From contig JAOUMJ010000024.1 in the NCBI GenBank assembly GCA_029881495.1, positions 1 through 42,919 on the forward strand: a DNA stretch of 42,919 bases, in the 5' to 3' direction. Under the pieces are notes generated by a model. The model saw nothing but the letters and a program-made list of their open reading frames with translations, was not told where the DNA came from and did no database searches. The DNA comes from Nitrospinota bacterium (GTDB lineage: Bacteria > Nitrospinota_A > UBA7883 > JACRGQ01). Position 1 is the stretch's first letter, and every line of letters begins with the position of its first letter. A program made the position numbers and the translations under genes. This document shows, one piece after another, positions 1 to 42,919 of this stretch.

Positions 1-1779
1 ATTGTTCGACATCATCAATAAAGCGACACCGGACACGAAAGGTGCCGCCATGGATGTACCCTCAAGGAATCCGTATTCATCTCCCGCGTAGGTTGTGGAG
101 TGACAGCTCACCTGCACATCGTCGATGAGCACCCCTCTATCCTGGCCTGTCGCATCGGTTATCAGGTGGAATCGGATTGCAATGGTCGGTTTGTTCTCAA
201 AGGCGCTAAGGTCGTGTACCATCACGACTGCTTCTGGCATAAGCCCTGTAAAGATCCCAGCCCCCTCAGCTTCCGTGAAGGGGCGCCAATTCAGGCCGCC
301 GTCGCTTGAAATTTCCGTCTGCATGAAATCCTTATTCGGTTCAAGGCTCCCGGCAAATATATAGGAAAGCTGACATCCAATCTCCCCCTCAAGACTGAAT
401 GTTTTGGATCTAACCCATGAATCGGTACTGTTCTCGTACAATCCGGTTTCTTCCGAATAAGGCTCTGGATTCGGACTGTCGGTAAGCGCGCTCGGAGGGC
501 TGTAATACAGGTAGCTGGTGAGACCCCACAGATCTTTCACTCCGCCGTGGGTCCAATCTGCCAGCGTGGAAAAATCATCGGCAAAGACCGTCTTTCTCGC
601 GGGGAAGGTAGAATAAATGTATTGTCCGGGAGCGGCAATATCTACCGACTTCGCGCCGTAATTGGAAAAAACGGTCAAGTTGTCGTTGTAGTCGGAAGCG
701 GCTACTGAAACTATATTATCGAGATCATAGCTTGCGGGATATATCGGGTAGATGTCATTGTTGTCCCCTATCCCGTCGAGGTCGCCGTTCCCGCACGCGA
801 CAACGATGAGTATGCCGGCACCCTGCGCCCTTTCGAGGGCGTCTAAAAACGCCTGGCTCATATCCGGCCCGCCGAGACTCAGGTTGATTATCTTAGCGCC
901 GTGATCAATGGCGTAATTGACCGCCGCCACGAGGCTGGACGTCAAACCTGAACCGATCGTATCGAGCACCCTGATAGGCATTATCTTCACGTTCCAGCTT
1001 ACTCCGGCTACACCTTTACCATTATTGGTTGTCGCTCCGAGCGTACCGGCTATATGTGTGCCATGCTCGTTGAAGTCCGATGGATCGTTGTCGGTATCTA
1101 TGAAGTCCCACCCCCTCACGTCATCGATATATCCGTTCCTGTCGCTGTCCTCTCCATTCTCCGTTTCGCCCGGATTCTGCCAGATGTTTTCGATAAGTTC
1201 CGGATGGTTCCATGAGACGCCGGAATCGAGAATCGCAACGATTATTTCTCCGGAACCTGTTGAAATATCCCACGCCTCCGTCGCGTCTATGTCGGCGTCG
1301 GCGGTCCCCTTGCCGTCTATCATCGTATTGGTATGCGGGTCGTAGACCTGCGTAATCACCTGCCCTGCGTTATGCAATCCCCACTGGATCCCGAAATCGG
1401 TATCGCTTGGAGTTACGGCAAGCGATCTGTAAATATAATTCGGCTCTGCATACGCCACGCCCGGCAGTTTCTTGTACGATTCAACCGCCTCCTCAACGGA
1501 CACACCCGGTTTCAGCATTATTCTGTTCAGGCCGAAATTATCTATCTTCTTCATCTCTCTCGCCCCTTCGGGGAGGGAGGAGGGTTTGTAATATCCTTTG
1601 AAAGATGGATCCATCTTCATCAGCACTTCCCCCTGGGCATATCTTGGGAGAGCGGGGCGCGGTTTTGTCCTGACTTTTGGATCAGGCTGTCCGGAAGCGT
1701 GCGCTTCCCCTTGATTGTCGGGCCGAAACAGGACTAATGACGCAATAATAACGACATATGCAATTTTTTTTAACTTCAA
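1..1779 (-). CDS. Subtilisin-like secreted serine protease (S8), C-terminus beyond window
   Basis: The reverse frame is open from a TTG at 1779 to the window edge, giving 593 residues without the end. TTG is preferred because AGAGGAAG lies about 7 nt upstream and a hydrophobic signal follows (KKIAYVVIIASLVLF). Residues about 46-118 resemble an I9/fervidolysin-type propeptide. The peptidase S8 core follows with all three catalytic residues: Asp185 (VAILDSGV), His239 (EHGTHIAGT) and Ser576 (LEGTSMAAPFVSG), plus the oxyanion region near VVACGNGD. It should be an exported endopeptidase activated by propeptide removal. Odd: about 170 residues (395-566), looking like a beta-rich jelly-roll domain with an ISSDGG motif, sit between the AAPG strand and the catalytic serine, where subtilases normally have a short loop. 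It is separate from the sucrose operon, 143 nt downstream of sucrose synthase. The family is certain; substrate and anchoring are unknown because the end is missing. Confidence 0.93.
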   Translation of the reverse strand, partial: MKLKKIAYVVIIASLVLFRPDNQGEAHASGQPDPKVRTKPRPALPRYAQGEVLMKMDPSFKGYYKPSSLPEGAREMKKIDNFGLNRIMLKPGVSVEEAVESYKKLPGVAYAEPNYIYRSLAVTPSDTDFGIQWGLHNAGQVITQVYDPHTNTMIDGKGTADADIDATEAWDISTGSGEIIVAILDSGVSWNHPELIENIWQNPGETENGEDSDRNGYIDDVRGWDFIDTDNDPSDFNEHGTHIAGTLGATTNNGKGVAGVSWNVKIMPIRVLDTIGSGLTSSLVAAVNYAIDHGAKIINLSLGGPDMSQAFLDALERAQGAGILIVVACGNGDLDGIGDNNDIYPIYPASYDLDNIVSVAASDYNDNLTVFSNYGAKSVDIAAPGQYIYSTFPARKTVFADDFSTLADWTHGGVKDLWGLTSYLYYSPPSALTDSPNPEPYSEETGLYENSTDSWVRSKTFSLEGEIGCQLSYIFAGSLEPNKDFMQTEISSDGGLNWRPFTEAEGAGIFTGLMPEAVVMVHDLSAFENKPTIAIRFHLITDATGQDRGVLIDDVQVSCHSTTYAGDEYGFLEGTSMAAPFVSGVALLMMSNN

Positions 1780-1886
1780 AATCCTGCTTCCTCTTGGCTG
1801 TACCCAGTTATTTATATTGAATTATTTTCCGGAATTCGAGCATATAGCATGTCTATTTATTGTACCTCAACGCCCCACAATTTCGT

Positions 1887-1908
1887 AATTCCGCAAAAAT
1901 CCGGAATT
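1887..1908 (-). terminator. Weak hairpin after the sucrose operon
   Basis: A perfect 7-bp inverted repeat (AATTCCG / CGGAATT) with an 8-nt loop lies 15 nt downstream of the sucrose synthase stop. No clear U-tract follows on the minus strand, so it may be a weak terminator or only a 3' end-stabilising hairpin. Confidence 0.35.
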
Positions 1909-1922
1909 TCTGGAGTTTCTAC

Positions 1923-4322
1923 TCAATTTTCCATCTTTTCAACGAGTTTCCGGTATTGCAAACCGTAACACATCTCCAGGTATCGGCTGGTCTCTCCCCT
2001 CTCAAGATTTGTTACATATTTCCAGAATCCGTATATGCGTGAAAGTGTCATTATCCTTTCAGCGTAGAGATCCCACGTGTAATGCCTGTTGACCCTGTCG
2101 ATCCCGCCGTCGGATATCCTTTTCCAATACTCCTTATCCCTCGCGCACTCCTCGAAAAAGGAGGCGAGCGTCTCAGCCGCATCTTCCGGGTGATTCGGAT
2201 CGATATGGAACCCGGAAACATTATCCTCGATGATCTCCATCGGGCCGCCGTAGCAAGTGGCGAATGTCGGCAATCCCGAAGCCATCGCCTCAATGATCGT
2301 TAACCCAAATGCTTCGAAGAGCGCGGGCTGTACAAAAACCCCCTTGTTATCCGCGATATGTCTGTACAGCTCTCCCGCAACCGCCTTTTTCAGCTGTACC
2401 CCGCACCACCGCATCTCTCCGTCCAGATTGTGCCTGTTCATAAGGTCGTGCATTCTCCCTATCTGATCCTTTTCGTCGGCATCGCTCGACCTGTCGGGAT
2501 TGACATATCCAGAAATGATAAGAAGGTTTGCGTGCTTCCTCAGCCGAGGGGAGTTTGCGTACATCTCTACCAGCCCGGTCATATTCTTTATCCGATCCAT
2601 TCTCGCCATAGAAAATATTATCGGCTTCTCTTTTTGCTGAAACACCCCTCTTATCTCCTCTGTCGGCTTATCGCCGAAAACCAGCTCTTCAAGCTCCCCT
2701 GACATGGCGGAAAGCCTTCTCCCGGTTTCGTAAAATGGAAAATATATTTCGGCGTCGGCCCCGGGGGAGACAATATTGAATTTCGGGTCGTACCCGTTAA
2801 TGCCGTTTACCACCCTGTAAAGCCCCGGCATGGTGAACGACTGATAGCTTTCATACTGCCCTACGTTTTCCGCGTTGCCGGCTATCTCCTGAAATGTGCT
2901 GGTGATAATGAAGTCGGCGGAATTCATCGCTATAAGGTCGGCTGTAAACTGGCACGAGAAATGAAATCTTTCGTCATTGTCCTTCCAGTAAAGATCCGAA
3001 TAGAGGTATTTCGTCTTTTCAAGGGCGTGGGCTATGTTGCACTGCGTCACCTGGAACCGCTTTGACAGCAAATAGCCGACAAGGTTCCCGTCGCTGTAAT
3101 TTCCTATTATGAGATCGGGCTTTGCAAGGAACTCGGCTACCAATCCTTTCTCCGCCTCTTCTGCAAATCGTTCGAGGTAGGGCCATATCTCGAACCTTGA
3201 TATCCAGTGGCGTATCACCTCACCGTTCCGGTTCCTGAAAGGAATCCTGATTATTCTGGCGTTTTTCGTTCCGACAATCGACTCCGTCGGCTGATCGCAG
3301 GTCGTACCGTTCGATTCCGGGATAAGCCTTGTCACAACGACTATTTCGGGATCAACCTCAAACCCCTGTTCATCAAGCCTCTTTATCATCTCCTTCTCCA
3401 GCGCGCGCACCTGGTCGAGGATATACACGACCTGTCCCCCTGTGTCCGGCAGACCGAGAACGTTCCCCTGAGAAAAATAGCCGTGAGGGGAGAGTATGGC
3501 GATGCGGAAGATCATCGGAATTCTTCCGAGAAATTCGCCAAGCGTCTTGGGATCCGGCGCTTCGAGAATATCAGTAAGGAGCGACATGGTATCCCGCATG
3601 CGCGTAACAGTCTTACCCCATCCCGGTTCGAATCCATAACCCTTCATCGCCTGTTCAACATCGTCCCATTTCATATCAGGAGGCTGGCCTTTAAGGTAGT
3701 TTTCTGCCGCGCGGATCGCCTGACGCATTTTCACTACGTCGGTGATCTTCTCGTTGATCATCAACTGCATCCCCTTGTACTGATGCACCCGCAGGAAATC
3801 TACAAGCTCCATGCCCCCTTTCTCGATCTTCTGGAAAAGCTGGCTGGACAGGACCCTGTTCATGAACTCCACGCCGCGCCCGATTGATTTCTGTTCATGC
3901 ATGCGCGGGAGATCCCTGTTGAACGGACCGAAATCAATTTCAGTTACCCAGTCGCTCGCGCTCCCGTGGCCGTTGACGAGCGATTCCTTGAACATGAAAT
4001 AGTCCGACACGGAAACCTCCTCAACATGGACGGATTCCTCGTGTATGCGGAGATATTGCCACTTTGCCACTCTCGACCTGAGAGCGAAATATATCCATGG
4101 GGAACTAAGCGCTGCCTCCTGAATCTGAGAAATGATAATCGGCATCCTGGTGCCGGCAAGAGCGCTGTTCTCTTCTTCCGCAATAAATGATTTAAAGAGA
4201 TCCGAGATCTCCGATTTAAGGAGAAATTTTTTCCCAAGTGACATATAGCCCTTCAGAAGCGCGTAAATGCTCTTCCTGTGCCTTTCCAGCATTTCATTCA
4301 ATTCATTTTCAATTTCAGCCAC
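1923..4322 (-). CDS. susA: Sucrose synthase (GT4 family)
   Basis: Sucrose synthase reversibly converts sucrose + NDP to NDP-glucose + fructose in the cytosol. The 799-residue product has the full length of plant and cyanobacterial enzymes. An N-terminal regulatory region of about 250 residues precedes a GT-B catalytic part. Typical stretches are visible: [17 protein letters not shown], the [12 protein letters not shown] region, [11 protein letters not shown], the [12 protein letters not shown] block, [20 protein letters not shown], and [17 protein letters not shown] with the E-X7-E motif that binds the sugar nucleotide near residue 670. Its ATG overlaps the end of the sucrose-phosphate synthase gene by 8 nt, so the two are translationally coupled. 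With that gene and a fructokinase it forms a complete make-and-reuse cycle for sucrose. The direction in vivo (cleavage is usual) is inferred. Confidence 0.96.
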
Positions 4323-6480
4323 TCTTGATATCCTCCATTGATGGGCCAGGCTTCTCCCCGAAGAAATTATAATAATCTATCGCTTCGATTATCCCTTCGG
4401 CATTTTCACCTCTGGCAAAATATATATTCGGCTCGCCCCGGAGCTTTTCCAGTTCCGGACTGTGATTCCCCACAACAACGCCGAGCGTATTGCCCGACAG
4501 CATATCCTCATCGTTGCCGGAATCACCCGCGACCAGAATACTCTCAACTGAGAGACCCCATTTTACCGCAAGGTAACGGATGGCAAGCCCCTTGGATGCG
4601 CGAAGCGGAAGCACGTCAAGATACATGCCATGGGAAAATACCAGTTTCGCGTGAGCGTTGTTCTTTCTCAGCATCATGTATAGATCGGAGATAGGGGGAG
4701 CCTTTGCCGGATCCATGAAATAGCTTATCTTGTAGTGCCCCTGCCCCTTCGGCCCTTGCGGTTTTATACCCGGCAGATTTTTCATCTTCTCCCTTATCAC
4801 TTCAGGGTTCCACCTGTAGGCGATATTGCGCTCGTAACCGGAATCCTTCACAAGCCTCCGCCCATAGTAGATCTCACTGCCTACCGAAGTTATCAGCAGG
4901 TTGGGGACCGGAATGTTCCACTCCTTAAGGACGCTCATTGTCAGCTTGAGGCTTCGTCCTGTAGCAACTCCGAAAATAACCTTGCGTTCCTCCTCATTCA
5001 GCATTTTCAAAAGGCGATCCAGCGATGGTTTGTCCCCTACAAGTGTGTTGTCTATATCGCAGACAAGTATCCTGTCTGCGGTGATAAGCCGCCTGCTGTT
5101 TGTCGTTTCGATCCTCACCTTTCTCTCGTTGGCGTTTATGGCCCTCTGAACATGGCGGAGGTATTTCTCCACATGCCCATCCCAGGAGTAATGTTTTTTC
5201 ACGTTTACCAGGCCGGCCTTTACCCATCTCCCTCTTCTCTTTTTATCGGAGAGCGAAGCCATCATCGCCTTCCCTATATCGGAGGTATCGAACGGATCAA
5301 TCAGCATTCCGTTTTTACATGTTGCGACTATTTCCTTTGCGCCGCCGTTCTTTGTGGCGATAACCGGCAAACCGGAGGAGGCCGCTTCCAGAAGCGTCAA
5401 CCCGAACGGCTCCGTGATGGCCGGATTGATAAAGATACCGTTCGTTCTGGCGGCAAGCCTGTATATTTTCTGCACATCATCAGGCTCATGGTTTTTGGGA
5501 ATGCCTACGCACCCCCAGAGGTCGTAGTAATCGATCAGGAGAAGGAGGTCGTTGAATATTACCCTCTGCGATTTTTCCATCAGCCTTATATCCTCACGCG
5601 TCCCAAGTACCAGCAAAAGGTTCGCCCTATCCCTCAAACCTTTAGTCTCTCCAAACGCTGTCACAAGGCCGAGAATATTTTTCTTTGCGTCCGGGCGGGA
5701 CAAGGCAAGGATCATCGGCTTCTTCGGGTCGCTGAAAAACTTGAATATGTTTCGCTCAAGGGTTTTATCGTTATCCTTTACCTGCGATACCGTTTTATAT
5801 TTTGATACGTCAACCCCCGGAGGGATAACGAGCATCCTCTTGCGTGCATAATTGGCGTAGACCCTGTATTGCTCCTCCACCTCCTGTCTGGTGCTGGTGA
5901 CAACGAACGAAGCGTTTTCGATCGAGATCTCCTCCGCTTCTATCCTTCTTTTGATATTAAAATTCTTTTCAATAGACTCAGCTTTCATCCCCTGCTCAAG
6001 CAGTCTCTGCTCCTTCACCTTCCCAAGCGAGTGACCGGTAAACGCCATCGGTACACCGAGAAGTCCCGACACGTAAGAACAGACGTATCCCGCATCCGCG
6101 TAATGCCCATGAATGAAATCTGGCATACGTCGGTTATTGCGGAGATATTCGATGATACTGTCGGCAAAATTGCTCATGTATGGCCAGAGAACCTCTTTCC
6201 GGAGATACCTGTTCGGCCCGCATGGAAGCCGTACGATATTAAATCCCGGAGATATCTTTTCATAACCGACGGCGTAATCCGGGCTCACCCTGCTATCTAT
6301 TATCTTCCTGGTCACAAGATCGACGGTATCTACGTCAGGATGTCTCGCAAGTGCCTGAGCCAGCTCCACCACATATTTTATCTGTCCCCCTGTGTCCGAA
6401 TCCCTCCCCAGTTCCATATGCGAACCATGCACCAGGCCGTGCATGCTCACAAGAACGATATAATACTTTTCCTTACGCAT
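4315..6480 (-). CDS. spsA: Bifunctional sucrose-phosphate synthase / sucrose-phosphate phosphatase
   Basis: The enzyme transfers glucose from an NDP-glucose to fructose-6-phosphate and can then dephosphorylate sucrose-6-phosphate. Residues about 1-440 are a GT-B glycosyltransferase ([19 protein letters not shown] near the start; [16 protein letters not shown] near the donor site). From about residue 470 there is a HAD-superfamily sucrose-phosphatase domain: DIDNT at 475-479 supplies the Asp nucleophile and acid/base, and GDSGND at 653-658 binds Mg. Both motifs are intact, so the phosphatase half is probably active; in some cyanobacterial homologues it has decayed. The gene overlaps its neighbours by 8 nt on each side (fructokinase upstream, sucrose synthase downstream). 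Length (721 aa) matches two-domain bacterial SPS proteins. Family call is secure; dual activity is inferred from the motifs. Confidence 0.95.
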
Positions 6481-7408
6481 CCTGTTTACCCCAATCGGCT
6501 AGAAACCTGTCATAAAGCGAACGGTCCTTGCTCGTAGCCCCCCTTATTCCGCATATCTCGGACGCGAAGGCTATCGCTCTCTCCATGGATCTCTCAATAG
6601 TCCATCTGTTCGAAATCCCCAGAATGATGACAGAGCTGAACGCGTCACCAGCACCGACGGTGTCTTCAACCTTTTCAACCTTATTTGCTTTGTGGAAAAC
6701 AAGACCGCTACTGGAAGACGATACCGCCCCCTCTTCCCCCATGGTTACTATCAGGTTTTCAATCCCTGATTTTTCCCTGAATTTTTCAGCAACCTCCAGC
6801 AAGGTTCCCCTCGACGTCAAACTAGATCCCGAAAGCGTTTCAAGCTCCTCGTTGTTCAGCTTCACCCATGTGGCGCCGACTATTGTCTTGCACACCTCTT
6901 CCGTATCAAACCACGGCTCGCGAAGATTCACATCTATGAACCTTGGGATCTCACGCGATGAATAAAGCATTTGAAGCGAAGATCTTGAAACGGGCGAACG
7001 GGTAATGAGGCTTCCATGGTATAGAAGTGAGAATTTCCGCTTGCCAAACCTCTCCTCCAGAAAACCGGGATCGATAAAATCGTAAGCCTGTTCGGGAAGT
7101 ATATCGAAGGTATGACCGTCGCCTGACATCTCCACCTTTACCTCGCCGGTTGGGTATTCCGAATCCCTGAACAGGCCGGTAACCTCAAGACCCCAACTCT
7201 CCATCTGGGTAATTATCTGATCACCCTCCCTGTCGCGCCCGACAGAACTTACAAAAAGAGGATCCAAGCCGAATCCCTTGAGGTTCCATGCCACGTTGAA
7301 CGGCGCGCCGCCAAGAACGCTCTTTCCATCGGAAAACTTGTCAAAAAGAACTTCACCGAAAATAAGGGGACGTCTGGAGTCTGAAAAAAACAACGGTTTG
7401 ACCTCCAC
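6473..7408 (-). CDS. PfkB-family sugar kinase, probable fructokinase
   Basis: A 311-residue ribokinase/PfkB-fold kinase that most likely phosphorylates fructose to fructose-6-phosphate. The N-terminal PfkB signature is GGAPFNVAWNLKGFGLDP. The C-terminal signature is EDTVGAGDAFSS, whose Asp255 is the catalytic base and whose glycines form the anion hole. Specificity is inferred from context: fructose is released by sucrose synthase and fructose-6-phosphate is the acceptor for sucrose-phosphate synthase, both encoded immediately downstream with 8-nt overlaps. The start is GTG at 7408; an in-register ATG two bases upstream is in the wrong frame, and AGGGAG lies about 11 nt upstream. It is the first gene of the sucrose operon and is divergent from the antiporter gene. 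Other PfkB substrates are possible. Confidence 0.9.
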   Translation of the reverse strand: MEVKPLFFSDSRRPLIFGEVLFDKFSDGKSVLGGAPFNVAWNLKGFGLDPLFVSSVGRDREGDQIITQMESWGLEVTGLFRDSEYPTGEVKVEMSGDGHTFDILPEQAYDFIDPGFLEERFGKRKFSLLYHGSLITRSPVSRSSLQMLYSSREIPRFIDVNLREPWFDTEEVCKTIVGATWVKLNNEELETLSGSSLTSRGTLLEVAEKFREKSGIENLIVTMGEEGAVSSSSSGLVFHKANKVEKVEDTVGAGDAFSSVIILGISNRWTIERSMERAIAFASEICGIRGATSKDRSLYDRFLADWGKQDA

Positions 7409-7673
7409 ATTTACATTTCTCCCTATAAACTAACAATTTATCCACCCTTTGCCAACCAAGCAGGAATCAAACTCCCGATTTGCGCTTAAAAAGGAAAATC
7501 TTTTACCTTATGAAGAATTCTTATATCCGTGTAAAATGTTGCGTGGAGTCAATTCAAGCAGGAGCAGGCATTAAGCTAAATAACATTAAACCTTGCCGAG
7601 CAGATATTTATAAAACGCAAAATTCCATTTTCAGAGGCAGGCGGATGAAAGAAACTAATCAGCGAGGGACCAG

Positions 7674-9527
7674 TTGCACAACACGGTAGCCATATTAGCC
7701 TCAATCAGCACGGCAGCAATTGTTTGCCAGTGGATCGCGTGGCGCGTGAGACTCCCGGCAATACTCTTTCTCCTTTTAACAGGGATCATTGCCGGACCGA
7801 TAGCCGGGCTTTTTGATCCCCAGGAAGTTTTTGGACATATCCTCCTCCCTTTCGTATCTCTTTCCGTGGCAGTAATCCTGTTTGAAGGGAGCCTGTCACT
7901 GAAGTTCGAGGAGATAGCAGGCCTTCAAAAAGTCGTCAGAAACCTCGTTACCACCGGAGTTCTCACGACCTGGTTCATTACTGCCATCGGGGTCTATTAC
8001 ATCCTCGACTTTTCCGTGGAGATAGCCCTGCTGTTCGGAGCCATTACGGTTGTCACCGGCCCGACGGTAATTACGCCGATGCTTAGAACCATTCGTCCCA
8101 AGGAGAACCTTGCGAATATCCTCAGATGGGAAGGGATCGTGATAGATCCGATAGGCGCTCTTCTTGTGGTTCTTGTATACGAATTCATCATTTCAAGCAC
8201 CGGCGCACAGGCTGTCACTCATACCATCCTCACTTTCGGGAAGATCATTATCATCGGCCTTGTGCTCGGTCTCGCCGCCGGGCAAGGGCTTGGCATGGCG
8301 ATTAGGGATCACTGGCTGCCTGAGTTCCTTCATAACGTAGGTGTGCTTTCTATAGTGTTCGCGATGTACGCGCTTTCTGACGTACTTCAGCCCGAATCCG
8401 GCCTTATGACGGTGACAATAATGGGGATACGCCTTGCCAACATGAAGAAGGTCCCTCTGGAAGGGATCGCTGATTTCAAGGAAAGCCTCAGCGTTTTCCT
8501 GATATCGATGCTGTTCATAATCCTCGCTGCCGATCTTGAGTTCGAAAAACTCCGCCTCCTGGGACCTGGCGCTTTTCTTGTGTTCCTCCTTATCCAGTTC
8601 ATTGCGCGGCCCGTAAAAATAGCCGTTGCGACTTTCGGTTCCGGACTGACCTGGCGGGAAAAGGCTCTGCTGGGATGGATAGCCCCGCGCGGAATCGTGG
8701 CGGCTGCCGTTTCGGCGCTTTTCGCGATACGTCTTCAGGAAGCCGGTTACGCCGAGGCTGAATCGATAGTCCCCCTTACATTCGCGGTCATAATCGGTAC
8801 CGTTGCCCTGCAAAGCTCCACTGCCGGATATCTCGCAAAACTTCTTGGTGTAGCCGAGCCGATACCGAAAGGGTATCTGATAATAGGGGCCAATCCTGTA
8901 GCGCGAATGGTGGCAAAAATAATTACAAAGAACGATTACCGGGCGCTCCTTGCAGATACAAACTGGGAGAATATCAAGGAAGCGCGCATGGAGGGATTTC
9001 AGACATATTTCGGAAACCCGATATCAGATCACGCCGAACGTTATCTGAACCTTGTTGGAATAGGAAAGATGCTTGCACTCTCGCCAAATCCGGACCTGAA
9101 CATAATCGCCTCAATACATTTCAGGCATGAGTTCGGGCGTAAAAAAGTTTTCAGCCTCCTGGTCACCCCTGAAAAGGATTCGACGGATAAGCATTTGGTC
9201 TCTTCAGATCTGAGAGGATACGTTATTTTCGGTAGCAACGTTACATATGCCAAACTGGCGAGCCTTATAGCGAAGGACGCCGAAGTAAAAAGCACCAAAC
9301 TGACTGAATCTTTCACATACGGTGATTACATCGAACAGTATGGCGCAAGGGCTATAACGCTTTTCGCGCTCACCCCCAAAGGAAAACTCGAGATATTTGT
9401 CGAGGGATACAAAATGAAACCTGCTGATGGGTGGACAATAATAAGCCTTATCGAACCGGAGCCGGAGTCAGCCCAGAATATCTCGAAGCCCCAAAAAAAT
9501 ACATCTCCGAAACCGCTCCCAGGTTGA
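7674..9527 (+). CDS. Cation/proton antiporter with C-terminal nucleotide-binding domain
   Basis: A 617-residue inner-membrane antiporter of the CPA family (NhaP/KefB-like) exchanging Na+ or K+ for H+. About twelve hydrophobic segments fill residues 1-390, with the family segments LFEGSLSLKF and GPTVITPMLRTIRP and a buried acidic residue in EGIVIDPIGA. Residues about 400-500 form a Rossmann-like TrkA-N domain (GYLIIGANPVARMVAKII), which in relatives senses nucleotides and gates transport. The start is TTG at 7674 with GAGGGA 4-5 nt upstream; there is no in-frame ATG nearby. It stands alone, divergent from the sucrose operon across a 265-nt gap. The pairing with compatible-solute genes suggests salt or pH adaptation, but that link is inference. 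Ion specificity cannot be read from the sequence. Confidence 0.9.
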   Translation: MHNTVAILASISTAAIVCQWIAWRVRLPAILFLLLTGIIAGPIAGLFDPQEVFGHILLPFVSLSVAVILFEGSLSLKFEEIAGLQKVVRNLVTTGVLTTWFITAIGVYYILDFSVEIALLFGAITVVTGPTVITPMLRTIRPKENLANILRWEGIVIDPIGALLVVLVYEFIISSTGAQAVTHTILTFGKIIIIGLVLGLAAGQGLGMAIRDHWLPEFLHNVGVLSIVFAMYALSDVLQPESGLMTVTIMGIRLANMKKVPLEGIADFKESLSVFLISMLFIILAADLEFEKLRLLGPGAFLVFLLIQFIARPVKIAVATFGSGLTWREKALLGWIAPRGIVAAAVSALFAIRLQEAGYAEAESIVPLTFAVIIGTVALQSSTAGYLAKLLGVAEPIPKGYLIIGANPVARMVAKIITKNDYRALLADTNWENIKEARMEGFQTYFGNPISDHAERYLNLVGIGKMLALSPNPDLNIIASIHFRHEFGRKKVFSLLVTPEKDSTDKHLVSSDLRGYVIFGSNVTYAKLASLIAKDAEVKSTKLTESFTYGDYIEQYGARAITLFALTPKGKLEIFVEGYKMKPADGWTIISLIEPEPESAQNISKPQKNTSPKPLPG

Positions 9528-9611
9528 CCATCTTCCCCCGGACCAGCATCAGATGATTTTTAACAAATCTCATTTTGCGTAATATCCGCAATTTCGGATT
9601 AAAATGGCACA

Positions 9612-10883
9612 ATGAAAAATAACGGCAATATGAAAAGAAAAGCTGAACTTGTTTCTCCGGCGGGGAGCCTGGAAAAACTGGAGCTGGCCTACCGCATGGG
9701 GGCCGATGCCTGCTATATCGGAAGCACCGCCTTCTCCATGCGCACCCGGCAAAACCATGTCGGCAAACGCCACATAGCGGAAGCAAAGGAGATAGCAAGA
9801 TCGTACGGAAAAAAACTGTATGTCTGCATAAACACCTTCCCGCACAACGGAATGCTCAAGGGACTCGGAAAACATATCGAGTTCCTAAACGATCTCCAGC
9901 CAGACGCGATAGTCTTTGCCGACCCCTCCGTCCTTGAGATCATAAGGGATATCGGATGCGAGATCCCGCTACACCTTTCGGTGCAGACCTCCACCGCCAA
10001 CTATCTTTCCGTAAAGTTCTGGCAAAGACTTGGCATCAAGCGGGTCATTCTCGCTCGCGAACTTTCATTGAAGGAGATCATTGAAATAAAGAACGAGGTT
10101 CCCGGCATGGAATTCGAAGCATTCGTGCACGGCTCGGTATGCATGGCCTATTCTGGGCGGTGTTTCCTGTCATCGGTTTTTTCCGGACGCGACGCGAACA
10201 ACGGCATGTGCGCCCATAACTGCCGGGACAGTTTCGATGTCATCTCCGCCACGGTGAAAAATGCCGATTACGGCGAACAGGAGATGGTCATAGAGGAAGA
10301 TATACATGGAAGCCACATCATTTCATCACGCGACATGTGCCTGCTTCCACACCTCGACAAACTGATGCAGGCCGGAATAGACGCCTTCAAGATCGAGGGG
10401 AGAAACAAATCCGAATATTATGTCGCAGTCGCAACGCGCACCTACCGCCGGGCGATAGACAACGCTTCTGAAGGGAAACCATACGAACCTGAACTTATGG
10501 AGGAGATATCCAAGACTTCGAACCGCGGATTTTTCTCCGGTTTCTATTTCCCTGAGCTGGAGGAACCGGGAGAGGTGGGGAATTCGCCAGAGATAAGGAG
10601 CGACTCCATCGGATATTTCGCCGCGGCTATCAGGAGTGTAAGCGAAAACAGCATCGCGGTCGACGTAAAAGGGAAGATAGTAATAGGGGACGAGCTGAGG
10701 CTCCTTACAGAAAAGTACGGGGATGAGAAGATTGTCTGCGTAAATGAAATTACGAACCACAGAGGGGAACCTGCAAAAGAGGTCTCCAGCGGTGTAACAG
10801 CAACGCTTCTGCTCGATATCCTTCCTGAAAAGTCATGGGAGGGGCTTCTTCTTCAGAAAACCGGTGTACCTGTCCGAAAATAA
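9612..10883 (+). CDS. Peptidase U32-family protein, likely Fe-S RNA-modification enzyme
   Basis: A 423-residue protein of the U32 family. It opens with the family start KAELVSPAGSLEKLELA and has the U32 signature region with four cysteines (Cys177, Cys184, Cys200, Cys204; FVHGSVCMAYSGRCFLS then MCAHNCR). Characterised members (E. coli YegQ/TrhP, RlhA, UbiU) use such cysteines for an Fe-S cluster and take part in prephenate-dependent RNA hydroxylation or oxygen-independent ubiquinone hydroxylation; real protease activity is doubtful for most. Length and the YegQ-like core favour the tRNA 5-hydroxyuridine (TrhP) type, but this is tentative. Two starts are possible (9612, or the ATG at 9630); neither has a strong Shine-Dalgarno. 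It is followed 42 nt later by a small unknown gene. Confidence 0.88.
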   Translation: MKNNGNMKRKAELVSPAGSLEKLELAYRMGADACYIGSTAFSMRTRQNHVGKRHIAEAKEIARSYGKKLYVCINTFPHNGMLKGLGKHIEFLNDLQPDAIVFADPSVLEIIRDIGCEIPLHLSVQTSTANYLSVKFWQRLGIKRVILARELSLKEIIEIKNEVPGMEFEAFVHGSVCMAYSGRCFLSSVFSGRDANNGMCAHNCRDSFDVISATVKNADYGEQEMVIEEDIHGSHIISSRDMCLLPHLDKLMQAGIDAFKIEGRNKSEYYVAVATRTYRRAIDNASEGKPYEPELMEEISKTSNRGFFSGFYFPELEEPGEVGNSPEIRSDSIGYFAAAIRSVSENSIAVDVKGKIVIGDELRLLTEKYGDEKIVCVNEITNHRGEPAKEVSSGVTATLLLDILPEKSWEGLLLQKTGVPVRK

Positions 10884-10925
10884 AAAAACCCTGTTCACCT
10901 TTTAAGATTCTTCCGATATGGAAGC

Positions 10926-11240
10926 ATGGGAAAATATGTAGCCTATAACATCGTCATCCACCCCGAAAACGGGGAGGGGAGCGAAATCATACCTGATGTA
11001 AAAGCTGAACTGCACCGGATCGGTATCGACAGGGATCAGGCAGGCGATAACGGGGTTCAAAACGTTTCCTGCTTCAACATGAACGGAAAACTGGTGCTCG
11101 CCCTCCAGTTTGGCAGAAGCGAGATAGTGACAATGTACGCCTATTCAGCGGTGCAACAGCTAAGCGAAATTCCCAGAACAGGGGATATAAATCTATTCAG
11201 AAGAGCCATAAAGAACAATCTTACAAGCTTTAAAAAATGA
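10926..11240 (+). CDS. Small uncharacterised cytosolic protein
   Basis: A 104-residue protein that I do not recognise. It has no signal peptide, membrane segment or cysteine-pair motif (its single cysteine is in VSCFNMNG), and reads as a compact alpha/beta domain ending in a basic tail (NLTSFKK). The ATG at 10926 is preceded by GGAAGC. It follows the U32 gene by 42 nt on the same strand, so co-transcription is likely, and it converges with the polyamine decarboxylase gene 19 nt away. Codon use looks like its neighbours, so I take it as a real gene of unknown role. Confidence 0.7.
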   Translation: MGKYVAYNIVIHPENGEGSEIIPDVKAELHRIGIDRDQAGDNGVQNVSCFNMNGKLVLALQFGRSEIVTMYAYSAVQQLSEIPRTGDINLFRRAIKNNLTSFKK

Positions 11241-11259
11241 TGATTCCGGACAATCGCGG

Positions 11260-12411
11260 CTACGAAAGCCTGTTGCGGTAATCCTCGTACCCGAATTTTC
11301 TTATGATCCTGAAACCTTCCTTCTCGGACCATATCCCGATAGACGGCAATTGCACTCCGTTGAACGTAGTGTTTTTAACCATCGTGTAGTGAAGCATATC
11401 CCCGAAAACAAGCTTGTCCCCGATCTTTAACGGCTCGGGAAATGAATAGTCCCCTATTACGTCCCCCGCCAGACAAGTCATCCCTCCGAGCCTGTAAAGA
11501 TGCTCAAACACTTCCGGCTCGCCCGCGCCCGAGATCCTAGGCCTGTACGGCATTTCAAGAACGTCCGGCATATGCGCGGAAGCGGATGTATCGAGTATCG
11601 CTATCTTCATCCCGTTGTTCACGATATCAAGCACGGTAGCCACAAGGACCCCCGCGTTCAAGGCTATCGCTTCACCCGGCTCAAGAATGACCTCCACCCC
11701 CCAACGCTCGCGGAATCGCTTCACTATCCTGATAAGCCTTTCGATGTCATAGTCATCGCGCGTGATGTGATGGCCTCCGCCGAAATTCACCCAATTCATC
11801 TTTCCAATGAGATGACTGAACTTTTTTTCGACAGCATCCACAACTCGCTCCAGCGCATCGGAATTGTTCTCGCACAGTACATGAAAATGAAGCCCGCTAA
11901 TCCCTTCCAGTTCCGACTCCTCGAAATTGGCAAGGGTTACTCCAAGCCTTGAATATGGGGAACATGGATTATATAAACCGGTTGTAACTTCTGAATGCTC
12001 GGGATTGATCCGAATTCCACACCTGATATCCTTCCCCTTTAACCTCTCCCTGAACTTTTTCCACTGCCCGAAAGAATTAAAGGTTATATGGGACGAATAG
12101 CCGGATATCTCTTCGAATTCGTCTTCCCTGTATGCAGGAGCGTACAGGTGCACCTTTTTTCCGAACTCCTCGAAACCAAGCCTCGCTTCGTTGAGCGAGC
12201 TGGCGGCGGTTCCAAGTAGCGCCCCCTTGAGCATCGGGAAGACCGAAAACATGGAAAACCCTTTCAGCGCAAGAATGATCGTAGCGCCGGACTCTTCCCT
12301 TACCCTGCGTATAGTTTCAAGATTGCCCCTCAGCTTCTCCTCTTCGCATACATAGCAGGGGGTTTCGCTGATGTCGTCAGGATTTATATTCAAATGAATT
12401 TCTCTGTCCAT
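11260..12411 (-). CDS. nspC: Carboxynorspermidine/carboxyspermidine decarboxylase
   Basis: A 383-residue PLP-dependent decarboxylase of the alanine-racemase fold (type III) that removes CO2 from carboxynorspermidine or carboxyspermidine to give norspermidine or spermidine. The PLP lysine is Lys50 in ATIILALKGFSMF. Other family marks are VNFGGGHHITRDDYD, the phosphate-binding stretch EPGEAIALNAGVLVATVLDI, and the substrate-side CLAGDVIGDY. Length matches NspC proteins. The gene overlaps the end of the upstream dehydrogenase gene by 22 nt, so they are coupled. Together they form the aspartate-semialdehyde route to spermidine, independent of S-adenosylmethionine decarboxylase. Which triamine is made cannot be told from sequence; in most non-Vibrio bacteria it is spermidine. 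Confidence 0.92.
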   Translation of the reverse strand: MDREIHLNINPDDISETPCYVCEEEKLRGNLETIRRVREESGATIILALKGFSMFSVFPMLKGALLGTAASSLNEARLGFEEFGKKVHLYAPAYREDEFEEISGYSSHITFNSFGQWKKFRERLKGKDIRCGIRINPEHSEVTTGLYNPCSPYSRLGVTLANFEESELEGISGLHFHVLCENNSDALERVVDAVEKKFSHLIGKMNWVNFGGGHHITRDDYDIERLIRIVKRFRERWGVEVILEPGEAIALNAGVLVATVLDIVNNGMKIAILDTSASAHMPDVLEMPYRPRISGAGEPEVFEHLYRLGGMTCLAGDVIGDYSFPEPLKIGDKLVFGDMLHYTMVKNTTFNGVQLPSIGIWSEKEGFRIIRKFGYEDYRNRLS

Positions 12412-13583
12412 GGGAGCCCATACTTGTTAAGGTCGTTCATGAACGGCGTCGGGTCGAGCTGTTCCACGTTGTATACACCTTTCTCGAACCAAGTATTCTC
12501 CATCACCAGCTTTGCGCCTATCATCGCCGGAACGCCTGTCGTATACGCGATCGCCTGAGAGCCGACCTCGCGATAACAATCCTCGTGATCCTTTACGCAA
12601 TAGACAAACAGAGTCTTCTCCTTATCGTCCTTCTTCCCCTTTATGAGACAGCCGATACAAACCTTCCCCTTGGTGCTGATACCGAGCGATGAAGGTTCCG
12701 GGAGAAGCGCTTTGAGAAATTTCAGCGGAACGATCTTGTTCCCCTCAAACTCCACCGGCTCGATTTTGGTCATCCCGATATTTTCAAGCACTCGGAGATA
12801 TGTCAGATACTTTTCCGAGAATGTCATCCAGAAACGCAAAGTCTTTATCTCAGGAAGATTCCTGGTCAGCGATTCCAGCTCCTCATGATACATAAGGTAC
12901 ATTTCCTTCACGCCGACAGCCGGGAAATCAAAAGGCTTATGAACGGACAATGCCGGGATGCTTTTCCAGATGCCGTCCTCGTAGTATCGTCCGTCCGCTG
13001 TTACTTCCCGGATATTGATCTCGGGATTAAAATTAGTCGCGAAGTGCTGGCCGTGATCTCCGCCGTTCGCGTCGACAATATCCACCTCGTCAATTTCGTC
13101 GAAATAATTCTTTTTCGCGTGCGCGATATAGATGTTGGTTACGCCTGGATCGAAACCGCTTCCAAGAAGCGCCATTTTACCTTTTATCTTGAAGCGGTCG
13201 TGCATTTCCCACTGCCTTCTATAGCTGAAGTTCGGGTCCTCGGGGCTTTCATAATTGGCGGTGTCCACATAATTCACACCTGTTTCGATACATGCTTCCA
13301 TTATGGAAAGGTCCTGGTATGGGAGAGCCATGTTTATAACCATCTCCGGCTGGAATTTGCGGATAAGCTGAGACACCAATCGAGGATTGTCGGCGTCCAC
13401 CTGCGCGGCCTCCAGTGGAGGATAATTCGAAATAGACTGTGCTATAGTTTTTTTCAGCTTTTCCGCTTTTGAAATAGTCCTGTTTGCAAGGATGACCTTG
13501 CTGAATGTCTTAGGCAACATGCAGCACTTTTGTGCCGTAACCGAGCCTGCCGCGCCGGTACCGATGATTAAAACGGTTCCCAT
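12390..13583 (-). CDS. Carboxynorspermidine/carboxyspermidine dehydrogenase (saccharopine dehydrogenase family)
   Basis: A 397-residue NAD(P)H-dependent reductive-condensation enzyme that joins aspartate semialdehyde to diaminopropane or putrescine. The Rossmann nucleotide motif is at the start (GTVLIIGTGAAGSVTAQ), followed by the saccharopine-dehydrogenase core (VINMALPYQDL, GVNYVDTANYE, LLGSGFDPGVTNIY). The start at 13583 is chosen because GGAGG stands 4 nt before the ATG and the Rossmann motif begins at once. An upstream in-frame TTG at 13661 would add 26 residues and coincides with a probable -35 box. It is the first gene of a two-gene operon with the decarboxylase. Confidence 0.92.
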   Translation of the reverse strand: MGTVLIIGTGAAGSVTAQKCCMLPKTFSKVILANRTISKAEKLKKTIAQSISNYPPLEAAQVDADNPRLVSQLIRKFQPEMVINMALPYQDLSIMEACIETGVNYVDTANYESPEDPNFSYRRQWEMHDRFKIKGKMALLGSGFDPGVTNIYIAHAKKNYFDEIDEVDIVDANGGDHGQHFATNFNPEINIREVTADGRYYEDGIWKSIPALSVHKPFDFPAVGVKEMYLMYHEELESLTRNLPEIKTLRFWMTFSEKYLTYLRVLENIGMTKIEPVEFEGNKIVPLKFLKALLPEPSSLGISTKGKVCIGCLIKGKKDDKEKTLFVYCVKDHEDCYREVGSQAIAYTTGVPAMIGAKLVMENTWFEKGVYNVEQLDPTPFMNDLNKYGLPWTEKFI

Positions 13584-13632
13584 AATACCTCCGCCAATAA
13601 TAATGTCGAAAAAGCCCTGTTCATTAAAGGGT

Positions 13633-13661
13633 ATTCTATTCGGCTTGCCTTTTAGCTCCAA
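13633..13661 (-). promoter_or_regulatory. Probable promoter of the polyamine operon
   Basis: On the minus strand, TTGGAG (13661-13656), a 17-nt spacer and TAGAAT (13638-13633) resemble a sigma-70 promoter. The -10 box lies 50 nt before the ATG at 13583. The -35 is poor (3 of 6) and the -10 good (5 of 6). Confidence 0.45.
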
Positions 13662-13805
13662 ATCCTATTTTCAGAAATCATATTTTTTTATCTCCATATC
13701 CCCCCTCTTACAAAGCTATGCCCCCCATTCTGATCTCCATTTCAAACCGGACCATTTGGCCCAAAACGGATACTGCGGCAGGACAAAATCGAATATCATT
13801 TAGCA

Positions 13806-15614
13806 ATGAGCGAAATGAAAACACCCGACCTGTCGGGAATACCGTCAAAACCGGGTTGTTATTTGATTAAAGACAGGGAGGGGAAGATCCTCTATATCGG
13901 GAAGGCGATAAACCTGCGGAGCAGGGTATTATCCTATTTCCGCGAATCAGCGAACCACGCTCCGCGTCTCGCCCTTATGGTCTCCCTGGCGGAGAAGGTA
14001 GATTTCACCGTCACCAAGAACGAGGTGGAGGCGCTTATTCTCGAAAACATCCTCATCAAGAAGGAGAAACCGCGCTTCAACATCCTCCTGCGGGACGACA
14101 AAACCTACCCCTACCTGAAGGTGACCACGAACGAGAAGTATCCACGGATTTTCATCGTAAGGAGAGTGGTAAAGGACGGCGCCGAATATTTTGGACCATA
14201 CATATCGGCAAAGTCGGTAAGGGCTGTACTGCGCCTTATCCATAAGATATTCCCTGTCCGTCAGAGCAGAGACAGCCTTGACAATGCCGCGTTGCGCCGC
14301 CCCTGCCTCAATTACCAGATGAAAAGATGCCTCGCTCCCTGCGCCGGGAAGGTGACTCCCGAGGAGTATAAACAGATGATCGCTTCCGTTATCGCTCTTA
14401 TTAAGGGGAGAGACAGGGATGTTGTAGAAACGCTTAAACGCGAAATGGTAGAGATGTCGAACAGGGAGGAGTTTGAGAAGGCGGCTCTTTTGCGTGACCA
14501 GCTTCAGGCCATAGAACGGTTACAGGAGAAACAGAAAATAGACGCCGCCTCGGAATCGATCGATGAAGATTATATCGCCACCGCCGTAGGAGAAGGGGGG
14601 GGAGTGGTCAGAATAATGATGGTGCGTGGGGGGAAGCTGAAAGGGGACCAGAATTTCACCTTCAGAAAGGTAGACGACGCCGCAGAATTGACAGGGGCGT
14701 TCATGGAACAGTTTTATAGCGCCTCCTTTTCCGTTCCCGGCTCGATATTCGTGAACGTGGAGCCTGCCGACTCCGAGGTGATAGCCAGATGGCTTTCCGG
14801 CATGAAGAAGGGGAAGGTAGAAATCGTTCAGCCACAGAGAGGGCGGAAAAAAGAACTGCTGAAAATGGCTGTAGAAAACGCAAAGCTCAAACTCGCCACC
14901 TTTTCCTCAAGCGAAGAATCGTTGAAGGAGACTCTTGGCGAAATACAGCGGCTGACCGGCATGGTGGGTTGGCCAGCCATAATGGAGTGCGTGGATATTT
15001 CAAACACCAGCGGGATCTCCGCCGTAGGCTCCCTTGTTACCTTCTTCAATGGAGAACCAGACAAGAAAGCCTACAAGCGATACAGTATCTCAACTCCCGG
15101 CCCCGATGACTACGCGATGATGGCTGAAGTAGTTGAACGCCGTTTCCGCAGGCTCAAGGATGAAGGGGGAAAGTTCCCTGATATCCTTGTGATCGACGGC
15201 GGACCGGGTCAATTGAACATCGCCTCCGAGACCGCAAAAAAATACAATCCCGACCAGATAGTCATAGGAATTGCGAAGGGAAAGGAGAGGGAAAACGAGG
15301 AGACCGACAAATTCTACCTCGCCGGGAGAAGCGAGCCTCTGCCGATCCCCCCTACAAGTCCAGCCCGTTTCATGCTTCAAAGATTGCGGGATGAATCGCA
15401 CAGGTTCGCCGTGAACTACCACAGGAAAAAACGCTCGGCGGAGGCCTTCAAAAGCGGCGTTGACGAGGTAAAAGGTTTCGGCCCGAAGCGGAAAAAACTG
15501 CTGATAAAGGAATTCGGATCGCTGAAAGCCGCGCGGGGAGCAAGCGTAAACGAGATCGCGCGGGCGCTTTCGGTAAGCGAAAAACTCGCCGCGGAAATTC
15601 TGGAAAACCTCTGA
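13806..15614 (+). CDS. uvrC: UvrABC excinuclease subunit C
   Basis: A 602-residue UvrC that makes both incisions in nucleotide excision repair with UvrA/UvrB. The N-terminal GIY-YIG nuclease (about residues 12-90: GCYLIKDREGKILYIGKAINLRSRV) makes the 3' cut. A UVR motif (about 205-235: EEFEKAALLRDQLQAIERLQ) binds UvrB. The RNase H-like nuclease (about 390-500: MECVDISNTSGISAVGSLV, DILVIDGGPGQLN) makes the 5' cut. A helix-hairpin-helix pair at the end (VKGFGPKRKKLLIKEFGS, then AARGASVNEIARALS) binds DNA. Length is normal. The start has only a weak Shine-Dalgarno; an in-frame ATG 9 nt further in is an alternative. It is divergent from the polyamine operon and separated from the following aldehyde dehydrogenase by 133 nt. 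Confidence 0.97.
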   Translation: MSEMKTPDLSGIPSKPGCYLIKDREGKILYIGKAINLRSRVLSYFRESANHAPRLALMVSLAEKVDFTVTKNEVEALILENILIKKEKPRFNILLRDDKTYPYLKVTTNEKYPRIFIVRRVVKDGAEYFGPYISAKSVRAVLRLIHKIFPVRQSRDSLDNAALRRPCLNYQMKRCLAPCAGKVTPEEYKQMIASVIALIKGRDRDVVETLKREMVEMSNREEFEKAALLRDQLQAIERLQEKQKIDAASESIDEDYIATAVGEGGGVVRIMMVRGGKLKGDQNFTFRKVDDAAELTGAFMEQFYSASFSVPGSIFVNVEPADSEVIARWLSGMKKGKVEIVQPQRGRKKELLKMAVENAKLKLATFSSSEESLKETLGEIQRLTGMVGWPAIMECVDISNTSGISAVGSLVTFFNGEPDKKAYKRYSISTPGPDDYAMMAEVVERRFRRLKDEGGKFPDILVIDGGPGQLNIASETAKKYNPDQIVIGIAKGKERENEETDKFYLAGRSEPLPIPPTSPARFMLQRLRDESHRFAVNYHRKKRSAEAFKSGVDEVKGFGPKRKKLLIKEFGSLKAARGASVNEIARALSVSEKLAAEILENL

Positions 15615-15747
15615 GTGCCGGTTCTGTCCGCCTCTGCGCCAAACAACCTGTTTTTCCACCATCGATTGATTAATGTTAAAATGCCGCTGAGACTCCGGCA
15701 TTTGGCATTGAAAATACCGGCAAGAACCATATTTGAGGAGATATGCA

Positions 15748-17142
15748 ATGGCTGAAAAACTGAAAGTCTACTCCCCTTTTGACAGGCGCCTGATAAACGA
15801 GTACGACATCGACACCGCGGAGCGAATCGAACAGGCGTTAAAGACTGCGGACGCTCTTGCGAAAGATATCGATGGAAGAATTCCGATACCGAAACGGATA
15901 GAGATACTTGAAAAAACCGCCACTCTCGTTGAAGAACGTATTGAACGATTCGCCAGGGAGGCCGCGCAGGAGGGGGGTAAACCGCTCATAGATTCCCGCG
16001 TAGAGTTGAACCGCGCCGTGCAGGGGATAAGGGAGGCGGCCCGCTCCATCAATCAGCTTGTTGGCCGGGAAATTCCGATGAAGATGAATGCCGCGTCCCT
16101 TAACCGGATGGCTTTCACGGTTCGCGAACCGATCGGGGTTGTTGTGGCAATCAGCGCCTTTAACCACCCGTTTAATCTGATAGTCCACCAGGTGGTTCCG
16201 GCGATAGCAGTCGGTTGCCCGGTTATCGTCAAGCCAGCCTCCACCACCCCCGCCTCCTGTTTCAATCTCGCAAACACTCTTTACGAGGCGGGGCTCCCAA
16301 AAGAGTGGTGCCAGGTGATCCTCTGCGGACGGGAACTTGCGGAAAAACTTGTTACAGACCAGCGTGTGGCATTCCTTACTTTCATAGGTTCCGGCGATGT
16401 CGGCTGGTCTCTACGCTCCCGGCTTGCTCCCGGCACCCGTTGCGCGCTGGAGCATGGGGGGGTTGCGCCTGTAATTATCGAACATGACGCAGACATAAAA
16501 GAGGCAATACCTCTACTTGCGAAAGGGGGCTTTTACCACGCCGGGCAGGTCTGCGTCTCAGTGCAGAGAGTGTACGTGCATGAAAAGCTCGTTAATGAAT
16601 TTGCCAACGGCCTTGTAGCGATTGCCAAAAAACTGGTTGTAGGTGATCCGACCGACGGCAAGACCGAAGTTGGCCCCCTCATCACCGAGGCTGAGGTAGC
16701 AAGGGTGGACGAGTGGGTGAAGGAGGCCGTAAAGGGGGGAGGCAAAATACTAGCTGGCGGGAAGAAGATAGGGAACACATGCTACGAACCTACCGTAATT
16801 CTGAATCCTCCCGACAACGTCCGCGTCTCGACGCACGAGGTATTTGGGCCGGTCATCATAATTTATCCATTCAGCGACAGGCTTGACGCGGTCAAGCGTG
16901 CGAACTCCATTCCCTATTCGTTCCAGGCCGCTGTTTTTACGAAAAATCTTGATATCGCTTTTGACTGTGTGAAAAGACTTGATGCCGCGACAGTGATGGT
17001 GAATGACCATACCGCTTTCCGCGTCGACTGGATGCCGTTTGGCGGCCGCAAGGCGTCTGGTCTTGGCGTTGGGGGGATACTTCCATCTATGGAAGAGATG
17101 ACGGAAGAAAAGTTGATAGTGTTCCGTTCAGTATCTCTTTAA
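15748..17142 (+). CDS. NAD(P)-dependent aldehyde dehydrogenase
   Basis: A 464-residue member of the aldehyde dehydrogenase superfamily that oxidises an aldehyde to the acid with NAD(P)+. The coenzyme-binding region shows AISAFNHPFNLIVHQVVPA and FIGSGDVGWSLRS; the general-base region is CALEHGGVAPVI; the catalytic cysteine lies in FYHAGQVCVSVQRVYVH (about residue 267); the C-terminal oligomerisation region is DWMPFGGRKASGLGVGG. The ATG at 15748 is preferred over the TTG at 15733 because GAGGAG lies 7 nt upstream of it. The sequence type resembles lactaldehyde/phosphonoacetaldehyde-type or GAPN-like enzymes; the substrate is unknown. It is monocistronic and converges with the ACIII operon 47 nt away. 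Confidence 0.9.
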   Translation: MAEKLKVYSPFDRRLINEYDIDTAERIEQALKTADALAKDIDGRIPIPKRIEILEKTATLVEERIERFAREAAQEGGKPLIDSRVELNRAVQGIREAARSINQLVGREIPMKMNAASLNRMAFTVREPIGVVVAISAFNHPFNLIVHQVVPAIAVGCPVIVKPASTTPASCFNLANTLYEAGLPKEWCQVILCGRELAEKLVTDQRVAFLTFIGSGDVGWSLRSRLAPGTRCALEHGGVAPVIIEHDADIKEAIPLLAKGGFYHAGQVCVSVQRVYVHEKLVNEFANGLVAIAKKLVVGDPTDGKTEVGPLITEAEVARVDEWVKEAVKGGGKILAGGKKIGNTCYEPTVILNPPDNVRVSTHEVFGPVIIIYPFSDRLDAVKRANSIPYSFQAAVFTKNLDIAFDCVKRLDAATVMVNDHTAFRVDWMPFGGRKASGLGVGGILPSMEEMTEEKLIVFRSVSL

Positions 17143-17161
17143 AGGGTAAACGTTAACGTGA

Positions 17162-17185
17162 AAAGGAGCTTCGCGGCGGCTCTTT
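17162..17185. terminator. Weak hairpin between converging genes
   Basis: AAAGGAGC and GCTCTTT form a 7-bp stem with one G-U pair and a 9-nt loop between the aldehyde dehydrogenase stop and the end of the ACIII operon. There is no good U-tract, so bidirectional termination is only a possibility. Confidence 0.3.
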
Positions 17186-17189
17186 AAAG

Positions 17190-17828
17190 CTACCTGCCGA
17201 GGCTCCTTACATATGCGCCGACATCGATAATCTCGCCGTCGTTGAGAGTGCCGTCCCATGGGGGCATGAAGTCCCCTTTGCCGTCATGGATTACCTGGAT
17301 CAGCTGTTCATCGGAAATCTTTTTCATGCTCTTGTCGGTGAAATCAACCATCTTTATGCCGATCAGTTCTGCAAGAATCCCTTTACCGGTGCCGTGCTGA
17401 TCATGGCAGGAAACACAAGCGCTCTTGAATATCTCCCTCCCCTTTCTTTCATCACCTCTCAACTGGAGGTTGGATCTTTTAAATCTCTTTATGAAAGCGG
17501 CAAGATGGCGCAGGTTTGATTCGGGTATAGCGTCTTTCCATAAAGGCATGGCCGAACCATCTTTCCTTCCGTAGAATCCGATAACCTTCACGAGCTCTTC
17601 GATGCTTTTTACCTGATATTTGTTTTCGGTCAGGTTCACAGGAGATATTTTCCGTTTAATCGCCAGAGGGCCGTTCCCCTTGCCATCAGTACCGTGGCAA
17701 ACAAGACAATAGGAGCGGTAAAGATGCATACCGATGTTCGCGTCGGTTTTGCTGTCCCCTTCGGCGAAGGAAGCCGCTACCGAACCAAACAGGAATACAG
17801 CCAAAAACACCATGCTTCTCATAATCAA
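17190..17828 (-). CDS. Exported dihaem cytochrome c, last gene of the ACIII operon
   Basis: A 212-residue periplasmic protein with a signal peptide (SMVFLAVFLFGSVAASFAEG) and two class-I cytochrome c domains. Haem 1 is CLVCH at 41-45 and haem 2 CVSCH at 138-142. Each is followed by a GxGxG-type loop, with likely axial Met residues in GSAMPLWKDA and DFMPPWDG. It sits 19 nt after actE in the same direction. The canonical operon has actF here or no further gene, so this extra cytochrome could be an additional subunit or the acceptor that carries electrons from ACIII to the oxidase or NirS. That role is inference from position. It is about twice the size of the monohaem ActE. Confidence 0.9.
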   Translation of the reverse strand: MIMRSMVFLAVFLFGSVAASFAEGDSKTDANIGMHLYRSYCLVCHGTDGKGNGPLAIKRKISPVNLTENKYQVKSIEELVKVIGFYGRKDGSAMPLWKDAIPESNLRHLAAFIKRFKRSNLQLRGDERKGREIFKSACVSCHDQHGTGKGILAELIGIKMVDFTDKSMKKISDEQLIQVIHDGKGDFMPPWDGTLNDGEIIDVGAYVRSLGR

Positions 17829-17847
17829 CTCCTTTACCTGTTCCAGC

Positions 17848-18318
17848 CTACTGCTGTAATTTCCTTAAATAAGCGGTTACATGCCATGCCTCTTCGTCGG
17901 AAAGCTCGTTTCTGTATCTCGGCATGATGGATTCGCTTGCGAGTATTTTTACGAAGAGTTCGCCATCTGTCAATGATGCTGTCCCTTCTTCCGTCAGATC
18001 AAACGGCATTGTTTCCATTTTCTGAGCAACGGGGGTATCTGCCTTGCCGGTAGGGCCGTGACAAGTTTCGCAATATATCGCATACAGAGGCTTCCCCTTT
18101 TCAGCCGCTTTCGCGTCAAGCGCGAATGGAGCTTCAATGGTAACCCCGTCAACGCCGAGGTAGCTTATCCGTCTCCCCTTGGCAGGTATTGACCTGACAG
18201 GTGCAAACTTTTTTGGGCCTTCCTGAGGTTTTATCGATACCTGATCCCACAGGTTTCTATCATAGTTTTCACATCCGGCAATAAAAACGAGCGCGAAGAT
18301 AAGAGCAAGGTTTCTCAA
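17848..18318 (-). CDS. actE: ACIII subunit ActE, monohaem cytochrome c lipoprotein
   Basis: A 156-residue lipoprotein (lipobox FIAGC, Cys16) with one haem site, CETCH at 83-87, and a probable Met ligand in ESIMPRYRN. In alternative complex III, ActE is the monohaem cytochrome on the periplasmic side that passes electrons out of the complex. The middle (residues 30-65, ISYLGVDGVTIEAP) matches the ActE style, in which a loop precedes the haem domain. The start overlaps the actD stop by 4 nt (ATGA). The assignment rests on haem count, lipobox and operon place and is secure as part of this complex. Confidence 0.92.
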   Translation of the reverse strand: MRNLALIFALVFIAGCENYDRNLWDQVSIKPQEGPKKFAPVRSIPAKGRRISYLGVDGVTIEAPFALDAKAAEKGKPLYAIYCETCHGPTGKADTPVAQKMETMPFDLTEEGTASLTDGELFVKILASESIMPRYRNELSDEEAWHVTAYLRKLQQ

Positions 18319-18833
18319 AAGTCCCCCTTCCCTTTTATTATCTTTACAGCCCCGGTGGATTTCATGATCCCCTCTATCTTTGACGCCTCCGCGTCATCTT
18401 TGCACCTTACGAGAACGCCTATCTTCCCGTCGGATATCTCGGGGTCATACGCCTTCTCGGTCCAGTCCGGCATACCGCCGTACCAGAGCATGCCGATTAC
18501 GCTGCCGAGTACTATTCCAAGCAGTGTGGTTTCATAACAGATGACGCCGACAACGGGGAAAGAGACCGGGTCCTTCCCGCCGACGTTAAGGTTCATTAGC
18601 CACTGTGTGAATCCGGCAAGGAAAAGCCCGGCGCCAAGACCGCCGAATCCCATAATCCCTGCCCACTTCCAGAGGGGTCTCTCCTCTTCATGGAAAAGGG
18701 CGCCGTTCGGATAAACAGTATTCGTAAGCAGAGAGATATCCTCGTGCTTTATGGCTGCTTCATCAAGAGGTTTCATCACCTTCGCAGTTATTTCGATATC
18801 TTCAAATAGAGCTAAAACTGTAGGATTCATCAA
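18315..18833 (-). CDS. actD: ACIII subunit ActD (DUF3341 membrane protein)
   Basis: A 172-residue protein with a soluble ferredoxin-like N-terminal part (VLALFEDIEITAKVMKPL) and two central membrane helices (MGFGGLGAGLFLAGFTQWLM and VVGVICYETTLLGIVLGSVI), followed by a soluble C-terminal part (IGVLVRCKDDAEASKIEG). This is the DUF3341 arrangement typical of ActD, a structural subunit that binds ActC in the membrane. It overlaps actC and actE by 4 nt each. No cofactor motif is present, as expected. Confidence 0.92.
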   Translation of the reverse strand: MMNPTVLALFEDIEITAKVMKPLDEAAIKHEDISLLTNTVYPNGALFHEEERPLWKWAGIMGFGGLGAGLFLAGFTQWLMNLNVGGKDPVSFPVVGVICYETTLLGIVLGSVIGMLWYGGMPDWTEKAYDPEISDGKIGVLVRCKDDAEASKIEGIMKSTGAVKIIKGKGDF

Positions 18834-20287
18834 TGTTCCCCCGGATCGCCGTAGGCGCGTATGTTTGTATTACCAATCGCAATATCACCGGTAATGATCT
18901 TGCCTTCCTTGACATCCGCAATCGTAACTATCGGCATCAGTTTAATAAATATCGCGTATAGCATCAGGAAGTAGGCGGCCGCGCCAACCGCAATTGAAGT
19001 CTCGATAAATGACGGCCAGTAGTCTGTCCATGTGTAAGGATTGTCGCGGTGAGTCAATACAGGCACGACTATCAGGTATCGCTCAAGGTACATAGCCGTG
19101 TTTACCCAAATCGTTATGAATAGGAGCATGCCGGGACTTTTCCGCACCCAGTCCCATGAGAGAAGGCCGATAGTAGCTACCGAACAGCCAAGCATTACGA
19201 TCAGCTGCAGGGAGAATCGTTCCGTCTGCCACTCCCATACGTTCATCTCCACCGGATTGTTCCCGTACCATGTGACAAGATAGTCGGTGAAGTAGAAGTA
19301 TGTCCAGATTATGGACATCAACAAAAGCATCTTTGAAAGGTTGGTCAAGTGGACCAGCTTTATAACATCGTCCAGCTTGAATACCCACCTGAGAAGTATC
19401 ATCAGCGTAATAACGCCGGCAACACCCGAATAGATGGCGCCAACAACAAAGTATGGCCCGAATATCGTCGTATGCCAGACAGGCGTGATACTCATTGCGA
19501 AGTCCCACGATACGATCGTGTGAACCGAAGGGGCTATCATAAGAACGAATATGGCCAGGTATATCGAAGCTTTCTCGTATATCATCCACTGCCTGTGGGT
19601 TCCTCTCCAGCCAAGGGCGAGGATCTTGAGATACAGGCTTCTCCAGTTACCTTTCGGGCAGAGATCGCGCGCGACCGCAATGTCGGGCAAAAGGCCGACA
19701 AAAAGGAAGAGCGACGAAGCTGTCAGGTAAACCGTGATGGCGGTCATGTCCCACGCAAGAGGGCTTCTCAGATTCGGCCAGAGTTCCCTCTGGTTCGGCA
19801 GCGGAAACATGTAGTATACGCGCCATAATCTACCGACGTGAATAAGCGGGAACATGCCGGCGACGAGGAGTGAAAAGGTTGTCATCGCCTCGGCGCCCCT
19901 CAGTATCGGCCTTCTCCAGTTTGCGGATACCAGCCTTAGAATACTTGAAACCATCGTGCCCGAGTGGCTGACGCCGACCCAGAAAACGAATGTAGCGATG
20001 TACATACCCCAGAATACGGGGTGTTTCAGATTTGTAACCCCCATGCCGTTCCATATCTGGTAGCCCCAGCACGCTACTGCCCACGCTACAAGCGATGAAA
20101 GCGCAAGAGTATATACGAACCAGGCTTTGGTTGTTCTGAACATTGGGCGCAGCGATTTTTCATTCAGTATCTCATCCGACATATGCAGGTCAACGTCGCT
20201 GCCCGCATTGATACCATGCGCCTTACCTTCATTTTGAAGGGTCTGGAATTTGGTCGTTAATATGTGTTTTTCAGAATGGGAACCCAT
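18830..20287 (-). CDS. actC: ACIII subunit ActC, quinol-binding NrfD-like membrane protein
   Basis: A 485-residue integral membrane protein of the NrfD/PsrC family with about ten transmembrane helices between residues 55 and 455 and hydrophilic ends. ActC carries the menaquinol/ubiquinol site of alternative complex III and may carry proton paths. The charged, aromatic stretches typical of ActC are visible (VGVSHSGTMVSSILRL, RRPILRGAEAMTTFSLLVAG, HTIVSWDFAMSITPVWHTTIFGP begin and end inside such helices). The ATG shares its A with the actB2 stop (TGATG). There is no second NrfD-like gene, so ActF is missing from this operon. Confidence 0.93.
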   Translation of the reverse strand: MGSHSEKHILTTKFQTLQNEGKAHGINAGSDVDLHMSDEILNEKSLRPMFRTTKAWFVYTLALSSLVAWAVACWGYQIWNGMGVTNLKHPVFWGMYIATFVFWVGVSHSGTMVSSILRLVSANWRRPILRGAEAMTTFSLLVAGMFPLIHVGRLWRVYYMFPLPNQRELWPNLRSPLAWDMTAITVYLTASSLFLFVGLLPDIAVARDLCPKGNWRSLYLKILALGWRGTHRQWMIYEKASIYLAIFVLMIAPSVHTIVSWDFAMSITPVWHTTIFGPYFVVGAIYSGVAGVITLMILLRWVFKLDDVIKLVHLTNLSKMLLLMSIIWTYFYFTDYLVTWYGNNPVEMNVWEWQTERFSLQLIVMLGCSVATIGLLSWDWVRKSPGMLLFITIWVNTAMYLERYLIVVPVLTHRDNPYTWTDYWPSFIETSIAVGAAAYFLMLYAIFIKLMPIVTIADVKEGKIITGDIAIGNTNIRAYGDPGEH

Positions 20288-21006
20288 CAGGCCCCTCCTT
20301 TTAGATAATAAACGGATGGATGTGTGCCATGCTCTTCCAGCAGCCTGTGGCGCCTTTTAGTTTCTATAAGTTTTGCTACCTCGCTTTCGGGATCGTGCAT
20401 GTTCCCGAACGTGATGGCATTTGTCGGGCAGGTCTGTCCGCAAGCCGGCATGATATCGCCGTCTTGTACCTTTCTACCTTCATCCTTCGCCCTGTCCTTA
20501 CCGCGCCTTATGCGCTGCATGCAGAAGCTGCATTTTTCCATAACACCGGCGTCCCTTACAGAGACATCGGGATTTAACTGTTCGTTGAGCGGGCTTTCGA
20601 AACCGTAATCAAACCAGTTGAACTTCCTGACCGAATAAGGGCAGTTGTTTCCGCAAAATCTGGTCCCGATACACCTGTTGTATATCATCGCGTTTAGCCC
20701 TTCGGGATTGTGATATGTCGCAAATACCGGACACACAGGCTCGCATGGAGCGTTTTCACACTGCTGACACATCATCGGCAGAAATACGGTGCGTATGTTC
20801 GGCCACTCACCTTCAAAATATCGCTCAATCCTGAGCCATGACATAACGCGCTTTTGAAGGGCAAGCTCCTCACCGACAACTGCAACGTTGTTCTCGGCTT
20901 GGCAACTTACGGTGCAAGCGCCGCAACCGTTACAGCGGTCGAGGTCGATGACCAGCGCCCACTTGTAATCGTTATCGTGCTTGGTGTTAAAAGACCAGCT
21001 AACCAC
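20287..21006 (-). CDS. actB2: ACIII iron-sulfur subunit, separate ActB2 (four-cluster ferredoxin-like)
   Basis: A 239-residue NrfC/PsrB-like protein with four cysteine groups: CNGCGACTVSC; CQQCENAPCEPVCP; CIGTRFCGNNCP; and CSFC paired with CGQTCP. In alternative complex III this domain holds three [4Fe-4S] and one [3Fe-4S] clusters and moves electrons towards the haems. In described complexes it is the C-terminal half of one ActB polypeptide; here it is a free gene 21 nt after the molybdopterin-like part. It has no signal peptide of its own, so it presumably crosses the membrane folded together with the Tat-bearing ActB1 (inference). Confidence 0.93.
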   Translation of the reverse strand: MVSWSFNTKHDNDYKWALVIDLDRCNGCGACTVSCQAENNVAVVGEELALQKRVMSWLRIERYFEGEWPNIRTVFLPMMCQQCENAPCEPVCPVFATYHNPEGLNAMIYNRCIGTRFCGNNCPYSVRKFNWFDYGFESPLNEQLNPDVSVRDAGVMEKCSFCMQRIRRGKDRAKDEGRKVQDGDIMPACGQTCPTNAITFGNMHDPESEVAKLIETKRRHRLLEEHGTHPSVYYLKGGA

Positions 21007-21027
21007 TTACAACTCCCCTCTCATAAA

Positions 21028-23274
21028 TTACAGTTGGAAGATCTCTGTTCCTTCGTATTCCCCTTTGGGATTCGCCTCTCGAATAATATCCTTTTTGGTC
21101 CCTGTTTTTGTGACTTTCACCCGGATGGCGCGCCATGCAGGCAGTCCGCCGTTCCCGTTCGGGAAATCACCCAGCAGATCCATGGCATTTGCCCCTCTTG
21201 CTGTAGCATTCTTGCCGAACGAGACATGCCCATAACCGAAAGGAACTGCCACTGTTTCAGGCCCGATTCCCGGATAAACAAGCGCCGGAGCTTCAACGGA
21301 TCCGAAAGGGGATTCCACTTTCAGCATGTCACCGTTGGCGACCCCCATACCCTTGGCGGTTTTGGGATTGATCTCTACCCATGAACCCCAGCTGACTGTT
21401 GTCATCGGCTCGGGCATCTCCTGCAACCAGCTGAGGTTGCTTACGTTTCCATCTCCCATGTTCACTGTGCTGTACGGATGCAGGTAGAAGGTGAAATCGT
21501 TCCCGCCGGCAAACGCAGGATCGCCAACCTTTAACTGATCAGACGTAACCCACGCGCTACCTTCGGAGATGGCCTTTTCGGCTTTGTGATGGATATCAGC
21601 CCACCAGCCGCCCTTTTGAAGAAGTGCTTCCCAAGCCTGCTTCTCATTAAGACCGGCAGGTATTCCGTTCCATTTAGAACGGAACTGGATCAACATGTTC
21701 TTTACCATGACTTCCTGATTTGCAATACCGACTCCAAGGCCAGCCATTGATGCCGCTTTTAAAAGCGCATCGCCAGCCTGCATGGTACCGGGTGCGGCGT
21801 TAACCACCGGCTGAATAGTATTGAATACCGGAACTCCGTGCGGGAAATCGACGACCTGCGCGGACCACGATTCAAGGAAATGAAGGTCCGGCAATACCAC
21901 ATCCGCGTAAAGCGATGTATCGTCAAGGAAATTGGTCACCTGCGCCACAAACTTCACCTTCGTAAGTGCATCAGCCGCCTTCAGCGCCTTCGGGGTCGCG
22001 TATACCGGGTTTGAATGGAGAATCAACCCAAACCTTTGGCTCCCAGTCGCTGCTTTTCCAATAACCCCCTTGAGTGCGGAGTATTTTTTCGCTTTTTCAG
22101 GCACGCCGATGAATTCGTTCATCGCGCGATAAAGCTCCTTGTTCTCCTTTGGCAGAACCGGTACGGAAGACAAGCCCTTCTCGGCGGCAAGCTCGCGGAG
22201 TATGGAATTGAGGAACTCAACCGCTTTTAGCGACTCAAGGCCATTGGTATGCAGGGCGACATCGTCACCCGGAACAACAACAGCCGGTAAATGCTCAACA
22301 AGCTCCATTGCAAGGTGTTTTACCTTGTCAGCCGGTACAGTGGTCCTGATGCTGGTCTCTTCAGGGGTATACCCTCCAATGGCATGGCGCCACTCTTCGA
22401 CCTTGGTGGCCGGGAGATTCTTTAAAAGATGTTCCTCCTCTGCAATATGCAGAATTTCATTCGCTATTCCGAGCGCAAACTGCCCCAAAGTCCCCTGTTT
22501 TACAGCGAAAAAATGATCCGCAGAGGCGGCTGTCATAGAAAGCCTGGGGCCCGCATAGAAAAGCTGTCCCCTCTTTGTCTTGTTCCCCCTGCGCATCTGG
22601 CCGAAAGCCCAGCCATAATGCACCGGCGAAGCGCCCCCTTCAAAGATATCCGCTCCAAGCAGAAGAACTGCCGATGCGTTGGCGATATCATAATAAGGAA
22701 CCTTCGGTGTTCCAGTAGACGAAGTCGCTTCGATGAACTTCTCCCTCGAATCAAAACCCGAAACCGCGAAATTGTCCGAACCCATGTTTTTCAGGATTCT
22801 GGCGGTAATGGCGGCCGTCATATCGGAACCGTCGCCAGCTATAATGAAGGAGCTATCCTCCTTGGCGTTTTTCATATTTTCAGAGATCATGGAAATGGCT
22901 TCTTCCCATGTAATCGGCACCAGGTTGCCCGTCCCCTTGGCCCCTTCGCGGCGCATCGGGGTCATCAGCCTCTCTGGATGGTAAAGCTGTTGAACAGCGG
23001 CTTGCCCTCGGGCGCAGACGCCCCCCTTGTTTATTGGATGATCAGGATTTCCCTCAACCTTCTTGGCGCGCCCCTCAACTACGCGAACCATGATCCCGCA
23101 ACCAGAATCACACATCCTGCAAGCGGTGTTATAGAACCACCCTTCAACAGGATTAATTCCTTCATCGGGCGGAATTGCAAACGGAATAACTTTTTGCGCA
23201 ATCTGCCCGCACGAGCCGACCAGACCGGTTGCGGCTACCGTACCGCCGATTTTTAGAAATTTGCGCCTGTCCAT
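21028..23274 (-). CDS. actB1: ACIII large subunit, separate ActB1 (molybdopterin-oxidoreductase-like)
   Basis: A 748-residue protein of the complex-iron-sulfur-molybdoenzyme superfamily. The N-terminus has a Tat signal (DRRKFLKIGG) followed by a lipobox-like LVGSC (Cys22), so it may be a Tat-exported lipoprotein. A CX2CX3C...C group (Cys52, Cys55, Cys59, Cys87; CRMCDSGCG, then VCARGQ) matches the Fe-S site of active molybdoenzymes. Later segments (FTFYLHPYSTVNMGDG, the C-terminal VNGDML-type dinucleotide-binding domain) are normal for the fold. In described ACIII the B1 domain binds no molybdenum. It lies between actA and actB2 with 20- and 21-nt gaps. The split from actB2 is real: two separate frames each with a stop and start. 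Confidence 0.92.
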   Translation of the reverse strand: MDRRKFLKIGGTVAATGLVGSCGQIAQKVIPFAIPPDEGINPVEGWFYNTACRMCDSGCGIMVRVVEGRAKKVEGNPDHPINKGGVCARGQAAVQQLYHPERLMTPMRREGAKGTGNLVPITWEEAISMISENMKNAKEDSSFIIAGDGSDMTAAITARILKNMGSDNFAVSGFDSREKFIEATSSTGTPKVPYYDIANASAVLLLGADIFEGGASPVHYGWAFGQMRRGNKTKRGQLFYAGPRLSMTAASADHFFAVKQGTLGQFALGIANEILHIAEEEHLLKNLPATKVEEWRHAIGGYTPEETSIRTTVPADKVKHLAMELVEHLPAVVVPGDDVALHTNGLESLKAVEFLNSILRELAAEKGLSSVPVLPKENKELYRAMNEFIGVPEKAKKYSALKGVIGKAATGSQRFGLILHSNPVYATPKALKAADALTKVKFVAQVTNFLDDTSLYADVVLPDLHFLESWSAQVVDFPHGVPVFNTIQPVVNAAPGTMQAGDALLKAASMAGLGVGIANQEVMVKNMLIQFRSKWNGIPAGLNEKQAWEALLQKGGWWADIHHKAEKAISEGSAWVTSDQLKVGDPAFAGGNDFTFYLHPYSTVNMGDGNVSNLSWLQEMPEPMTTVSWGSWVEINPKTAKGMGVANGDMLKVESPFGSVEAPALVYPGIGPETVAVPFGYGHVSFGKNATARGANAMDLLGDFPNGNGGLPAWRAIRVKVTKTGTKKDIIREANPKGEYEGTEIFQL

Positions 23275-23294
23275 ATTCTTCCCTTCACCTCAAA

Positions 23295-23858
23295 TTAGGT
23301 ATGGCATGTCCAACAATCTGTCGGAGCCTGCTCCTGCTGGTGGCAGTCCAAGCAGAAACCCATCTTAAATTCGTTAACTTTTCCAACGACTTCCATGGTT
23401 TCAATAGGCCCATGGCATTTCTGACATTCAAACTCTTTTTTGATATGCCGCTTATGATTGAAAAACACATGGTCGGGCAATTTGAAGACCCGCTCCCACT
23501 CGATCGGAGTTTTCGCTTCAATATTTTTCTTCAGGAATGTGATCGCGTCCGACTCAACCGCAAGATTTGCATGACAGTTGTTACAGGTTGAGATCGAGGG
23601 TACCCCAGCCATTTCCGAGCGCCTGGCATAGGTGTGGCAATACTGGCAGTTTATCTTCAGGTCGCCTGCATGCTGTTTATGTGAAAAAGGTATCGGCTGT
23701 TTGGGAGTATATGTGGACAATCCCATGATCGGTCCCTGATAAAAGTAGGTTACCTTGTATGTCAAGACACCGCCCACGATCAGAATGAGTAATGCCAAGT
23801 TGCGACCGATAGCCGACTTGGGCATCAAGGTGCCTATGTCTTTTAAGCTACTCCTCAT
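23295..23858 (-). CDS. actA: ACIII subunit ActA, membrane-anchored pentahaem cytochrome c
   Basis: A 187-residue cytochrome with an N-terminal membrane anchor (LALLILIVGGVLTYKVTYFY, about 21-40) and five haem sites: CQYCH 71-75, CNNCH 92-96, CQKCH 145-149, CLDCH 169-173, CWTCH 182-186. Extra histidines (HKQH, NHKRH) probably give bis-His ligation. Five haems, one anchor and first position in the operon are the hallmarks of ActA, which takes electrons from the ActB clusters towards ActE. A strong Shine-Dalgarno (AAGGGGAAGT) precedes the ATG. A regulatory region of about 475 nt lies upstream. Confidence 0.95.
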   Translation of the reverse strand: MRSSLKDIGTLMPKSAIGRNLALLILIVGGVLTYKVTYFYQGPIMGLSTYTPKQPIPFSHKQHAGDLKINCQYCHTYARRSEMAGVPSISTCNNCHANLAVESDAITFLKKNIEAKTPIEWERVFKLPDHVFFNHKRHIKKEFECQKCHGPIETMEVVGKVNEFKMGFCLDCHQQEQAPTDCWTCHT

Positions 23859-23892
23859 ACTTCCCCTTACTGTACAAGTTATAGAACCGGTT

Positions 23893-23916
23893 AAAAATTC
23901 AGCTGCATCCCCCTGT
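23893..23916 (-). promoter_or_regulatory. Leader motif shared by actA and nirS (actA copy)
   Basis: On the plus strand, AAAAATTCAGCT, one base, then CATCCCCCTGT. The same two blocks stand upstream of nirS with one mismatch and a 4-nt spacer. This copy ends 35 nt upstream of the actA ATG. Function is unknown: 5' leader element, operator or part of a promoter. Confidence 0.55.
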
Positions 23917-24001
23917 GTTCAGCCTAGCTAAATCTTTAGTGTGCGTAAGACTACCCAAAAAATAATTTTGACACAAGCCTTTTTTTTATTATTTTTTCTC
24001 A

Positions 24002-24023
24002 CAGGTAAATCAGCGTTTACCTG
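24002..24023. promoter_or_regulatory. 22-bp inverted repeat upstream of actA
   Basis: A perfect 8-bp inverted repeat, CAGGTAAA and TTTACCTG, with a 6-nt spacer. It lies about 144 nt before the actA ATG, next to an AT-rich tract. No U-run follows on either strand, so a regulator-binding site is more likely than a terminator. The binding protein is unknown. Confidence 0.5.
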
Positions 24024-24280
24024 ACTTGGACTCGCCGGAACTGGAAGATGTCTGATGCTCAAACAATAACAGATTTATGAACTGCCGTTTTTTTGAAATA
24101 TTTAAGAGAAAAAAACATTTTGCCTAGCAGACTTTCCACCTGCATTGAGCATGTCAACCATTCCAAAAATACAACATGGCAGAACCAGGGAAATGCTAAC
24201 GATATGTTACATTAAAGTAAAAATCATCAGAACATGGATATCCTTGAAGAGGGAAATTTGAAAAAATACATCACGTTTTG

Positions 24281-24326
24281 ATGCCCCGGCCCCGCAAGGT
24301 CATTCCGTTCAACAGGGGCCGGGCAT
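24281..24326 (-). terminator. GC-rich hairpin ending the lipoprotein operon
   Basis: ATGCCCCGGCCCC pairs with GGGGCCGGGCAT (12 bp, one bulged C) around a 21-nt loop, starting 9 nt after the stop of the small lipoprotein gene. The following minus-strand bases are A-rich, not U-rich, so termination would be non-canonical. Confidence 0.5.
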
Positions 24327-24334
24327 TAAACGCT

Positions 24335-24466
24335 CTATTGAATTTTCTCCATCGTCTCAGATGCCCTCGACTTTATTCTCTCCTTATCTATCTCCTTTTT
24401 CGGAGGGGGCGAAGCACATGCCAGAACGAAACTTGCCAATAGAAGAACTACTGCAAAGCGATACAT
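24335..24466 (-). CDS. Small lipoprotein of 43 residues
   Basis: A short frame read directly from the sequence: MYRFAVVLLLASFVLACASP, then PPKKEIDKERIKSRASETME and KIQ. It has a basic/hydrophobic signal peptide and a lipobox (VLAC, Cys17), so the mature protein would be only about 27 residues, proline-rich then charged and helical. GGAGG lies 7 nt before the ATG, which is strong support. It is the last gene of a five-gene envelope operon; the mature start (CASPPP) echoes that of the preceding LPP20-type lipoprotein (CASAPPP). Its role is unknown; Lpp-like or accessory lipoproteins of this size exist. Its length makes it easy for gene callers to miss. Confidence 0.72.
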   Translation of the reverse strand: MYRFAVVLLLASFVLACASPPPKKEIDKERIKSRASETMEKIQ

Positions 24467-24488
24467 TTTAATGCCTCCAAAGATCGTT

Positions 24489-24521
24489 TTTCAGCCCCGG
24501 GGCGAACCTCCGGGACTGAAA
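24489..24521. other. Strong intergenic hairpin with UUCG loop
   Basis: Read on the minus strand: TTTCAGTCCCGG and CCGGGGCTGAAA pair over 12 bp (one G-U), closing an inner GG-TTCG-CC tetraloop. It lies between the LPP20-like gene and the 43-residue lipoprotein gene. There is no U-tract after it, so it could be an mRNA-stabilising or processing hairpin, or a weak attenuator inside the operon. Confidence 0.6.
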
Positions 24522-24532
24522 TAGCGACCAGG

Positions 24533-25066
24533 TTATTTATCCATTTTTTCAAAAAATCTATTCGCGTTTTCCTTTACATATTCCTTTAGTTTCGGATCTA
24601 TGCTTCTGTCCTCATTGATGATTTTCTCCATATTGCTCATGCTGAACTTGGCAAGCGAATAGTGGATTCCCGCTTCCTTGTCATGGCAACGGTCGATAAT
24701 CTTCACCCCAACCAGAGATTTCTCCACCACGGTCTTGATGCCCTGAGTAACAGACTGTTCACTTGCCTCTCCGCCCGCGGCCGATACCGAGTTCATATAA
24801 TCTTCAACCATGGATTTGGAGCTTACGTTGAGCTGCTGGGCTATTTCATTTATCGCCCTGGAATCGGATGTTTTCCGAAGCAACGAAATATTGCTGATAT
24901 TATCCGCCGAACCGACTCCATAGAAAAGATCCGTGCTTTCAGGGAATGCCGCATCCCCTTTTGTTGTCCATTCAGGACAGACCGCTTCTTTCGGCGGCGG
25001 GGCAGACGCGCATCCGGTATAGAGAAGCAGCAACGGAAGAACAAGTAACGCCTTTGAAAATTTCAT
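24533..25066 (-). CDS. LPP20-family lipoprotein
   Basis: A 177-residue lipoprotein (signal LVLPLLLLYTGC, Cys19). The mature part matches the LPP20/FlgP-like pattern: PEWTTKGDAAFPESTDLFYGVGSADNI begins it, then a helix with SDSRAINEIAQQLNVSSKSM, and a final strand set (VGVKIIDRCHDKEAGIHYSLAKFSM). Family members are outer-membrane lipoproteins of mostly unknown role; some belong to flagellar basal-disk or cell-shape machinery. It follows the coiled-coil lipoprotein gene by 26 nt. It is related in plan to the 322-residue protein two genes upstream, which suggests that they work together. Confidence 0.8.
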   Translation of the reverse strand: MKFSKALLVLPLLLLYTGCASAPPPKEAVCPEWTTKGDAAFPESTDLFYGVGSADNISNISLLRKTSDSRAINEIAQQLNVSSKSMVEDYMNSVSAAGGEASEQSVTQGIKTVVEKSLVGVKIIDRCHDKEAGIHYSLAKFSMSNMEKIINEDRSIDPKLKEYVKENANRFFEKMDK

Positions 25067-25092
25067 TTTTTTACCTCCTGTTTATAAGTATT

Positions 25093-26307
25093 TTAGCCTT
25101 TTTTTCCTATTTCCGTCTTTATCCGCATTTCAAAAAGGTCATCCAGTGAATCAGCTTCGGAAGTCAGCACCCCCAGCTCCGTTCTTATTATCATTGCGTT
25201 ATCGAACAGCGTCACTGAGTTGCTTACTATCCGCTGTACCCTGACATCCGCAAATGGCGACCGAACAAGCTGGCTCAACTCGTTTGGCATGTTCATTATT
25301 GATGTAGGTATTTTGATAATTGCCACCGCCACCAGGGTAGTAGCCTCTATGTTTATTTCCTTTATCGCCTCAACAACATGCTGAATGTTCTCAGCCAAGG
25401 CTGTCTGCTCCTCATCCAGAGCCGTCACCTGCTTTCTTATCTTTGCCAGCTCCGTCGCCCAGATACCGAGCTGTTCCTTATATCTCTTGTTTATCTCTGC
25501 TAGATCAACGCTATGTATCTTTATCTCATCCTTCTTCTTGTCGATCTCCCCGGATATGGCGCTCTTTTCATCCCTGGAGGCTTTCTTTTCCTTATTTTTC
25601 AGTTCCCGGATATCGTTCGTCGCCTCGTCGATATTCCTGATCTGTAGCTTTTTCTCATCCAGGATATTGTCGAGTTCCCTCAATATCTCCCCCAGAGCCT
25701 CCCTGTTGTCCGCAAGGGAGAGTACCGCCTCCCTCACATTGGCGTAAACTTCAGGCGCTCTGCCGTTGAAGGTGCCGAGAAACAGTTCCTTTTTAGGCCT
25801 GAAAGCCGGCGAGTATTTAAGGAAGTAGTGGAACGACCTGTAAAAGGCTTCATTATATTTGTCCCCCAGAACCGCCTTCCCGTACGCCTTTACGCTCTCC
25901 GGGTTCGGATCTGTCTCAAGATATTTGCGCTCGTAGTACATATTCGGAAACTCCTCAAAAAGGAGTCCCTGTTGATATAAAACCCTGATCTTTATTGGTG
26001 ACGGGTTAAATCCCGATCCATAGGCATATATCCCTTCAAGCATGACGCTCCCCATCAATTTCCCTACCTCCCTGGATGGAACCTGGGAAGCTACCTGACT
26101 GGGCCATTCAGAAGCGGCGGAGATCGGGATACCGTGCAACATCAGATCGCCAAGCTCCAGCGCTCGGGCGCTTGTGTTCACCCTTTCAAGAGCCATCTCC
26201 ATGCTTGGAGGCTCATTGTAGGCGTTCAGACCCTCAATAACCGTTGAACAGGAGGAGAGTATAAGGGCCAGCGGAACAAATATCAGATATCTTGATCGGT
26301 TGGACAT
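25093..26307 (-). CDS. Coiled-coil lipoprotein of unknown function
   Basis: A 404-residue lipoprotein (signal MSNRSRYLIFVPLALILSSC, Cys20). Residues about 30-200 are a predicted helical domain (ARALELGDLMLHGIPISAAS; SHIP-like repeats are absent). About residues 200-320 form a long charged coiled coil (KKLQIRNIDEATNDIREL, KNKEKKASRDEKSAISGEID). A C-terminal domain follows. The ATG at 26307 is chosen because the signal peptide starts there; a TTG at 26340 would add 11 basic residues and has its GGAG touching the start codon. I do not recognise the family. It lies inside the lipoprotein operon, 26 nt before the LPP20-like gene, and could form a periplasmic rod or ring with its neighbours (inference). 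Confidence 0.78.
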   Translation of the reverse strand: MSNRSRYLIFVPLALILSSCSTVIEGLNAYNEPPSMEMALERVNTSARALELGDLMLHGIPISAASEWPSQVASQVPSREVGKLMGSVMLEGIYAYGSGFNPSPIKIRVLYQQGLLFEEFPNMYYERKYLETDPNPESVKAYGKAVLGDKYNEAFYRSFHYFLKYSPAFRPKKELFLGTFNGRAPEVYANVREAVLSLADNREALGEILRELDNILDEKKLQIRNIDEATNDIRELKNKEKKASRDEKSAISGEIDKKKDEIKIHSVDLAEINKRYKEQLGIWATELAKIRKQVTALDEEQTALAENIQHVVEAIKEINIEATTLVAVAIIKIPTSIMNMPNELSQLVRSPFADVRVQRIVSNSVTLFDNAMIIRTELGVLTSEADSLDDLFEMRIKTEIGKKG

Positions 26308-26375
26308 GCCTATTCTTCGCCTATATATTTTGATACTCAACTCCGGTTCCGGGAAATTTCCCGAAAAACCGGCTC

Positions 26376-27344
26376 CTACTTTTCAGAGCCCTGCATATCC
26401 TTCACAAGCTTTTTCCTGATCTTCTTCACGCAGGAGTCGGCTGAAAGGAGATCTATCTCTTCATCGCTTTTCAAGGCGCTTCCCACCCCTTTGCACGTCT
26501 CGCTCCTGAATGAAGAGATGTTTTGATTTTTCAGGTATAGATTCAGATCGAATGCAAAAAACCTCGCCCTGCTCTTTCCGTCGGACGATTTTTTCTCTTC
26601 CTTGAACGTCACGTCGTATCCGGCAAAGATCGTGTTCGGCAGTTTTTCGCAAACTCCAGCCTTTTCCCCTTTTGCGCATGGGAGGAATTCCGCTTCCGGC
26701 GCTTTCACTTCCAATCCCAACTCCCTGAATATCGATTCAAGGTTCCCTTTAAAGCGCCCCTTCATTTCAGGAAGCGCCGCGTTCTCCCCTAATGGGAAAA
26801 ACATGATCATCTTACTTGTGTATTTTTTCGCCAGCTTCTCCTTCATCTCCTCCTGAATCGCTTTTACGGTCTTCTCCGATATGACGGCAAGGGTCCAGAG
26901 CTGGCAATTGTCCCTGTTTAACCATTTGTTCGGGAAATCTACGTCCCTAAGCGTCTGTTTCACACTCGATTCCGTAACGGCCTCAACCTCCTGCTCAACG
27001 TCATCGCTCCCACCCCTGGAACTGCTTTTCAGCGTATCCCGTATCGTGGAAGAAACGGATACCGATATCTTCATTGATATCTCGTTCAAGGCGCTCTGCT
27101 TCGAGGCTTCCAGCTGTGCTTCCACGGAATCCTTTCTTTCAGAAACGCCAACACCGACATAGTGGCCGGGCATGGTCCAGCCGGAGGTTATCCATTTCGG
27201 CGGAGGCTCCTCGGGAAGAAAATCGCACCTGACCCCTTCTGAAGATGCAGGAAATAGAGTGAATAGCAGAAGAGAGAGAAGCAGAAGCGGTATAGGCTTC
27301 TCCCCTCTCAATCTGTTCAACGATTGATGCGTATAATTGACCAT
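26376..27344 (-). CDS. Exported LPP20-like envelope protein
   Basis: A 322-residue protein with a signal peptide (IPLLLLSLLLFTLFPASSEG) and no lipobox. Residues about 45-190 resemble the LPP20 domain: PPKWITSGW, YVGVGVSERKDSVEAQLEAS, SALNEISMKISVSVSST, then WTLAVISEKTVKAIQEEM. The C-terminal half (about 195-322; cysteines in FLPCAKGEKAGVCEKL and SETCKGVGS) looks like a separate domain similar to those paired with LPP20 in other bacteria, and may be held by disulfides. The start at 27344 has AAGGGG about 10 nt upstream; the longer frame to 27389 would put basic residues before the signal. Second gene of the operon. Function unknown. Confidence 0.75.
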   Translation of the reverse strand: MVNYTHQSLNRLRGEKPIPLLLLSLLLFTLFPASSEGVRCDFLPEEPPPKWITSGWTMPGHYVGVGVSERKDSVEAQLEASKQSALNEISMKISVSVSSTIRDTLKSSSRGGSDDVEQEVEAVTESSVKQTLRDVDFPNKWLNRDNCQLWTLAVISEKTVKAIQEEMKEKLAKKYTSKMIMFFPLGENAALPEMKGRFKGNLESIFRELGLEVKAPEAEFLPCAKGEKAGVCEKLPNTIFAGYDVTFKEEKKSSDGKSRARFFAFDLNLYLKNQNISSFRSETCKGVGSALKSDEEIDLLSADSCVKKIRKKLVKDMQGSEK

Positions 27345-27390
27345 TTTTGTGGACCCCTTTCCGAACTTCATGTCACGCGCGGCTACCACA

Positions 27391-28197
27391 TTAAAGCCCC
27401 GACTCTTCTTTCGCCTTTATACTGCTCTGGAGCGATTTCAACGCTTCCCGCGCCCGCCGTTCCGCCAGTATATAGAGTTCATCCTTGCTTATCGCAAGCG
27501 CCGCTTCGTAGTCTTTCAAAGCTTTTTTCAGATTTGTCACGCCCCCTTTCGCCTCGTAAGCGACGCCTCGGTTGTACAGGCTTTCATGATTGTTCGGAAG
27601 TTTTTTTATCTGCTCCGTCCATATGTCGATCGCCTGATCCCAGTTCCCTTCCATCGCGGCATTTACTCCGATGCTGTTTGTCCCCGATGTTTTGAATTCC
27701 CGAAGCTCCCTGCGGGTGGTATGTACAAAGAGAGAGACATACTCCTTCACAGCTTTTTCCACTAGGATGCTCCTGACCTCCGATGCGGGCGCTCCGGGCC
27801 TGTTCGCATTTTTGGAAACCGATTTTTTCTTGAAAATCTCTCCGCCGTAATACATCACAAAAGAGATCCCAAGCGAACCGCCGCCATCGTTGATTCTGCA
27901 CTCCGTGACCTCACCTTTTATCGTTATGGTGACGTCTTCTTCTATAAATTCAACATCCCTCTCAAACTCGAAGATCCCCGCCTTGTCTATCTCCATTTCC
28001 AGCCTCTCCATTATCGGACCGGTGCACGATTCTTCCCCCTTGAACTCCCCAATGAATACCTTGCTCACACCTTCCGGCAGAGGTATATCCGGGGTGACCG
28101 CGACATTAACCACTACGGCTTTCGGCGTAGTTGCGCATCCAAAACCGATAAGGAAAAGAGCTGAAAGAGAGAGGAGCCTGAACAATGAAAATTTCAT
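27391..28197 (-). CDS. Envelope protein with C-terminal TPR, probable lipoprotein
   Basis: A 268-residue protein with signal SLFRLLSLSALFLIGFGC. Cys21 is a probable lipidation site, although the lipobox (GFGC) is non-standard. The middle (about 30-165) has the alternating beta pattern of the LpoB/CsgG-like fold (VSKVFIGEFKGEESC, VTITIKGEVTECRI). Residues about 185-255 are one to two tetratricopeptide repeats (GNWDQAIDIWTEQIKKLPNN, ESLYNRGVAYEAKGG, LKDYEAALAISKD). The start at 28197 has GGAG 7 nt upstream; a frame open to 28365 runs across the promoter and is not used. It is the first gene of the operon. Such proteins often scaffold outer-membrane complexes; the exact partner is unknown. Confidence 0.78.
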   Translation of the reverse strand: MKFSLFRLLSLSALFLIGFGCATTPKAVVVNVAVTPDIPLPEGVSKVFIGEFKGEESCTGPIMERLEMEIDKAGIFEFERDVEFIEEDVTITIKGEVTECRINDGGGSLGISFVMYYGGEIFKKKSVSKNANRPGAPASEVRSILVEKAVKEYVSLFVHTTRRELREFKTSGTNSIGVNAAMEGNWDQAIDIWTEQIKKLPNNHESLYNRGVAYEAKGGVTNLKKALKDYEAALAISKDELYILAERRAREALKSLQSSIKAKEESGL

Positions 28198-28244
28198 ATG
28201 ATTACTCCATGTCAACCTGATATTTTGACCGCCTGTTTGACTCA

Positions 28245-28272
28245 ATTTTATTTTATTCAGATGGTTTGTCAA
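28245..28272 (-). promoter_or_regulatory. Sigma-70-type promoter of the lipoprotein operon
   Basis: Minus strand: perfect -35 TTGACA (28272-28267), 16-nt spacer, -10 TAAAAT (28250-28245, 5 of 6). The -10 ends 48 nt before the ATG at 28197. Confidence 0.65.
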
Positions 28273-28304
28273 GATAGCAGTATACCCCATTACCTGAGGC
28301 CAAT

Positions 28305-28333
28305 TTCGAGCAATTAGATTTCTGCGGTATAAT
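28305..28333 (+). promoter_or_regulatory. Promoter of msrB-msrA
   Basis: Perfect -10 TATAAT at 28328-28333, 17 nt after TTCGAG (weak -35), placing transcription about 20 nt before the msrB ATG. The very short leader fits. Confidence 0.5.
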
Positions 28334-28359
28334 GTACTTACGATATACACAACTGGAAT

Positions 28360-28890
28360 ATGCATATTTTGAGATATTCAAAAACCTTTTTACCCGCAAT
28401 AATTCTTATAGGATTGTTTCAAACAATGAGCGAGTCCTACAGATTGAATAAACCGTCCGAAGAGGAACTCAAAAAGATGTTAACGCCGCTTCAATACCAT
28501 GTCATCTGTGAAAACGGCACCGAACAACCATTCAGCAACGACTATTGGAATAACAAGGAGCCAGGGATATACGTTGACCGTGTTTCGGGTGAGCCTCTTT
28601 TCAGTTCGCTGGACAAGTATGATTCAGGCACCGGCTGGCCGAGCTTCACAAAACCGCTTGAGCCGGAAAATATCAAGGAGAAGGAGGACAACAGCCACTC
28701 GATACCCCGTACCGAGGTGCGTAGCAAGGGGGGCGACAGCCATCTGGGGCATGTTTTCAATGACGGCGCTGGCCCGGAGAGGCTTCGATACTGCATAAAT
28801 TCGGCATCGCTCCGTTTTATTCACCTCAACGACCTGGATAAAGAGGGGTACGGAGAGTACAAGAAACTTTTCAATAAACGGCAGGACTGA
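28360..28890 (+). CDS. msrB: Peptide-methionine (R)-S-oxide reductase MsrB, exported
   Basis: A 176-residue MsrB that reduces methionine-R-sulfoxide in proteins. A hydrophobic N-terminus ([16 protein letters not shown]) suggests export to the periplasm. The catalytic domain shows [18 protein letters not shown], the DSGTGWPSF block, [10 protein letters not shown] and the catalytic cysteine in [12 protein letters not shown] (Cys148). The four zinc-binding cysteines of one MsrB type are absent, so this is the zinc-free kind. The ATG has only GGA at short distance; a start at 28426 would give a cytosolic form. It is followed at once by msrA. Confidence 0.93.
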
Positions 28891-29541
28891 TTGAAAATTT
28901 ATGAAAAGTCTTCGGGAGCCAAAAGGGATGCCGTTATTCTACTTTCATTCATATACATCCTCTCCTTTTCAAGCTGGTGCTACGCTGTGAAAGGGGACGC
29001 AAAAGGGGAGACCGAAATAGCGACATTCGCCGGGGGCTGTTTCTGGTGCATGGAACCTCCGTTTGAGAAGCTGGACGGAGTTTTATGCGTTATTTCGGGC
29101 TATGCAGGGGGGAAGAAGGAGAATCCTTCATACGAGGAGGTCTCCTCAGGTGGAACCGGCCACACCGAATCGATACAGATCGTATTTAATCCGAAAAAGG
29201 TCTCATACGGTGAACTGCTTGATGTGTTCTGGCGCAATATCGATCCGACCGACGCGCATGGACAGTTCGTCGACAAGGGGGATCAATACCGTCCCGCTAT
29301 CTTCTACCACGACGATGAGCAGAAACGTATCGCCGAAGGATCGAAAAAGAAACTCCAGTCCTCCGGTAAGTTCGACAGACCGGTCGTTGTGGAAATTGTA
29401 CCTGCAGGTCCTTTTTATCCCGCCGAAGAGTACCATCAGGATTACTACAAGAAAAATCCTGTCCGCTACAAATACTACCGATATAATTCAGGACGCGACC
29501 AGTTTCTCGACGGTGCATGGAGCGAAGAAAAAGGGGAATAA
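28891..29541 (+). CDS. msrA: Peptide-methionine (S)-S-oxide reductase MsrA, exported
   Basis: A 216-residue MsrA acting on methionine-S-sulfoxide. A signal-like segment (VILLSFIYILSFSSWCYA) is followed by the catalytic motif GGCFWCMEPPFEKLDGV, with the first Cys as nucleophile, then VISGYAGGKKENPSYEEV, GHTESIQIVF and DPTDAHGQFVDKGDQYRPAI, all conserved in MsrA. The frame starts with TTG directly after the msrB TGA; the nearby ATG at 28901 is out of frame, so coupling to msrB is likely. The pair would repair both sulfoxide isomers in envelope proteins, next to respiratory genes. Some bacteria have the two fused in one chain. Confidence 0.93.
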   Translation: MKIYEKSSGAKRDAVILLSFIYILSFSSWCYAVKGDAKGETEIATFAGGCFWCMEPPFEKLDGVLCVISGYAGGKKENPSYEEVSSGGTGHTESIQIVFNPKKVSYGELLDVFWRNIDPTDAHGQFVDKGDQYRPAIFYHDDEQKRIAEGSKKKLQSSGKFDRPVVVEIVPAGPFYPAEEYHQDYYKKNPVRYKYYRYNSGRDQFLDGAWSEEKGE

Positions 29542-29576
29542 GCCGACATCTAATGTTGTCATTATTATTTTAAAAC

Positions 29577-29612
29577 CTAAAAAAAACGGGGAGCCAACAT
29601 GTGGCCCCCCGT
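29577..29612 (-). terminator. Rho-independent terminator of the oxidase operon
   Basis: Minus strand: a 12-bp stem with one A-C mismatch (AACGGGGGGCCA / TGGCTCCCCGTT), 5-nt loop, then TTTTT. It begins 18 nt after the coxA stop. Confidence 0.88.
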
Positions 29613-29630
29613 TCGCGAAACATCCGCTGT

Positions 29631-31196
29631 CTACTTGGTGTAGTTGTACGGGGTCCAGTCCGCCGCAATCTGCGGGATGGTGGCAAAGTTGCCCGGTCCC
29701 GGAGGGTTCGGCGTATGAGTCCATTCAAGCGACTTTGAGTTCCACGGATTTGCCGGCGATTTCTCGCCCGCTATTGCGCCGTGTATCCAGTTGATAATAG
29801 TAATCGCCATACCGAGTGCTACCATGACCGCCCCGTATGTGGCTATGTGATGGTAACTTTCCGCCTCCGGCATCATCGGATAATCATAGTAGCGTCTTGG
29901 CATACCCATTACTCCGACAATGAAGAGCGGCCAGAAGGTTACGTTTACACCTATGAAGTTAAGCCAAAAGCCTAGTTTCCCCATGGTCTCGCTCGCCAGC
30001 CTCCCTGTCATTTTCGGGAACCAGAAGTAAATCGATCCGAAAACGCAGAAGGTGGCAAAAATCCCCATTATGAAATGGAAATGAGCATGAACGAATGACG
30101 TCTCGCCGACATGAAGGTCAATGACCGTCATGGCAAGCGGAATCCCGGTCAATCCTCCAAGGAGGAGAAGAAAGAGACATGCTACTCCATAGTACATGGC
30201 GGTATTGAATGTTATCGCGCCCTTATACAGGGTTCCCCACAGGGAGATGACGGTAAGTCCGACTGGAACCGAAATAAGAAGGGTAGTAACCATCTGCCCT
30301 ATCCTTATCCAGTCCGGCATACCGGATGTGTAGAGATGGTGCACCCATACCTCGCCGCTGATAAGGACGATCCCCCACATACCTCCGTAAACAAGCGCCT
30401 TGTAGTTGAATATCCTGTTCTTCGACATGGTAGCAATGATCTCAAAGAGAAGCCCCATAGCCGGAAGGAATATTACATATACAGCGGGATGCGAGTAAAA
30501 CCAGAACAGATTCTGGTATAGAAGCACGTCCCCGCCGTTATCCGGGCTGAAGAAATTTGTCCCCAGATATTTGTCGAATAGAATTAGCGTAACAGCCGCG
30601 GCCAGTACCGGAACGAAGATAAGCTGAATTATCAAACCGGTAAATATCGACCAGACAAAAACGTTCAACTGGTTCCATCCCATGCCGGGTGCCCTAAGGT
30701 AAATGATCGTTGTAAGGAAATTCACCGCGCCGAGAATGGAAGAAAAACCTATCAGATGCACAGTGAAAACGTAAAACGAAGTATTGCCCGCGGTCTGCAC
30801 CGAGTACGGGGGATATCCGGTCCACATCACATCCGGCGGATCGGGTATGACGAAAGTAAGAAGGGCCACGACAATCCCCATCCAGTACAGCCAGACGCTT
30901 AGAGCGTTCACTCTCGGAAAGGCGACATCCTTCGCGCCGATCATCAGCGGAATGAAATAGTTCGCGGCAAACCCCGTCAATCCCGGTATCAGAAATCCGA
31001 GTATCATCGCTGCGCCGTGAAAATAGAGCCAGACGTTGTACTGAGTCGGATCCGAAATGAGATCGGCTCCGGGGCTATACTGCTCAGCCCGGATCAACAG
31101 CGCCATTATCCCCGCAACGGCAAAGGCGGCAATCGATCCTATGAGATATAAGATACCGACCCTTTTATGGTCGGTAGTAAAAATCCACTCTTTCAT
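29631..31196 (-). CDS. coxA: Cytochrome c oxidase subunit I, A2-type
   Basis: A 521-residue haem-copper oxidase catalytic subunit with about twelve transmembrane helices. Low-spin haem ligands are His60 (YFHGAAM) and a His in FVHAHFHFIMG. CuB ligands are His236, linked to Tyr240 in FYSHPAVYVIFLPAMG, and His286/His287 in VWVHHLYTSG. Helix VI has YSHP rather than the Glu-bearing GHPEVY, which is the mark of A2-type oxidases, so the D-channel end uses Tyr-Ser. The enzyme reduces oxygen to water and pumps protons. AAAGGAGAGGAAACCT precedes the ATG. It is last in the operon, which is unusual in order (III, SCO, II, I). No subunit IV was found. Confidence 0.96.
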   Translation of the reverse strand: MKEWIFTTDHKRVGILYLIGSIAAFAVAGIMALLIRAEQYSPGADLISDPTQYNVWLYFHGAAMILGFLIPGLTGFAANYFIPLMIGAKDVAFPRVNALSVWLYWMGIVVALLTFVIPDPPDVMWTGYPPYSVQTAGNTSFYVFTVHLIGFSSILGAVNFLTTIIYLRAPGMGWNQLNVFVWSIFTGLIIQLIFVPVLAAAVTLILFDKYLGTNFFSPDNGGDVLLYQNLFWFYSHPAVYVIFLPAMGLLFEIIATMSKNRIFNYKALVYGGMWGIVLISGEVWVHHLYTSGMPDWIRIGQMVTTLLISVPVGLTVISLWGTLYKGAITFNTAMYYGVACLFLLLLGGLTGIPLAMTVIDLHVGETSFVHAHFHFIMGIFATFCVFGSIYFWFPKMTGRLASETMGKLGFWLNFIGVNVTFWPLFIVGVMGMPRRYYDYPMMPEAESYHHIATYGAVMVALGMAITIINWIHGAIAGEKSPANPWNSKSLEWTHTPNPPGPGNFATIPQIAADWTPYNYTK

Positions 31197-31228
31197 AGGT
31201 TTCCTCTCCTTTAATTTTTTATACCTGT

Positions 31229-31987
31229 TTATGTCCTGTCAGGCATATTTGCCGAAACCGGCAATATCCCTGGAGCGGCCTTGGCGGTTCCGGTTTCCGC
31301 CATATTGTCCAGCCATGCGTTGAATTCATTTTCCGAAACGACGTTTACTTCGGCGTTCATCTCCGCATGTTGAGCGCCGCAGAACTCAGTGCATGTGGCA
31401 TATGTCTTTGCGATTTCAGTCGGATTAAACCAGAGATATGTAACCCTCCCCGGCATCAAGTCTTCCTTTACCCTGTACTTGGGTAGGAAAAAGGAGTGGA
31501 CTACATCATCACTGATCATACGAAGTACCACCGGTCTTCCTACCGGGACCGTCAGAACATCTGAGGTCGCTCCGTTCTCATATTCAAATTCCCATGACCA
31601 CATGCTTCCGGTGACTTTCACCTCAAGCGCGTTTGCTGGAACCCTTCTATAGGTATTCCAGACGGTCCATCCTTTCGCGGCGAGATAGAAATCGTCTGCC
31701 ATGAAGATGAATGCCGGAATAAGCGCCCAGCCCCACATTTGCGCTGTTGTAAGTTTTACGGGGGTGCCGACATCTTCGGGACTCTTTGCGCGGTATTTGA
31801 AAACCATGTAGATCGCGGCGGCGGCAAAAATTCCGCCCAACACAAAAAGATCCATGAGAACATGGTTCCAAAGGTGATCCCAATCGGAAGCGGGATTGGG
31901 TATCTCACCGCCGCCCCCCGAAGCTGAAGCAGGCGACGCAAAAAGCATTGCCAGCCCTATGCCCCTTACTAACGAAATTGAACTCAT
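31229..31987 (-). CDS. coxB: Cytochrome c oxidase subunit II (CuA)
   Basis: A 252-residue subunit with a signal peptide (LVRGIGLAMLFASPASA), two membrane helices and a periplasmic cupredoxin domain. The CuA site is complete: Cys199, Glu201, Cys203, His207 and Met210 in CTEFCGAQHAEM, plus His164 in DDVVHSFFLPKY. It accepts electrons from cytochrome c. No fused cytochrome c domain is present, so the oxidase is aa3-like and not caa3. The ATG at 31987 is chosen because GGAGG lies 7 nt upstream, inside the SCO stop region; an open frame to 32134 is only overlap with that gene. It sits two bases after the SCO stop and 32 nt before coxA. Confidence 0.95.
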   Translation of the reverse strand: MSSISLVRGIGLAMLFASPASASGGGGEIPNPASDWDHLWNHVLMDLFVLGGIFAAAAIYMVFKYRAKSPEDVGTPVKLTTAQMWGWALIPAFIFMADDFYLAAKGWTVWNTYRRVPANALEVKVTGSMWSWEFEYENGATSDVLTVPVGRPVVLRMISDDVVHSFFLPKYRVKEDLMPGRVTYLWFNPTEIAKTYATCTEFCGAQHAEMNAEVNVVSENEFNAWLDNMAETGTAKAAPGILPVSANMPDRT

Positions 31988-31989
31988 AA

Positions 31990-32820
31990 CTATACCTCCA
32001 TTGATTTTCTTTTTTTCTTGAAGATAAATACCGAGCCGAGAAACAGGGATATCCCCAGACCGAGAGAACCGACAGCCACAAAAAGAGGAATATTTAAGGA
32101 ATATTTTCCGTCCTTGTAGTTGTAGCTGTAGCAAAACCCCAGGACGAGGCTTGTTATCTCCGTCGGTTTGATCTGCTCCTTGGCTGTTTCAATTAACGCA
32201 AGTTCCACGTCTTTGCTGCTGACTGTTGAAGAATATAAATATCTTGATACCCTCCCTTCAGGAGTCACAAATATAAATACACTCGGATGGAAAAATGTCC
32301 TGTCCCGTGGAGACCAGAAAAAGTTGAACCCGAGAGATGAAGTAAACGGTTTTATCTCATCGGCATCCTTTATCCTTGCTATTGTCCAGCCTTTCTTGAA
32401 ATCAGCAGGCATTCCCAGCTCCCTGGTGAACATCTCCATGGTTTCAGAATTATCATGACTGTCAAAAGATACAGTAATAACATGGTAGTCATTGCCGATA
32501 TTGAACCGTTCGATGCTTTCCAGAAGATTCAGGAGCTCGATATTGGTTACCGAGCAGGCTCCATCACACTTGTAATAAGAAAGTACCAGGATCATGGGCT
32601 TGCTCAGATTCTCGCCGAGAGTGAACTCTCTCCCGGTCATGTCCAGAAGTTTCAAATCACCATTTATCTTTTTACCAAGGTATTCTTCCTGGTCGATTAA
32701 AAATACATTCGGATCAATTTCAGATTCGGGACTCCGGTTATACCTTGCCGACACTATCGTAGACGCAACAAGAATTGCCACGGCTGTCAGAACCCCTATT
32801 CTGGACATATTTAACAACAC
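31990..32820 (-). CDS. SCO1/SenC copper chaperone
   Basis: A 276-residue protein anchored at both ends (MSRIGVLTAVAILVASTIVS at the start, IPLFVAVGSLGLGISLFLGS near the end) around a thioredoxin-like domain. Copper ligands are Cys85 and Cys89 (KCDGAC) and His178 (RTFFHPSV). SCO proteins load copper into the CuA site of subunit II, which is encoded directly downstream. The start is GTG at 32820 with AGGGGTGG just upstream; the in-frame ATG at 32808 is too far from that site. A second, C-terminal membrane helix followed by a basic tail (KKKRKSMEV) is less usual for SCO. Confidence 0.92.
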   Translation of the reverse strand: MLLNMSRIGVLTAVAILVASTIVSARYNRSPESEIDPNVFLIDQEEYLGKKINGDLKLLDMTGREFTLGENLSKPMILVLSYYKCDGACSVTNIELLNLLESIERFNIGNDYHVITVSFDSHDNSETMEMFTRELGMPADFKKGWTIARIKDADEIKPFTSSLGFNFFWSPRDRTFFHPSVFIFVTPEGRVSRYLYSSTVSSKDVELALIETAKEQIKPTEITSLVLGFCYSYNYKDGKYSLNIPLFVAVGSLGLGISLFLGSVFIFKKKRKSMEV

Positions 32821-32842
32821 TCAACCACCCCTGAAATCCTGA

Positions 32843-33589
32843 CTACCAGAAATATACCTGCGTTACGACAAAGAACCAGATAATATCGACAAAGTGCCAA
32901 TACACGCTTGCGCACTTTACGAATGTATCATTCACTCTTCCGCCAAGCGCCGGTATAAGCACGGCAATGAACACGCATACGCCGACAAGGACGTGAGCCG
33001 CGTGGAATCCGGTTATCGAGTAAAATGCCGAACTGTAGATATTGGTCGAAGTGCCAAACCCTTGGTGAAGAAGATGATTGTACTCATAGGCTGTAAAGCC
33101 TAAAAAGATTATGCCAAGACCGATAGTGGTCATCAGCCATGATCTGAATCCGCCAGCATCGCCCGCATCGAGCTTCTCTTCGGCAAAATGAATGGTCACG
33201 CTGGAAGATACCAGAACGATAGTCATCAAAACCGGAATGACCAGATTGATATGCGGAGTACCAGCCGGAGGCCATGTATCCGAAAGAAGCCTTAATCCCC
33301 AGTAGCTTGAAAACAGCCCGAGGAAGATGAGCACTTCCGACGTGATGAAGATCGGCAAGCCGACCTTTGAATAGCCGAACTGCCATTCATTCGCTCCTAT
33401 CCCTTCATTTATCCATCCTGAAATACCGGCAAGAAGAACCGGTACACCGATTCCGAGGCACGCGGTAGCCATTCCAATACTCTCATACTGGAAATAACTT
33501 GCGAATGCCAAAGGAACGGTGAAAAGAAGTCCAACTGCAATGACAATTGGTGCCCAACTCGTTTCCCAATGATGTTCATGAGCCTGCAT
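32843..33589 (-). CDS. coxC: Cytochrome c oxidase subunit III
   Basis: A 248-residue membrane protein with about seven helices (first TM from residue 13). Family stretches are ITSEVLIFLGLFSSYWGLRL, SYGFTAYEYN-like segment LGFTAYEYNHLLHQGF, YSITGFHAAHVLVGV and VYWHFVDIIWFFVVTQVYFW. Subunit III stabilises the proton-pumping core and binds lipids. AAGGGGG stands 7 nt before the ATG. It is the first structural gene of the oxidase operon, 22 nt ahead of the SCO gene and 54 nt after the Rrf2 regulator gene. Confidence 0.94.
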   Translation of the reverse strand: MQAHEHHWETSWAPIVIAVGLLFTVPLAFASYFQYESIGMATACLGIGVPVLLAGISGWINEGIGANEWQFGYSKVGLPIFITSEVLIFLGLFSSYWGLRLLSDTWPPAGTPHINLVIPVLMTIVLVSSSVTIHFAEEKLDAGDAGGFRSWLMTTIGLGIIFLGFTAYEYNHLLHQGFGTSTNIYSSAFYSITGFHAAHVLVGVCVFIAVLIPALGGRVNDTFVKCASVYWHFVDIIWFFVVTQVYFW

Positions 33590-33612
33590 ACAATTACCCC
33601 CTTATAAAAATA

Positions 33613-33636
33613 AAATAAATTAATTTATTTACTATA
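33613..33636 (-). promoter_or_regulatory. 18-bp AT palindrome abutting a -10 box before coxC
   Basis: AAATAAATTAATTTATTT at 33613-33630 is a perfect palindrome. On the minus strand, TATAGT (33636-33631, 5 of 6 to the -10 consensus) touches it, so transcription would start inside the palindrome. That is the expected place for a repressor site. The upstream -35 is poor. The Rrf2 protein encoded just upstream is the first candidate binder. Confidence 0.5.
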
Positions 33637-33643
33637 TTTATTT

Positions 33644-34129
33644 TCAGCTTTTCCCATGCATAGCCTCCAAAACTGACAACGGAGATATTTCAGGGATAAC
33701 TTCACCATGCTTTTTCCTGACCAGCTCCATATGTCTATTAACAAGATCCCGGAAATTCTGTTTCTCAAGTATTTCCCTTATTGCGCTCTGGCATTGCTCC
33801 CACATTTCATGTAGCGAGCAAATCTCGTCCCTTGGGCATTTCCCGTCGCAAATCAGGCAGTCATTAAGAAAAAGCGGCCCCTCGATTTTTGCGATAACCT
33901 GCCATGGAGATATTGACTCCGGCGGCATGCTCAAGGTCACACCCCCCTTTTTTCCTTTTGACGAAGAGATGAATCCTGAGACCCTCAGGTACTGGATAAT
34001 CTTTTTTAAAAACGGCTGGGGTATTTCCTGCATTTTGGCAATCTCTTCAGTCGTACACATGCCATTACGAACTGATAGGTGAAAAATCGTCCTGAGTGCG
34101 TATTCACCTTTTCTGGACAATCTAAACAT
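33644..34129 (-). CDS. Rrf2-family Fe-S transcription regulator
   Basis: A 161-residue Rrf2 regulator. The N-terminal winged helix (RLSRKGEYALRTIFHL, TTEEIAKMQEIPQPFLKKII, SSKGKKGGVTL) binds DNA. A cysteine cluster follows: Cys91, Cys94, Cys98, Cys104, then His107 (LHEMWEQ). The spacing of Cys98, Cys104 and His107 equals that in IscR, and Rrf2 proteins with such residues hold a [2Fe-2S] or [4Fe-4S] cluster that senses Fe-S status, NO (NsrR) or redox. It is not an enzyme-type Rrf2 without cysteines. It lies 54 nt upstream of coxC and may be co-transcribed with it. Its target is inferred to be the oxidase genes and perhaps nirS. Confidence 0.9.
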   Translation of the reverse strand: MFRLSRKGEYALRTIFHLSVRNGMCTTEEIAKMQEIPQPFLKKIIQYLRVSGFISSSKGKKGGVTLSMPPESISPWQVIAKIEGPLFLNDCLICDGKCPRDEICSLHEMWEQCQSAIREILEKQNFRDLVNRHMELVRKKHGEVIPEISPLSVLEAMHGKS

Positions 34130-34169
34130 GACTTTTTTGACCCCTTTTGCCCTTTAGAATTAAAGTCAG

Positions 34170-34197
34170 TCTATGTGATTCGGGATCACTATGTCAA
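34170..34197 (-). promoter_or_regulatory. rrf2 promoter with dyad inside the spacer
   Basis: Minus strand: perfect -35 TTGACA (34197-34192), 16-nt spacer, weak -10 CATAGA (34175-34170). A 15-bp inverted repeat GTGAT-N5-ATCAC (34175-34189) fills the spacer, the usual position for an autorepressor site. Confidence 0.55.
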
Positions 34198-34199
34198 GA

Positions 34200-34551
34200 C
34201 CATGTTTACCTCTTTTGTCCTATTTTGATTTATCTATATATCTGTATTTCTTGACGTTATCCATACCCCCCCCTTCACCAGCCCTCTTTTCACATTTTCT
34301 TCTATGACTTTTATCAGGTTTTTTAGCTTTTTTAATCTCCAAAGGGTCAGATAGCCCTCCCTTGGGCAGAATCTTAAAATTCAGTAATCCTAAAAACCGC
34401 GGCTTTCACCATGACCTGCCGCAATTCCTTTTAAGGCAATGATAGAGGGCAAAGAAGGATATCCGGTGAATTCCGGAGTTTTAAGATATCCATGCTGAAT
34501 ATCAGGGAGAATATCAGAATGATAGATTAAAATTGCTGTGACTGAACAAAA
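34200..34551. other. Gene-free region between rrf2 and the TPR genes
   Basis: No coding frame with support was seen. Small repeats are present: a short dyad TCCGG-TGAATT-CCGGA (34462-34477), a direct repeat AATATCAG downstream of the TPR gene (near 34499-34518), and a C-rich run near 34266. No terminator with a U-tract was found after the TPR gene. Confidence 0.5.
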
Positions 34552-36207
34552 TCAGCGTGTTTTAACTCCCAAGAACGATTCCTGGATTTTCTTGATCATC
34601 TCCATGGCAATATTCGCTAAATCACCATACTTTTGAAATTCGGCAGATTCCGTCAGTTTCGGATTTATATAGATAGCTTCCATCAACCTGCTTGAAGCAG
34701 CTGCCTGATCCTGCATTTCAAGATAGGTTACCGCCATCTCGCAGAGTATAAATTCCCTTTTTTTAGGATTCTGCTGAAGTATCTTCTTGTATACCGCTAT
34801 CGCCTCATCAAGTTTCATGTTTTGCCTGAACTCGTTGGCAAACATCATCCCCGCGGTTCGCATATTTTCGACTATTATCGCCCTGTCTGGAACGTCATAT
34901 TTGAGCACATCCAGATAGATCTCAAATGCCCTTCCACTTTCGCCGTTCTTTCTAAGCTCTACCGCAAAATTGTTGTAAACGGGACCTGCATGAGATGAGT
35001 CCTCCTTGATGATGCTTCGAAATATTTCCTCCGCCTCATCATAGAATTTCGCTCTGGCCAACAGCACCCCCTTGTCAATCCTCAGGAACAGGTCTGTCTC
35101 GGCGTTAAGATAGTTTACAGATTTTGTCTCTTCAAAAATGCGCGAGACCATCGCATTTATCTTAGTCTCGGCATATTCCATTCCCAGTCCTCGGAAATCA
35201 GCCTCAGCAAGCGCAGAGACTATGCTCGCGTAAGGAGTCTTTGGCAGTTTTTCAGGCTGTTTGCCAAATTCCTCCTGCATACTCTCGTTTAACCTGATCG
35301 CTTCATTCAAATACTTCATCCCGGTTTCGAAATATTTTTTTGCCTTCTCGGTATCTTTATCAGCTATCGCTTCCTTCATAACGGCAAAACAGCAAGATCC
35401 TATCATCGCGTGCGGATCAGGCGCCAGTTGCGCCAGTTTGTTTGCTTCCCTGTAATCGTTTATCGCCGAAGGGTATTTCTTGTTCCTGAAAAATGCGTCC
35501 CCTCTCGCCATTAGAATTTCGGTGTTTGGGCCAAGCTCAATGGCTTGGGTGAAAAGTTCGATAGCCTCGGTAAATTTTCCTGCCCGCATCCGTTCCTTCC
35601 CGCGTGCCAGCAACTCCTTGTACCGCTCAGTTTTGCCGTATTCATCCAGACTGATATCCGCAGGGGTTTTCTCATCAGTTCGGAAACCTTTCTCGAGAAG
35701 TTCGCTGTATTCAACAAGCTGGTTCAATATCTCTTCCGCATTGTTTTCAGGCAGTGTCTTGGGAGAGAGGAAACAGGCGTACCGTATGCCGAACTGCCCG
35801 AGTACCCTGAAAATCTCCATCTCCTTTTCATTGTCTATCGCTCCAATGAATATAGGTATCAGACCGGAAATGGTAGACTGCGTGGTATATTCCTTCAACG
35901 CCCTCAAAAGGCCGACGATATTCGTGCCGGACGATTTTGCCCGGTATCTGAGCAACACAAGATTGCCCTTCTTCAGCCAGGTTCCGATGGATTTGGCAAG
36001 GTCGGCATTTTCAGCCTTTGTCGCGGTGTGGCAAACGAAACCGACCTTCCCAAGCATCTCCATTGCGCTTTCGGAAATGGAGGTATCGGGAATGTTAAGA
36101 TAAATATGCGGGTTTCTCTTTACAAGACCCCTGAGCTTTTTCTTGAATTCGATTGTTACCCTCTGTTTCAAGGGGAGATGCTGAATATTATCCTGCTGTT
36201 TTTCCAT
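34552..36207 (-). CDS. TPR protein with receiver-like N-terminus lacking the phospho-Asp
   Basis: A 551-residue cytosolic protein. Residues about 30-190 alternate strands and helices like a receiver domain (HIYLNI, GKVGFVCHTATKAENA, GNLVLLRYRAKSSGTNIVGL, ISGLIPIFIGAI, GIRYACFLSPKTL), but the strand that should end in the phospho-accepting Asp reads LVLLRY. Residues about 195-545 are tetratricopeptide repeats (AGKFTEAIELFTQAIELGPN; AEEIFRSIIKEDSSHAG; LDEAIAVYKKILQQNPKK). It follows the receiver-TPR gene by 10 nt, so they are probably co-expressed partners. The pseudo-receiver reading is inference from the pattern; an unrelated alpha/beta domain is possible. Confidence 0.8.
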   Translation of the reverse strand: MEKQQDNIQHLPLKQRVTIEFKKKLRGLVKRNPHIYLNIPDTSISESAMEMLGKVGFVCHTATKAENADLAKSIGTWLKKGNLVLLRYRAKSSGTNIVGLLRALKEYTTQSTISGLIPIFIGAIDNEKEMEIFRVLGQFGIRYACFLSPKTLPENNAEEILNQLVEYSELLEKGFRTDEKTPADISLDEYGKTERYKELLARGKERMRAGKFTEAIELFTQAIELGPNTEILMARGDAFFRNKKYPSAINDYREANKLAQLAPDPHAMIGSCCFAVMKEAIADKDTEKAKKYFETGMKYLNEAIRLNESMQEEFGKQPEKLPKTPYASIVSALAEADFRGLGMEYAETKINAMVSRIFEETKSVNYLNAETDLFLRIDKGVLLARAKFYDEAEEIFRSIIKEDSSHAGPVYNNFAVELRKNGESGRAFEIYLDVLKYDVPDRAIIVENMRTAGMMFANEFRQNMKLDEAIAVYKKILQQNPKKREFILCEMAVTYLEMQDQAAASSRLMEAIYINPKLTESAEFQKYGDLANIAMEMIKKIQESFLGVKTR

Positions 36208-36217
36208 CCACCCTATT

Positions 36218-37516
36218 TTACCAGTGGAGGTTCAATTTTCCCAATTCGTCCCTTGCCGGCTTTAGATCCGGGTTGATTATCAGGGCTTTTTCAAAACAGT
36301 CGACGGCGTCCATCCTGTTTCCCCCCTCTAGATAGGCTTTTCCCATGTTGTAGAGTATCGCCTCATCATCAGGCTCCAGGGCAATCGCTTTTTTATAATC
36401 CTCTATTGCCTCGCGCCACTTCCCCTGCCCCCTGAGAATAATTCCAAGCCTGTTATATACATGAACATCGTTAGCGCCAATCTTCAAGGCCTCGCGGAAA
36501 TACTCTTCGGCCTGCTTCATCATCCCCCCCTTGAAATATGCCTCGCCGATGTCGCTAACGGTTCTCTTGTCATACTTCATCGCGTTCTTGAACGCCTTAT
36601 CCGCGCCTGGTGCGTTGCCAGCTTCCAATTGAAGCCTGCCAAGCAGAACCTGCCGCTCAGGATCGTTTGGGCTGATGTTGCATAGTTTTTCCAGGTGCTG
36701 TAACGCAAGATTCCCCTTCTTGTTCTTCATGTATAGATTGACAACCAGGATATAGGCCGTCAGGTATTTCGGGTTCTTTTGCGTCGCGGCAACGTAATAT
36801 TCCACGGCTTTGTCGGAATCCCCACCCTTTTCGTGAGCCTTGCCGATACAGACCTGCACGCGGGCGCTGTCATTCAGCTTTCTGGATTTTTCGAAAGCGA
36901 TCAGCGCGTTGACATGATCACCGGCATCAAGGAGTTTTTCCCCCTGCTTTATCAGTCTGACGAACTCAGGTGGATTTTCCTTTGCCTTGATGATGTTTAG
37001 CATCGATTCGCTCATTTTTATGCCGTCAAAAGGCTTGACCAGATAACCGTCAACCCCTATCTCTCCTGCCTTTGCTACCTGATTCTGTTCAATCTCTGCC
37101 GTTATCATGAGGATAGGAATATCCTTGAGCGCTTCGTCATTCTTTATCTCTCTGGCTACTTCGATGCCGGACATCAAAGGCATGTTCCAATCAAGCAGAA
37201 TGAAAAGACACTCGTTTACGGCTTTGGGGCCGGTAAAGAGTTTTATGGTCTCGTTTTCCAGCAGCGTGTCCAAAGCTGAATTTTTGCTCTGTGAGACCGC
37301 GTATTTAGGGAGTCCTGCCGCTGGCCCTTCCCTGAGCATTTTCATCGCAATATGCCCGTCACCGATATCCAGTACATTATTGATCCCGAGATGCCTGAGA
37401 AGGTTCTTGATAGTCCTTCTCATATTCAACATATCATCGATTACAAGCACATAGCCGTCTCGAAAATATCTGGCAAGTGTGGGATTTTCCCTCCCTTTTG
37501 CCTCTGTTTTTTCCAT
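36218..37516 (-). CDS. Response regulator with receiver domain and TPR output
   Basis: A 432-residue protein. Receiver domain about 20-180: acidic pair in YVLVIDDMLNMRRTIKNLL, phospho-Asp in LFILLDWNMPLMSGIEV, the Thr switch in ILMITAEIEQNQ, and Lys in GYLVKPFDG. Between helix 2 and the phospho-Asp strand it carries about 35 extra residues (LPKYAVSQSKNSALDTLLEN). Residues about 190-430 are six or so TPRs (GDHVNALIAFEKSRKLN; LKIGANDVHVYNRLGIILRG; ALEPDDEAILYNMGKAYLEG). There is no DNA-binding domain, so output is by protein contact. Start uncertain: the ATG at 37516 has AAGGAG but 14 nt upstream; an ATG at 37570 adds 18 residues without a site. No sensor kinase is nearby. Confidence 0.88.
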   Translation of the reverse strand: MEKTEAKGRENPTLARYFRDGYVLVIDDMLNMRRTIKNLLRHLGINNVLDIGDGHIAMKMLREGPAAGLPKYAVSQSKNSALDTLLENETIKLFTGPKAVNECLFILLDWNMPLMSGIEVAREIKNDEALKDIPILMITAEIEQNQVAKAGEIGVDGYLVKPFDGIKMSESMLNIIKAKENPPEFVRLIKQGEKLLDAGDHVNALIAFEKSRKLNDSARVQVCIGKAHEKGGDSDKAVEYYVAATQKNPKYLTAYILVVNLYMKNKKGNLALQHLEKLCNISPNDPERQVLLGRLQLEAGNAPGADKAFKNAMKYDKRTVSDIGEAYFKGGMMKQAEEYFREALKIGANDVHVYNRLGIILRGQGKWREAIEDYKKAIALEPDDEAILYNMGKAYLEGGNRMDAVDCFEKALIINPDLKPARDELGKLNLHW

Positions 37517-37765
37517 ATAAATTACCGAATCTCCTTTACTCTGGAGACATGATATAAGAAAAAACCTCATAATTACACACTATTTCATGTTTTAAATTCA
37601 GGTTTTTACTTTTAGATTGATAAATGAATTGCTTTTCCCATAGTTTCAATATCCCCGAATACCGCTTATTAAGCTTGGATATGGAAAAAGATTTTTCCTT
37701 ACGGTCCAGTACTGGTCGTGAATTAAAGAAATGTTTTGGAAACCCTTGTTACAGGCTGAATTTAC

Positions 37766-37803
37766 AAAAAAAAAGCCGGACGGACTTTAAAAGTCCGTCC
37801 GGC
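37766..37803 (-). terminator. Strong terminator after nirS
   Basis: A perfect 13-bp stem (GCCGGACGGACTT and its complement, 37775-37803) with a 3-nt loop, followed on the minus strand by nine Ts. It starts 22 nt after the nirS stop. Confidence 0.96.
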
Positions 37804-37825
37804 GTATTTGCTAAAAGATCAACTT

Positions 37826-39430
37826 CTAGTATATGTCGTGCATGGTGTTATAAATGTTGAACTTTCCTGTCGGAGTCCTGAGGTCTGTAATCCTCTTCTT
37901 AACTTTGCGGGTTTTGTCGTCGAGGATGACGATCTCGCCCTTTTGATCCCAGACAGACACCCAAAGCTCGTCGCCGTCCTTGTTGTATTCCATGTGAACA
38001 ACGCGGCCTCTGTCAGCAAGCTTGATCATCTCAACCTTCTGAATATCATTGATATCCATAACGCCAAGGCTTACCCTTGTATCCTCACCCGTGTTCAGAG
38101 GGAAGTCTACCCAAACGTTTTTGCTCTTGGGATGTGTTTTGAGGAAGAGCTGTCCGCCACCCTCAACGCCTGCGGCCTTTTCAAAGTCGACTTTGTAGAG
38201 AACTTTCCATGCGTTGTCTTTGTGCTTCGCAGGATCAGAACCCCAAACAGTCATTACAGCTTCACCGATGTGAACCGTTCCGGTAACCGGACCATACTTT
38301 GGATCGGTCCAGTTCGCACCGCGGCCAGGATGCGGTTTAGCGCCTGTTTTAAACTTGGCAACTTTCGTCCTGGTCTTGGTATCGATAACTACCATGGTGT
38401 CGCGTGCGTTTGCAGCAGACATGAAGTAGCGGTGTGTTGCGTCCCAACCACCATCGTGAAGGAACCTTTCAGCCTCAATCATCTTGACATTGAGGTTTGC
38501 GAGGTCAGAGTAATCAACAAGCCAGATGTAGCCAGCCTCTTTAACGTTTATTACCCACTCAGGCGAGTAGTGCGAAGAAACGATAGCGGCAACGCGCGGC
38601 TCAGGATGGTACTCGTTGGTGTCGAATGTATAGCTCCTTGTGCTTACAACCTTGAGCGGCTCAAGGGTCGCGCCATCAAGAATTGCAAGGTGAGGAGGCC
38701 AGTAACAGCCGACAACGGCGTATTTGTCCTCAAAGCCTTTGTACTTGGATGTATCGATAGACCTTGCTTCCGAGCAGGTTTTGATCTCTGCAACGAGAGC
38801 TGGAGTCTTCATCCACATATCCATCATGGTCGCCTTACCGTCGCGGCCGATGGAGTAAAGATAGCGGCCCGAAGCAGACACGCGAAGAATGTGAACGGCG
38901 AAGCCTGTGTTCAGGGTAGCAAGTTTCTCCTTGGTATCACCATCAAATATGGCTACCTGACCGGCATCGCGAAGAACAACACCGAAGAAATTCTGCCAGT
39001 TCTTGTTGTGCGCTGGCTTTGTCGGCCTCTTGTCCACAGGAACGGTCACTTTCCATGTTGCCTTCATATCGGCAAGCGAGATCTCAGGCGGAGCTGTTGG
39101 CTCCTGCTGAATGTAGCGGGCCATCAGGTTAATCTGCTGTTCATTCAGAATACCGAGGTCTCCGAACGGTACCATACCGCCGGCTGTACCGCTCTGGATG
39201 AATACTGCGAGAACATCAGTTCCCATCTCAAGTGTCTTTTTCGGCTCAAGGGCTGGGCCGGTTGCTCCCTTTCGTAGAACACCGTGGCACCCTGCGCACT
39301 CCTCAAAATAGATTTTTGCTCCTTCCTTCATCTCCTTTTCGGTCATCTTCGGCGCCGCAGTTGCCTGCGATGCGCTGAAAATCAACGCGAAGGCTGATAA
39401 GAAGGTGATCAAGTAACCGAACCTCTTCAT
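37826..39430 (-). CDS. nirS: Cytochrome cd1 nitrite reductase NirS
   Basis: A 534-residue periplasmic enzyme reducing nitrite to nitric oxide in denitrification. Signal peptide FGYLITFLSAFALIFSASQA; haem c site CAGCH at 45-49; then an eight-bladed d1 propeller. The propeller shows the proximal His in GFAVHILRVSASGRYLYSIG and both active-site histidines, in EYHPEPRVAAIVSSH and in FLHDGGWDATHRYFM. The end PTGKFNIYNTMHDIY is nearly that of Pseudomonas NirS. These histidines separate it from NirF and argue against NirN. AGGGGAGG lies 6 nt before the ATG. It stands alone; no haem d1 synthesis gene (nirE, F, G, H, J, D/L) is visible in the window, so those must be elsewhere. The small signal-peptide-plus-haem N-terminus is standard. 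Confidence 0.97.
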   Translation of the reverse strand: MKRFGYLITFLSAFALIFSASQATAAPKMTEKEMKEGAKIYFEECAGCHGVLRKGATGPALEPKKTLEMGTDVLAVFIQSGTAGGMVPFGDLGILNEQQINLMARYIQQEPTAPPEISLADMKATWKVTVPVDKRPTKPAHNKNWQNFFGVVLRDAGQVAIFDGDTKEKLATLNTGFAVHILRVSASGRYLYSIGRDGKATMMDMWMKTPALVAEIKTCSEARSIDTSKYKGFEDKYAVVGCYWPPHLAILDGATLEPLKVVSTRSYTFDTNEYHPEPRVAAIVSSHYSPEWVINVKEAGYIWLVDYSDLANLNVKMIEAERFLHDGGWDATHRYFMSAANARDTMVVIDTKTRTKVAKFKTGAKPHPGRGANWTDPKYGPVTGTVHIGEAVMTVWGSDPAKHKDNAWKVLYKVDFEKAAGVEGGGQLFLKTHPKSKNVWVDFPLNTGEDTRVSLGVMDINDIQKVEMIKLADRGRVVHMEYNKDGDELWVSVWDQKGEIVILDDKTRKVKKRITDLRTPTGKFNIYNTMHDIY

Positions 39431-39469
39431 ACAGTATCCTCCCCTAAATTAAAAAATAAATTAACCAAA

Positions 39470-39496
39470 AAAAATCCAGCTTAACCATCCCCCTGT
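39470..39496 (-). promoter_or_regulatory. Leader motif shared by nirS and actA (nirS copy)
   Basis: On the plus strand, AAAAATCCAGCT, four bases (TAAC), then CATCCCCCTGT; the actA copy has one mismatch and a 1-nt spacer. This copy ends 40 nt upstream of the nirS ATG, against 35 nt for actA. Confidence 0.55.
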
Positions 39497-39580
39497 TACA
39501 AATCACAGCTTTCCGGTCAAGCTAGTACGGATTATTAAAACATATTTTTTTCTTAATCGTAACATAAAATTCTTTTTTTT

Positions 39581-39594
39581 TTGATTGGTCGCAA
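39581..39594 (-). promoter_or_regulatory. Possible FNR/DNR-type site upstream of nirS
   Basis: TTGAT-N4-CGCAA matches the FNR/DNR consensus TTGAT-N4-ATCAA at 8 of 10 positions, about 150 nt before the nirS ATG. A TACGAT box (39561-39556, minus) lies about 29 nt further on, roughly where a -10 would be. nirS is often under such regulators, but this site is imperfect. Confidence 0.35.
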
Positions 39595-39967
39595 AAGCTG
39601 ATTTTGAGAAAAATTGCATATCCATTTGTGCCGGGAGTTATTGAACGGCTATATAGGCCGATTCCCTCACAATGCAACATAAGCACAGATAACTAACTGT
39701 TTCTTATTGCATTACCATCTTTTTTATCGCCGTTCCAGCTTCCATTCCTATTGATGACAGGCAGTTCTTTTCTGAATTTACTTGCTACCAGCCAGCAATA
39801 ATTACTGGCAACAAGCGATTGAACGAAATATTCAAACCGATTTTTTTTCCTGCAAAATACATCTTCCCCGGATAGCCCAAAGGCAAAACCCACCGCAACA
39901 GAAGGGGCTGACAGCATAGATAGCCGGATACCTCTAAAGCAAAGGTAAAAGAGAAATATTGTGGTAT

Positions 39968-41203
39968 CTAGATATAAAGCCTTAATTCCAGATTGACGGA
40001 GGCTGGATATGCGCCGTATTCACTCTCCATGGCAAACCCCGACGGCTTTTCCCCTTGCGGGAAGCTGATTCCAAGAGAAAGCTCCCCTTCATCTGAAACT
40101 GAATAGAGGAAATACGAAGAGAGGAGGGACGATGTATCTGCCAGATTTGTCATATAAAGGAACTGACCGGTTAAAAGGGGCGAGAACTGGTACCCTGCTC
40201 CCGCGGCTAAATACCGTTGCCCAAGATATATTCCGGGTGCTCTGCTCTCCGGCCTCAGACTCCCGTATTCCTTGGAGGATGAATACCCAGACTCGTGATA
40301 AAAATACTCCGCTCTCAGATCAAGCGAGTTTTCGAACCTCCGTTCCACACCGAAGCTTATTTCGCTGAACGGATCGACGCCATCCTCTTCCGGCATTGAG
40401 TAGTGCCCCTCTGTCCTTATGCCTAGCCAGCCGAAAAGCTCCCCCTGCAAAGAACCCCCTATCACCCTGGTCCTTGTAACATCCCCCCCCAGGATCACCC
40501 ACTCAAAGTTCCCAAATACCGTGGCAAACCGCGCTACAAGGGAGGAACGCTCTCCATCGGGATAATCGTTGTAGTCCCCGGATACATCGGAACCGTATCC
40601 GAGCACCCCCGCGACTGTCAGCTGGGTAAAACTGCCGAGCCTCAGATCAACCCTCGCTGAATCTACCCCCGGCTTATAAGTCCTGAAAAATTCCTCCGCC
40701 GAGAAGGGGGCGAAAAAATCGTTTGGCGTGAAATAGAAGGTCGTCGCGAAATTTATCGGCTGTCTCCCGATCTTCACATCCGCGATCCCGAAACTCTTCC
40801 TTATGCTTAGATGGTCTACCCCCCCTTTGGAGATGAAATCTTTTTCTCTGCTTAATATTTTTTCCAGCAAAGGGTTTCTATCCAACCCCACCTTGACGTT
40901 ATCACCGCTCTCCCTGTCGAATGAATCCCATGAAAATCCCAATACTACATTAGCGTCTATCTCTGTCCCCCCTTCCGTTCGTGATCCGATTATCAGCCGA
41001 CCAACGCCGACAATCGATCTATCCTCGCTTCCTTTATATAGAAGTGAATCTTGGGGATTTTTCAGGTAGAGGCCGCCCAGGCTCAGAAAGAGTCCGGCGT
41101 AATTGTCGCCGCTCTCATCCTCGTAGAAAGCGGTTACATCGCCGACGAGAAAAGCAGAGGCCATCAGAAACAGAACAAATGTTCGTGCGAACCTGCGGAT
41201 CAT
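39968..41203 (-). CDS. Outer-membrane beta-barrel protein
   Basis: A 411-residue exported protein (signal ARTFVLFLMASAFLVGDVTA). The mature part alternates short hydrophobic strands with polar turns, as in a porin-like barrel of about 16-18 strands (NYAGLFLSLGGLYLKN; SFTQLTVAGVLGYGSD; DLRAEYFYHESGY), and ends in a strand NLELRLYI, close to the usual aromatic C-terminus needed for outer-membrane assembly. It has no cysteine pairs. Its ATG overlaps the ATPase stop by 4 nt, so it belongs to an ABC exporter operon and might be the outer-membrane partner or an exported cargo-binding barrel. I cannot name the family. Confidence 0.82.
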   Translation of the reverse strand: MIRRFARTFVLFLMASAFLVGDVTAFYEDESGDNYAGLFLSLGGLYLKNPQDSLLYKGSEDRSIVGVGRLIIGSRTEGGTEIDANVVLGFSWDSFDRESGDNVKVGLDRNPLLEKILSREKDFISKGGVDHLSIRKSFGIADVKIGRQPINFATTFYFTPNDFFAPFSAEEFFRTYKPGVDSARVDLRLGSFTQLTVAGVLGYGSDVSGDYNDYPDGERSSLVARFATVFGNFEWVILGGDVTRTRVIGGSLQGELFGWLGIRTEGHYSMPEEDGVDPFSEISFGVERRFENSLDLRAEYFYHESGYSSSKEYGSLRPESRAPGIYLGQRYLAAGAGYQFSPLLTGQFLYMTNLADTSSLLSSYFLYSVSDEGELSLGISFPQGEKPSGFAMESEYGAYPASVNLELRLYI

Positions 41204-41895
41204 TTATGCTCATCCGATTCCAGTTTTCCATCCCTGAGGCGAATTATTCTTCTGGCCCGCTTCATTACCCGTTGATCGTGGGTCGAGAAGAGGAAGGTGA
41301 CGCCATCCTCTTTATTCAGCTTCTCCATTGTGTCTAGAAGCGAATCGGCCGTGGCGGAATCGACATTGGCGGTCGGCTCATCGGCAAGAACGATCGCCGG
41401 TTCGGTGACTATCGCCCGCGCAATCGCCACCCTTTGCTGTTGCCCCCCTGAAAGCTCGTTCGGCATCCTCTCCTCAAGGCCGGCAAGCCCCACCTCCTCC
41501 AGAACTTTCCGAACCTTTTCCCTCTTCTCCTCCTCGGGCCTACCCTGAAGGTTCAGTACGAATTCGGCATTCTCATATGCTGTTAGCACCGGCATCAGGT
41601 TATAGGCCTGAAATACGAAACCGATCCTGTCCCTCCGCATTGCCGACAGCTCCGTGCGGCTCAGCTTCTCTATTTCGCGCCCTTCAAGAAATATTCTCCC
41701 GGATGTCGGGACGTCAAGGCCCCCTATCATATTCAGAACGGTGGTCTTGCCGGAGCCGGACGGCCCGCAGACGGCTGTAAACTCCCCTTTTTTCATCACG
41801 AACGAAAGGGAGTTGACCGCGGTCACTTCCAGCTGCCCCTGGTTGTAGATCTTCCTCACGCTGTCGAGTTTTACTATCAAACCGTCTTCCATCAT
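41200..41895 (-). CDS. ABC transporter ATPase, LolD/MacB type
   Basis: A 231-residue nucleotide-binding protein. Walker A GPSGSGKTTVLN, Q-loop in VFQAYNLMPVLTAYENAEFV, signature LSGGQQQRVAIARA, Walker B IVLADEPTANVD and the H-loop in FLFSTHDQRVMKRARR are all intact, so it should hydrolyse ATP. The short form and the DEPTANVDS stretch belong to the LolD/MacB/FtsE subfamily, which drives mechanotransmission-type exporters rather than pore-type transport. The start is ATG at 41895 (GGTGGA upstream); a GTG at 41910, two bases after the permease stop, would add five residues. The order permease-ATPase-barrel is translationally coupled. Confidence 0.93.
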   Translation of the reverse strand: MMEDGLIVKLDSVRKIYNQGQLEVTAVNSLSFVMKKGEFTAVCGPSGSGKTTVLNMIGGLDVPTSGRIFLEGREIEKLSRTELSAMRRDRIGFVFQAYNLMPVLTAYENAEFVLNLQGRPEEEKREKVRKVLEEVGLAGLEERMPNELSGGQQQRVAIARAIVTEPAIVLADEPTANVDSATADSLLDTMEKLNKEDGVTFLFSTHDQRVMKRARRIIRLRDGKLESDEHK

Positions 41896-41912
41896 TCCAC
41901 CGCCTTCCACAC

Positions 41913-42919
41913 TTATATAACCCTGATACTCTCAACGGGGGGGACTCTCCCCGCCTTGTAGGCTGGATAAAGTCCCGCGAGTATTGTTAACAGGAAAACC
42001 ACCACAAATATCGCTATTACGCTTTCCGGGAACAATCTAATCTTCATAACAGTATACATAGGAACCCCGCCTCCGGCTGAATACCCTTCCGGCATCATCG
42101 TGGTGAGATCCAGGCCGGTAGTATTGAAATAATAATAGAAGGGCGCGCTCACAATGACCCCCATGATTAGGCCTACAACCCCGATCCAGAACGATTCGGC
42201 AAGCACAAGCTTGAACAGCTTCCCGGGGGACATCCCTATCGCCATCATTATCCCGAACTCGCGTGTCCTCTCCAGTACGGCCATAAGTATTGTGTTTAGA
42301 ATGCCAGCCGCCACCAGCATGCCGAGAAAAACCTGGAACAGGTAGTTAAAGCTCTTGTCGATCGCTACCAGGCTTACAATCTCTTCCTGCGTTTCGGTGA
42401 AAGGCAACACGGCGACATCTCCCCCCAGAGCCTTCTGGAGCCGTTCAGTCACCCTGTCCGCCCTCCTCTGGTCGCTGATAAGCACCGATACCATGGTCGC
42501 TTCGTCCGATCCATATCCAAGCGTTTTCCTGACACGGTCGATCGGGAGCACAACCATCGCGCCATCGACCTCTTCAACGCCGGTCTTGAACATCCCGGAA
42601 ACGCGCGCAATCTCACTGACTATCTCGCCATTAACATCGGTAATCGTATATATGATCTTCTTCCCCATCCTGAGGCCAAGCTTTTCGGCAATCTTAACGC
42701 CGATGATAATTTCGCCGCCGTCCGTGCCGGAGAAGATCTCCCCCTCCACCATCTTTTTCAGGAAGAGATTGTACTCCGTCGCCTCCTGGGATGGATCGAT
42801 AGCAAGGAACATCCCGCCGATGCTTTTGGTAGCAGATGCCATCATCGCCTGACCGACGATCCTCTCCATCGCGCCGGAAACCCCTTCCGTTCCAAGCGCT
42901 GTTTTCCTTATCCCGGTTG
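41913..42919 (-). CDS. ABC exporter permease (FtsX/MacB-like), 5' end beyond window
   Basis: The reverse frame is open from the window edge with no start, giving 335 residues of the C-terminal part; the internal ATG at 42869 is not the true start. A periplasmic MacB-like domain (GEIIIGVKIAEKLGLRMGKK, VSGMFKTGVEEVDGAMVVLP) is followed by three membrane helices with the FtsX pattern (VFLGMLVAAGILNTILMAVL, ERTREFGIMMAIGMSPGKLF, FVVVFLLTILAGLYPAYKAG). LolC/LolE and MacB proteins share this plan and move lipoproteins or other substrates out of the inner membrane with a LolD-like ATPase, encoded two bases downstream. The substrate is unknown. Confidence 0.9.
   Translation of the reverse strand, partial: TGIRKTALGTEGVSGAMERIVGQAMMASATKSIGGMFLAIDPSQEATEYNLFLKKMVEGEIFSGTDGGEIIIGVKIAEKLGLRMGKKIIYTITDVNGEIVSEIARVSGMFKTGVEEVDGAMVVLPIDRVRKTLGYGSDEATMVSVLISDQRRADRVTERLQKALGGDVAVLPFTETQEEIVSLVAIDKSFNYLFQVFLGMLVAAGILNTILMAVLERTREFGIMMAIGMSPGKLFKLVLAESFWIGVVGLIMGVIVSAPFYYYFNTTGLDLTTMMPEGYSAGGGVPMYTVMKIRLFPESVIAIFVVVFLLTILAGLYPAYKAGRVPPVESIRVI

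Follow-up and report, generated by a model that had tools for sequence, protein, structure and literature searches.

Known leader elements and the nirS/actA locus

One known mode of nirS control is by Crp/FNR-type regulators, for example DNR in Pseudomonas aeruginosa (PMC8139620). Among relatives of the uncultured Nitrospinota bacterium considered here, a 5-4-5 palindrome of the ATGAC-N4-GTCAT type, likely a Crp/FNR-family operator, is found upstream of nirS in 7 of 11, at these sites:

L004, 3149-3162
L005, 1350-1363
L006, 3224-3237
L010, 3412-3425
L011, 3213-3226
L012, 3213-3226
L014, 1251-1264

The present genome differs: no such box precedes its nirS, and the two sequence blocks that its nirS and actA leaders share do not form an ATGAC-N4-GTCAT palindrome. 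The element made up by these blocks resembles the structured leader RNAs of Rfam (riboswitches and protein-binding leaders) in placing a predicted hairpin near the start codon, in having an unpaired, sequence-constrained segment, and in standing before a few functionally related operons. It differs from them in being known from two copies in one genome, with a single compensated pair between these in place of covariation across species, and in matching no Rfam family at the gathering score (matches up to E 10 are at chance level only). Targeted searches of open full texts turned up no publication that describes a hairpin in the nirS leader. A third described system, CsrA, selects in SELEX the consensus RUACARGGAUGU, in ligands whose stems mostly have four bp or fewer (PMC7652899); the comparison with it is taken up below.

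The shared blocks and their rarity

The window, by which we mean the whole 42,919-nt stretch of contig JAOUMJ010000024.1 that was analysed, holds the two genes and the four block copies as follows:

23295..23858, minus strand: actA, multihaem cytochrome c, first gene of the alternative complex III (ACIII)-type cluster 17190-23858
37826..39430, minus strand: nirS, cytochrome cd1 nitrite reductase (Cytochrom_D1, 2.9e-124)
23906..23916, minus strand: shared block 1 of actA, ACAGGGGGATG, mostly unpaired according to pairing probabilities
23893..23904, minus strand: shared block 2 of actA, AGCTGAATTTTT, predicted 3' arm of the hairpin
39486..39496, minus strand: shared block 1 of nirS, ACAGGGGGATG; its ACAG is predicted to pair with CUGU at 39505-39508 (P2), leaving GGGGA unpaired
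39470..39481, minus strand: shared block 2 of nirS, AGCTGGATTTTT

The general form is ACAGGGGGATG-N1/N4-AGCTGRATTTTT, with N1 in actA and N4 in nirS; in full, the coding strands read ACAGGGGGATG-C-AGCTGAATTTTT from 23916 to 23893 and ACAGGGGGATG-GTTA-AGCTGGATTTTT from 39496 to 39470. The two copies are identical at 22 of 23 block positions, the one mismatch being A (actA) or G (nirS) directly after AGCTG. An earlier note had described the pair at these places and with this identity, and both are reproduced. It wrote the blocks on the plus strand, with the correct letters, but actA and nirS both lie on the minus strand, so that the coding-strand reading is the minus one. The distances that it gave from the blocks to the ATG, 35 and 40 nt, are corrected to 34 nt for actA (ATG at 23858) and 39 nt for nirS (ATG at 39430). 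Its gene identifications, a nitrite reductase and a quinol-oxidising complex, are sound: the former is of the cytochrome cd1 kind, and the latter is an ACIII-type cluster of the ActABCDE type that comprises multihaem c, molybdopterin, Fe-S, NrfD and ActD components and further c-type cytochromes.

Elsewhere in the window, a minus-strand Rrf2-family regulator (33644-34129), a candidate Fe-S or NO-sensing regulator, is flanked by an aa3-type cytochrome oxidase cluster (29631-33589) on one side and the nirS region on the other. An FNR-like sequence, TTGATTGGTCGCAA (39581-39594, 2 mismatches), is located outside the element, some 150 nt before nirS begins. At 1923-7408 on the minus strand, adjacent genes for sucrose synthase, a fusion of sucrose-phosphate synthase and phosphatase, and a PfkB kinase form a bacterial cluster for sucrose metabolism.

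The block pair exceeds what chance provides. The 34 gene leaders of the window, in 557 pairs, were scored for split blocks of 11+12 nt with spacers of 0-6 and low complexity excluded, the block lengths having been picked after the match had been seen. The actA-nirS pair has the highest score, 22, and the next pair has 19. Dinucleotide shuffles of the actA and nirS leaders reached 22 in 2 of 235,178 cases and shuffles of random leader pairs in none of 354,220, for a chance of about 0.005 after correction for the 557 pairs. Over the whole 2.82-Mb genome, with up to 3 mismatches and spacers of 0-10, the blocks occur together at two sites only, the actA and nirS leaders (a reversed-pattern control gave 0 sites); the genome-wide scan that the earlier note proposed thus adds no copies. 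Either block alone, with 1-2 mismatches allowed, is common. A covariance model of the hairpin described below, run to E 10, and a loose descriptor, AGCT...GGGGGATG...AGCT, likewise found no further copy resembling the leader hairpin anywhere in the genome; the extra descriptor matches that were inspected lie inside ORFs, except for one with ORFs on the opposite strand only.

The main rival to any functional reading is that the similarity is coincidental or an inert remnant: AT-rich leaders with G-rich, ribosome-binding-like runs would match by accident, or a palindromic segment would have been copied once and serve no function. There are, after all, just two copies, and ribosome-binding sequences in leaders of the clade commonly take the form of G-rich runs such as AGGGGGA. 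Generic gapped alignment of the actA and nirS leaders also yields a less decisive statistic than the split-block score (8 of 28,672 shuffles, about 2.8e-4 per pair and about 0.16 over all leader pairs). The corrected split-block value points the other way, as do the 12-bp helices of both leaders and their corresponding distances from the ATG. We consider this rival unlikely, but it is the one to be taken most seriously.

A hairpin common to both leaders

In both leaders, RNA folding assigns block 2 to the 3' arm of a 12-bp helix without interruptions (in nirS, the arm and the block overlap). The 5' arm, with YUAGCU, lies upstream of the blocks, and the core of each 12-bp helix is YUAGCU/AGCUGR. 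The predicted parts are:

39470..39525, minus strand: nirS leader hairpin and start of the U tract, CUAGCUUGACCGGAAAGCUGUGAUUUGUAACAGGGGGAUGGUUAAGCUGGAUUUUU; fold -23.1 kcal/mol, z -6.3
39514..39525, minus strand: nirS hairpin 5' arm (P1), CUAGCUUGACCG; 12 uninterrupted pairs with 39476-39487
39476..39487, minus strand: nirS hairpin 3' arm (P1'), UGGUUAAGCUGG, from the fold; overlaps block 2
23893..23937, minus strand: actA leader hairpin, AAAGAUUUAGCUAGGCUGAACACAGGGGGAUGCAGCUGAAUUUUU; 12 uninterrupted pairs
23926..23937, minus strand: actA hairpin 5' arm, AAAGAUUUAGCU; pairs with all 12 bases of block 2

The blocks probably correspond, then, to the loop and one of the arms of a small hairpin in RNA; the two-block motif as first described was real but amounted to half of this structure, the 5' arm and with it the hairpin having been missed. 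In nirS, the helix CUAGCUUGACCG/UGGUUAAGCUGG encloses a CUGU/ACAG stem and an unpaired GGGGA; in actA the helix of AAAGAUUUAGCU with block 2 encloses a possible CUG/CAG stem and the same G run. The GGGGGAU run is predicted to be largely unpaired in both leaders, with a pairing probability for GGGGA that is near 0 in nirS and <0.3 in actA. The difference between the spacers of 1 and 4 nt corresponds to the nirS helix extending further inward.

The nirS hairpin is strong by energy: none of 200 shuffles folds as well, and its z is the strongest among about 40 leaders compared. By the same measure the actA hairpin is weak, its fold energy being ordinary (251 of 1500 shuffles as good; z -1.3 in a separate fold test). 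Stem length was tested by shuffling the 50 nt that precede block 1 while keeping the blocks: a 12-bp stem on block 2 arises in 0.51% (nirS) and 0.46% (actA) of shuffles. AGCT is self-complementary, so that part of the pairing follows from its repetition. The single mismatch between the blocks is compensated on the opposite arm, C39525-G39476 in nirS answering to U23931-A23899 in actA; this is one pair from two sites in one genome, which is not phylogenetic covariation. MAFFT aligned the outer arms but misplaced the inner CUG/CAG stem, and the covariance model (R1) was therefore built on six outer pairs. The sequence pair, its rarity, and a pairing potential with one compensated difference are thus matters of observation.

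Between the two leaders, the arm-to-arm distance differs by 17 nt and the block spacer by 3 nt. These variable loop and spacer lengths fit an RNA better than a rigid operator. That the blocks are instead a DNA site, an operator or promoter part through which one transcription factor acts on both operons, would accord with their leader location, with the one clear Crp/FNR-type regulator of the genome and with the Rrf2-type regulator encoded in the window. It is made less likely by the fact that neither the spacing of the blocks nor that of the AGCT arms is fixed. Moreover, the blocks contain no recognisable Crp/FNR or other site, no TTGAT-N4-ATCAA-like palindrome occurs inside the element, the FNR-like boxes of the window do not exceed chance, and block 2 runs into a T tract. 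We judge a DNA site to be improbable.

Attenuation is another alternative. The nirS stem, at -23 kcal/mol and followed by A-U8, could be a regulated intrinsic terminator. The U tract of actA, however, is paired within a helix that is rich in A-U and poor in G-C pairs, and no further U follows; a G-C-rich stem with a free U tract is accordingly not a property of both copies, and the nirS hairpin has it in part. A terminator scan found none in either leader, and attenuation would account for nirS but not for the shared blocks. It is a very unlikely explanation.

The leaders might alternatively share a short upstream ORF in the same register, AUGCAGCUGAAUUUUUAA (MQLNF) in actA and AUGGUUAAGCUGGAUUUUU... 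(MVKLDFFWLIYFLI) in nirS. The spacer difference of 3 nt, the reading of the A/G change as Asn/Asp, and the stop of the nirS ORF at the nirS Shine-Dalgarno sequence are what one would expect of it. Yet the G run touches the AUG without spacing and so cannot be its ribosome-binding site, the two peptides are of unequal length, and pairing explains the compensated change better; we find this reading scarcely credible.

CsrA was considered for the ACA..GGAUG sequence of the element: on this reading ACAGGGGGAUG would be bound by CsrA, and the Shine-Dalgarno sequence would supply another GGA, as in CsrA/RsmA leader hairpins such as that of glgC. ACA and GGAUG are common to the element and to the SELEX consensus (PMC7652899), and csrA is present in the genome (C8:84649-84807). 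The fit is nevertheless poor. The element reads ACA-GGG-GGAUG, with two G more than the consensus, so that the RUACARGGAUGU spacing is not found. Its GGA lies in an internal or large apical region rather than in a small, AC/GU-closed hairpin loop, and its 12-bp stems contrast with the mostly four or fewer of the SELEX ligands. With 2 and 5 GGA, the two leaders are unremarkable among the 34 compared (0-6), and csrA adjoins flagellin-type and fliW genes, an arrangement that suggests a flagellin role for CsrA. A CsrA target is most unlikely. In L194 (36-2177), a flagellin-type gene, csrA and a FliW ORF stand side by side, and the FliW-bearing open frame extends across csrA, which is read in a different frame.

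Distribution in relatives

The nearest relatives compared belong to other genera, with NirS identity of 61-68% and ActA identity of 71% at best. The leaders of nirS and actA were inspected in up to 22 relatives from the family and the class and lack the element, and in family, class and phylum relatives it was found neither at nirS, nor at actA, nor elsewhere beyond chance. A pattern search of 192 genomes returned nothing at 0-1 mismatch besides the actA/nirS pair; at 2-3 mismatches it returned 25 isolated matches spread over about 20 genomes. Searches of the relatives with the covariance model, and by blastn with the nirS leader, found no copy. In the nearest relative, a genome of the same family but another genus (G001), the A-tract region upstream of nirS aligns and the hairpin segment falls in an alignment gap. 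The conservation upstream of actA and nirS that the earlier note had made a touchstone was therefore seen in no relative examined, all of them of other genera with NirS identity of at most 68%, and this lack speaks for coincidence. The element would be either a recent gain or one that evolves too fast to be detected at such distances.

The actA leader of G001 (L034) has a hairpin of its own, about 40-100 nt upstream of the actA start, with a GGGGGGUGG run and z -3.5. It was considered as a homologue and rejected, being of different architecture and having no partner at the nirS gene of G001.

A candidate leader RNA and its meaning

The explanation that we favour, if tentatively and at somewhat less than even confidence, is a hairpin in the 5' UTR, specific to this lineage, through which both operons may be controlled once transcription has started. 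The blocks would make up half of this small structure, its loop side and 3' arm, in the untranslated leader RNA of each operon; that this RNA is made, and that it folds in vivo, we infer from the features of the leaders. The helix would hold up an apical region consisting of the short CUG/CAG stem and the largely exposed GGGGGAU, with a U-rich stretch after the hairpin and the Shine-Dalgarno region 30-40 nt further on. The exposed purine run would be the most likely recognition surface for a trans-acting factor, whose binding we likewise infer: a putative protein or a (C-rich) small RNA. Such a factor might change the translation or the stability of both mRNAs, and quinol oxidation (ACIII) and nitrite reduction (cd1 NIR) would thereby be made together. 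A narrower version, in which a new RNA element of very restricted distribution is a dedicated protein-binding site or ligand-sensing leader that couples alternative complex III quinol oxidation to cd1 nitrite reduction, is distinctly improbable.

The shared control of actA and nirS first proposed in the earlier note is plausible because the pair is real and unique in the genome, occupies matching leader positions in two respiratory operons, and is part of a predicted common hairpin with a compensated difference. Overall, we regard the element as a real, rare and structurally coherent two-copy feature with a candidate function only. If it is not real, it illustrates how easily a motif with two copies in AT-rich leaders can be taken for a regulatory one; if it is, it would constitute a leader-RNA link between the alternative complex III operon and nirS.
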